This document shows positions 1 to 64,000 of a stretch of DNA of 64,000 bases, piece after piece. Positions within the stretch are counted from its first letter, which is position 1, and every line of letters begins with the position of its first letter. Position numbers and translations under genes: made by a program. The notes under the pieces are model-generated. The model made no database searches and had not been told where the DNA came from. It worked only from the letters and a program-made list of their open reading frames with translations. The stretch is taken from the NCBI RefSeq assembly GCF_037975245.1, contig NC_092575.1, forward strand, positions 22,376,841 through 22,440,840, written 5' to 3'. Source of the DNA: Apostichopus japonicus (taxonomy: Eukaryota > Echinodermata > Holothuroidea > Aspidochirotida > Stichopodidae).

Positions 1-365
1 AGGGGGTGAGAATGGTCTGTGGGGGCGCTTTCGACACTATCTAAGCGGAGCGCCACCACAGGTTGGCGCGGAGCATACAGAAATTTTTTGAGTAAAGATA
101 CTCCATAGATCGCCGGAAATGATTCTTTCCGGGCCTTGCTAATTTGCAGATAAACGAAGAATTAATAGGTGTCATCGCCATTTTGTCAGAAAATTACACC
201 AACAAAATGTGACAAATGTCAATAGGTATTGGAGAGCGCAATAAAAAAGTCAATAATCGCGAATAAGTAAAAAGTGGTAAAAAGCTGAAAAGGGCGCCAG
301 CAGTCCATTTGAGTCCGTCAGGGGGGGGCATCCGCCCCTCTGACTGTATGGACGCTCCGCCACTG
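1..365 (+). mobile_element. hAT-like non-autonomous element, cut by window edge
   Basis: Repeat containing the signature gcggagcgccaccacaggtt followed by a gccggaaatg...ttccggg block. It is about 90% alike by eye to the copy at 4608-4916. The right end reads gctccgccactg, the reverse complement of cagtggcggagc, which is the left end of the 4608 copy. A CAG-start terminal inverted repeat is typical of hAT elements. No transposase reading frame is present. Confidence 0.65.
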
Positions 366-884
366 CTCCTCACATGTAACTACCTATGAAATACCAATAC
401 TTATGCTATTGTTCCAAATTTGACAAATGACTTGTTACAAACCTTTGATCTCAGCTGTTGTCAGAGTTGATTCAGACAGACTATCCAAAGCTAATTTGAG
501 AGCTGATGGTAAAGACAAAAACAAAAGAGAACCTGGTCATGAATATTCTAAGCAGATGTCTCTTCATCATGATAGAGATAACAAGCCTAATGTGTTTGTA
601 TTTCGAACATTACTGGAACTTGCCACAAATGTGTGTTTTCATATCACATGATTTTCCATCATCTACAACTCCCCATACTTTGTAACCGTTTCAGAGAACA
701 CACATACAGAATGCTTAAAGGGTTGGTAGATATGACAGTGGTCTGTAACATACATGTCCATACTGTAAACAGATATGGTACATCATCTCTAGATCATTTG
801 ACAGTGCCAGCAATATTTTCAGTTACATCAGCTGCAGATTGTTCATCCTATCGAGGTATGTAATATGTAGAGAGATGTAGTGAT

Positions 885-940
885 ATCAAATGGGTGCCTT
901 TGCCTACCTCAGTATTTGAGAAAGTGGTCAGATGCTTACC
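885..940. repeat. Interspersed repeat fragment
   Basis: The stretch gtgcctttgcctacctcag...tttgagaaagtggtcagat recurs at 56398-56440. The 56.4-kb copy continues into a block that is also present at about 15395-15480. It lies in the SMYD4 intron after exon 4. The family is unknown. Confidence 0.6.
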
Positions 941-978
941 CTTGTGGCTAAATCTGTGCTACAAGGCACAACCCTTAC

Positions 979-1150
979 CTATGGTTGCATCCTGCATGCA
1001 TCCTTGGTTTCTGAGGCATTCTCCTTTACGTATCAGTATTTTATACTTCTGTTGTAGAGGGTATCCATACTTCAGAGCTCTGTCCACATCATCGACTGCA
1101 AGCTAATCACAGAAACAGTGCATGCAAACATTTATTTTAAAGCTGTTTTA

Positions 1151-1195
<45 letters not shown>

Positions 1196-4100
1196 TATAT
1201 ATATTTATATATAGCTTTAAAAAAAATGTAAAAAAAATTGAAAATGTTATTGCAAAATTAAGATATCTGTCCAGCACTGTCCCTGATGGCAACAAACAAT
1301 TAGAGGCTGCTACAGACTTCCTTGTCAATGTAAACCTAATTACTTAAAATGCATATCACACAGAATTTCATCAAAACTTCTCATCTTATTTCCCTTCTGC
1401 TTGATCTCATGCATAGTACATGTTCTACCTGTTTACTAATATGCTTAGAGAGAAGGCCGAAATCTGAATGAAAAAAAAACCACATCCATCTGTAACATCT
1501 GAAAGCAATGTCAAGGTGCACTTACCTTCCATTTTTGAATGTAATAGAGGGCAGCAGATCTGTTCGCAAATGCTAGACTCAGTTGCGAAGTGGACTGATT
1601 GCATCCAGTTGTTTGTGATGCATGAAGTATAGCCTGTGGGAACAGAAGATATAATAAGTTTCTGGTATGGTGATATGAAGTGAATGGGTCATTATATTGT
1701 CAAATCAACCAGTGTTTTGTCAAGTGACCCTCTAAGAGTTGAATGCCACCCCATCAGAATACTGAATAGTGGCCACAATGAACACATATCAAAACTAGCT
1801 CCAGTCCATACAACAAGTCATTTTCAAGATAATAATTATAATGTAGATTTTATATAGCACCCCTCCAGGGAATGAGTAACTGCCCCTGGTGCTTACATAT
1901 AGATATGTCATGTGGGAACTTGCTATAAACCTCATGTTTCTTTGAAAAAATCCACTATTGCTTTATGTTTTAATATGACTTGGAAACTCACAACCTTCTG
2001 TTGATACCTGATAAGAAGCTGAAAATTAATTCTATCAGGTTTTTCCAAAATATTCCCAATAAGATCTCTGATTTATGTTTGCTTGTTTACTGTTATTACT
2101 TACTAAATTATATTCACATGAGATAACTACTTTTGTCAAACGCAAGAATTGTTTTGGGTGATTGGCTCACCATGTGCCTACCTGAGGAGTCACATGAAGC
2201 CCACATATCAATTATGTGTTCTACAGGTACATGTCTACTGCTAAAGTATGCAGGAGTTAATATAACCATTTACACTGTAAGGAAATGGCATGCAATCATT
2301 GTTTCATACAATGCTTTATGCTGATTGGTTCATCCTTAAACTAGTTAAAACTTAAATTATTATTGCATTTTACCAGCCCTTAAACCCCTACAACCAAATC
2401 AGAGCAACTTTGTCATTTCAGTTTTGTTAATTTTGACTACATATTGTAAATGTATGGAAATAATACATCATAATACATAGCTCCCAACTTTTCCTGATGC
2501 AAATGCTGGTCATACATAGGGAAGAGGTATAAGGAGAGGGCAGGCGCGGTGGAACGGGAAAATTATTGGGGGGGCTAATGTGTGGAGACTATCTAAGCAG
2601 AGTGCCACCATCGGTTGGCGCGGAGCGTACAAGAAAATTTGGGGTTTTTCAAATCCCCAGATGGCCGGAAACGGCACTTCCCGAGTGTTTTATGCTGCGA
2701 ATACCTAGCCCTAAAATATGGGTCTCAAGCCTGCAATTTCTCTGGCTGAAATGAGGCAAGTCATTGGCTTAAGACGAAGTTGTGTTGCGCTTACCGGTAC
2801 TCACACTCACTGCTTCCACTTTTCACGGGGCGTGAAGATGCGGCTGGGGTGACAATGTGGTCTATAGCCAGGGGACGTGCCGAGGGTCCCCCCCAGCATT
2901 TACTAAAAATATTACACCTATATAGTATACGTGTGCATCGGACAGATCGACAAGTATGCATTGAAAAATGGGCAGATGCACGTTTCGGAGCCTTGGTAAA
3001 TATCGAGGGGGCTTATCATGCATTTGCCCCCTCAACTTTTTCATTGCGGGGGCTGAGCCCCCCCCCAAGCCCCCCGGTTCCGCCGCCACTGGGAGAGGGT
3101 GGTTCCCCTTGCCTTCGAATTCAAAAATGGAATTTGAGATCCCTTACATGCAAATTGGTGGCATGCACATGTTATATATTGCCATAATAATGTATAACTT
3201 TATGGTAACTTCATATAAAAGTAATACACCAACCCACGTTGTGCGGAACTTTTTCATTGGTTTTTTAATGTGACACGCAGTTCAGCCGAATGCGTGATTT
3301 GGACTAGTATGAGCGGGTGGGCAGACTTGCAACATCAATTGCGGGTCAAAATCGCAAGTTGCGGTGACTTGGGAGCTCTGTAATATCTTACAATGGAAAG
3401 AGAAGGTGTGTTAGATTAACTCTGTACTTACTTTAGAATAATAACGAACTGCTTTCTGATAAAGTTTCTTTTGAAAAAATTTATTTCCTTCTAGACGGAG
3501 CTGTTCTGCCTTTTCATCTGATTTTCTGCTCACAGCAGTTGAGCAGATTAAAGTTTCCAAGCTCCTCTGTAATCTTCCATCCCTGCAAAGAAAAGGGATC
3601 AGGCTAGAACTTATTAGTTGACACCTACAGACTCTCTTCTATCACTGGACGTAGTGATAAAAACTGTGAAGCAATGGTGACATAATGAAAAGTGCGTATA
3701 ATGGGTAAGTTGGTATTATAGGCCCCAAATTATAGCATGCTGTAATTGCTAGTTTTCAAAAAGTACATTCCTGGAGTTCTTTACTCTCCAAATTGTCCTC
3801 AGACACTTTTAAGGAACCACCAAGATGACTGAATGTCCCAGGGAGGAAAATTTCCTCGAAGGTTATAATAAAAACAGAAGTTTGACCAAAGGTGACCATA
3901 TTTGAATATCTAGCATATTTGGGGCCAATACAGCATACCTTTAAGTATTTCATGAACATACAGGATAATTTTAAGAGATTTGTCTGGTGCTCACTTGTAC
4001 CAGGACAACCTGACCAACCTCGTAACCTTGTCTAAATGAAAATGTAGATGAAATGGTTGAGCATATGAACGAGTGCTTAAACTCTACAGGCCGTGAAAGT

Positions 4101-5864
4101 CAGTCCTGATATGGACAAACAACACTTCACATTCTTGGCTCTTCTTGGATATGGCCAATTTTGTCAAAAAAATAGTGTCATAACTGTCGTTAAAATTTGT
4201 TTGAAGATCCCAGCAGTTTTTAATTTGTATGTATCATACAATAACATACTGTACCTAACTTTGCATTTGAAGGTAACTTGCTGTGAAATTCCTTGGTAAA
4301 CCAAGTCTCATTATAAAGCATTTAATGTCATCATAATTCAAAACGTGTCATAATGTGTGTCATTTATGGTTGGCCTAGATGCCCTGTTGGATTTAGGCTG
4401 CAATAGAGTAAGTTACCATACAATACGTCCAGATTTAGGCTGGAGTAGAGTTACAACATACAATATGTCCAGATTTAGGCTGCAATAGAGTTACCATACA
4501 ATACATCCAGATTTAGGCTGGAGTAGAGTTACCACATACAATATGTCCAGATTTCCCATGAATGTCCTCCGTTTTTTCTTTCATGAGCATAAGTGTGGAC
4601 TTACAATCAGTGGCGGAGCTAGGGGTATTGGTCAGGAGGGGCGAGAATGGTCTGTAGGGGCGCTTTCGACACTATATAAGCGGAGGGCCACCACAGGTTG
4701 GTGCGTAGCATACAGAAATTTTTTGAGTTAAGATACTCCCTAGATCACTGGAAATGACCCTTTCCGGGCCTAGCTAAATTTGCAGATAAATGAAGAATAA
4801 ATAGGTGTCATCGCCAAATTACGAATTATAAATTTATCGCCAAAAAAGATGAGAGCGCAATAAAAAAAGTCAATAATCGCGAATAAGTAAAGAGTGGTAA
4901 AGAGCTGAATGATAATATTTAAGTAGTAGCCTTCCACCAAAGACATTTGGTAATTCAGTGCACTGCCCTCCATCTAGGGTTACAATGTTTCTTGCCTTGA
5001 AAAAGAAGAACAATGCTTCCCTTCCTCTCTGAGGAAAATTTGGGATTTTAGCCAATCTAGCTGGTGGGGCTCATATTAGCTAATGCATCTGAATGTATGT
5101 ACCAAAAAAAGCCATATGGGTGCCTAACTTAGCCATGTATCATTTACCACTGTGCAAGCATGTTAATGTAGGAGGCTAGGCTTACACTTACATTTCACTA
5201 GGCCTATAAAAGGCTATATACAGTATGACCTTTTTCATTTTTCATATTAAGTTTTAGCTGTATTGAACTTGTATTTGTAGATCCTCTAGTCCAGGCACGT
5301 AATTATCCACAGGGCCCAACCTCTGGATGTGTCCACAAGGTTAATGTCAATTACCATGTCAACTTGCCGGCCACAAATTTTGTACAATGTAGGCTAGCCT
5401 AGGACTATGTACTTTCTAAATCAGGTTTCACCACAAAGGGTAGGTCGAATCTCTCAACTTACACCTATCTCCTTCCCTTCCACAAGACGCAACGGCTTGT
5501 CTCAATTTCTTTAGATAAAATATGGTTACTGAAAGTCTAATGCTGCTTGTTAGGCCCATGGTTAAGCCTATGGTTACTGAAAGTCTAATGCTGCTTGTTA
5601 TGACTATAAGACTAGCCCATGACATATGACTAGCCTAACGTTAGCTATGCTGTAGTACTGTACATTGCTGTGGACAACGCAAATGCGATTCCGATTTTAG
5701 GATACGAAGGAATACATTATTTACTTCCACAAGGCAAGACGTGTACACTGTTCTATTATATGTTCTTCTTTGGTGCCATGTTCTTCATTACATGATGATA
5801 TGAATGGACATCCTTGCAGCAATGCAGTTCTCCAAAGAGTCCTCCAATTGAACTCTCCCGCCAT
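979..5864 (-). CDS. SMYD4: SMYD4-like SET/MYND protein, 5' part only
   Basis: Coding exons read on the minus strand: 5725-5864 (start codon at 5864), 3432-3582, 1526-1633 and 979-1102. All are joined by GT-AG introns in consistent phase and give the first ~174 residues. The rest of the gene (MYND finger, SET domain) must lie left of the window. Residues ~72-105 (LRLEGNKFFQKKLYQKAV) and ~115-150 (LSLAFANRSAALYYIQKWK, then VDDVDRALKYGYP) form TPR-like helices that match the N-terminal TPR region of SMYD4. Human SMYD4 shows the same order: a GNKKF-type helix, then an ANRSAALFHLG-type helix, then an HGYP-type motif. Family role: lysine methyltransferase-like protein, implicated in heart development; activity here is inferred only. 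Exon 1 (MAGEFNWRTLWRTALLQG...) is supported by its donor (AA|gtaaat) restoring the frame into exon 2. The next exon after 979 was not found. Confidence 0.88.
1156..1213. repeat. (TA)n microsatellite
   Basis: About 50 bp of alternating TA with a few interruptions, in the SMYD4 intron between exons 3 and 4. Confidence 0.9.
2566..2760. repeat. hAT-like repeat fragment
   Basis: Contains agtgccaccatcggttggcg and cggagcgtacaagaaaattt followed by gatggccggaaacggcactt. This is the same internal signature as the elements at 1-365, 4608, 34495 and (reversed) 22440. Ends are not clear. It lies in the SMYD4 intron between exons 2 and 3. Confidence 0.55.
2869..3095. repeat. GC-rich interspersed repeat
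   Basis: Locally GC-rich, with runs of C and G. It begins caggggacgtgccgaggg and ends near ttccgccgccactg, so both ends start CAG when read inward. No clear target duplication was seen. Open frames here are a by-product of the low-complexity C/G runs. Confidence 0.45.
4391..4556. repeat. Tandem repeat, ~40-bp unit, about 4 copies
   Basis: Units start atttaggctg at about 4391, 4433, 4473 and 4511, each followed by (c/g)a(a/g)tagagttac and cataca-atac/tgtcc. Alternate units resemble each other most (gcaatagag versus ggagtagag), which suggests a doubled unit of ~80 bp. Confidence 0.85.
4608..4916 (+). mobile_element. hAT-like non-autonomous element, right end lost
   Basis: Starts cagtggcggagct and runs parallel to the copy at 1-365 through gtcaataatcgcgaataagt. 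It stops at about 4916, before the region that carries the right terminal repeat in the first copy. The 8 bp before it are cttacaat; a partner duplication cannot be checked because the right end is missing. Confidence 0.6.
5521..5606. repeat. Direct duplication, ~57-bp spacing
   Basis: The block atggttactgaaagtctaat followed by gctgcttgtta occurs twice, at about 5522 and 5570, separated by a short linker (ggcccatggttaagcct). It lies in SMYD4 intron 1. Confidence 0.8.
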
Positions 5865-7289
5865 TTAATCTACTACCAATGTCGTAGAATAGGTACCACC
5901 TATGAAATAGAATAGTCCATAGAACTATTTTTTTTTTTGGTTCTATGGAATAGTCTGATCTGTACTAGCCTAACTGAAATAATTCCATCTCGCAGCTTTG
6001 TTTACATAGAGCATGTACAACGTGGTTGCTTCCGATGTTGTATGGAAAGACGTGGGACAGGAGACACCTTGGGGCAGTGACGAACACATGGGTCCAGCAA
6101 ACTTTTCAACACTACTCATCGTAATGAACACATGCATGTCAAGTGTCCTAGTTGGTCTAAATTCGGGGAGCTCCTAATTGAACCCTTTTGGGTACAAACG
6201 GTAAAACTCAAGACGTGCTTTACATCTCCAACGGATAACAATTACCTAGGGAGTGGTGTACTGCAAGAAGGCTAATAATAGTTTTTCTTCACCAGTCCTT
6301 GGAATACATTAAAAATGCCTCAACAAATAGCTGTACCCAAATCTGTGATACAGAGAAAATATGGCAAGCAAAAATTTGATGTTTTTTTCTTTTATTTCCC
6401 TCCAATCACTGGAGCACAACAATTAAGCAAATCACACAGATTTAAAGAGAAAAAAAAAATACAAAATGAGGAGAAAAAAAAATGTTTCAAGCTTCCCACT
6501 TGAAGCTCATCAGTATTGCTCCCACATATTAGTGTGCTGCTATTTATAAGACGTTTCTGAAAGTGGTTTTCTGAACACCCGAATCATAGAAAAAGTTGAG
6601 ACTCATACAAACAGGTGTTCTGGGATTAGCAGAACAAGAGGTGCTATATTTCCATATTTGACCCATTTTATGTTTTGAAGTTGCAACACATATATTTGGA
6701 AGCAATACAGATGGCAATGACATTTTCACATGCAGTAAAAAAAATGTACATATGAAGAAGACATGAAAATGGCTTAGCATGGCTTTTAGCCAGTTTACCC
6801 AAAGTGATTAACAGTGTATATAATCACAAATCTATTGAATTATGTATCCTTAATTAATATATCACTTATGAAGATTATTAGCTACTTATCCTATGGGAAT
6901 TGGGGTGGGGGGGTGATGGGGGTGGGGTTGAGTCCCTCTTGCTACATTCATATGATTTATCAAACAATGCCTTAGGTCTTACGGCCAATACCACAGCTGC
7001 AAGAACATTGGAAAATTGAAAACATAATATCCCACTTTTACTCCACCAAAATTCCATCTATTTGGATGAAATTAGGTCAAGGGTTAAAAATGATGCAATA
7101 CCAACCTACATTAAAATTTGTAGGACAATAAATTTTCTGTACTGAATAATAAATTAAAACCATTCACAAAATACCTTTGAGAAGCAGTCAAGGTGTTGAA
7201 ACTACATAAATCCCTCAGTCAGATTGAGGCAATATAGTTAATACAGGGGAATGTTATTTGACTTGGTCAGAAGGTTACAATATGTCTGT

Positions 7290-7517
7290 TTGTATGTATT
7301 TTAGATCCTCCTGCAAGCAGGAACTCGCAAAGAAGCCTCATTGGCTTATCAAAGCCCCAAGCTGATCGAAGTCAGTCTCTTAGATTCATATTTAACGTCC
7401 ATGATTATGAATTGTCAGCAACTCTGTAACTGGACGACATACATTAATCTTGGAGTGACTCCAACTGGGGACCTTATGATTGGAAGGCACCGACATTAAC
7501 CACTGAGCTAACACTCC
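7290..7517 (-). mobile_element. tRNA-derived SINE, family 1, full length
   Basis: On the minus strand it begins ggagtgttagctcagtggtt (A-box-like TAGCTCAGTGG), then has a degenerate B box, then a body with gagactgacttcg and gctttgataagccaatgagg. It ends in gttcctgcttgcaggaggat with an ATAC-rich tail. The same structure occurs at 25867, 45547 and, truncated, at 23751 and 58790. Confidence 0.85.
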
Positions 7518-7716
7518 ATAATGGTTACCTTAGTTACAAACTAACACAAAATACAGCTCTAAGCAATTGCCAGTGATTTTTTTTTCTCTCCATGAGACGT
7601 CTTGTTACATTGTAAAGGATAACAGTTTCTGTAACAGTTATTTTTAACTGTACTTCGTAAACACTGTATCAAAAGCCAACTGACAATGCAGCTGTCTTTT
7701 ATAGACATTTTTGTAT

Positions 7717-7822
7717 ACTTGAAATGGAAACTGGGTGAGTGTTACTTGAAGTGAAAACTGGTGAGTTTTACTTAAAATGGAAACTGGGTGAGTTTTACTT
7801 GAAATGGAAACTGGTTGAGTTT
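7717..7822. repeat. Tandem repeat, ~27-bp unit, 4 copies
   Basis: Four units of tgaaatggaaactgggtgag followed by tgttact/ttttact. They differ at a few positions. Confidence 0.85.
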
Positions 7823-8070
7823 TTAAAACAAATAACAGCGGTGAGGTGCCAAACAGTCATGGAACAACACATTCTACTTTAAATGCTAAGATCACTCCTG
7901 GTAGTAGAAATTTGATTGGTTCTGCATAATCTATGGCAAAGCAGAATATTCTTTTAACTTAAACCCCCGAGGCAAAAGACGTTTAGGGCTAAGCGACATC
8001 TACACATCACAGACATATTACACTAGGCTTCAAAAGACTTCCAACTGGTATTTCTTCTCCTCATCGCACC

Positions 8071-11000
8071 TCAACCCTTCAGGGACGATAAGCCCGCTCT
8101 CATGATCTCATCGACTAGGAGCAGGTTACTGGCTATTACAGTACTGAAAGGAAGAAAAGAGAGAGACAAATTATACATCTGATTGACAAAAGATCATCAT
8201 AATAATAATATAAGAATTTGTAATGCGCTGTTATCCAGTTAAAAAGAACTGCTCAGAAGCGCTGCAGGAGCAAAGTACCCAAAATGGACACAACAGTTAT
8301 CAAACAAATGGATACGCATTCATGAATAAGAACGTCTTGAGTTCTTTCTGGAAAGTTGACACACGCTGGATTGTTTTCAGATGTAAGGGGAGACTGTTCC
8401 AGAGCTGTGGAGCTCATCTAGCAAAGCAACGTTCCCCATAGGTGGAAGTGCTAATAGTAGGAACAGATAGCATATGTTGTATGCTTGAACAAAGCACCCT
8501 GCTAGGTCTGTATTCTTGGAGAAGCTCTTGTAGGTAAACTGGGGCTAAACTATTCCTTGCTTTGAACACAAGGACAAGAATATCATAACCAAATAATAGA
8601 AACTAAAGGTGTTAGGACTTGTTCCACATAAATCAACTTTCAGGTTCGTGAAAAATGGCTTATTTTTGGCCTTGCTCGTTGACATTTCAAATGATTTGTA
8701 CGTCACAGTACAATATCAATGATAGTCACAATTATTACACCTGTCATAAATCCTTACCATTCATTTTTACCTACAGGGAATGTCTCTCTAGTAGAAACAC
8801 TACACACCATTCTTGTAGGTAAAACCTGCTTGAGTAGTCTTCATAATTGCCTTTGTGAATGTCATACCATTAAAGGGACAAAATCTACTCACCTGGAATG
8901 CAGGATTTGCCTTTTGACACAATAGTTGTCCCAGATACCCTCATCAGCAGCTACTATCGCTTCTCCTATTGAAAACAGAGCAATACGTAGGTCAAGTAAA
9001 GACATTGAAGGTTATAACACATCATTCCCATTTGGATGAACGTCCACAAGAATTTAAAAAAACAATACATGGGATAGACAATTGTAGCACATGATGGATC
9101 AAATGGCATATATCAGATGGGAAAACCGTCAGTTGTTACCAGATGTAAAAATATTTTAGTGTGCTAATTGATATCACTTCACATTGTCAAAAATTGGTCA
9201 ACTACCATTTCAAAACAATCCACATGAATTTTACGATTGCGACTGTGCGGTTCAGTTCATAATGTATCAGATGATGTGATTCAAATATGAGTACTGGTCA
9301 AATTTGTAGATAATGTGACCCGCCCAAGGAAGACACTTGCTGTTTTGATTCAAATTTTGGGTGATTTTATCCGACTTGAATTCATATTTGAATCCATATC
9401 ATCATGAAGACAAGTGACTTGCACTAAAGGGTCTTTTAGTGTAAACCAAATAGATATTTACCCAATCGTCATATCTTGCCCACAATACAGAACGCAATTA
9501 TCCAGAAATTATTTTAAAGTTACCACACTGCAATCTTTATTCAAACAGAAGCACTTAAAACTTTCTTGTAGACTATTTCTTACTTAATTAAAGCCTTTAA
9601 CCCCCCTTTATTAACCTTTTCCTTTTCTTATTTTTATGCTAATGTTTATATATTATTATATTAGCCTTAGTGTTTGATACTCCTGTTTATAAATATTTTT
9701 TAATATATTAAATTCATAAATAATTAAATAAAATGAAATGACTTCCAAATGACACCATCACCCACATTTTCTCAATGAAACAAAGGAAATATACCACAGA
9801 CAGTGCAGACAAACCATATATCAAGAAGAACCCTAGATATAATTAATACCAGAACAGACAGAACCTACAATAAAATTTACCTGTGGATATATCTACTCCT
9901 ACTGGTTGACCAGATTCTCTGTACTCCTCCTGTAGTTTGACAATGGTCTCCTGAGGATCCAACCCAGAGTTAGCTGCCAACACCTTTGGAATGACCAATA
10001 ACGCCTGCGCAAAGGCCTCGATCCCTAATCTGGCTCGACCTTTGACCGTGTCCTTGTAAGTCATGAGGGCATCGTGGATGGCAACCTCCAAAGCACCGGC
10101 ACCTGGCACCACAGAACCTAACAGAGGTTAAACATTTTAGAAACAAGAGACACTTTCATTACTATGGAAGGAGAAAAGTTCAAAGTTCAAAGGTCGAGAA
10201 ATGATATAATGTAACTTGACACTACTCTTTATTCAGATTCAATCAGTTATTGTCAGATTAAGTAAACAGATACACCATTTCAAAATTGTTCATTCAAGGG
10301 TAGTACAATAATATCTACTTACCATTTGAAAGGCCAGTTTTGACTGATATAATGCACTACTGTCCTATTTCAAAAGGACATCAAAAGTAGTTTCCTATAT
10401 TCTCACTTGATATAAATTACTAGTCTGTCATGTCCTCAATTTTGACAGCATGAATCTAAATTTACATATGTCTTCCCTTCTAGATCTTCACCAAACCGTA
10501 GTTACTCCTTAAGGTAGACAACTAATGTCTTCTTCATGACAACATCCATCCTCTGAAAGCTACATTCATCTTATCAGATCCTCTACTCTACCTGTTAAAT
10601 CTCGAAGTGTTATTTCATTTCTATGTTTGAAACACAAATGTTCTAAGAAATATCTTTTATAATAGATATCTTTAATAATAATAATAAGTCGCCACAAGTA
10701 AGAAGTTGCAAATAATGATATTAACAAGCCACAGAGTAACAAGCAAATAATAAGTCGCCACAAGTTCCTCACCATCATCGATGGCGTTCTTGACCGCTCT
10801 CAATCCGTCGTGTATGGCATCTTTAATCTGAGCTAAGGTGTGCTTGTTGGGTCCCTTGACTAAGATGGTCACCGACAGAGGGTTCTTACATTCCTCCACA
10901 AAGGTGTACTTATCTTCTCCCTGCAACAGCCGACAAAAATGAAGTGTTTTATTATGAGTTTGAAATTTAACCATGGACCATTCATAAAATACACCATTTG

Positions 11001-14000
11001 ACTGACAATGAGAAATTTTCTAGTAAAATTTACCCAGTACTTTAAGAAACAGGCACTTTCCACCACTGCGACTGTATTCAATCTTTTGTACAATGCTGTT
11101 TTATTGTCAAACCTCCAATAAAAATGGCAATTTGTAGCAACTAAATTACTTCAATATTGTTGCAACACATCAGCACACATCTGATAAGGGTTTTCAGTAG
11201 TAAATTAGAGAACTTGCAATGTGTCCAATTAAAAGCACTGAATTCTGAGTTAGCCTAAAAACACAGAGAACTAACAGAGGCTTTCCCATGGTAGCAATGT
11301 GTACCTACATACTACATATATTAAGATCTTCAGAACATACAAACCAGTCCCTATTGGCAGGATGGATGTCAAAGAATGCACTTTATAGACCAATTTTAGT
11401 GGTAAAGAGAAACAAAGAAATGTGTCTTATTTGGAAATACTGAATTCCGAGCTAACCTGAAAAGACACAGAACTAACAGAGGAACAGACTCTCCCATGGT
11501 AGCAATAAAAAAAACACTAGTCCTGTCACAAACAAAAACAGATGAGAAACTTTCCTCTCATTTCATTGAAACATAAAGAGAAAACTGTTAAAAGTTGCCT
11601 ATCTACTGAAAGCTCCTGTGTAGTATGTAAACATCTCAAAGAATGTTCAAAAATTTACTAAACAAAATCCAAACTTACTAATACATGTTCGTAGACTTGC
11701 CCAGCCTCTCCTAAACAATCAGGTGTTAAATCCTCCACAGAATTCATGGCATGGCCACCACAGGCCAAAGCTAACCTGGAAACACGAAAAGAAATAAAAA
11801 ACGGAAAAATGAAACTAATCAGCAGATGACGAGTCCACAACCCACTCCAGAGATCATTGATATATGCAATATATAAACTATGCATTCAATGCTATTCATG
11901 TGCAGTACTCCTACAAACTCAAACGTGCATCCTTTTTATTCTTCATACTCATTTATATTGTATTTTATTCTGCAGTTTTACTACATATTTTGTGTCATAT
12001 ATCTTTTAATTTACTGTTACATAGCGTTTTAGAGCACTTTTTGTGGATTTTACGCTTTATAAAATAAATTATTATTATTATTATTATATGTAACAAGAAG
12101 AACCTTTGTCCATAAAGTCTACAACATCACCATCATTCAAGTTATTCCAATGCAACAGTCCCACATAACTGATATCATACCATAATTTTGTGCATTCCAA
12201 TATCTTCAAAACAAGAAATCAGGCTAAGGATAGCTTCGATCAGACAAAACATGCATTACCTCATACCTTTTTTATCCCTATCTCTGTGTGACCTACGTCT
12301 CTTTACGATAAACAAAATAATCCCTTTCGTTAGCTCCGTCTTCACACAATATCACCATATTATTATTTTCATCATACATGACAGCATGGTGCAAACTGTA
12401 TTTGTATTTCAAATCACCCAACACACTAATTTAGCACTACATTGCATAGTGCAGTTATATGCAAATGACACACAGAGAGCTTAGAAACAAAGTATGAGTT
12501 ATGAATGGTCCAGTCCTTTTTCCAGTCCTATAGTTCACTAAATTACTTTGAAAGTTATTGACAAGTTTTAAGACTTTCTAGTATATTTGAGGACAACACT
12601 GATGATTTTTGATGTCAGATTTTCTTTCCCTCTTTCTTACCTCTCCATGTTTCGCCTCTTTGCTCTCCTGAGTGCGACGATGCCCTCTTTAGCCAACATA
12701 TCTAGAGAAAGTGGATCTACACCCTGAAATGGAAAGGCAAACATGAAATATGAATCGATCAACAATTAAAGGTTGGAGATAAAGAATAGTAGAAACTCAT
12801 TTTAACCACCTTTATCCTCTGCAAAGTCATTTTTTATGACACCATGCAATTTACCTGTGCGAAAATGCAGCTTAAAATCGTTCATCAAAGTACAGGCATG
12901 TGCATTCATGAAACATAATGAAAGATTTAGTTAAATGTGGAAAGTATCTGAAATTTTCATTAAAATAAAAACTCAACCAAAAGTGAGATTCTAAAATATC
13001 ATCAAATAGCTGGATTAAGCCAAATTATGACTGGAAAAGATATCCATCATATCTCCTTTGAGAGGTGGGTAAAAAAAAAAAAAATTGGGTAAACCAAACC
13101 AAAATGGCAATGCACAACATGACTATGCAAAGCAGGAAATATGAATAACATGCAAGAATACATTGTCATCAATTGTCAATTTAAAAGATGTTTTACACAG
13201 ACTCATGGAATCCATTCTGTAGCTATATAGGGCCATGGTACCAAAGCAACTTGTGCTATTATTTTTTTCTTGTTGCTTCATGTATCAGGAACAGGGCAAT
13301 CACTACTAACTAACCTTCTGGTTTATGACAACAAAGCCTTTGTCGCTATCACCACAGACTTTTCTCTTCAGTTCGATAACTTTCTTGACCTTCTCGTCTG
13401 TGAATTTTCTTTCGGCTGCCACCAGTTTCTCCCTCTCCTCCGCTGATTTGTAAAAGAAGCCAGCATTTACCTCACTGTCGGTGAGAAAGAAGATGCAAAG
13501 GAGGATGGGAATGTTATTAGCAAACTGAAGTCCGCCACTAAGCAGACCTCAAAAATACTTGAAGAAACACTGGTGCACAATGATGCCCTACTTTGCTGTC
13601 ATGCAACTGTAAACTGAATGAGCTTGAGGGAATGAAAATCTTAATTTGTATATAACAAATTTGGTGCTCATTTGTTACTAGCCTTCACCTGTTCCCTTTA
13701 TCAATGGTCCTTAATACTAGTGACTTCTCAAGATTATGTTTAAGGGTTCTGAGTTCTGGCCCATTTCAAGATTTGTTTAGGAGTCCTACAAGATGAAACG
13801 GTTTCTCTGGCCAAATGTTTCAGCAGTTTTATCAGGCATCTCAAACAAATACTGATTTAACAAAAGTCAGCAATTTCAAGAACAGAGAAATTCTTATTGT
13901 TATGATTATTTCAAATGGATACAATGTAAGGTGAGCTACTAAAGCGACCAAAGACAAAAGACAAAACAATACAACAGCAGTGTAGAAAGATCAAAGAGAA

Positions 14001-17000
14001 AGTCTCACGCAATTTTTCTAATGTATCAATGTCCACAGGTAGCAATGAAGTAGACTAGTTGGGGACATTTTGCCTTACCTCTTTTCATATTCCATGGAGA
14101 CGTTACAGGTCAGAATGTATGCATCCTTGACATGCTTCTTCATGTCAGGGTGCCTGGCACCGTGGTCCAACACCAGTCCTTTAATCAGCTGTGTATCTGT
14201 ATCACTGCGGTGTTGCATTTGCATGATTTCAACCATATGTAAATCAATTGATTCACTCGTCTTATGTATAGCTAAAACAGCATCCACCACAACCTGAGGG
14301 GTAAAAGGGCAAATATATCGTCCTTAAATTGATACATTTTCAAGTCTGCGACTATGTCAATACAAAATCATCAAAACACAGTGCAGATGTTCAGACGTTT
14401 CTATGACAACCACTTCCATACACCACGTAACATCACCTGTGAAAGCAACTGGGTGCATTTCCACTGTACTATTTTCCTCCAAAATGTGGGCACACTAAAT
14501 TGTTGCAATAATGAAATGAAATAAATGATGCATAACATTCGGAAAGTCTGTGTCTAACAGATTGATGAAAATGTTGTAGCCTTCTATATAGTAGGATACA
14601 TCCAAAAATTGTTGCTTTTAAAAAGGGTTTTTGTTGTCATTGGTTAGGGAAGGCAAAGAAGCAAATCAAAATCAATTTTATAATGTTACTGATATATAAC
14701 CTATAATTGTACATACTAGTTGTTGTTTGTCTTCAGCAAACCAACAATTTGCAGATGGAGCTGTTTGAAAATGTTTCTTGTTCAGTTGCAATTGTAAATC
14801 CTTATGTATAGACACTTTCATACCCATGCTTCTATAGGAAACATATTTTCCACACACATTCTCTGTAGTTTAATATTAGCTCACCTCTGTGAGAAGATCT
14901 GCCAATTCTGCATGGACCTTAGTTCTCAAAGATGTCTTGGCAACACTTATCAAGGCATCTCTGTCCATCTCCCTGGTAACTTTGATCTTTTCCAACGTCT
15001 CAAGAGCCTTCACTTTTGCAAGTTCGAACCCTTCTGTGACAATTCGAGGATGGAGTCCCTGAAAGGAGTAGAAAAGAGGAAATAAAACATGACATAAGAG
15101 GTTAATATTGCAAGACATGAGTAACCTTGTAAATATTGGAAGACATGAGTACCTAGGGAATAAGTTAGTGAGCAAGTTTCCAGAAGCAGTTCTGCAGGCT
15201 CAGACTCTTGTATTGTATAAATTACTACATGGTTCCTGTGTTAAAAGACTACTATACGTCTTAACACTTGCATAGCAATTCTTGCATAGCATTTTTGCAA
15301 TGCGATACTACATAAATTATTCACTACACTGGATGTATTGCACAAGTTAAAACATAACTTACACATAATGCCTCGTTTAGTTCAGTTTTTCTGAACACTC
15401 GATCGAAAAGAGACGGCTTGGGATAAGCCGTTGTTCATCCACAATCATCACATGGGTAGGGTTTCAAGTTAAGCTTCTGTTGGTTTCATAACCCTTGCGG
15501 AATACTAAACAAAACTTAACTATTACTTCATCATGCTGGTTTCCCAATGAGTTTACACAGCCAACACTTCCTTGAACTGACCTTTGACAAACTAGACGAA
15601 CAATACTTTTCACTTCTTAATTTATATTCTGAAGTTTCCCTTTTTCATAAACTTTGTTAGAAATATTTACTGGGAAGGAGGGAAACCGAAACTTACCTCT
15701 GAGACATAGAGGTCGGCTTGCTTTAGGAGTTCTCCGATAATGAGCACATTAGATGTAGTTCCATCTCCTGTGATATCATCTTGAGCTGTGGCGACTTTTG
15801 CGATCAATGATGCAGTGGGATGTTGAATTTGCTGTTGGAAGAAGGTTTTTTTTGTAAAAGATTGAGGTATTTGTCAACAAAGCAAAATGTGGACTTTATG
15901 TCTCAAGTTTATAAAACAGTTGCAGAAAAATTTAGAAAACTTGGATGCTGTTTACGTTAAAAAAGTTTATTTATACTCAAAGCTAATGTTACACAAAGAT
16001 GTTGCAAGAAAAATATTCAAAATGCAATTTTTAAGGAACTTTGTAATAGTAAAGGAAAATGAGAACATCTCTTGATGATGTCAATTTGGTATCAAAGTTA
16101 ACGACATACATTGAAAAGGTTAGTTTGTTATAATGGCAATGTTCACCGACAACAAATGAGAATCACACAAAGTTTATGGCAATCAACTGCAACTATGAAA
16201 CAACACTTCAAAACTTTAAAGTGTTAATGTGCATTGTAAAGTTTGTAGCCATTTCAGAATAATACAGCAATTTGGGATTCACTGTATGGGTCTATTTCTA
16301 ATAAAAATAACATCATGCCAATGGCTTCCAAACATTCAACATGCACAGAACCTTATACTTTGGCTACTAGTCTTATTGTGTGAAATTGGGGTTCATGACA
16401 CTGTAGCCTGTACTTTGGAGATATAAATCATGTGTACTGAATGGTGCTACACAGAAGGTACATCATTCATATTGTAATCTTACCATTTCATGGAGCAGTA
16501 TATTTCCATCTTTTGTTAGTTTTATGTCACCACTTCCAGACACTAACCTGAGTAGAAAGGGAAATAAATCATCTCAAATACAAGAAAAACTGATTTTGTT
16601 CATATCTTCATCATAAATATTCTTAAGTTTGGTCATTATAAACAGTAAACATGTTACTTCTTTCCATAACAATTACCATCCGGTGTAGCCTAGGGCTGGT
16701 CTACTCTAACTAGGTTGTATTGTGTACTATGAAAACATTGAGTTGTCATGTTGAGGCAGGTCTGCTTAGATTTTCCTTTATAAGCTATTCTGCTACACAA
16801 AGAAAGTATGTCCTGGTTAGTCAACTAAGTCTCATTTTTGCATGCTATGATTCTCCTAGTCCAAGTTTGTGCTCGTTTATCGTAATGACGAAGGCTAGGC
16901 CTTACACTGCAGCCGCCGTTTTAACATATCATTACCAAACACACCGTACCGTACGTAAATGCTCAACAGTAATACTGTGGTGTACATACAATGGGTAACG

Positions 17001-17165
17001 TTAGTTCATCGTGAGGTTCACAACTTACATTTTAATCGTTCCTTTAGGCCCTAAATTTGTTTTAAGAACATCTTGAAGTCCTCTAGCTGCATTAATGTTG
17101 ATCTGGAGAGCCTGAGCTGCTCTAGCTATTTCAGCCTTGGGATTTAACGCTTTGATTGCCGACAT
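8071..17165 (-). CDS. CCT6A: T-complex protein 1 subunit zeta (CCT6)
   Basis: Twelve coding exons on the minus strand: 17029-17165, 16484-16547, 15697-15831, 14885-15058, 14079-14293, 13315-13474, 12641-12723, 11679-11775, 10773-10920, 9881-10117, 8893-8965 and 8071-8143. Total 1596 nt, 531 aa, the same length as human CCT6A. It begins [20 protein letters not shown] and ends RAGLSSLKG. Group II chaperonin ATPase marks are intact: NLGPKG near residue 37, GDGTT at 89-93 with the catalytic-loop Asp, the substrate-facing apical domain in exons 5-6 ([20 protein letters not shown]), and [13 protein letters not shown] plus VVPGAG in the C-terminal equatorial part. It forms one of eight subunits of the cytosolic TRiC/CCT ring, which folds actin and tubulin. 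All junctions keep phase. No defects were seen. It could be named CCT6 rather than CCT6A, since the mammalian A/B split does not apply. Confidence 0.98.
15395..15490. repeat. Interspersed repeat fragment in CCT6 intron 3
   Basis: The block cgaaaagagacggcttggga, then ttgttcatccacaatc and tagggtttcaa, matches 56548-56620 with about 80% identity by eye. It is the same unnamed family as the fragment at 885-940. Confidence 0.6.
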
Positions 17166-17917
17166 TTTCTATGGTTATACTCCTTCGCAACGCTGTTTGT
17201 CAATGATCGATTCGCATGTGCACACATGAGGCAGTTAAATTAATAACTTACATCTGATAGTGCTCAATGATCACAGCATTCGAGAGTCTAAAAATACGTA
17301 ATAACCTATTAGTTCCAACTATATCATATTCAAAATTTCTAAAATTAAGCCGAAGCTTTCTGAAAGTACAAATTGTTGAAGCTCCGAAATCATTTTTTCG
17401 AAATTTTCAATATAGGAATAACTATTATCATTTTAAAGCATTGGAAAAAGAACAAAGCTCTAGAAGCTTCGCAGGGTGTATAACACTAAAACTTTACCTT
17501 AATACTAATCAACCCACTCAGGGCGTTCCCTGATCGTAGTAATATGAAGGAAGCATTCCACCTTTTCATTTTTGCGTCGCCTTAGCATCCGCGAAATGTT
17601 CAGAAAACTCATATATCAGTGTACTAAAGAATGATGAAAGCTCTCCTTCTCTTAATCAGTTAAGAAGTTAATTTCATTTAGCTAACTTATATAGGAATTC
17701 AGGATTTTAGCTACATGATTGCGATATTTCTTAAGTTTTATAGGTGGGCACAACTGCTGCAGAATCTCGGAATGTCTCACAATGCGTTAACTCCCCGATG
17801 CTACGCTTTCTTATTTCTTCTGCTTCTTCTTATTGTTTTTATATAAACCTATTTCAGCGGTTTGGAGCATAGACAGGCGCGTATCCAGGGGGGCGTTGGG
17901 GGCGCGCGCCCCCCGGG

Positions 17918-18045
17918 TAAGGAAAAGAGGAGAGAAAAAAAGAGAAGAAAAAAGGGAAAAAGAGGGAGAAAAAAGAAAAGGAGGAGAGGAAGGAAGGGAA
18001 AAGAAAAAGAAGAAAGAGAGAAAAAGGAGGAAGTAGAAGATAAAC
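17918..18045. repeat. Purine (GA/A)-rich low-complexity tract
   Basis: About 125 bp of nearly pure A and G follow a repeat-like start (caggcgcgtatccagggggg at 17873). The long Lys/Arg/Glu frames on the plus strand are artefacts of this composition. Confidence 0.85.
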
Positions 18046-18190
18046 GCCAAGACCTCGGGAAGAGAAAGAGGAACAGTCATAATTACAGCGCTGATCCCTA
18101 TTATATACACAGGGTAGCCAGTGACAGATCGAAGATTACAGAGGTGACGTGCGCCTCACCCTACCCCTTACACCGACAACTCCATTTTTA

Positions 18191-18220
18191 TAGCTCATAC
18201 CAGCATGCTGGTGTGAGCTA
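18191..18220. repeat. 30-bp near-perfect palindrome
   Basis: The arms tagctcataccagca and tgctggtgtgagcta are inverted copies with one mismatched pair. It could mark the terminus of the degenerate repeat that follows (18300-18720, with the motif atgaaacttggtcacaa). Confidence 0.8.
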
Positions 18221-18299
18221 TTGTTACAGTGCGGCGTCTATCATTCTATCACTCTATCCGTCAACAATTGGTAAAACCGCTCCCACTCACACAGTATTT

Positions 18300-18720
18300 A
18301 ATGGAATTTCATGAAACTTGGACACAAGGACCATTGGGTATAGGGCCATCAGAGATGGTCCGAAATTTGGGGTCAATGGTCACCTGTGGGCCGTAATAGG
18401 CCATTTTGTGGAAATACGCAAAATGCTTCTTCTCCTACAGATTCCATGGTACAATGTTGAGGGTTTGTCACAATAGTACTATGGAAGTTTTACCTTCAGG
18501 AAGTTCATGAATTTGAGATCAAAGATCGCCCTATATTTTCAAATTGCTCCTGTTCGTACAGTGTATGGCCAGTTATAATGAAACTTGGTCACAACGTTCC
18601 TCGGGATGAGGGTTATGAGGGGTGTTCGGAAAATTGAGGTCAAATGTCATTTAGGGGGTCATCAGGGGTCATTCTTTGTAATATTTTCAAATATCTCAAT
18701 CTCCTCAAGATTTTGATGGA
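18300..18720. repeat. Degenerate interspersed repeat
   Basis: Two internally similar halves carry atgaaacttgg(a/t)cacaa at about 18310 and 18578. Each is followed by g(g/t)tatagggc / gggttatgagg and tccgaaatttggggtcaa / tcggaaaattgaggtcaa. The GGTCAA/GGTCA-rich style is that of an old dispersed repeat; the class is unknown. Confidence 0.5.
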
Positions 18721-19654
18721 TCATATTCAAAGTTGAACTGATGATTGTTGGATTGTGTATGAATAAGATGATGCCTAATAATTTTTGGTCAAAAGTTAAT
18801 TAATTACAATTAATCCCCATTGTTTAAAAAATTCTGAGCCTTCACCTTTTGCCAAAGCTCCTTTAATTTGTCTGCCAGTCTCTGCAGTGTTTGTTTACAT
18901 TTGTGGTTAAGCTCTGCAGAGGCTGTTAGTGGAATTAAAGCAGGACTGGGAGTTGTTATTAACTGTTGAACTGTAAGCATGAGAGCCCTATAGCCAATCA
19001 GCACTTGCCGATTCTTAGAAGTCTTTGAGCCTGAGGTATGTAGGCAGCCAGCCAAAATTTTGGCAAGGAGTGCTTCAGTATGGAACGCGAAAAGGGCAAC
19101 CATATTTCGTTGTCTAAACTAAGTTTGTTGCAGTCTAAACTAAAGTTGTTGCTGCTGTTTTACCACGTTGTTGCTCAAACTCACGTTGTTCATTTTAACT
19201 TCCGTTGTCTAAACATACGTCGTTGTCTAAACTTACGTTGTTGCTATCGGCGCTGTTCAAAATTGCTCAACCGCGTAATGTAAACCAGAATGCAAAATGC
19301 ATTGAGGTTTCGATGACTTCAGTACACTAGAAAGGTGTTAGTATAAGCAGAACTAGCTGTTACTATAGAAATGGCCCGAACCACCATTTTGATACATTAA
19401 ATAGACACAGGTCAGTCTACTGTACGTGGCTATACACACCTGCACCAAAAACAATAGGGGTCTTGGAGGTCCAAGTCCATTTGGAGTCACCAAACGCAAA
19501 CTTGTGGAAACCTTGTTTTATAAGCTACTGTATCTCCCACAGCCAGCCTATCAGATAACATGTGCGTTAGTACAACTCATACGAATAGGAGGCTGCACGG
19601 TAAACAACTTTTAAAATGTTATAATGTTATACTAATAGGCTATGCATATACGCT

Positions 19655-19905
19655 GTGAATGTCGGAAATCAAGTACAACGTCGAGTGTCTAGACAAAGTA
19701 CCAGCATAAAAATACTGCACTTTGAAACTGATTTCATTGAGCCCCTCCAACAATGTGTAGAGATAATCTGGGAATGTCGGTAATCAAGTAAAACGAGTGT
19801 CGAGACAAAATGCCAGCATAAAATACTGTACTTAAAATTGAATTATTGAACCATTACATGATGTCTGGATATGTTGTGAATGTAGGCAATCTAGTAAAAC
19901 GAATG
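19655..19905. repeat. Tandem repeat, ~110-bp unit, 2-3 diverged copies
   Basis: Units share gaatgtcgg(a/t)aatcaagta followed by cgagtgtc-agacaaa-t-ccagcataaaa-tactg. The third copy is partial (gaatgtaggcaatctagtaa at about 19878). It lies inside the long-TIR element. Confidence 0.7.
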
Positions 19906-21054
19906 ACAGTAATATTACTAAAGACAAATGTTTTCGTCCCGATCGAACACCAATTGCGTTTATTATGTGACCTATACTTTTACTAGTGTTTATAGTTGAG
20001 AAGATGCGATCTTATCACTGCCTGTACTTTGTGAATGCTCTACACAATATATATATGGCGGATGCCATCCAGTGCCCTAGCTTCGCTGTTTTACAAGGGC
20101 GGCCGTCCGACCTTCATTTCGCCTGCCCTGCCACTCTTTCCTCCTCTCCAACTCCGTATATAGTACCTCGATGCTTTGACCTGCAGCGATTTCACCAGCT
20201 ATACCCCAACTCTTCAAATATCCCCGCAAATGTAGTGTGCATATCTCGCTAAATTCCACGCAATTTGTATTAGGCCTGTTCAAACTTCGGAGTTTCAACT
20301 GCACATGCGCATATCCTGTAAATTTGTGGAGAAAAGATCATATCACCTTACCATGCATAACATGTTAGCGGGTTTTTTGGTCTAAAATTCTTAACAATGC
20401 TGAGCGAGGTTTGTGTATATTCCATTTACAACACAATCCCTTTCGCAAATCGAAACTCCGAACTGGATTGGTGTTACGAATGAACTTGCTTGGCGGGTTT
20501 AGTAAACTAGTTCTGTGAGCCATATTGCCTACGTACTTCAATACTGTGCCCCTCTTGTTACTCACGAAGCGCAGACCACATCCAACCATAGAGCAACTGA
20601 TCCAACATTTACCCTGGATGCTTTTCAGTATTTGGAAACAACCAACTCCACGAAAATTATAGTATTTAAATTAAATAACATTTTTACGCAATGTCGAAAC
20701 TTCAATGACTACTTTTGACGATGTATGACTGCAGTAGTTTATGCACACGAATTAGTGTTGCACCAGAATCATGACTTGAAGCACGTAGTCAAAGGGACCG
20801 CAAAACTTTACGCAAGTTTGCAACGAAGAAATAACTGTGGTATAAATGCACATTTTACATTATCAACTCTCAAAAGGGAGAGAACATAGCATACTGTGAG
20901 ATTTAAAGTCCTTTTCAGTATCAGAGATGTTGTGGTAGCTTCCCGCAAAATTCATAGTTTGTCTCAACTCATAACTTTCTGTGATAAAACAATTATTCAA
21001 ATATGACATTAACAATATAAATGTAAATAACGTCCTCGGAGTTGTATCAACTAT

Positions 21055-21118
21055 CATGTAAATATCGTTAACAACGTGATTTTGTTCGACAAATCAGGTT
21101 GTTAAGGATATTTACATG
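21055..21118. repeat. Hairpin with 21-bp arms
   Basis: Arms at 21055-21075 (catgtaaatatcgttaacaa plus c) and 21098-21118 are inverted copies with one mismatch around a 22-nt loop. It lies inside the long-TIR element. Confidence 0.85.
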
Positions 21119-21431
21119 GCTGTTGCTACAAATCCGGCATGACATTAACGATTACCCCCCCCCCCCCCCTTTCGCGTTACATAGTTAAACCATCGTACTT
21201 TGCGTTCATTGAGCACTGAAGATGCAAGCATGTTTGCAGACAATGGGTAAGGGACTATTAACCAAACAAATCTCGGGAAATTTGAGAAAACATCATTGGC
21301 TGTATTTAGCATGAAAATCTCTGTAATAGATATGTTGTTAGCACTGCACGGAAGTAACTTGCGGTTGATTGTTATAATTTTTTTGAAAAGAAAGAATGAT
21401 ATTCGTTCACAATGTGTTCACAACGGAACTT

Positions 21432-21640
21432 TAGATAGCAACGAAAGTGTAGACATCAACGTGAGTTTAGACATCAACCGTAAGTTAACTTAGCAACGAA
21501 AGTTTTAGACATCAACGTGAGTTTAGACATCAACCGTAAGTTAACTTAGCAACGAAAGTTTTAGACATCAACGTGAGTTTAGACATCAACCGTAAGGTTT
21601 ATAAATCAACGTGAGTTTAGACATAAGGCGCGTTTTAGTC
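21432..21640. repeat. Subterminal tandem repeats of the long-TIR element
   Basis: About three copies of a ~57-bp unit contain agacatcaacgtgagtttag, then acatcaaccgtaag, then ttaacttagcaacgaaag. They follow one another directly in the right terminal region. Confidence 0.85.
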
Positions 21641-22249
21641 GTCAACGTGACTTTAGACATCAACGTAAGTTTAGACATCAACGAACAACAGCAACATGGT
21701 AAACTAGCAGCAACAGCTTTAGTTTAGACAGCAATAAAATTAGTTTAGGCAACGAAACAAACTTAGTTTAGGCAACGAAATACGGTTGCACTTTTCGCGT
21801 TCCATACTTCAGGTCTGCTCAGGTACAGGGGAGAAAGTTTAATAGGGTAGGTCAGTGGTATTGTTTGAGAGAGTGGGTAAAACAGGATTTAAAGGGGGGA
21901 AATAGGAATTATAGCCATTGGTGTGGCCAGTATTCCGGCTAACGGAGGGGGGGGGGGTATCCCTCATGGGCCCAAAATTGGTGGAATTTGAAAAATGGCC
22001 TGAAATTTGGTGGGCCATAAAGTTTTGTGGGCCCTACATTTTTAAGCTCGAAAAGGTATGAGCTTCTGCACCATTGGTGCTCTAGTTGACGTTTCCATTT
22101 TTCCTCTCTCACTAATGTATCTATATATATATACTATATATGGTCTAGCATAACGCGTGTGTGTGTGTGTATGGACGCCTTGAACAATTGTTCAATTGTG
22201 CAATGGAACCAACTGTAGCTGGTCTTGAACTCGACCGAGTCGTCGGGGA

Positions 22250-22508
22250 ACATGACGCATTTCGGGAAGGGGCGACCGTCCCCCTCCCCGAGCAAATTTT
22301 CTCTATGATATCGCTAGTAATTTAAAAATAGACAATGCTTAGATGCAACTTACAAGGCCTGGGAAGTGTCATTTCCAGCGATCTGGGAGGCATTTTCGGC
22401 CAAAATTTTGTTGTACGCTTCGCGCCAACCCATGGTGGCGCTTTGCTTAGATAGTGTGCCTACAGGCTTCGCCCTTCCGTTGGCAAATTACTCGCTACAC
22501 GCCTGTTC
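22250..22508 (-). mobile_element. hAT-like repeat, reverse orientation
   Basis: The reverse complement carries the same blocks as the element at 34495-34755: the aggcgtgtagcgagtaattt end, ggtggcgctttgct reversed, and the cgggaaggggcgacc end. The right end reads cgctacacgcctg. The left end is not clean, so no target duplication could be confirmed. Confidence 0.6.
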
Positions 22509-22605
22509 GAATTTGTAAAGCAAAGAGCAGACATCACATAATATCAGTGAGCACGAAACTGCATCTTCAAAAATGAACAGCCTCAAAACTGTCTATGTGT
22601 GTAGT

Positions 22606-23030
22606 CAAAGGCGTAGGAGCCCAATTGGATTTGGAGGCTGTAACGACTTGCCCGAAAAATATAACCAAAATTTTTCGCGCGTTCAACATGTTAATGTCAA
22701 TATTATATAAGCAAGCATAGGTCATTACATCGCATGGCATCGTGTACCGTACGGTCCGTGAAAGTTGCGCAGTCATCCTTAGGATGCTAATGTAAACAAC
22801 GAAATGTCTTATGTAGATGGAGAAAAAGCATACAGGTCCAATTATGTCAAAACTCTCTTTTACAGTAGTAATGGCGAATTAGTCTGCCAAGCTTAGAACT
22901 TTATTTTAATTACCAAGGAGATAATTTTTAAACTATTCACTTATTCTCAGCATATTGCCCGAATTTTCAGGGGAACAAGTTTGGTTGGGGGGGGGGGGGG
23001 GGGCTGCAGCCCCCGCCTCCTACGCCTATG
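22606..23030. mobile_element. hAT-type MITE with 8-bp target duplication
   Basis: The element starts caaaggcgtaggagcc and ends cctcctacgcctatg, an imperfect inverted terminal repeat beginning CA. The 8 bp tgtgtagt occur directly on both sides (22598-22605 and 23031-23038). Length is 425 bp with no coding potential. It shares sequence with the 345-bp copy in PRR11 (53291-53635), including ctgtaacgacttgcccgaaa versus ctgtaacaacttgcccaaaa. Confidence 0.85.
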
Positions 23031-23559
23031 TGTGTAGTGTTCGGGTTCGAAATATCTGATATCGGAAATATCTGCTATTTTTCATTTCCTTCAACCAAGT
23101 TTTATAATTGCCGTTATAAGAGGTTGTAATATTTGTACACCAATAAATTAACTGTGTCTGAATTTTCGAAAACTTCCAGACCAACATTCTTCATCATACT
23201 TCCCTCTACTCGTAGCAATTTTGACCTGTCTGTTAGGGGTTCAAGGAGGTTTTTCTATATTGGTTGTCCATAGATTGAATTTTGTGCAACATTATGTATA
23301 TGTTTTGAAGTGATTTTCTTCACGAGAAATGTGAATTTTCAAATTCTGAACAAATAATGGGCTTTAAACTTTGAAAAGTGGGGCTTTCGGATATTGTGGG
23401 CAGTGACGTAGAATCACCTACAAAAGCAATGATCCACAGGACATGCAATAAGGTCGTACATGATGTGTGACTGGTTACAATCTTCAAAAAGGTTATGGAT
23501 GAAAAAAAAAATATTGGGAAATACTTGGTTCTCAGGCAAAAGTGTACATCTGGTTGGTC

Positions 23560-23694
23560 ATTTTCAAGCCCGAGAAGTGCCATTTCCGGTGATCTAGGGG
23601 GTATCAAAACCTGAAATTTTCTTGTACGCTCCGCGCCAACGTGGCGCTCCGCTTAGATAGTAATTCGCGTCCCCCGGGTTAGAAAATCCTGGAT
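23560..23694 (-). mobile_element. hAT-like repeat fragment, reverse orientation
   Basis: Contains gtgccatttccggtgatcta and gtacgctccgcgccaacg, then the end cctggatacgcccctg. This is the same family style as 22250-22508. The left limit is unclear. Confidence 0.5.
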
Positions 23695-23750
23695 ACGCCC
23701 CTGATAGACTTCATATCGATGTAGACTCAGTAGTTACTTTGTAGTTGACT

Positions 23751-23893
23751 ACTCAGTAATTGACAATTGACAATTCATAATCATGGACGTTAAATATGAA
23801 TCTAGTAAGAGACTGACTTCGGTCAGCTTGAGGCTTTGATAAGCCAATGAGGCTTCTTCGTGAGTTCCTGCTTGCAGGATCTAAAATACATGT
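23751..23893 (+). mobile_element. SINE family 1, 5'-truncated
   Basis: Carries the body and tail only: aattcataatcatggacgtt, gagactgacttcggtcagct, gctttgataagccaatgagg and gttcctgcttgcaggatcta. The tRNA-like head is missing. Confidence 0.8.
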
Positions 23894-24867
23894 GTATATA
23901 TATCCCTACAGTGAAGAAATTAAAACTTCCAAAGCACAATTAAATATTGAAGTTGGAAATTGCAAACTTGACGTTAAGCGGCCGAGTCGCATTGATAACA
24001 CAACTACTGCAATGACTGTTGAAAACTAAGTTTACGGGGCTTGTATTTTAGTGCTTCAAGGCATTTTAAACATAAAGTTCACGATGTGTTTTGTCATTAC
24101 CACGTAGTTAATTCATCGTAGCGTTTTTCTCTCTCTCCTATATAGGGTCCTTGATGGGGACTTGAGTGTCCCTCCAGATCATTTTCTCTATACTACTACG
24201 ACTAAACGAAACATATCAAGCGGTATACAGGCTGATAGAAATGTTCAAGTTTGCTCAAAGCATTGATATGATATCTGTTTGATGTGGTCTCAATTAATTA
24301 ATTATGCTTTACTTGGCACACGGAGTCGTTAACTATACAGATCGACATCAGTAAAAGCTTTTAACATTTGCCCGAATATGGTCAAATATTTGAATTAAAA
24401 TCGGTTCTCTTTCAGTTTGGTGAACTAATTGAAGAAACTTAATTTCGTAAGGAAGTCTTTTCACAAAGAATTGTGAATGAATTAATGGAGATCATTTGAA
24501 CCGGTTCTGTTGCGAAAACTGTCTAAGGACTTACGAATGCGTTATTTAGGCAATTAATAATTTAGGAACTGTATAACACGGATTTGCGGTACTTTAATCC
24601 TTTATCCCTCCCTCTTCCTCCCCTACCTCCTGTTTTGTTTCTCCCTCTTCGATTCCCTCAGCTTCCAATTAGTAGATCCTTCTTCCCCTTTCTGCGCTTT
24701 CCTCCCGGCACCTTAATATGGTCTCCCCTTTCGACCTCCTCTTCCAGACTCCGTTTATGGCGTCTCCTTTCCTACAATTCCTCGAAGTTCTTACCCCACC
24801 CTTCTCCGATCGCCACTTTCTTTTCCCATTCTTTTTTCTACGACAGCCCATTATAGTGCAAAAAATA

Positions 24868-24960
24868 TCGTAATTACGAATTAATTACTCGTAATTACGA
24901 ATTATTAATTCGTAATAACGAAATGATAATTCGTTATTAAGAAATAATAATTAATAATAT
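24868..24960. repeat. AT-rich palindromic array (attcgtaattacg type)
   Basis: Runs of taattacgaattaattac and related words that read similarly on both strands. Related arrays lie at 25307-25390 and 25755-25826. Confidence 0.8.
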
Positions 24961-25306
24961 AATAATTTTGGAGAAAGCAAAATTGCTTATTCAGTGATTA
25001 GCTTGCTATAATCGGTCGACGCACTGTGTTTATCGATCGAGAATCCTGATTTTCCTGAATTTTGACAATTTTGGCTGTCATGAACGTCCACTATAACCCC
25101 AAAGATTGAGTGAGAATTAGCTCTTGGCACTGTATGTACTTTACACATAGAGCGTCAATTACATGTACGGAGGGCCTACTTGATGTTTGTCCCTTCGAGA
25201 CTAAGCTATACCCACTGAGTGTGGTGAACTTCGTTCCAAAATCGAGTATGGCAACGAGTCAGTGGAAAGAGCTAGTGAGAGTGTAAATTAAGTCGATATA
25301 GTATAC

Positions 25307-25390
25307 AAATTATTAATTCATAATAACGAATTATTATTTCGTTATTACGAATTAGTATTTCTTAATTACGATCATTAATTAAGAATTACG
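25307..25390. repeat. AT-rich palindromic array (attcgtaattacg type)
   Basis: Repeats of aattcataataacgaattat, ttcgttattacgaatta and taattaagaattacgaaa. It directly abuts the TTAA-type MITE at 25395-25752. Confidence 0.75.
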
Positions 25391-25394
25391 AAAC

Positions 25395-25752
25395 GGTGGG
25401 AAGACTCGCGCACAAAGAAACGTGTCATGTCGGTAATCTGACCTAGTTTCGAATGAGGTGTAACACAATTGTTAGACACCACCATCAATCCCAGAAAATA
25501 CACACTCAGCTTGCTATCGTCGGTAATTAGACACTAGTAGTGTACAGTCAATACATACAGCTACGGTCAATACCCACAACACAGTGTAGATAGCAGCGAT
25601 GGACATCTCAGGTCTAGATAAAAGATTACAAGGTATCACGTTTCATTACTGTGTGTATTTGTAGCGACAAGAAGAAAACTTCACTTGCAAGCAACGGAAA
25701 GTTAACTTTTCTTCAGAGCGCTGAACGCGGTTTGAGCGAGTCTTCAATGCCT
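25395..25752 (-). mobile_element. TTAA-type MITE, copy 1
   Basis: Collinear with the copies at 29684, 42593 and 46869. Shared blocks include acctagtttcgaatgaggtg, atcccagaaaatacacac and gagcgagtcttcaatgcct. Followed by ttaa at 25753-25756; the other end is eroded. Confidence 0.8.
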
Positions 25753-25754
25753 TT

Positions 25755-25826
25755 AATTCGTAATAACGAGTTATTAATTCGTCATAACGAGTTATTAATT
25801 CGTAATTACGTAATTCGTAAAAATAT
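25755..25826. repeat. AT-rich palindromic array (attcgtaattacg type)
   Basis: Three repeats of ttaattcgta/tcataacgagt, then aattcgtaattacgtaattc. It directly follows the MITE at 25395-25752. Confidence 0.75.
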
Positions 25827-25866
25827 GTTTTGTTTGGCACTATTCGAGTAATGGGCTTTCATATTG

Positions 25867-26105
25867 TGGAGTGTTAGCTCAGTGGTTAACGCCGGTGCAT
25901 TCCAATCGTAAGGTCCCCGGCTCGAGTCACTCCAAGATAAATATATTTGGTCCAGTTACAGAGTTGTTGACAATTCATAATCATGGACCGGTTAAATATG
26001 AATGTAAGAGACTGACTTCGGTCAGCTGCGGCTTTGATAAGCCAATGAGGCTTCTTCGCGAGTTCCTGCTTGCAGGAGGACCAAAAAAAAAATACAAATA
26101 CATAC
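25867..26105 (+). mobile_element. tRNA-derived SINE, family 1, full length
   Basis: The head ggagtgttagctcagtggtt followed by ggtccccggctcgagtcac resembles tRNA A and B boxes. The body and gcaggagg tail match 7290-7517 and 45547-45770. It ends in an A-rich/ATAC tail. It is not a functional tRNA: the arms do not pair into a cloverleaf. Confidence 0.87.
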
Positions 26106-26261
26106 TTTTCCACTGACTGTTTCTTGTGTTTTTATTGGGCCGCCTTCATACTTACACTATCGCCTTACTGGCAACTATCCATAGAGCAGAATATATTCTG
26201 CTCTAGGCCTATGTATGCCACTATCACAAATTGACATTGTTCAGCTACTTTCAATCCATCT

Positions 26262-26459
26262 AGATACTTGCAAGGCTACAAGGATGGCCAACTAAATTGC
26301 TACGTCCTATTTGTAAACAAGACAAGAGACACACTGAGGTACCACAACTTCTGTGCAAGGTACCTGGGAAGAGAAAAACAGGTTGGTTTTCCTTCCAAAC
26401 CGATCCATTTCGGTAATACGGATGTTTCAGATATCAGAAGCAACTCAATAAACAAGTAA
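26262..26459 (+). other. Exon-like open frame, unrecognised
   Basis: An open frame without ATG follows an acceptor-like ctag. It encodes a protein-like stretch (YLQGYKDGQLNCYVLFVNKT, then RYHNFCARYLGREKQ) and is followed by cag|gttggt, a possible donor. I do not recognise the family. It could be a lost-gene remnant, an exon of an unplaced gene, or chance. Confidence 0.25.
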
Positions 26460-26635
26460 GAAAGAAACTTTCTGTGTAAATTGACAGACGCATGTCATGT
26501 ATTTTGCAATTCTCCGTACCTTTGGCCGTGTTGGACAACGACTTCACCTCACAGTTACACTCATAGTGCAAACTGGGCATGATAACTATGCATAACATGT
26601 ACTACTAGTACTAGCCTATCTTCTTAGTACTATAG

Positions 26636-26822
26636 TGTCAATGGTGTAAAGTACTACCGACTGTTCAAACAACCATAGACCAGCAGTATCTAGATGGATT
26701 TATTGAAAAAATAAACAAGCATGGCATCACCAAAACATATTATAGTGACTTACTGCCATTCTCAAACGTTGATGAGGTTGGCTGGGTATTCAACATATTT
26801 TCTGCTTTTTATCTTGAATAGT
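26636..26822 (+). other. Exon-like open frame, unrecognised
   Basis: A 60-codon open frame without ATG encodes TTIDQQYLDGFIEKINKHGI, then TKTYYSDLLPFSNVDEVGW. Composition looks protein-like. A possible donor gag|gttggc lies within it. It may belong with the frame at 26262-26459; function is unknown. Confidence 0.25.
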
Positions 26823-27559
26823 TTATCTTAAAATAATTATGTAGACTAAACTCTTGACGAAAGTTGACAAATTAAACTATTTTGAATGGAGGAAAATTCT
26901 GCTTGAAGTGGAAACTCTTCCATTAGTTTTTATCAGTGTATGCATTTAAACCATAGATCACATGTTCTAATCATTGTTCCTATAACCCCTTTCTGTAGGC
27001 ATTCATATTATCTTCACTGTAAAGAAAGATTCAACATGTTATTCTGTACATTAACATTTACTCTCTCCTCAATTATCCCACAGTAGATATCCAATTTAGT
27101 CCCCCTGACTATTTCTGGAGTTCACTATAATTCCTGCCTAATCTTTTCTTCTGTCATTTCAAAAAATGTAAAGTTTGTGACCATTGAGAATCGTTTTCCA
27201 ACATACAGTAACGTGTTACTTTGGAGATTAAGCAATTAATGTTAATCATTAAATTTCCCTCTTTCACTATATCTTGAGCATATTTGCTCAAGTAGAGATG
27301 AACCTTATAAGAACATTCTGTGCCAGTTTTAGTTTTGTTTTTGTTTCTACTGGTTCATTATCAGGGAATATCTGATCATTTTGGGTCCAAAACATTTCGT
27401 CTGATGCATCCCTATTCATGTTCATGGCATTAACTTGACTATGTGAAGACAAATTTGTACAGTAGCTCAGCATAAGGTCCTCTGTATTTACCAGCTAGAT
27501 ACAAAAATTTTATTTGCCAAAGTTTACTTAAATTTTTCTGCTTCTTCCTCCAAGTCAAA

Positions 27560-30500
27560 ATGAGTCGTCTATGCCAGGCGGGAGTCAGAACATCCGCAAA
27601 AGTGCATGCTTGGCTCAGCTATGCAGAAAGAAATACAAAATGCACACTTCCCATATTGGCTTGGCATGTGTCAACGTCTGAAGTACATCCCATGCAGAGA
27701 AGAAATTTTCACATCAGTATGAGTCAGTACAGGACGAAAGCTGTCATCTTTGACATGGGAGGAGTCATTATCCCGAAGCCATTTCCAGTATTCGATGGTA
27801 AGTTGCTCTGCTTTTTGTCCAGTAGTAAAGTTAACATTATTTACATTACATAGGGAAGCACTTTTGTATGATAACCACCCAGATATATCTGAAGCATACT
27901 ACCCCAAAAATTGGGAAAAGTGAAATTGTAATGATAAACAAATTTAGGCAAAACTAGAGATGTGTGGTTTACAATGACATTGCAAACATTATGGAATGTA
28001 TGTAATAAAGTTGTGTGGGTACAAAGAGCATGAGTTTGATGACAAGCAGAATCTCCCCCCCCCCCTCCCCTTGCATACAGGGGGCCACCAGTCCACAGGG
28101 TGCTAAGGTACAAGTCTGTAAGCATTGACTACTTGCTATTATACGTAATTATATGTATAAGGACTAAGGACACAAGCATAAGTACAGGCTCACATAGCAT
28201 ATGTCGGGTACAGAAGTCAATATGCCAATGTATCAGTTTGGTAAATTGTTTTGTCTATTTCTGCCTGTCAGGAATATGTTGTTAATCTTTATATTGTATC
28301 AACACAAAGCTGCCCTTATCTGATAGATCAGCTAGTAATGGTCATGTGCTTGATGTTATCATGCAGTGTCATAGTTCAATACTTGATAGATCTTGTAGAG
28401 AAACTTAATTGTGTAAGCAACTTTGAAAAGAAAATTTGGTTTTGAAAGGCAACCAGCAATGTCTTTGTTACATGAGTACCTATAAAACTTCTCTCCATTC
28501 CATCATAGAATTTGAAAAGAAGTTGGGCGTACCGAGTAGAACCATTCGTGATGTATCGATAGCTAAGGGCCCTGACAGTGCGTTCTTAAAACTTGAAAGA
28601 GGCGAACTTACTGCAGAGGAATTTGAAGAAGAGTTTTCTAAAGAATGTTCAGAGAAGGTAACCATCATTGAGCCATCCTTACATAAATAAGAAGACTGCT
28701 TTGTTTATTTGTTCTTGCCCTTTTGTAACATTTTAGTATATTAGTATTTGTATAATACTGTTTTTATGCGAGCATTCAGTTACCCTTTGTGGGGTTTAAT
28801 AAAGTTTATCTTATCTGATATCTAGGGAATCTATTTCTATATTTCCGTTTTTGAATGCTTCGTTTTGTTCGTTTTACATTCATACAATCAATTGGGGAAA
28901 TAATTTATTGCTTGCGATTTGTATAGCAGTTTTCAGGTTCAGGTAGTTTGTTTATCAAAGAATGGTGTAAATGAATAGGTTGTACAACATACAAAAGTTG
29001 TTACATCTTCAAAGTTGTGAAACAAACTCAGGTATTTTGAATAACTTTTTGCTATAATATGCTAGATAATTTTCTGCCAATGCCATAAGACCTTTGCTTT
29101 CTTTTGTGAAGATTTATTTCTTGGCAGTGAGTTAACATCTTCATATTTTAGTGTACGTATTTGTTTCTAGCAATAGTTACACAGTAAAGTAAGGATTATG
29201 TTAAACAGCCAGATATGGGGTTTTGCTCCTAATAACTACTCAGTTGCTATGGCTACCATTCAGGGAGGTCATATGTCATAATCCTCATCTGTTAAAGATT
29301 TATGAGGATATAACCATACATATACTATACTGAATATTAAAGGGATTGTCTGACTTTTTGGATACATAAATGACCTCTAGGAAAGGAAGCTTTGAGAGGT
29401 AACATTCTAAACGCTTCTTTCAATTTGTACCTATAGCTGGGATATCCTGTGTCAATGGTGGGTTTACTTGCCTATTTTGAAGAAAAGACGAACAGCTGTT
29501 TACCAGAGATGATTGATGCCATTCACTGTATCCGAGCAGAGGGAATCAAAACAGCTCTCCTCACAAATAACTGGAAGAAAGCTGGCCAGAGAGAAGCCAT
29601 GCTGCCAGTGGACAGACAACTATTCGATGTTGTGAGTATGTAGGGCTAAATGATTGATTATATGGTAGCTAAGTGTCTGTTAAAGGCACTGAAGACTCGC
29701 CCCAAACCGTGTGCCGCGCTCTGATAAAGTTAACTTTCCGTTGCTTGCAAGTGAAAATTTTTTCTTGTCGCTACAAAATGCAGACAGTAATGAAACATGA
29801 TGCCTTGTTATCTTTTATCTAGACCTGAGATGTCCATTGCTGCTATGTACACTGTGTTGTGGGTATTGACCGTAGCTGTATGTATTGACTGTACACTAGT
29901 GTCTAATTACCGACGGTAGCAAGCTGTGTGTGTATTTTCTGGGATCGATGGTGGTGTCTAACACTTCTGTTACACCTCATTCGAAACTAGGTCAGATTAC
30001 CGGCATGAGACGTTTCTTTGTGCGCAAGTCTTCACACCCAAAGTATTTTGTTTAATTTATTCACAGAGATAAAACCATCTCAACCAGCTGATTGCATTTA
30101 CAACATAAACTCACACTAAGCTTAATTAAGACCAAACATATTGTTTTTTGTTTCACTTAATAATGCTCTAACAGGTTTTAGCCCATATTGCATATCTTTT
30201 TAAATCAAACGATGTCCTGTAGGGCCTGTGGTATATATATGTTTATATGCATACAAAATATGCAAATGTACCTAGCATAGCCTATGTTGGAAAATCAGGA
30301 CTGAAGATTTATTGGCCATTTAGTGGTGAGGATATTAATTACCAGTTAATTGCACCTTGATGAATGAGAAGGAATATTTCATTTTTCATAAAGAAAATTT
30401 CATTTGCGACTTGGCTGAATTTATTTGAGTGGAATATGATTATGTAACTATGGAAACAAATCACAACCAGTTGCCTTAGATATGACTAACCCACTATCCA

Positions 30501-33500
30501 TTTCACATTTGTCTTAAATTTTTCATTGGGATACTTGATTGTTCAAATTTCAGTTCTTTTGTGCTTTTGCCATTAAAAGTTCATATGATTTGCATAACAT
30601 TTAAAGGTTAGTTTCTGGCTTTCTGATACCAATCCAAGTCTTCTTATTCAGAAACTTTACTTATAAAAGCCAGAGGGCTTAATATTTCATCCATAGCAGG
30701 ATCTTATTCAGAAATTTGTCTTAATTATGAAGTCAGTTCAATGATTTAGAAAGTGACATATTCTTCAACGGAAGTCTGAAGCTTTACGAGTATGGTTTCA
30801 AACAACTTTCTGACAGCTCAGATTTCAGACCTTAAATCTTCTGTCATATACTTGTTTCCACTTACCACATTGTTAGCACAAACAACAGCATACTTCCCCC
30901 ACATATTATTATGATTTTATGGATAAAATTTTTGACAGAAATAACTGACATTGGTTAAAATGTGGCCTACAAGCTTTTTGAAGATTGAAACATCACCAAA
31001 GAATCACCCATAAACAACACTTTTACTTTGTTCATTATCATTGATTGACAGGTAGTTGAATCATGTGTTGTCGGTATAAGGAAACCAACTGCTGCCATTT
31101 ACAATATGTGCCTTGATCAACTCGGAGTCAAACCAGAAGAATCTATCTTTCTGGATGATCTTGCTGTCAATATTAAAGGTGCTGAGAAGCTAGGCATTGG
31201 CACCATACAGGTACAGTTTTGTATGTTGTAGACAAGGTTGCTATGGATTCCATACTAGTGCATTGTGTATTATAAAAAGAGAATGTTACCATGGAGACCA
31301 TATAGGTACTTTATAGATATTAAAAAGCAGGTTCATGTGTAAAGGGTTTGAAGTCATAAACGTTTGTTTTATGAATATTGTTATAATATTTATGCATAAG
31401 GAATTAGTAATTATGTAAGAGAAAGCTGGTATTTAGGTAATAAGCAGGGTACAAAATGGTAGAACAGAGGAGTTTGACATGAAGACTATGGTAAATTTAC
31501 TAATTTTACGTTTTAGGTTGTCATGGAGATTCTATAGGTGTGTTTGTATGAATGCTTAACACATAGGTGGAGTAAGAGGTCATATCTGAGGCAAATTTAG
31601 CTTATTAAAATAAGTAAAAAGTACACTTTTTATTGAATAGTAATTTTCTAAACAGTTTTTACATATGACCTACGATACAATATTAAGCATTCTATGAAGA
31701 GCACTTGTACACCATCAAGTGCTAAAAGTGAGATCTTTTCTGTTAATTCATTAGCTCAAAACTGTCTGGTTTGTCAGTTGTCTCATTCAAATTGCCCAAG
31801 GATGAAAAGTGTTCCATTGAATGGAAATTTTTAAAAAAAAATACCTTTTCCATATTTAGGTCTCAGATATGAAGGAAGCCCTAAATGATCTGTCATCTAA
31901 ACTGAGCATCAATCTGGAAGGTTTCAAACCTGGAACATCTGCTGTTAGGAAAGGGATGGAGATTTCTGAAGAGAGCTTAAAGGACTATTTTGAAGGGATC
32001 GGTGTCAACTCATCCGATGGCAAAATGAACATCAGACAGTTTAAACATGGACAGTCAAATCCTACATATTTTGTGGGTTATGGTGGAAAGGAGATGGTGC
32101 TGCGAAAGAAACCACCAGGCAAACTGCTGCCCTCTGCTCACATGGTTGAACGGGAGTACCAAGTCATGAAGGCCTTAGGGGACCATGGTGTTCCAGTACC
32201 AAACTTATTAGCTCTGAGTGAGGACAACAGGTTAGTTGATATAGATATGAGGGTAGATAAATGGTTTCACATGGTGAAGTGGGAGAACCATGAAGGCCTT
32301 AGGGGACCATGTTGTTCCAGTACCCAACTTATTAGCTTTGAGTGAGGACAACAGGTTAGTTGATTTAGATATGAGGGTATATATGGTGGAGTGGGAGAAC
32401 CATGAAGGCCTTAGGGGACCATGTTGTTCCAGTACCAAAATTATTAGCTCTGAGGGAGGACAAGAGGTTAGTTGATATAGATATGAGGGTATTTTAATGG
32501 TTTCACATGGTGGAGTGGGAGAACCATGAAGGCCTCAGGGGACCATGGTGTTCCAGTACCAAACTTATTAGCTCTTAGTGAGGACAACAGGTTAGTTGAT
32601 ATAGATATGAGGGTATATTAATGGTTTCACATGGTGGAGTGAGAGAACCATGAAGGCCTTAGGGGACCATGGTGTTCCAGTACCAAACTTATTAGCTCTT
32701 AGTGAGGACAACAGGTTAGTTGATATAGATATGAGGGTATATTAATGTTTCACATGTTGGAAAGGGAGAAACATGAAGGCCTTAGGGGACCATGGTGTTC
32801 CAGTACCCAACTTATTAGCTCTGAGTGAGGACAACAGGTTAGTTGATTTAGATATGAGGGTATACTAATGGTTTCACATGGTGGAGTGGGAGAACCATGA
32901 AGGCCTTAGGGGACCATGGTGCTCCAGTACCCAACTTATTAGCTCTGAGTGAGGACAACAGGTTAGTTGATATAGATATTATGGTATATGAATGTTTTCA
33001 CATGGTGGAGTGGGAGAACCATGAAGGCCTTAGGGGACCATGGTGCTCCAGTACCCAACTTATTAGCTCTGAGTGAGGACAACAGGTTAGTTGATGAGTG
33101 TTTACTATTGGTTTCATATGGTGGAGTGAGACTACAAAGTCATGAAAACCTATGGGTACCAAGGTGTTCCATTTTCAAATTTATTAGCATTGTGTTGAAA
33201 AAGTGGAAGGCAAAAGTATGTTAGGTAAAAACAGACGAGTCTGGATTGCACCAAACTATTATCTGTAAAGTTTAGTAGCATCATATATTGTCGCTTCAGT
33301 TGAAGCTCATAGTAGGACCTGTGTATATAGCATCTTCTTCTTCTTTGGTTGGTCCACAACCTCACATATCAAGTAGGTAATTAACAAACTAATAAGTGAT
33401 ACCGGGATATCTCGTAAAACGGTCGATGTAAATCATGCTTTTACACCACAGTGTCATCGGTACTCCATTTTTCGTGATGGACTACGTGCCAGGTCGAGTC

Positions 33501-36500
33501 ATCAAGGACCCGACACTCCCCGGCATGACAAAGGAGGAGCGTGGAGCGATTTATGACGCAACTCTGGATGTCCTCTGCAGAATACACGATGCAGACGTAC
33601 AGAAAGCAGGCTTGGAGGGATATGGAAAGCGAGGTAAGAAGAAATAAGATGATTTTTTCATCCAGATCCTAAAGGCAAATGAAAAATAGGCGTAAGATAG
33701 GTTCGAGCCTGCAAAATCTTTTTCTTGATTTCTCGCTCCGGTTTATTCAGATAGAGTGTTAAGTTTCACCAATAACTAAAATTGGACAATCCATGTTGCC
33801 ATGGTATTGCTTCATTTACATGTAAGTTGCACAACCCGTTTCTTCCCTTTCTGTTGTGTTGGAACATGTCAATTTACTAGCGTACTTTTCAGAAGGAAAG
33901 CTAGGAGGCATCACTCGTCGTGGAAAAATGTTGTAGTAAGCAAAGTATGTAGCCTTTCTTTGCCTTAATTTCACAGTTAGTTTTCTTTGATCAGACTTCA
34001 CATGTACAAAATTTGACAGTTATATTCAAGTTAATAAACATTTGTAAAACACATCTTCAAGTTTTTTTCTTCCAGTTCAAATATTCAAATATTAAGAAAG
34101 TCAGTAATGATGTTAATAAGGGTTTTTGCTGATTTCAGAATCTTGAATATATATAATCAGGGAAATGTATTTATCTCCCTTGACAGGTAACTACGTAGCT
34201 AGACAGATTGGCCGTTGGTCTAAGCAGTACGAGGCTAGTAAGACACATGACATGCCGGCCATGAACAAACTCATGGAATGGTTACCAACTCAAGTGCCTA
34301 AAACAGATGAGACCACCGTAGTTCATGGTGACTTCAGGTAATACCAAACATTCAAAAAAAGAGATCATCTTTGTTTTATACTAATTTTTCTAAGTTCTTG
34401 TGATTCTTTGGATCCATATTTTGTGGTTCCATGTGACTTTCTGTGGTCATCATCTTGATAGTTTTGTCATAACTGTGATTGGTGATACTAATACCAGTTG
34501 CGTAGCGAGGAATTTGCCAAGGGAGGGGTGAAGCCTGTAGGCAAACTAAGCGTAGCGCCACCATGGGTTTGCACAAAGCCTACAAGAATATTTTGGTCAA
34601 AAATGCCTCCCAGATTGCTGGAATTGACACTTCCCAGGCCTTGTAAGTTGCATCGAAGCATTTTCTATTTCGAAATTACTAGCAATATCATAAAAAAATA
34701 TGCTCAAGGGGGGGGGTGGTCGCCCACTTCCCCCCCTCCCTTGGCTACGCGCCTGACTAATACCAGTGTCATACAAACAATTGTGTGTCATATGTTGATT
34801 ACTTTCCCTTATTTAGTGCCGACAATTACTTACAAGATTCAAATTCTCTTACTCCTGAATGGGGTTTTCTTTAATATTTGTTCATTTTTATTTTGAGAAA
34901 AAAACAACTTTGTTTTGTTAACTTTTTCTTCTTGACCTTCTAGAGTAGATAATATGATCTTCCATCCAACGGAGCCAAAAGTTCTTGCCGTACTCGATTG
35001 GGAACTTTCAACCTTAGGGGATCCCCTAGCAGATCTAGCTTATTGCTGCATGCCTTATTTCTTGCCACCCAACCCACAGATGAAGGGTGAGTATGAAAAT
35101 TCATGCATTATGCATAAATTAGTTTTGATACTTGTGGTTATAAATAGCTGCAGCTCTCAACTAACTACAGATATTAGTGATGTTAATTTGGTTGGCAATG
35201 AATCACAGAAGCTACGCAATGCTTTCACCCCATTACAGGGTGGATCATGGAAGGTGGAATGTGCCCCTTTGTTTTGAAAATTTAAATTTTAGCATAATAA
35301 GGCACACAGTGAAATAGTTTTAGCATCATCTTTCATGCATGGATTCCTTGCTTGCAATATTTTGGTAGGCACTCCAATTTTGTAGTAATTTCGGTATCTA
35401 CAAATACTTAGCCCCCCCTGCCCCCCCTCTCTCTCTCCGATCTCCATTTCATGAGAACCTGGATACGCCTTTCATCAACCATAAATTATACAGCTTAACT
35501 CCACATTATGGCCTTTAAAACTGTTATCTCCTGAGCAAGTTTGTGTGATTTTGTAAAGATAACATGAATGTGTTTTCACTTTTGTTTGAAGAATACATTT
35601 CTTTTATTATAATGTGTCTTGTCAGGCTTTCATAATGTCGATGTTACCGAGCTCGGAATTCCTACAATGGAAGGCTTCATTCAGTCTTACTTTGAAAAGA
35701 GAGGGCTCCCTCCAGTGGACAATCTTGACTTCTATATCTCCTTCAGTTTCTTCCGCTTGGCCGCAATTGCGCAAGGTGTTTACAAGAGGGCGCTGCAGGG
35801 TAATATAGCTTTCCAATCCAATTTTTAAACACTTCAGTTTGTAAAACTTCAAGAATGGTTTTATTCTCATGGTTTTAAAAAAAGGATATGAAAATAATGA
35901 TTCATCACAAACCTTTGAGGCAGCCATTTGTATTGTGATGTTAAAGGTTAAGTCAAAAGTCACTTGAGGTCAATTAATTGTTGTATGTCAAAGTTCAATT
36001 CTCACATGTTATTCAATATTTAATATCATGCATTGTATACCATTTCATACTAAGATCTCAACCTTCATGTCATATTATGTCTTCCATTTTCTTTAAAAAT
36101 AAAAAATATTGTCTTCTTCAATTCTTTACATAAGCCCATATGAAACATGAATAAAACTTTTTCTTGCTTATCTTTAGATGTTTATAGGATACTTTTTCAG
36201 CATTTTCCTTGGAAATTTGGCAATTGAATTTTTACCACATGTTTCATGATAATATATATAATGTATAAAATAGTCTGTTGCCATGGCAACATATTTATGC
36301 CTGCTAATTTTAAGAAATAACTACAATCACATATGTAACAAATTTGTCACCTATGGTAGTCTGAAAATAAATATTTTCTCAACTTCTTTTTATGCTGTAG
36401 GTCAAGCTAGCTCAGCTTCTGCTAAGTTGGTAGGCCAATTAGCCGAGGGCTTGGCAGAACTGAGTTGGACCATCGGGTCCAAAGGGTCCCATACTGCCTT

Positions 36501-39500
36501 TGTAACTGTCAACCATTCCAAAAATGGACCAATCTCTGGTAAAAGATCTTACAGTACTTTCAGCACGACAGGAGGCGGGCAAAAGAGATTTCATTCTACA
36601 AGTACAGTAGGTATGTTTGTTATTAATCGAGTTTCTTTAAATAGTTCGTTGAATATTCATCTAAATCAAGTCATGAATATTCAGTTCTATCCATTATTCT
36701 TTTTTATTATGTTATCTTCTGTTAGCATGACAGTGCTTGGGATTGGGTGGAGAAATTCCTACATTGTGAAAATTTGATATTTCACTTCAAATCCACCCCA
36801 CCTCTCCCTCCCCGCCCAAAATGTTGATACAATAAATATGATACAATTGATTTTGAAACATGATATGAACCTGGAATAGGAATTTTCAGTTCAGCTACAA
36901 TCCCCCCCCCTCCCTCCCCCCTCAAAAAATTGATACGATGAGTTTGAGAAATTCGACTTTGAAACAGGAAATGAATCACTTGTACATTTTAAGTAAATTC
37001 ATCTGATATTTCACATTCACTGCATACTTTTGATATCGGAAACTGCGGTCTCTTAATATTTCAGGACAAATGGCATATGATGTGAAAGGTTTATCAGAAC
37101 GTGCTCAGCAGATTCATAAAGAAGTAAAAGAGTTTATGAATGAGTATATTTATCCTGTGGAGAGGGAACTGAATGAACATTATGCATCCAAGGACAAATG
37201 GACCATTCATCCAATCTTTGAGCAACTCAAGGTCAGTGACTATCATAAACCATTGATCTGACTCAGCGAGTCAGATATTTCACGAGTCGTCTAAAATTGG
37301 TAACGTGTCGCTTTCTTTCGTATTCAAGTCGGGTCACATGAACCAAATTTTTTACACCATCCACTGTCTACCTGAATTTTTCTTAATGGGTAAGAGTTGT
37401 TGTAATCACTTGTGTCTTAAAGTAAAGACATACTTTTTAAAAATGAAATGATTTGAATATGTTCTGACAGATTGTTTTGCATAGCAGTAATACAGTGGTT
37501 CAATGTAATGAAGTTGGTAGGAGTATAACTTGACTTATTTGTCCTCCCATAGCTACAACATGGAATTCTTTGCTTCTTCCCGAAATTCGATTAAATACAA
37601 ATTAAGGAGATTTTACTTCTTTTCTTCTCCTTTTCTTAGTTCTTTTCTTAATTCTTTTTTTGTAAGTTATATGTGTACTCTATGTACAGGGAGTGTAACA
37701 CTAGATAAGCCCACAAGGGTTTCTTGATGCACTTCCTTTCACCTTCCATAACTCTCTGTATTCGCTACTTTTGTTGTATATATGTTGTGAAAAAATAAAT
37801 AAATAAACGAAATGGAGAGAAATATGCATATAAACAGAATCAAGTGTTGTTTTGTGACTTTGCAATGGACAGTACAAAATTAACACTGGTGGAAAAGATC
37901 CTATTACTAGAAGCTCAAGTCAGTTTCAAATTTATTGATCTTCTTGGCTGTATGCTGTATTTTTGTATGTTATTCCACCATCTTGTGAAAATGAGGGTGT
38001 ATGGCCAGCTGTAGGCTAAGCCACAGCTGATGAATTCTCTGGTTCTTGACTAAGTTAATGTCTAAAAATCTCATGTCTAAATTCCCAGGCCATTTGTCTG
38101 AGAGATGGCATGATATATTTATTTCATAGGTTACATCATTGATAATTAATTTTTTTATTATGATGATATGCTGTTGATAAAATCATGGTAAGTGGTTCAG
38201 AGTTACTTCAAAGACAGTTAACGAAGGATTTTTCGTGCCTCTAGTATTGTGTGTGACACCAGATGATAAAACGCATTATTCATTCTCTACTTGTGTAATA
38301 AAACAACAGAGATTTCATATTTAAGATTCTTAAGCTGTAGCAATCTTTGTTTTCTTTCTTTCAGACCAAAGCCAAAGAAAATGGACTGTGGAACTTATTT
38401 TTACCCATAGAATCAGATCCAGAAATGAGATACGGAGCAGGTCTGACCAATATTGAGTATGCACACATATGTGAGCTAATGGGAAGATCCCGATACGCAC
38501 CAGAGGTAAGAAATAGCATCAGTGACTATACTTGTTTTGTTTTAAAAGTTTGAAAATCAAAGAAAATGTTGATACATTTGCGACGAACATAGAGATCCAT
38601 GTTTACCTTGGGGACAGAAGAGTTAAGGTTTAGTTTTTTCTTTTGGTGAGATCGAGTGATTCCTTAATTTTAGTAACGTACCTCATGATGAACACACAAA
38701 TGTGATATACTTCGGTGCTAGGTAAGGGCAAAGAGGCAGAGAGCAAACAATATACGTGTGTTATGATGCTCTACGTACTATATTCTAATCTTCATAACTG
38801 TCCGTTATCATCCAATACGGTATATAAAGTTAATAAGAAAGGTGGTGGTATACTACTTCATCTTTACTACATAACAACAAACTGTCAGTGCTTTGATTTC
38901 TGGTAACAACTAATGGCTGTTCGTTTTTATTTTGCCCCCTCTCCCCGCACCCCATGTTATCACAAAAAGTGGTTTGGTAATTCATAAGGAACCACAGGTG
39001 TGTTGTAACATCTGATGTTGTCTGGTGCCATAGTCATAGACAAGGCATTTAATAGGGACCACTAGTTTTGTTATAAAATCTTTAAGGGGTATAGTGCCAT
39101 ATCCTGTGTGGTTACAAATGACATTTGACAGGGAACCAGAGTCTTGCTGACAATCCTGGAAACCTTTGTTGCCATTTTCAGGATGTGTAGGGTAACTTCT
39201 TTTCTGTCCCTGTCACAACAGGTGTTTAACTGCTCTGCTCCAGACACAGGAAACATGGAGGTGTTGGTGAGGTACGGAACCAAGGACCAGCAGGACATGT
39301 GGTTGAAACCGTTGCTGGAGGGGAAAATAAGATCTTGCTTTGGAATGACAGAACCGGAGGTGGGTGTTTGAAGTCTCTGTATCTACTACAATCTGCTGTT
39401 TATTAATGACATATCGTGATTTGCAAGATCTTTATAAAGAACCAGCAGATGGCTGTTTAAATTATCTACATATTTGATATTAATTTAAAGCTGCCTAGAA

Positions 39501-42500
39501 TGATGAAATGAAATCAGAACCAGGATTGCAGTTTATAATTCACATTTTTCTGTAGAAATATTACTGAATGGCTTGTAGCTTACACTAGACTTATAGAATG
39601 AAACTGATTGTTTTTATGTTTTTCATCTTTTAAATAAATGAGCAAATAAATGCAAGCAGGGGCGAAAACTGGGTGATCCAATGGAGGGGTGGAGGGGTAG
39701 GAGAGGAGTGGAGGGGTGAGGTAGAGGCCTGTTTGGTGGTTTGATTTTGTACCTTCAGTCAGGGAAGAATTATAGCACTCTTTAGACAAGGTTCTTGTAC
39801 CTCCCTTACCAAAATGCCAGATCTGGGCCAGATATAAAAATTCCGGATCTGGACCAGATCTGCTCCAGATCTATAATTTATATCTGGCCAGAAAAAAATG
39901 GGCAGATATAACTTGATATAAAATGAAGTTTTATATGGCCCAATTAAAATTCTATTTGGTTAAATTTTATTGCATCCATATCTGAGCCAGATAAAGCTTT
40001 ATCTGGTTGATATAAAGAAAATCCAGATAAACTTTTATATGGCCCATATAAAATTTATATGGTTGAAGTTTATGGCTTTCATATCTTGGGTAGCTACCCA
40101 AATCAATAGGGTGAATTAAGAATTTACACCTTCCCCTTTCCCCTGCCACATTTGAAATCCTGTAAACGTCACTGACTGTGAGTTTGTTACAATAATGTTG
40201 CAATAGCTCTTTCGTTAATGGTCCAGCCTCGATAATTGTTTGCTTCAATATTGTGACAAATTTCTCATAGGTGACCCAGGTGTAGCCTAACTTGACATAA
40301 AATTTTAAGACTCAAACTTATTGCTGTCATCCAATGATAATTGCTAAGAGAAATTACCCAAGACAGAGGTTAGGTGCAAAAACCAAAAAACCAACTGTAT
40401 AGCCTTGTCCCCTTACATGTAACCATGTGACCATATGACAATGTTACATCAAGTCAAGTATAACAAGTCCCTTTGATAGGGAATAGATACTACACATGAT
40501 ATTGGTCAAGAGTTCTTGATTAATGAACATCCTCATAAGCAAACTTGCTGTCCCGGATGTGTAACTTAATCCTGGTCATTAGTAACTTGTCATGCCTACA
40601 CACCAAAGTGTGCACAATTCAAACAATCTCTCCTGGGGCACCACAGTGCACCACAGCCATGTGTCCCCTGGGGGACTTCCCATAGGGTGCAGCCACAAAC
40701 CGGCGCACGCAACTATATTTACAAGTCACCTCGCAAGTCCCCATTTATACACCTGGGTGAAGAGAGGCAATGGAGATAAAGTGCCTTGCCCAAGGACACA
40801 ACGCAGTGACCTTGCCAGGGCTCGAACCTGTAATCCTTAGATCACAAGTCCACTGCCTTAACCACTTGACCAAAATGCCCTCTTGGGGAGTGATTTAAAC
40901 TGTGTATCATGATACTGTTATTAAATGATGAGGCAAAATTACTCAGCTAATTGCACCACTTTGTGTTTTAAGAAAGTACTAGAAAATGCTAGAATGTACA
41001 GTAATAACCTATAAAAATAGTGAGTAGATTTGTGTTATGTTAACAAGTTAATACATTCAAGATACTTTTAATTATGATTTTGATTACAGATATTTTGAAC
41101 TTGGTTTTGAAATGTTTGAATTTGTTTGAAATAGAATCAAGCATTACAGACTTTGTTTGTCAAGACTGAGTTCATTGTGACAGCTAGTTGTTCTGCTTGA
41201 CTCACATTAACTTTAGATTTGTTTCGCTGTGTTTGTGTAGGTGGCTTCTTCAGATGCTACCAACATAAGGTCGGAGATCAGGCAAGACGGTGACGATTAT
41301 GTCCTCAATGGCAGGAAGTGGTGGACCTCTGGTGCACTTCATCCTCACTGCAAACTATGCATATTCATGGGGAAGACAGACACTACTGGGGAGACACATA
41401 AACAGCAGTCAATGATTTTGGTTCCCATGGAAACGACAGGTGTCCAAATTTTGAGGCATTTGACAGTATATGGTTACGACGATGCCCCCGAGGGGCACGG
41501 AGAGGTCTTGTTTGATAACGTCAGAGTACCAGCAAGTAACATTCTGCTCGGTCCTGGGAGGGGGTTTGAAATAGCACAGGTAAATATACCGAAAGTAACT
41601 ATAGTTTGGGAATGGTAGTCATACACTTTATAAGCACACCAGGCCAGCTATGTGTTTATACTGTAATTGGTATTCTCAACATGAAAATATCAAAGCAGTA
41701 TTCCCTTGAGTGTAAAAGATACCTTACTCTGGTGTTAACATTAACGTATAGTGGTGCATCTCTTCATTAAATACATATTTTCTGTGAAGGTTATGTAAAA
41801 GTTACTGAATAGTGACTAATTACAGCCTGTAGTTGCTACCATTTTGGCCTAATAAACTTTCCCTCTGAGTTTCCTGTATTGTGGACACAGGTTACTTTGC
41901 TAAGTTGATGACTATTTGTCCTACTCTTGGCCAATATCATTGGTGAGTTTGGTATATATGTAGATAATGTAAGTCTTGTGTTGAAACAAAACTGGAAATC
42001 AAGTTATTTGTGGTGGAATCTTACTTTCACTCTGCAGCAATGGAAGAAGAATTTAGTATGCCACAAATGGTCCATCTCTGCTCACTATAAAGGGACAATT
42101 ACTGGACCTTGAATCAGTGCCACGAGAAACCGTGGTCTTTAATTGGCATTAACTTTGAAACACCGTTTTGTCTAAAGCTTTACAGTTTTCTTAATATATA
42201 TTAACCATATCTCGTTAAAAATAATCTTTCTCCTCTTTGTTAAACTTTTCATCCTCTTTGATTATCACAGGGTCGGTTAGGACCTGGCAGAATTCATCAC
42301 TGTATGCGGCTCATAGGTATGGCAGAGAGGGCGCTAGACACTATGAAACTTCGGGTAAATAATCCATTTCATTCTTTTACGTCTTCCTAGGATTTCTTTG
42401 TCCAGATTTGTTTCTCCTCCACAAATTTAAAATAAGTTTAACATTCACCTAATTTACAAAATCAAAGGAAACTTGTGCGTTTCAAATATTGTGCCATATC

Positions 42501-44787
42501 AAAGTCAGGAGTTTTGTAGTGTGAATACGTAGAGGACATGAATGTGGTTCCTGAACTGACCTAAACATCCAGAGTGTCAGTCTCTTGCTTAAAGGGTGTG
42601 AAGACTTGCGCAAAAAGAAACGTCTAATGCCGGTAATCTGACCTAGTTTCGAATGAGGTGTAACAGAAGTGTTAGACATCACCATCGATCCCAGAAAATA
42701 CACACACAGTTTGCTAACGTCGGTAAGTAGACTTTAGTGTACAGTCAGTACACAAGCTGCAGTCAATACCCACAGCACAGTGTATAAACGATACAGCGAT
42801 GCACATCTCAGGTCCAGCTAAAGATAACAAGGTATCACGTTTCATTGCTTGTCTGCATTTTGTAGCAACACGAACAAAACGTCACTTGCGAGCAACAGAT
42901 GGCCGCACGCGGTTTGGGGCGAGTCTTCAATGCCTTTAAAGTTTGATAATAATTCAGCAAATCCATAAAACGTTGTATTGAAGTACTTGGAAACTTTTAA
43001 GAGGAATATTTAGTAGATTTGAGTCTTATTCTTATTCAGTGTCTTGTTTACAGGTACCCAACATTCCTTGCTCATGAATCGATTCACTATAAACTGTTGT
43101 ATTGGTGGTGGAGGAAGGGGCTTGGTGACTGATAAACTCTTTACTGTAGCTTCATACTTTCTAATGCCAGGGGTGTCAGATCCACTAGAAGAGGATGGTT
43201 GGCCGGGGGGAGGGGGATATATGCTCCCTTACCCACTTTTGTCAGAACCTTAGAAACACTGTTTTCATGTCTTGTTTTGTTACTTTGAAGTAATATTTTT
43301 TCATTTTCGTAAGATGATTCATGTTGTTAGGAATACTTCAGGTCATTCTGTGAATTGTCTCCTCAAATCAAAGTTCCCCTCCCCCTCCCCACAGATTCAG
43401 TCCTCTTCTGCCATCCTTCCTTCATACACTTTGCACGATGATAGCATTGCAATTCGTTAGTCTTCTTAACCATCTCAACAGGTCAATGAGAGAGTTGCGT
43501 TTGGTAAGCTGTTAGCAGAGCAAGGAACCATTCAAGCAGACATAGCTAACTCTAGGATAGAGATAGAGCAGGCACGACTCCTGACACTCAAAACAGCACA
43601 CATGATGGACACTGTTGGCAATAAGGTACTGTCTCTTTGAGGCTTAAGCAGTATTGTAACATGTCCTGACTAAGTCATTGACTTTTCAAAGTGTGAATTG
43701 ACTCCAAAATGTTTGTGAAATTTTTCTCCATTGAGATAACACACTATATGAGTGACTGGAATCAGTGACTCAATTTGAGTCGGAAAAAAGTCACTGATGA
43801 AGTGGCTGGATGCGACCTCTCAGTTTAAGTAAATCAAAATGTCCAGTATCAACTGTTATGGCAATTTCTATTTGTTCATGTTTCTTGCCATGTATGTAAA
43901 CAATATCCTATTTTGGAGTTGAGACTGAGTACAAACAATTTGTATCATTTGCTTCTAGGTCCTGTCTATTGCATTTGGGAAGTTGCTGACAGTTTTGAAA
44001 TTATATGAATATAGTCATTATTTTCTTAATTTATAAGAATAAAAATAGAAAGAATTTGGGGTTATAAACAAAATCTGTTTGTTTGGATAGTATCAGCAGC
44101 TTTTGATAAAAAAGGAATCCTTTTTAACACTTTTTTCTTGGTCAATAGTTCTGTAAGTTCTGCTTTATTTTGAAACTCAATAAATGATAAATACGAAACA
44201 GACCAAGAAGCTGCTGATAAATTTTGAACGAGCAAAATATCTTTGATTAACTTGGGATTTGATGTAGTGAACTGATTCACACAGTATTTGAATTAAAATA
44301 TCTTTTTTATCAATATTTTTATAAATTTTTATAATATTTTTTAAATATTTTATATTTTTATATTTAAATTTTATATTTAAATAGTTTTAAATAAAAATTT
44401 ATAATTTTATAATTTTTATAATTTTTATAGTTTTTATAATTTTTAATTTTTAGAATTGAAAAACAAATTATAAATAAAAAAAATACTATATTTAAATATG
44501 TTTTATAGAATTTTTATAAATTATTATAAATATTTTTTGATATATTTTTTATTTTGTAGGTTGCAGCTCCAGAGATTGCAATGATCAAGGTGATCGCCCC
44601 CAACATGGCTCTCAACGTGATAGATAGAGCTATGCAGGCTCACGGTGGGGCCGGTGTATCTGCAGACGTACCCCTAGCATCCTTCTTCGCCTGGGCCCGA
44701 TGTCTCAGGCTTGCAGACGGTCCCGATGAGGTCCACAGGAGGTCCATAGCTAGGATAGAACTGAAAAAGCTAACGGCGAAGAAGTGA
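27560..44787 (+). CDS. ACAD10: Acyl-CoA dehydrogenase family member 10 (HAD-APH-ACAD fusion)
   Basis: Seventeen coding exons: 27560-27797, 28509-28657, 29437-29631, 31052-31210, 31860-32230, 33452-33633, 34187-34337, 34944-35086, 35626-35799, 36401-36610, 37065-37231, 38365-38505, 39222-39359, 41241-41579, 42271-42354, 43482-43625 and 44560-44787. Total 3213 nt, 1070 aa (human about 1059). Residues 1-57 are basic and look like a mitochondrial presequence. The HAD-like domain follows (VIFDMGGV at 62-69, [11 protein letters not shown]). An APH-type kinase domain then has HGDFRVDN at 478-485 and DWE at 500-502. A full acyl-CoA dehydrogenase domain runs from about 660 to 1070, with [14 protein letters not shown] near 800 and [12 protein letters not shown] near the end. 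By family knowledge, ACAD10/11 phosphorylate 4-hydroxyacyl-CoA and the dehydrogenase domain then removes the phosphate for beta-oxidation. The HAD motif lacks the second Asp, as in human. Confidence 0.97.
29684..30039 (+). mobile_element. TTAA-type MITE, copy 2, in ACAD10 intron 3
   Basis: Preceded by ttaa at 29680-29683. It starts aggcactgaagactcgcccc and ends gcaagtcttcacaccc, so the ends are inverted repeats (TGAAGACT-GC). The right ttaa is no longer present. It is collinear with the three other copies. Confidence 0.85.
32165..33200 (+). repeat. Tandem array duplicating the end of ACAD10 exon 5 with its splice donor
   Basis: Copies of catgaaggccttaggggacc start at 32165 (the real exon), 32289, 32401, 32525, 32649, 32772, 32896 and 33020. 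A degenerate ninth copy is at 33141. The period is about 124 bp, with one 112-bp unit. Each unit holds the last ~65 bp of exon 5, the donor cag|gttagt and ~58 bp of intron. The third copy has a damaged donor (agagg). Confidence 0.95.
34495..34755 (+). mobile_element. hAT-type MITE with 8-bp target duplication, ACAD10 intron 7
   Basis: Starts cagttgcgtagcgagg and ends cttggctacgcgcctg, giving a CAG-start inverted terminal repeat. actaatac flanks it directly on both sides (34487-34494 and 34756-34763). It is 261 bp and non-coding. Internal blocks (gcgccaccatgggtttg, tgacacttcccaggccttgt) define the family also seen at 2566 and 22250. Confidence 0.85.
39815..40080. repeat. Self-complementary ccagatataaa/tttatatgg island
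   Basis: Dense short inverted repeats: ccagatataaa and tttatatctgg, plus ttttatatggccca and its complement. A perfect 20-bp palindrome, ccagataaagctttatctgg, lies at 39987-40006. It is in ACAD10 intron 13 and does not look coding. Confidence 0.8.
40598..40887 (-). mobile_element. tRNA-derived SINE, family 2
   Basis: On the minus strand it begins ttttggtcaagtggttaagg (A box), followed by caggttcgagccctgg (good B box). Next comes the tgtgtccttgggcaaggcac core, seen widely in marine-animal SINEs. It lies in ACAD10 intron 13. Confidence 0.8.
42593..42935 (-). mobile_element. TTAA-type MITE, copy 3, in ACAD10 intron 15
   Basis: Bounded by ttaa on both sides (42589-42592 and 42936-42939). The left end is agggtgtgaagacttgcgc; the right end read inward is aggcattgaagactcgcc. 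This is the cleanest copy, 343 bp. No coding potential. A TTAA target and AG-starting ends suggest a Kolobok- or piggyBac-type parent. Confidence 0.87.
44283..44552. repeat. Almost pure A/T low-complexity tract
   Basis: About 270 bp made of ttttataattttta-like words with only a handful of G or C. It fills the last part of ACAD10 intron 16, right up to the acceptor of the final exon. Confidence 0.9.
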
Positions 44788-45130
44788 AAAGATGATTTAT
44801 GTCGATTGGGATCGATGAAGCAAATCATTCACTCGATTGAGAGGGAGGGGAATTTTTAGAGAGGAATTTTTGAAATTTCTTTCTGAAGAAACTAAATGAA
44901 GTTTCTGGGAGGATGATGAACAAAAACCAATCATGAAAACTGAAAACAGTGGTACAGAGAGGTGACAAGAACAAATTCATTTAGAGGAATTATTATAATG
45001 ACATTTAAACCCTTCACATGTTTGTTACTTTGTCAAACCTAGTATCAACATGGAGTCAAGGTCTGTGGCACTTCATAGCAGATAAATCTAGGCTTAAAAT
45101 AGTTTGCATATAAGATTTTCTAGTGACTGC

Positions 45131-45136
45131 AATAAA
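45131..45136 (+). terminator. Candidate polyadenylation signal of ACAD10
   Basis: aataaa lies about 340 bp after the ACAD10 stop codon. A second aataaa occurs near 45400. Confidence 0.5.
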
Positions 45137-45546
45137 GTTTATTGGCCCCGAATTTTAGCAATCTACAAAAAGAGCATATTTACTGATAATTCTAGCTATG
45201 TACTTCTATGACACCCAACTGTAATATGAAGTACCACTGCCATGTTTCTATCAAAGGGCTCATTCTGATATAATGTCATTTTTTTTTTTTTTTTTAGCCT
45301 ATGAAGAAGATCCTGCTAGGATCGAAACGTCAGGCCAACTTACTTTTATATATAATTTGAGGTGAAGAGTTGTTTAATCCTGAAATTGTCATATTCTGAA
45401 ATAAATAGGTGGATTCCTTTGCACAAGCTAAACAATGCAATCCAGTACATTTATCCACAAGTGAACAATATCAAGTTCTTGCTTATTGTTGTCATACAAT
45501 TTATGGTAGGATTAAGCATTTAATTTAATTTGAGCATTTAATTATA

Positions 45547-45770
45547 GGAGTGTTAGCTCAGTGGTTATCACTTTCAATCATAAGGTCCCGAGTCCGAGTC
45601 ACTCCAAGATTAATGTATGTCGTCCAGTTACAGAGTTATTGACAATTCATAATCATGGACGTTAAATACGAATCTAAGAGACTGACTTCGTTCAGCTATT
45701 AGCTTTGATAAGCCAATGAGGCTTCTTCGCGAGTTCCTGCTTGCAGGAGGTTCTAAAGATACATACAATT
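45547..45770 (+). mobile_element. tRNA-derived SINE, family 1, full length
   Basis: The head ggagtgttagctcagtggtt and ggtcccgagtccgagtcac are followed by the shared body (gactgacttcgttcagct, gctttgataagccaatgagg) and the gcaggaggttctaaagatac tail. Confidence 0.85.
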
Positions 45771-46868
45771 TCCGACAAAATGGCGATATTTACTGCATCA
45801 TTTGTAAAGTTTAATGTGAACACCAACAAATCTGACTTTACTCAACATGTATTTTTGTGAGATCAATGGATTTCCAAAGTTGGAATATGAAAGTCTTTAC
45901 AAAACAATCATTTTTTTACTATTTAGGAACATACTTGTTCTGATTCACCCAAGCTTCCTTTAATTTTTCCTTTGTTTTGCAAAATTTCTGTCACTGTAAT
46001 ACAGAATATGTTCTTGTGCAAGATCTTGGTCAATGTTACCATTATTGCATTGTTTGCTACTTTAATAGATTTATACTTAAACTAATTAAAAGTTTGATTT
46101 TCTGCTGGTTATATCCCTCACTCAACCTCTCTCTGAGATGATATTTTTGCTAAAAACTTCAGTCATGTTGTATACAATTGATAATATATAATTATGTATA
46201 TAAAGATATATATATCTATATATATTACTAAATCTAGTGTAACTAGTCGCAGTTAGTTTCTGCTTAACAAAACACAAAAATTTATTCACATTTTCAGACT
46301 TATACATTATTTCTGCATTTGTCTCATCAGCAAAATCTCGGTAATGGTTTATTGAATTTTGGTATAACTTTGCTGTAAATTTTCAGTCATGCATTTGTTC
46401 CATCAGCAAAGTCTTGGTAATGGGTTTATTGAAATTATTTTTGTATAACTTTGTTGTAAATTTTTAGATATCATGTGGTTGTTTATTTCAGGAACTCATC
46501 ACAAGGTTCCATGGTAAAGTAAATCGTGATCTTGGACTAACAAAGCGCCTTTTTTCCTTCTATATATAACATAGTAATCACCCTCAGCAAAATTGTATTC
46601 AAACTTTTTGTTTGGTAAAATATTTATTGCTAGAGGTACTCGAATCAGAGTTGTAAACAAGTGACTCTATTTTAAATTAAGATCAAGTCGAGTTATTAGC
46701 AGTAACATTTTTGACTTGATTCCAGACAATTACTTCAATCACTGTATTATCTCTAATAACAAAAATTGACAAACTTTGTTAGTCAATATATATTTTGGGA
46801 ATTATTAGTGACCAGTTATGACTCGTTTTAACACTTGGTTTACTCCAAATAAAGTTGCAATTGCTTAA

Positions 46869-47204
46869 AGGCATTGAAGACTCGCCCCAAACTGCGTGCC
46901 GCACTCTGAAAAAGTTAACTTTCCTTTGCTTGCAAGTGAAGTTTTCTGCTTGTTGCTACAAAATGCAGACAGTAATGAAACGTGATACCTTGTTATCTCT
47001 AGCTGGACCAGAGATGTCCATCGCTGTATTGTTTGCACACTGTGCTGTGGGTATTGACCGCAGCTGTATGTACTGACTGTACACTAGTGTCTAATTACCA
47101 AAGGTAGCAAGCTGTGCGTATTTTCTGGGATCAATGGTGGTGTCTAACACTTCTGTTACACCTCATTCGAAACTAGGTCAGATTACCGGCATTAGTTGCA
47201 CCCT
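46869..47204 (+). mobile_element. TTAA-type MITE, copy 4
   Basis: Bounded by ttaa on both sides (46865-46868 and 47205-47208). It starts aggcattgaagactcgcccc and ends gcaccct. Its interior matches copies 1-3, though the right end has lost the gtcttcac portion. Confidence 0.85.
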
Positions 47205-48339
47205 TTAAAGTAAGACACCCTTAGATCTTTTCAGTTAATGATCTCATCCCTTTTGAAAAAATTTCATTGGAAATATACTTCTACAGTTTGGTATTAATTA
47301 CATGCAGAGAGCAATTCAGAAATTTCTAATAAAAGTTTGGAGAATTTTCTTTTTCTTTCATTATTTGCAGTGAAGGTTGATAAGTTAAACTTATGGGAAA
47401 TTTTGGTATGGAAAAGGAAAACAATAGACCAAAATATACCAAATTAATGTAAATCTTGCAGGCATTTCTCACCTACACTCCCTGCTCATTCCCAGAATTC
47501 TTGATGTTTTTCCTTATGTCTTTTTTTTTTTGTTCTTTCATAATGTTTTTAAACGCAGGTCTGTATCGATATTGAAAGTCCACGGACATTAAAGTAAGTA
47601 GAACTTTTATTATAATAAAAGTGAAACGAAAGCTCACAAACAATATTCTAATTTGTATAACATAAATAAAATTAATTAAAGTGTGTGACACACATGTTCA
47701 TAAAAATACAACGAAGAAATAAAAACATCAAATCAAAGTGTAACATTTTTATGGTGATTGTCATTATTTGTACTTTTAAAGATATTGTCATCATCTGACC
47801 AACAAGTATTTTTATCATTAAGTTGAAAAACAAAATAACCCCAGTATGTCACCAAAAAATAAATTCTGTTCTCATGTAAAATAAGATATTATTTCACCAA
47901 ATTTTCACATCGTTTGTATCTTTATTATATGATGTGCTTAACTAAACATTTGAAAGTCTAGACCGGTAGTCCCCAAGAATTCAACCTCTTTTCCAATTTC
48001 TTAATCTTGCATTGACCCCTCCCCCACCAAGACAAGATTAAGTAAAAGTTATAAATAAAATATTTATTTAAAAAAATCATCATAGACTAATGTAGTAATT
48101 TTTTAAGAACTTAACATTTTAAGAAAAAAATTAACATAACTTCATTGCCCCCCTCAAGTTACCTATAGAAATCACCAGTTAATTCATAATTACCATTACA
48201 GTGAGAAACAATGCAAGTTAAATCAGTGTAAAAGTACTCCATTATGTTGTTTTCTTTTTAACTTGAGTTGACAAATTGTATTTCAGTTCATGAACTTTAG
48301 TACTGTTAACTCCAATAAGAATGGGTAGGTTAGATGAGA

Positions 48340-48915
48340 AGGTGGAATGTGCACCATATTGTTGTCATGTGATCTACATCTCCAATAAAGAGTTGCAGAT
48401 CACATGGCAATAATATGGTGCAGTCATGGTGCACATTCCACCCACCCATCTTATTGGAGATGTAGATCACATGGCAATAATATGGTGCAGGCATGGTGCA
48501 CATTCCACCCACCCATCTTATTGGAGATGTAGATCACATGGCAATAATATGGTGCAGGCATGGTGCACATTCCACCTACCCATCTTATTGGAGATGTAGA
48601 TCACATGGCAACAATATTGTGCAGTCTTGGTGCACATTCCACCCACCCATCTTATTGGAGATGTAAATCACATGGCAATAATATGGTGCAGGCATGGTGC
48701 ACATTCCACCCACCCATCTTATTGGAGATGTAGATCACATGGCAATAATATGGTGCAGGCATGGTGCACATTCCACCCACCCATCTTATTGGAGATGTAG
48801 ATCACATGGCAATAATATGGTGCAGGCATGGTGCACATTCCACCGACCCATCTTATTGGAGATGTAGGTCACATGGCAATAATATGGTGCAGTCATTGTG
48901 CACATTCTTCCCACC
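48340..48915. repeat. 67-bp minisatellite with an inverted leading unit
   Basis: The word cttattggagatgtagatca recurs at 48450, 48517, 48584, 48651 (with taaatca), 48718, 48785 and 48852, exactly 67 bp apart. Before the direct units, 48340-48388 carries the same sequence in inverse orientation (ggtggaatgtgcaccatatt...catctccaataa), making a large palindrome with the first direct unit. Confidence 0.95.
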
Positions 48916-49458
48916 CTTGATAACCACAGTAGTGAGTCCATCAATCTAAAACCACACTGACATAAACTAGCACATTCTTCTTCTACAACTTTTCTTTTGG
49001 CTTATTGCAGATGTCCGTGAATGCCATATTCCTTGAACAAAATTCACTCAGGCACAGAAGTGCAATTCTCACCCAAACAGTTATTTAAACCCAATCCCTT
49101 TCTTTGACTCTTGGTACAATAAACCATTTAGCTGCAAAATTTAACTTAAAGTAAACCCATGCACAATTTATGAATTTCCTGGCAAGGTTTACCTCCAGAA
49201 AATGTCTCTCTCTGGTCAATGCCCTTAGCTTTATTCACACAGCTGTGGAGGTGCACTGCCACAATTAATCATTCTACTTTATTTCTTTGGCTACTGTAAA
49301 CACTATCTTTTACATATTTTTTAGATAAATATTGTTATAGTTCAATATGGTACAAAAATTGATTTTAATGCTCATGTTGTACTAACTTATGTGAAATGGA
49401 TGCCTTTGTTTATCTAACACTAGAATTTACAAAGATGAAAAAGTAAATAAAGATATAA

Positions 49459-49489
49459 ACACACACACACACATCTTACACACACACAT
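49459..49489. repeat. (CA)n microsatellite
   Basis: Two short acacacac runs are separated by atctt. Confidence 0.85.
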
Positions 49490-51135
49490 AGAACTAACAG
49501 CACTTGAAATTTTCTATGATCAATGTTGGCATGACAACATGTATTACAGAGTATAAAAAATTAAAGTTGGTTTATATAGTCCCTCCAACTGCAGAAAGGT
49601 AGAATTTACACAATGAAGTTGAAAAGTCGTAATAAAAAACTGAACTGAGGAAATTAAAGCCACGAAAGAAGCAAAGAGCATATAAAGAACAAGCAGTGTA
49701 AATTTTTTTTTTTTATGTCAAATAATGTTGTCATGCAATGTCATGGAAAAAGTCCTAATTGAATGTATCTGAAAATTGTTCATATCTTCCACCGATATGA
49801 TATCTATCATTGTTATTTGATACCTGCAGAATAGGATAACCATAATAGTTCTCAATGACAAAAGGCACATATCAGCAAAATCATAAATAAAAAAATTATA
49901 TTACAATACCTTTAGTTCTACCATAACTTTCCACATGAACTTAACCTTGAAAGTCAAAATTATTTAATCTTTATTTTATTAAGTAACATCATTTTACTTT
50001 GTTATTCTCCTATTTATTTTTTGACTTTGCATCCTTTTAAACTTACTACAACTTTTGATATTTCTCTGTTGTGTTTGCCCTGTAATCATCCATTTCAGCT
50101 GTAATTCATTATGTTAATTCAGACATGTCACCGTAACCATGGTTACAAAGAACGAAGAAGCCCATAGTTTCCCTTAATATATAATTGCATACATTTATTG
50201 CATGATAAACCAAGACTACATCCTCATATTAACAAAAGAAGTTAAAATAATAATCAATAGAAGTTTAAAAAATATTAACAAAAATAGTAACATTTTTTCT
50301 TTTCTTTTCTTTTTTTCCCTAAAATTTCATCATCTATCAATCCAATCCCTTTATCATCCTAGTAATCTTCAAATCAAACATTCACACAGTTCGATTAATT
50401 AAACAGCAATAGCACACTACAATGTAACAGAATGGGTGCTGTTTATTTGATTTCTTGTTCCTATTACTTCTTTCTATTGGTTGTACACATAACAACTGTA
50501 ATTATGCACATCAATAAAGCTTCTTAGGCACTTCCTCAAAGCCTGTCTCCCCTTCCCCTTATTTTACATCATCTTTTTGCAATTGTGAAGCACTGAAATT
50601 TATCCTAAATAAATGTTTTTCAAATAAATAAACATTTGTCTTAAACAAAACTGTTTCAATCCTTTCCACAATATTAATATAAGCATTTTTTATGATGGCA
50701 GTCCTGTGAAACTGTTCTCTGACACAAAAACGAATTATTTTAAGGGAACAGGCAAATTACTAACACCAGGTTGTAGTGGGTGGGGTGGAGGAAGTTGACT
50801 AACCACATCCTATCTCGAACAAACAAATTTGTATAGAATCAGCTTAGTCCACCCTGATTGCTTTGAATTTTTTTCGCTTGTCAAAGATGTTCATCAAATG
50901 TTTCCAAAATTAATAAATTGAACTTGAAAGAAACTGAAGCATATCAATTTCTAAGTTTCTAAAAGGTTACATTCTAATTTTGAAAATTCTAATGAGATAT
51001 TGAATAAACAAACAAATATGAATTTGTATGTTTCAATAGGAAGAGTTTACCATTGGTTCCTACTACCACTGATGTTACATAAGCTGCTTTATCAGTCTTA
51101 TCATATCAGCTCACAGCAGTAATGCAATGTTCATA

Positions 51136-51141
51136 TTTATT
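51136..51141 (-). terminator. Candidate polyadenylation signal of PRR11
   Basis: On the minus strand aataaa lies about 80 nt after the PRR11 stop codon, at a distance usual for a short 3' UTR. Confidence 0.5.
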
Positions 51142-51221
51142 TGTTTCAACTATGCACTCTTATTCTCAAATTTATGAATCAAGCGATTTAAATCTTCTTT
51201 TTCTCCAAACTGATGACGCTC

Positions 51222-54200
51222 TCAGTTCCGAATCGGTGGAGTTGTGGGTGAGTCGCGGGGTGATGGAGTTCGCAAACCCTAAATAAAGGAAGGAGAAAAA
51301 AGAATTGACAAAGAACGAAAAAAAAAGTATTGAAATGAATACATCGGATTGTTGGACCCAGATGTTATGGATCTCTCGTCATTTTAAAGCAACTCTGTGC
51401 AAATCTGTTTTTACTGTTTTCAGGTTTTAAATGTATGAATATGAGACTTGGAGATCCCATTTTGAAATGATACATAAAAACCATGAGTCTCACAAACAAC
51501 AAACTGTGAGAATCGGCAGTAATGGCCCTATTAGTTCAATACTAAGTAATGGTTTTCACCATTATGTTACATATATATATGTACACTAGCATATATGCTA
51601 GTTGACAGATGTCCTGTTTAAATTATAAATTACACTCACCTGGAATTTCTTTCTCAGAGCCCTGGTCATGACTGGGGTCAGACCAGTCCCTTCGTCTCTG
51701 AAAGCCCTGCGCATCGGTGTCCCCCCTGGACTCCGGGCGACATGGACCTTTCGGAGCTGAGTTCTGAATTGAAGAGCCTCTTGAGATATCCTGTTTGGAA
51801 AAACAAAAGGCAGTCTGAGATATCCTGTTTATACAGAAACCAGGGTGACAACCATGTCAGTGGTGAATTGTCAAGTAAACCAAATTAAAATCCAGCACAA
51901 AGAGTTTCTGAGAGCAAACACATTGTTACCACATACCTCTGTTTTTATGTGTGTACTGTAAACCACCATTCAGTACAGTTATTGTGGTTGTTTACATTTA
52001 GTGTTCAACCGCAAGCTGAAATAATTATTTTTTGACTTTACTTGAACACGATGAAAAGTACTGAAAATTTATGAACTAACTTGTGGCCAAAGAAAAATAA
52101 TCTTTAAATTGTAAATGAGTGGAAATAATCATTGCTCTTCAAGGAGGAACTGATTTTAACATCTTCCTCAACTCACCTATTTCTTAAAACCATCTTTGGG
52201 TTAAGATTCTCAGCATCAGAATTTGTAGTTCTCTTCAATCGAAACGTTTGTAAATCTGAAAGAGATACAAGTGGTCCTCCAATCGATGGCTTTGCCTTCT
52301 CTCTCTGGTAAGGGAGAAAAAACAAATGTTGATATTGTTTACATTTTTATTATTAAAATTCTATGGAAGACAAGTTCAGCATCCAGTGGTAGTTCTCTGT
52401 TATTTTTTCACTGGAAGGAGGAGGGCGGGGACAGGAGGATGAGATGGTGCTGAATGACATTACCTGCCCTAAAATGTAATTGTTATCTCCCACATCAAAT
52501 ATTGATTCCCATATCCTATCTCTTCAATTTCAAGCTGACTTTTTACCCTTGGAGGCAGCAAACATCTTCTTCTAAAAATTTCTCACAATCTCACATAAGC
52601 AGAGCATCATTTGCATATTGCCTCAAGTATGTGTCTTGACAGTTATGTAACTTTACTTTCAACCATACAATACAGGTAAGGTATTATTGTTTTATTATTG
52701 TTGTTATTATTGTTGCCCGTTCCCTCCCCAACAAAGATATAACTTTGTCACAAGAAAAATATTTGTGTTCCATGAAATAAATTTGTAGAAATATGGAACA
52801 AATTTGGTACTTCATTGACCTGTTTTAAAATTCTTTGAATATTCATTTCTAAGCAAAGAAGGGAAGTTTTTCATCCAAAAGTATAATCATATCATGGAAA
52901 TGAACAGGACTGGAATCTGCTTTTGCCTTAACACATCTGTGCAGACCTTAATATGGAATTATTTACCTGGCATTGTAATTGCAAATCGCTATCATTGGCA
53001 TTGCTATGCAAACTGTGCAAACTGCTATACAAGTGCAAAGATATGCAGTAGTTCTTTTGCATAGAGTAACCGAAGTATTTTATGTGATACAAAGTCTGGA
53101 GCCTTCAAAACTGCTGCACAAAATTTGAACACTAAATTATTCCCTGCTTAAAGGCGATCACTTTGAGTTAGCATTTTCTAACATTGCCTAGGTCTAGTGT
53201 GGAAAATAATGACTAAAGTTGTTCTTTGAAGACGATACACCCCAGGCTTTGCGAATACTGGTAAAATATACCTGCCAGAGGACTAAGACCCATAGGAATA
53301 GGAGGCGGAGGGGGGCTGCAGCCCCCCAACCAAATATTTTTTGTAAAAATTAGGGCGATATGCTGGGCACCTACCTAAAGAAATATAATTTGGAATGTGT
53401 TTTTCAATGGTTAAACTGATATTATTATTATCATTATTATTGTACCGACTTCCCCAACAACGATAACTTATATGGAAGGGTAATAACACAGCAAATGATT
53501 GTACGGTATTGGCATGCAATGTAATAACGGATGAATGCGAATATGATATGCACATTAAGAAGTCCAAATTTTGGTTATATTTTTTGGGCAAGTTGTTACA
53601 GCCCCCCCAAATCAAATTGATCTCCTACGCCTACGCTAAGACCAACCTTTTCTTGGGTTTCTGATGCCTTTCTGAGTTTGACATTCTGAATGTCTTGTAA
53701 GGTCACCCTCTGAGGAGCTGATGACTTTGACTGAAGTAAAAAAAGACAGAAAAAGTAGAAATAAACCAAAAAGTAAACAGGTATAATAATTCTTTGCCAC
53801 ATTTAATATGAGAATATTTGATAATAGAGCACTTTACATTAGGTTATTCACAGTTGCACTACTGATGACAACAACTTCTTGCACAACTTTGGATCTATTA
53901 TTGTTAAGAGTTCATCCAAGCTTTCACTTTGGAGTTTATATCATGTATCCAAGGTTTTCAGACTTAGACCAATGTTGACCTTGGACCTCCACATGAAGCA
54001 ACTAGGGATTTTGTACTAACTATACAGATCAACCGACCAAGTATGAAGTTTATCCAAGCATTGCTGCTGGAGCAACAGTTTCCTGTTAGCTTCAACTGAC
54101 CTTTCACCCCATATAAAATTAACTGGATGCACGTATTCAGTAAGGTCGAGTCATATATTAAGCATGGTGCTAATGCAGGCTTCATTTTATTGAGTGACGT

Positions 54201-55907
54201 TTACAAGGATTGAAGGATAAGAACTTAACCTCTGTTCACACCAGATGACCTTTAACCTGTGTCACAAAACTGATAGGCTTCATGTACTCACAAAGTTGTT
54301 CACACCACATTATGAAGTTAATGCAGGACCTTATGGGCATTGGTCCTTCATTTGTGAGAGCTCTTCTAATGTGGTCTTAGAACATTTTATTACCACTTAT
54401 TGATACTGACGTGAATAAGACAACAAGTGATTCAAAATTGTTTAAAAGGTTATCAAGACAAAAATGGAGCTACCATACCTTATCTTCATTGTCTCTTTTC
54501 TTTCGTACTATATTCAGTTTTCTTGGTCCCTTGGATAGTAGGGATGGAGGAAGGGGAGGTGGGGGAGGAGGAGGTGGGGGAGGAGGTGGTGGGGGTGGAG
54601 GGGCAACCTGTGGTCCATCTGGTACAGCAGTATTCCCTGTGACTGGTTCACAAGCCTGCAATTGGTTGGCAGAGTTTTGGCTAGTACTGTGAAAATTGCA
54701 CTGACAGCAATTTGACTTGTCTCTTGTTGGCAAGGCAACAGATCCCTGAGATGAAAAAAAAGAAGAGATAGGATTTGATAGATTGTAGTGTTGTAGTAGA
54801 GAATTGCAGCAAAAATGTAAACCAAATTTGCAGTTCCTAGTCTGCTTCTAAAGTTTATAATTCAAACATGTATATATTCATTTCATATACATCTTTTGAT
54901 AAATGATTAATGCACCTTGTTCTTTAAGTTTGGCCAATTTTGGGTTTTGTTGCATATTAAAACATTCATTTTGTTTTGTTAGGCTGATGGTGTATAATTA
55001 CTGTGTCAGGTTAAGTGTCTGACCAAAGAAAATTTCAGCCTCATAAACTGAACAATTGTTACGAAAATTACATTAAATTTGCAGAAAAACTCACATTTTG
55101 TCTTTTACTTTGCTCCGCCTCTGTCTTGAGACGCTCCACCTCTTGGATGAGTTTACTGAGTTGTTCTTGGGTAGCAGTGAGTTCCCGTTGGTAGACACGA
55201 GATGGGAACACCGTATCCTTGGCCATCTCTACACTCTATGAGGGAAACAAAATATTTGTGATAGGAAAGGGAATGCTGGACACAGAATAAAACAGATTTA
55301 AATTTAAGGACAGACGATATAACTTCCAACATGTTTTCTTCTGAAAAGATAAAGAAGATTATTTATTACCTTGCTAAATTTGTCCAAGCACCATCGGCAA
55401 GCACCAAACATCGATGTCGGTAGTTTTAATAAAGTGGATTCATCTCTTTTACCGAGCCACCAACTGACATCCACCGTAGGGAAAGAAAATGGATTCCGAC
55501 TATAAATACTAAGGTCCTCCACTCGCTCTACAGAACCTGACCTTCTTCTACACCTTCAGAGAAGAGAGAATTTTATTATTTGTTAAGATATAGATCAGTA
55601 TTTTTTTTAATTATTTTTTTTAAATTAAAAAATAAATAATAAAAAAATAAAAGATATAGATCAGTATATAATCACACAGAATGATATCATGAACTCCATT
55701 TCTTTTCTTTGTTTTAGTTCATAGCACATACCTTTCACTACTGCAATTATCCTCAGAGTATGAGAGCATCTGAATTGTTTGATTGTGGTCTCTCTGTCTT
55801 GATTTATGACGCCTTCTCTTAGCCCATCTTTCTAGCTGGACGTCTGCTTGTCGTCGCTTTCTACTGGACTGGCAAGATGATTTCTGCTTGTGATTAGGTT
55901 TTGCCAT
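51222..55907 (-). CDS. PRR11: Proline-rich protein 11
   Basis: Eight coding exons on the minus strand: 55732-55907, 55370-55553, 55095-55235, 54479-54745, 53647-53730, 52177-52304, 51640-51790 and 51222-51278. Total 1188 nt, 395 aa (human 360). It is recognised from ordered matches to human PRR11: a very basic N-terminus ([20 protein letters not shown]), [14 protein letters not shown], and a coiled-coil-like helix ([19 protein letters not shown]). Then come a C-C-x-C segment, a 16-proline run ending [21 protein letters not shown] and [14 protein letters not shown]. The C-terminal [14 protein letters not shown] plus [17 protein letters not shown] is almost as in human. Human PRR11 is a cell-cycle protein linked to S/G2-M progression and mitosis. 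An acceptor (ttcacag) lies 11 bp before the ATG, so a non-coding 5' exon must exist upstream, toward SKA2. All phases agree. Confidence 0.93.
53291..53635 (-). mobile_element. hAT-type MITE beside the PRR11 exon 5 splice donor
   Basis: Flanked on both sides by ctaagacc (53283-53290 and 53636-53643), an 8-bp target duplication. Ends are cataggaataggaggcgg and gatctcctacgcctacg. Its sequence matches the copy at 22606-23030 in reverse. One copy of the duplication overlaps donor positions +4 to +11 of PRR11 exon 5. Confidence 0.85.
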
Positions 55908-56392
55908 TTTTTTAAAAACTGTGAAAAATAAAGCAGACTTTACAATTAGTTTATAAATGCAAATTTGTAAGAAAAAGAGGGAGGGCAAATTATAGAAAAA
56001 AATTAACTTACTACTAAAATATGAGCATTAAAGTAGGTCCCCGATTACGGGCAGTGACATGGTTGGGTTTTGCAGTAGTACTGTAGAGAGATTTGACAGG
56101 TCTACATGATATGGTATAACTATATTAAGGGTGTAAATTCTAACTTTGGGTTTACTAGGGCTTCGGGCAAGGCTTGGTTCAGCAGTAAGAGTGTCCTCAC
56201 AATCCTTACGTTCCAAAAATTCTGCCAGGAGCCAGATTCTCTATTCAAAAATCGCTGCCATGCAGTGGAGATGTGCGGAGTCTTCTGTGGATTTGGTACT
56301 TCTGGTTTTTGAAATTGGGAAATGGGGTTTTTCTGTTCTTTAGTAGTTTATGAAACAACTTTGTTTGTCATGGCTGCACTGCAGCGATGTCG

Positions 56393-56620
56393 AATGGGGT
56401 GCCTTTGCCTACCTCAGATTTGAGAAAGTGGTCAGATATGCTGGGGTATACACTCTCATCCGTCAGATGGAGAGGTTAAATGGCGGTCCCGGGAGCAGGA
56501 ATGGGAGCGAATTCACACCCCTGCCTCGTTATCCTTTGAACACTTATCGAAAAGAGAAGGCTTGAAATTAGCCAGTGTTCATCCACGATCTAACAGGGAT
56601 AGGCTAGGGTCTCAAAATAA
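56393..56620. repeat. Interspersed repeat in the PRR11-SKA2 gap
   Basis: Shares ggtgcctttgcctacctcag with 885-940, and cgaaaagagaaggcttgaaa plus gttcatccacgatc with 15395-15490. It links the two fragments into one family of at least 230 bp. Confidence 0.6.
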
Positions 56621-57118
56621 GCTATAGCCTAGTAATGCTTCCTGATCCTGGGTCTAAAATAAACTAACTAAACTACTAGACCTTCATGTACACCTATAGT
56701 GCAACATGAAGTGGCTATTGGCATGTACAAATCTGCAAATCTTTGTAAAATACAATCATCTTTATACATTTCTTACATACCAACTTCCCTCGGCTATAGT
56801 ATCTAGGCTAACGTCTAGGCTAAAGTTGTTTTATCAGTCACACTCTGAAAGTCTCATTCTCACTTGGTCAGTACACACAGTACACACTCAAACCCGAGCT
56901 AGCATAGGCACCTTATAAAATATCCTTTTCAGATGTACAACCTGATGAATTGGATCAACACTTTTTCCTCGATATAATGATGTCCGAAATTTGTGGCTTT
57001 TCGCTTATATTAGTCTCTGAAAAACAGCAAGTGTTCTACGATGTCAGCTGTGCAATTGACATCCATTATGTTTGAGTCTCTATTCTCAGTTTCAAGATGT
57101 GGTACATCATTTTCTGAG

Positions 57119-57123
57119 CCAAT
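57119..57123 (+). promoter_or_regulatory. CCAAT box (NF-Y type)
   Basis: gagCCAATcgg matches the preferred NF-Y context. It lies about 510 bp upstream of the SKA2 start codon. The human PRR11-SKA2 promoter is reported to be NF-Y dependent; use here is inferred. Confidence 0.5.
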
Positions 57124-57145
57124 CGGTGAGCTTCACAGAGATGAC

Positions 57146-57177
57146 GTACTCAACTAAAAACCGAGGAAGTTGAGTAC
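57146..57177. promoter_or_regulatory. Inverted repeat between the CCAAT and ETS sites
   Basis: gtactcaact at 57146-57155 and agttgagtac at 57168-57177 are perfect inverted copies with a 12-nt spacer. The left arm overlaps tgacgt (57142-57147), a CRE/AP-1-like half. Confidence 0.5.
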
Positions 57178-57189
57178 TGTGACCGTGAC

Positions 57190-57197
57190 CCGGAAGT
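57190..57197 (+). promoter_or_regulatory. ETS-like site ccggaagt
   Basis: A perfect CCGGAAGT word, common near the start sites of housekeeping genes. It lies about 70 bp after the CCAAT box. Confidence 0.45.
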
Positions 57198-57635
57198 TGT
57201 TTGTTATACACCGGACCGCTGTGTTTTGACTTTAGTTGAGGACACACTGTAGTACCGTAATTTCTTTTTAGTTTTTGAGACAATTCAGCATTGACCGTTT
57301 TATTTAAAAGATCACGATTTCTACAAGAATATAGTCAACATTCTGGTAGTCTTTCGGAAACAGCATATCGTTATTTTTGTAGGTGGAGCGTAAATATGAC
57401 TGATTTTATATAGGCCTAAGCCTACTGTAGTGTAACATTATACAAAGATTAGGTTCGGCCTAACAATAATTCATTCAGTTTCCCACACTACACAACGAAT
57501 AAATGAGACAATCTCTACATACTGTAGCATTATTGAATGAGCATTGAGCTATAAACTAAACATCTGTGTTTAAATGAGATCTGTATCTTCTCCCCGTAGC
57601 TACTGTACTTTAAATTAAACGTTCTTGACATCAGC

Positions 57636-60600
57636 ATGGCAGAACATGAACTTGAATCATCAGTGGAGAAGATGGAAGCCATGGTATGTGATTAAAATTT
57701 TCTCTGCATTTGAAATTCACAAATGATGGCAGCATGTAGGCTACCATAAGCAGTGAGCTCCCTGCTATAATGTTGAAACACAACCTATAGCTATACAATT
57801 TTAAACATAACATTTTGCCAAAGTGTGTAATATTATACTTAAGGACTAAAGGAGTGTTGCCGGTGCCTTTCAAAGGACAAACTAAAACGAATGACCATTG
57901 ACTTTGTACAGGGTTAATATTCATTCGCGAATGACAACGGTGGTGAGGAGAGATAGAAAGATTAACGGAGTGGAGTAAATGCGGTTATTGGTTTTCTGCG
58001 CAAAAATGATTTGAGGAAAATCGCATGTTACGTGGTTGCAGGTTTTTGGTGTAATTTACGGATAGAAACCACAGGGAAAGTTTTTGTGTGAGAATGCGCT
58101 TGAGTGCTGTGCTTTGACATTTACCTCTGTAGATTTATATAGAAAGATAACTGAAGTAATTGTTAGGTGCAGGCTAATTGGTATGTTTGAAACTGATATA
58201 TCCACGATTAATTTGGGTGGAAAATGCTATGATATCGTACTATTAATACTATTATTACTGGGCAGTGCCATTTCCGGCGATCTAGGAGGTACTTTTAGCC
58301 AACAATTCTTTGCTACGCATCAACCTGTGGTGGCGCATATAGCGATAAAATAGTGTCACAGATTTGTGGGCCCGGACCGGTCACCACACTTTTGCCACGG
58401 CAATTTCAAACACACAATCTGCCCCGTATTTATAATATTTATTACGTTAAGATGTTATATGCCCCCCCATTATAAAGGGCTGACTACGTAACTGCAAAAA
58501 TGATGTTAAATTAACTTTTTAAAATGAGACTTACAATTTTGCTTACTACAGTATAAGGTGCGTTTGTATCTTGTCCGTACTTTACTAGATCTGTAAGCCA
58601 CGCACTTCGCATCCACTCTGTTTGTGTGGCTTTAATATACCCACTAAGTCTGAACTGTGATATCCGGTAGAAGCAAATGTCTGTGCTGTCATTCACTGTC
58701 ATTCGTTTTAGTCAACGCAATTTTTTAGTGTGTACAACATATTGTCATTCGTTATGTGTAACGCAATTGTCATTCGTTTTAGTAACACCCCCTTTCAACC
58801 ATAAGTTTGAGTCAATTCAAGATTAATGTATGTCGTCCAGTAACAGAGTTGTGGACAATTTATAATCATTGACGTTAAATATGAATCTAAGAGACAGACT
58901 TCAGTAAGCTTGCGGCTTTGATAAGCCAATGATGGCTTCTTTGCGAGTTCCTGCTTGCAGAAGGATCTAAAATACATACATACATACTTCAAAGAGAGGA
59001 AACTATTACAAAAATCCTGCATAGGTGAATATTTAGAAAGTGATAAATTTTAAGTAATATTTTTCTTGTCAGGAAAAATGTTCATTTTGTCTGTTGATGG
59101 TAATTGTCACTTGCAGTCATTAAGACATGTGCTTTTTGTCTCTGTGTGAGCCACTAATTGTGCATTAACATTTTCTCCATATAGAAGGAGCTTCTCTTGA
59201 AATATGCGTATATATATGGTTGTTGTATGTTTCTTTATTGAATGACTTCATGTGAAAGACTCAAATTTCCTTCTCACCATTTTACAGTTCAGCAAGGCAG
59301 ACAGCAACATAGAATACTTGTCTCGGAAGTTGAATGATGATTTCTGTCAAGGCATGGGTGAAGACTCAAGTGAGGTTAGTGAACCATACCCACAAATTCA
59401 TTTTCAGATGTAAATTAAGCCTTTCTTCAAATTTCTCTGCAAGAAAGTTAATTTGTGATTTTTGTTTTGTAATGTAACAACCAACCACAGAATCTTCCAA
59501 TACTAAAACATGGAAAGCAACATTAAAGCAAAACAGTACTTCCACATATTTGGTAGAAAGATAAAGAAAGGTGTCAGCTATGGATAGTGAAAACATATCC
59601 CTATTTCTGCCACTCTCAGGACATTTGCCAGACTGAAATAGTAGTTTTCTACTTTTGGACCCTTCTCAAAGCCTTTAAAAAGATAGTTTGTAGGGTTAAA
59701 ACTGTAAGTAATTTGCTTTTTGTCTGCAACTTTAACAAGTTAAACCTCTCAAGAAAGTGTAGCTTAATAGGTTTAGGCTAGATAGACTTATCTCCAAAAT
59801 TCACACCATAGCTCCAAGCATACATAATGATGACAGTATCAACAGAAACATGTTCTGTGTTCTGTGCCAATGGCAGAAATTTGACAAATCACTTGAAAAA
59901 CTTAAGAAAAGTAAGTTAATTCGAGGCAGTACAGCATGGTGTCTTACTGTAACTGTCTGTTAGACCGTTACAAAAGCTTTAAATTGTAGATTAATTTTAT
60001 TTCACTTTTCTGTCATTCAAAAAGGACCCCTGAAGTGATTATGTATTAAAAAAATGGTGTCTGGTTGAGAATTAGATGGCGAACCCTGATTGTTGCTTTA
60101 AAGATTAAAATCATAAACCATATTTTTTTATATTTACTCAGCTCTCGCCATTAGAGATGAAGAGAAGGTTGCAACAGGTTAAGAAAGAATTTAACAGTCT
60201 CCAGGACGATGCTGAGAGCATCAAGAAGGCCCAGGAGGAGATGATGTCGCAGTTTAAGAATCAGATCGTAGCAGCCAGTCAAGCTATCCAAAGACTCCAG
60301 ATTACCACAGGTCTTGATGTGAGTCGTACATGAATGTAATCTTTATATGCGTTACCTTGACATGCCTTGTGTCATAGTGTGACAGTATGCATGACCATGT
60401 GTTACCATGACATGCTTTGTGTTACAAATGCTGTTGTTTTTTTGAGAATACTGCATAGTTATGCCACCCTTTTATACTTCCAGTAGGTTCACACTAGTTT
60501 TCCAGTCTTGTACATTAACACATAGTTAATTACAAATGATTGGTAACAATTGTATACCAAAGTCAAGAGTCAAAATCTTTAAATCAGTGTTGTAGTGAGT

Positions 60601-63011
60601 CATGAGTCACATGACTAGGCTTAAACAATGAACTGAATCGAACAAGTTTGTCAGGTTCTTCCCCCGCAGAGATGATGATGCAGTGACTTGAATCGCAAAA
60701 TATTACCGTTAATGACTCGACTTGAAATTGGTATATTAAACCTTGTCACATTTCAGCTTTCAGTATTGGCTCCAATTGGAGTACGAAAATATTTGAAAAA
60801 TGCAGAAGAGGGTTATTGAAGTTCTTTAGATAAAAATCTTCATTTGTGCTAGTTGAAAACAAGCACTGAAAATGTACAGTGATAAGGAGAGATTTATTTG
60901 TATAACCAAATTAAGTGTGAAGAAATCAGAAATACAATCCCCCAAAAAAGCCAGTCTATCCCTAACTCACAATGTAACTGTGTTGGAAAACCTTGTTCAA
61001 TTTCCTGCGAACACACTTCCGATTTCCCGCCGGTGTTCGCGCAGCGAACATGCCGAGCACGCGTAGCATGCAAGCATAAAGGCGTGGGGTCCAGGGGCCC
61101 GTCTTAGGGCCCTGGTGGGATCAAGGGATGGAACCCCTTGTGGGGGTCCAGGGGGCAAAGACCCCGGAAAATTTTGGTATTTTTGCGTGTCTGGCGATAA
61201 AAAAAATCGCAGTTGAGGATGCAAAATACTGACAACTTTTTGAATTTAAATTGTCACGAAGCTGATGAAAATTTTAAAATGACAAGTTAGAGTAGCTATA
61301 TCATGTTATAAAATGAAAAGAGATTTAATCTGTCTTACAATCTTTAAAAAGTTTAACTTACAGAACTCCCGATATTATGAAACAAACAACGTTTGGCAAA
61401 GCCCCGTTTATAGACTGCCTAACAATGTATAGCGCACACTTTACGTACATCAGTTTACAACTGCAATACGGCCTAACCCTACTTAAATACTACGTTAGGC
61501 TACTATACATGTACTGCGAATTTTCCCAGGTGCCTTTCCAAACAACTGCGCGCTCATCCCCTGTCTAACACCTGTTTGTTAACATTTTTGGCAAGTTTCC
61601 AAGAAACGTTTCATGGAGTATTCCCCATGATACACGAGGCACAATCCATACCATACACGCAGCACATCGAGGCCCCACTAGCTATGGCCATCTTTATGAA
61701 AGTAAACCTTGTAATAAAATATGTTTTAGGCCACTTGGCATGAATAACTAAATGCTTAATATTATTTCCATGTTCTTGTAGAAAACATCAAGTTCGCAAA
61801 ATACGATTAGTTGTGTTTTTGTAGTTACGTGAGATCCGTAACCGACGAGGTGGTTAGGCTACTTGGTACTATGGTAGGATATTATTTTTTCTGTATTTTT
61901 GGAAATTCTAGAAAATACTTTCTTTTCCCCCCGCTGAACACCAGATGTGGTCTTACGGTTTATTCATAAATGGGTGTACTAGAGCCTTGTTTCCATGATA
62001 TTAGTTGCATTTAGCACGATATGCCAGTTTCGCGTGAATTTTTCGAAAGTGTTTTGCTGGATCTTTCATAAAATTTGAAATGTGTACCAACTTACTTTTC
62101 GTACACAATTGGTAATTTCTCTACTGATTTTCAGAGTTTTTTTTACAGTCAAGTTAATACGTTGTGCATTGAGTATAAACTTATCGCGAATGCAAGAAAA
62201 CGATGCGGGGATTTCCAGCAGACAAATGTTTTCTTTGCGGGATTACTGAGTCAATTGAAGGGAATCCCGCACATTAAAGGGAACACCAAATTGAAGTCAA
62301 ATTCATACGAAAGAAAACGTTTACTAACTAACATATAATATAAGTATAAAAAAAATGTGGAATGGCAATATTGTTCAAAACATTTCCCGCGAGGCTGATT
62401 TATTACAGCAACCTTCCCGCGCTGGGCCGTGTGTGTCCGTGTGACATTGCCCTTGTGAGTGGGTTGGGGACACATCATTACCCGTTATAGGCTATTGAGA
62501 CTAAAATTGCGAGCACGGTCTCTGGACATTTTTCTTTTGTTTCTGAAACTTTTCTTCTGAAATTTTCCTTATTGTTTTTACAGATGTACTTTTTTGCTCC
62601 TTCGTGTTTTTTTTTAAGTTTCGTCCCGCTTTTTTTTTTTCTTTTTTTTTTTCCCCGATTTTTTTTTTTTTTCTCCAGCCAGTCTGGATTTCCCGCGAGC
62701 ATCGCGGATTTCCCGCGAACCTGGTTCGGAAGGTTCGCAAGGTTTTCCAGCCCTGCAATGTAACTCTAAGCATCATCAAGGTTTGATGAAAAATTGAAAA
62801 TGACCTTTATAATTTTGTTTTCTGTTTATCATTTTAAAACTGTTTTGATGATGATTCACAGTGTGAGGACAGTAAGGATCAGCAAGCAGCCATTGAATCA
62901 TTGCTAGGAGTAAAACTCCCATCGACTCCTGCCATCTCATCTCCGTCTCCACAAACTGAAGGGAGCCCTTCAGAACATCAGAGTCCTGAACAGGTTAGAG
63001 GAAAAACTTAA
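57636..63011 (+). CDS. SKA2: Spindle and kinetochore-associated protein 2
   Basis: Exons 57636-57683, 59288-59374, 60142-60318 and 62862-63011 (TAA at 63009) give about 153 aa; human SKA2 has 121. The alignment is clear along its length: ESSVEKMEAMFSKADSNIEY against the human VDKLELMFQKAESDLDY region, then LSRKLNDDF. Exon 3 gives a long coiled coil (LSPLEMKRRLQQVKKEFNSL, then AASQAIQRLQITTGLD). Family role: SKA2 pairs with SKA1 and SKA3 in a coiled-coil complex that holds kinetochores on microtubules. The C-terminal tail in exon 4 is Ser/Pro-rich (SSPSPQTEGSPSEHQSP) and longer than in human. cag|gttaga at 62993 could be a weak donor to a further exon; otherwise the frame stops five codons later. 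Confidence 0.92.
57851..58790. mobile_element. Inverted-repeat DNA element in SKA2 intron 1
   Basis: actaaaacgaatgaccattg at 57881-57900 has an inverted copy at 58764-58783 with one mismatch. More copies of gtcattcgtt lie near 58690-58760. Inside is a reversed hAT-like fragment (about 58255-58494). No target duplication was established and no transposase was seen. Confidence 0.55.
58255..58350 (-). mobile_element. hAT-like repeat fragment, reverse orientation
   Basis: Contains cagtgccatttccggcgatc followed by gctacgcatcaacctgtggt, the reverse of the signature in the elements at 4608 and 34495. It lies within the element at 57851-58790. Confidence 0.5.
58790..58985 (+). mobile_element. SINE family 1, head truncated
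   Basis: Body from aagattaatgtatgtcgtcc through gctttgataagccaatgatg to gttcctgcttgcagaaggat, with an (ATAC)n tail. It lies in SKA2 intron 1. Confidence 0.8.
60978..62755. mobile_element. hAT-like element, 1.8 kb, with 8-bp target duplication, SKA2 intron 3
   Basis: Ends are ctgtgttggaaaaccttg and, read inward from the right, cagggctggaaaaccttg. caatgtaa flanks it directly on both sides (60970-60977 and 62756-62763). The subterminal regions are GC-rich with tttcccgc motifs. Lys-rich/poly-T frames near 62480-62780 are composition artefacts. No transposase was recognised, so it is probably non-autonomous. Confidence 0.8.
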
Positions 63012-63062
63012 GTTAACTCAAAACTTAAATGGACTTAAGTACCTTAAGTGGACTTAAGTACA

Positions 63063-63562
63063 TTAAGTGGACTTAAAAAGAATAGTCCAGGTCAAAATTT
63101 CTTTTTGAAATGTTAAAAGAGGAATATAATCTAATCATTTTAGTGAAATTTGCATTCAATTCCTATGTACTGTTTTTGAGATATTGACAGTTGAAGTTGC
63201 CACCTTTCGTACCAAAGTGAACTTGGAGAAAACAGGTGTGACATCATTGTTGCACACTGATACATAATATTTTGTTTTCCTTTAAAATTGATGTTTAATT
63301 TTATACTCCACAATTGGATGCATCCATAATGAGACTGAATAATAAAGAAAAAACAAAACATTATTTTTCAGTGTGCAACTATGACATCACACCTGTTTGC
63401 TTCAAGTTCACTTTTGGTAGAATATCAGATAACTTCAACTGTCATTCTCAAACACGGTACATGGGAATTGAATGCAAATTTCACTAGAAGGATGAGATTA
63501 TGTTCCTCTGTAACATATCAACAAGAAAGCTTGACCTGGACTATTCTTTTAAGTGAACTTAA
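63063..63562. mobile_element. Foldback element with ~220-bp inverted arms after SKA2
   Basis: The left arm (about 63063-63283: aagtggacttaaaaagaata, gtgaaatttgcattcaattc, aacaggtgtgacatca) and the right arm (about 63344-63562: acacctgtttgcttcaagtt, gaattgaatgcaaatttcac, tggactattcttttaag) are inverted copies, about 80% alike by eye, around a ~60-bp loop. Confidence 0.85.
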
Positions 63563-64000
63563 GGACTTCAAAGTGTTAAATGTTAAATCTGCAAACATTG
63601 AATATTTCAACATTTGTACTTTCATGGTCTTTGGTTCTGTGATAAAAGTAAGGTGAGTTTTTCTTATGAGATCTATTTGTACCTCTAGAAATATATTGTG
63701 TTAATGTCTTAAAGTGGAATGCTGAGTTATTTACTTCATATAAATGATTTGCCCATTTATTCATTAGATTTTATATCCACTATAACTAAGGCTTAAAACT
63801 TGATAATTTTTGTTTCATTTGATCTCATATTTAACTAATTATTGGTTGGAGTATGTTAAATGTTTCCTCTGATATTGCTAGAATTGTCTCCCCCTAATCT
63901 TTGTGAGACTGAAAATTTACCCCTCTGTACTATATCTCAGGCCACATTCTGATGCAGGTCAGTTGTGATATTACTTTGAAAAGTAAGTATTTGGCATTTT
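63563..64000. other. Right-edge sequence without recognised features
   Basis: AT-rich sequence after the foldback element. It may be SKA2 3' flank or a further SKA2 intron. I see no gene or clear repeat. Confidence 0.4.

Follow-up and report, generated by a model that had tools for sequence, protein, structure and literature searches.

A head-to-head PRR11–SKA2 gene pair with a candidate shared promoter in a probably non-vertebrate genome

Results

The 64-kb window, i.e., the whole stretch of DNA that was analysed, carries a PRR11-like gene of eight coding exons on the minus strand (55907-51222; 395 aa in the gene model) and a SKA2 gene of four coding exons on the plus strand (57636-63011). 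The two genes stand head to head with their start codons 1,728 bp apart, and both models remain in frame throughout, with GT-AG introns. The original prediction had named PRR11 and SKA2 from readable exons, placed them in divergent orientation and put 1.7 kb between the start codons; all of this agrees with the gene models, the Pfam and PDB searches and the comparison with a presumed human PRR11 sequence. According to a simple estimate assuming 15,000-35,000 genes, two named genes would become 5'-to-5' neighbours by chance with a probability of 1.4e-5 to 3.3e-5. The features of the locus are collected in Table 1.

Table 1. Features of the PRR11–SKA2 locus (positions in the window)
Feature	Position	Strand	Remarks
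PRR11 coding exons 1-4	55907-55732, 55553-55370, 55235-55095, 54745-54479	-	gene model
PRR11 coding exons 5-8	53730-53647, 52304-52177, 51790-51640, 51278-51222	-	gene model; stop included
Likely PRR11 splice acceptor ttttcacag	55927-55919 (entry 55908..55927)	-	11 nt upstream of the start codon
NF-Y box AGCCAATCGG	57117..57126	+	sole full RRCCAATSRG match in the 1,728-bp spacer
CRE/ATF half-site TGACGT	57142..57147	+	one of 13 in the window; weak by itself
Perfect 10-bp inverted repeat GTACTCAACT / AGTTGAGTAC	57146..57177		arms 12 nt apart; inside the interval from NF-Y box to ETS site
ETS site CCGGAAGT	57190..57197	+	sole exact one in the window
CpG-retaining block, proposed core of a shared promoter	57101..57400		observed/expected 1.13 (window median 0.41), not unique because 48 of 1,274 overlapping 300-bp blocks reach it
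SKA2 coding exons	57636-57683, 59288-59374, 60142-60318, 62862-63011	+	phase 0 joins, all four

The SKA2 protein comprises 153 aa if the last exon runs to the TAA at 63009-63011; the gene model itself ended at 62993, and the extension to the stop at 63011 was taken from reading the sequence. A donor-like site at 62994 makes an additional SKA2 exon possible. A profile check suggested with the original prediction succeeded for this protein and failed for its partner, which found no match in Pfam. SKA2 residues 7-114 of 153 align with positions 1-106 of the 110 in PF16740 (E 8.7e-20, 71 bits against a gathering cut-off of 30.1), the sole family exceeding its cut-off among the 24 listed. A member of this family is expected to join SKA1 and SKA3 in a complex located at kinetochores. 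In the PDB, the solved SKA2 4aj5, which we take to be the human protein, was matched with E 1.8e-8 and the next of the 15 sequences listed with E 0.095. Identity to the PDB chain covers 29 of 111 residues (26%), and the local score of 128 compares with a maximum of 56 in 1,000 shuffles. Known RNAs were sought in the SKA2 intron because its human counterpart presumably contains mir-301a and mir-454. Rfam at gathering thresholds returned none there, its one weak tRNA match being located elsewhere, and ARAGORN (bacterial code) found zero tRNA.

The identity of the minus-strand gene rests on comparison with a presumed human PRR11 sequence (360 aa), whose length agrees with that given in a PRR11 review. 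With proline runs masked, BLASTP aligned the model with this sequence at 124 of 372 identities (33%; E 4e-30, with this one sequence as the database), and the local score reached 294, whereas 1,000 shuffles gave at most 63. The similarity runs along the length of the protein and stays collinear down to the C-terminal SPGGTP and a further block; the model also has a KDTVFPSR block. According to the review, PRR11 carries an NLS, a zinc finger domain and two regions rich in proline; by eye the model offers a basic N-terminus, a CCQC cysteine cluster and one clear poly-proline run, a second proline-rich region not being obvious. That the gene encodes a different proline-rich protein draws on the presumed status of the human sequence and on the family models: Pfam listed two families, both far under cut-off and neither of them PRR11. 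The PDB likewise gave no PRR11 match, and its five sequences under E 0.001 were all UBR4, covering the stretch with the proline run. Identity of 33% across 372 columns despite the masking, the distance from the shuffled scores and the presence of SKA2 as the neighbouring partner make this alternative highly improbable. A text search of the available papers with five peptides from the presumed human sequence found none of them. A scan of prokaryote and viral contigs with the PRR11 model gave 28 and 3 pattern matches, respectively, and zero confirmed relatives; such contigs are not animal genomes, and the scan is therefore uninformative on the spread of PRR11.

The likely splice acceptor just ahead of the PRR11 start codon implies at least one non-coding first exon, which would lie nearer to SKA2. 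Donor scoring for such an exon left the best three candidates (56412, 56863 and 56209; scores 3.06-5.12) indistinguishable. The scoring used approximate splice frequencies, and the models' own donors, at 1.23-9.03, span these candidates.

The spacer between the start codons contains one of the seven full RRCCAATSRG matches in the window, and from this NF-Y box (57117) to the ETS site (57190) there are 73 bp, both lying in the CpG-retaining block of Table 1. When the spacer was dinucleotide-shuffled 3,000 times, a full NF-Y box never came within 100 bp of an exact ETS site, a figure that is optimistic because the pairing was noticed prior to testing, among 19 patterns. With a looser ETS pattern the combination occurred in 0.13% of shuffles, and 4.6% contained the box when NF-Y was the sole requirement. 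CCAAT cores as such are at background (4 observed, 3.73 expected). No counterpart to the second NF-Y site in the human core promoter was found in the spacer: the other cores (56314, 56717 and 56949) lie at least 170 bp away and their flanks do not match the full NF-Y pattern. Among other patterns sought in the spacer, CHR sites were not enriched (TTTGAA 3 observed, 3.59 expected), E2F patterns were missing (0.14 and 0.35 expected), MYB-type YAACNG was rarer than expected (1 against 5.32), and Sp1, NRF1, YY1, E-box, CDE and TATA patterns were absent or around background. CpG retention stronger than in the block of Table 1 (1.52) is seen at 57900-58099, within SKA2 intron 1. This block, the counts for CHR, E2F and MYB patterns, the single full NF-Y site and the background level of CCAAT cores speak against a shared promoter. 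The spacer contains a plausible NF-Y promoter and would fit a shared one.

To the left of the pair, CCT zeta and an ACAD10/11-like enzyme were identified. The Pfam scan to the left of 51.3 kb, on both strands, took in 28 of the 36 listed ORFs of at least 90 aa, ten ORFs of at least 60 aa between 45.9 and 50.8 kb and two shorter ones. Among the ORFs scanned only CCT, APH and acyl-CoA dehydrogenase were matched, with zero matches for the ten at 45.9-50.8 kb; at this coverage a gene with short exons may be missed. Neither CCT zeta nor the ACAD10/11-like gene stands in the human 17q22 gene list printed in one passage, where the row reads ...PPM1E, TRIM37, SKA2, GDPD1, SMG8, PRR11, CLTC...

Discussion

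In human, these two cell-division genes form a bidirectional transcription unit at 17q22 that is, according to PMC5372550, NF-Y-driven and p53-repressed. Among the matches listed, the literature on the pair deals mostly with human cancers, and no paper on the pair outside vertebrates was found.

The locus points to an old pairing. Its origin before vertebrates hinges on the window being non-vertebrate, which is likely on sequence grounds. Were the DNA to come from a vertebrate, e.g., a jawless fish, the pair would be just the known vertebrate arrangement. One CCT zeta exon is identical at 54-56 of 81 residues (67-69%) to three PDB zeta chains, whereas these chains share 77-78 of the 81 (95-96%) with one another. 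Together with the 26% identity of SKA2, this is low for a vertebrate, and we regard such an origin as improbable. Still less credible is that PRR11 and SKA2 became adjacent independently here and in vertebrates: nothing was found in its support, and the identical partners in identical orientation carry a chance of about 2e-5.

We favour, with a probability of about two in three, an orthologous head-to-head PRR11–SKA2 pair inherited from an ancestor common with vertebrates and kept for a shared promoter. A single promoter at about 57.1-57.3 kb would most likely start both genes. NF-Y at 57117, aided by an ETS factor at 57190, would open the chromatin, and polymerase would start both ways: to the left it would read a non-coding first exon of PRR11, joined by splicing to the exon starting at 55918, and to the right it would enter the exon with the SKA2 start codon. 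The genes would then be co-expressed. Retention would then be for co-regulation: with both genes depending on a single promoter, a rearrangement that parted them would deprive one gene of its control, and selection may act against separation. We hold more tentatively, at somewhat below even odds, that an NF-Y-driven bidirectional promoter already existed in the ancestor that vertebrates share with invertebrate deuterostomes, and that the need for it held the pair together while its surroundings were reshuffled.

The ancestral pair could also have been retained passively, because the genes lie close together and the region rearranges slowly; each gene would then have its own promoter, and the two would not be co-regulated. 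The 1.7-kb gap has room for two promoters, and the background level of CCAAT cores and the second CpG-rich block are in keeping with such an arrangement. Yet the genes identified on the left differ from the human list, as far as that is printed in the source, while the pair was kept, and the compact NF-Y/ETS block occurs once in the spacer; passive retention appears rather unlikely, though by no means negligible.

Should the pair be shared with an invertebrate, co-regulation of the two genes would be a long-standing part of the mitotic programme and not something peculiar to mammals or tumours. The role of PRR11 beside a kinetochore subunit could then be tested directly in early embryos of that animal, and the pair would provide a clear test case for shared promoters protecting gene pairs against separation.

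Head-to-head pairs have been described as ancient, their separation being under negative selection in vertebrate evolution. The present pair has the divergent orientation in common with them. The published pairs belong to vertebrate evolution, whereas this one is probably non-vertebrate; they are delimited by transcription starts (TSS) within 1 kb, whereas here the gap is known between ATGs. This ATG gap exceeds the 1-kb TSS limit, an observation that counts against a shared promoter. With the human unit the locus shares both genes, the head-to-head orientation and a CCAAT box in the spacer. In PMC5372550 the human genes are likewise head to head, and their core promoter of 80 bp holds two NF-Y sites, whereas here one full NF-Y box is accompanied by an ETS site and also by a CRE half-site. 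The genes identified on the left are ACAD10/11-like and CCT zeta as opposed to those printed for human 17q22. The pair is a further instance of an arrangement already known in human.

A divergent PRR11–SKA2 pair

The reading of both strands across 51222–63011 gave two gene models with back-to-back start codons, 1,728 bp apart. The minus-strand PRR11 model has 8 exons with in-frame joins and GT-AG introns and encodes 395 aa, and the plus-strand SKA2 model has 4 exons, all joined in phase 0. The last SKA2 exon is open as far as a TAA at 63009–63011, giving 153 aa; the alternative is splicing at a donor-like sequence at 62994. The exon models bear out the original prediction of PRR11 and SKA2 as divergent, head-to-head genes with a 1.7 kb ATG gap.

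Of the two proteins, profile searches recognised SKA2 only. Its model scored 71 bits against the SKA2 family of Pfam (cut-off 30.1; E 8.7e-20), each of the 23 other Pfam families listed stayed below its own cut-off, and the top PDB match was SKA2 (entry 4aj5, E 1.8e-8; second-ranked 0.095). The score of 128 exceeded the maximum of 56 in 1,000 shuffles, with 29 of 111 aligned residues identical. The Ska complex is described as present in most Metazoa and Viridiplantae (PMC5579357), and SKA2 in an invertebrate is therefore expected.

The PRR11 model had no PRR11 match in Pfam, where the 2 families listed were both far under cut-off, or in PDB, where all 5 sequences at E <0.001 were UBR4 chains, matched along a segment containing the proline run. 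It was therefore compared with a human PRR11 sequence not drawn from a database record, whose 360 aa equal the length stated in a PRR11 review. With proline runs masked, BLASTP against this reference aligned 372 columns at 33% identity, with E 4e-30 for a database of one sequence. Its local score was 294 versus a maximum of 63 in 1,000 shuffles, and the conserved blocks follow the same order. Judged against this undocumented human sequence, the case that the minus-strand gene is PRR11 appears strong.

By a simple estimate, the chance that two named genes lie next to each other, 5' to 5' and on opposite strands, is ~2e-5, and common ancestry of the arrangement explains the head-to-head order better than chance by far. 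The pair in this window is real and modestly surprising.

The spacer as a candidate shared promoter

A likely splice acceptor 11 nt upstream of the PRR11 start codon suggests that the gene has a non-coding first exon closer to SKA2, in which case the start sites can be nearer than the ATG gap; donor scores did not single out one such PRR11 exon. Both genes would start from a CpG-retaining block near 57.1–57.3 kb, where NF-Y with an ETS partner would drive them, and this common promoter element may hold the genes together.

Among 19 patterns tried on the spacer, one full NF-Y box (RRCCAATSRG) was found, AGCCAATCGG at 57117, along with an exact ETS site, CCGGAAGT at 57190, the sole one in the 64-kb window. 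CpG observed/expected is ~1.1 in 57101–57400 versus a CpG-depleted window median of 0.41, a level matched or exceeded by 48 of 1,274 overlapping blocks; it is higher still (1.52) at 57900–58099 within SKA2 intron 1. Dinucleotide shuffles of the spacer (n=3,000) contained a full NF-Y box in 4.6% and an exact ETS site in 2.2% of cases. The two lay <=100 bp apart in 0 of 3,000, and an NF-Y box together with a more permissive ETS pattern occurred in 0.13%, figures that are optimistic because the pairing was spotted before being tested. Counting against a shared promoter, the spacer shows no excess of CCAAT cores (4 observed, 3.73 expected) or TTTGAA (3 versus 3.59), fewer MYB-type sites than expected (1 versus 5.32), no E2F pattern and nothing to match the human core's second NF-Y site.

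Between the NF-Y box and the ETS site lies a perfect 10-bp inverted repeat (57146–57177), perhaps a dyad for protein binding, perhaps a chance occurrence.

Neighbouring genes and repeats

Genes and exons in the window
Feature	Position	Strand	Basis
CCT6 / T-complex protein 1 zeta exons	9846–15199	minus	Pfam; 2/3 exons vs PDB
ACAD10/11-like gene	~31860–44784, perhaps from 27476	plus	Pfam, PDB
HAD-like first exon of ACAD10/11-like gene	27476		by eye; no Pfam match
APH (phosphotransferase) exons of ACAD10/11-like gene	31860, 34936	plus	Pfam
Acyl-CoA dehydrogenase middle domain exon	41241	plus	Pfam; ACAD11 top PDB match
Acyl-CoA dehydrogenase C-terminal domain exons	43470, 44560	plus	Pfam
PRR11 model	55907–51222	minus	exon model
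SKA2 model	57636–63011	plus	exon model; Pfam, PDB

Left of the pair, Pfam identifies exons of two genes, one a CCT (TCP-1) gene and the other ACAD10/11-like. Both CCT exons compared with PDB were closest to CCT zeta chains; a zeta exon is 67–69% identical to three mammalian chains, which are 95–96% identical to one another. This distance argues against a vertebrate source, though it singles out no phylum. Among 40 left-flank ORFs, 8 had Pfam matches, all to CCT, APH or acyl-CoA dehydrogenase families, and 32 had none, including all 10 at 45.9–50.8 kb.

A tandem array of 7.9 copies, with a 67-bp period and 95% matches, lies at 48390–48916 between the ACAD-like gene and PRR11. A short dispersed repeat, perhaps a SINE-like element, occurs at ~25814–26113, ~45534–45814 and ~58925; translations of the first two share FDKPMRLLREFLLAGG, and those of the last two GFFASSCLQ. 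A weak Rfam tRNA match (40807–40879, minus, 31.9 bits versus a cut-off of 29), not called by ARAGORN, is perhaps a tRNA-derived repeat.

Comparison with the human pair

The human 17q22 row printed in one passage (... PPM1E, TRIM37, SKA2, GDPD1, SMG8, PRR11, CLTC ...) is without CCT6, ACAD10 and ACAD11, whereas such genes lie left of the pair here; the comparison covers the left side, as the window stops just past SKA2. Within the visible DNA, the pair is conserved and the left flank is changed relative to human. The pair being kept while the left flank was not argues, thinly and from one flank in one species, for a cause specific to the pair.

Among the literature matches listed, which cover few subscription papers, there was no report of the pair beyond vertebrates. 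The head-to-head layout of genes is reported to be an ancient one that vertebrate evolution has conserved (PMC7817982). The human promoter is reported to be repressed by p53 via NF-Y (PMC5372550; see also PMC7833434). The same genes lie head to head in human and here, with one full NF-Y box in the sea cucumber spacer as against two NF-Y sites in the 80-bp human core promoter (PMC5372550).
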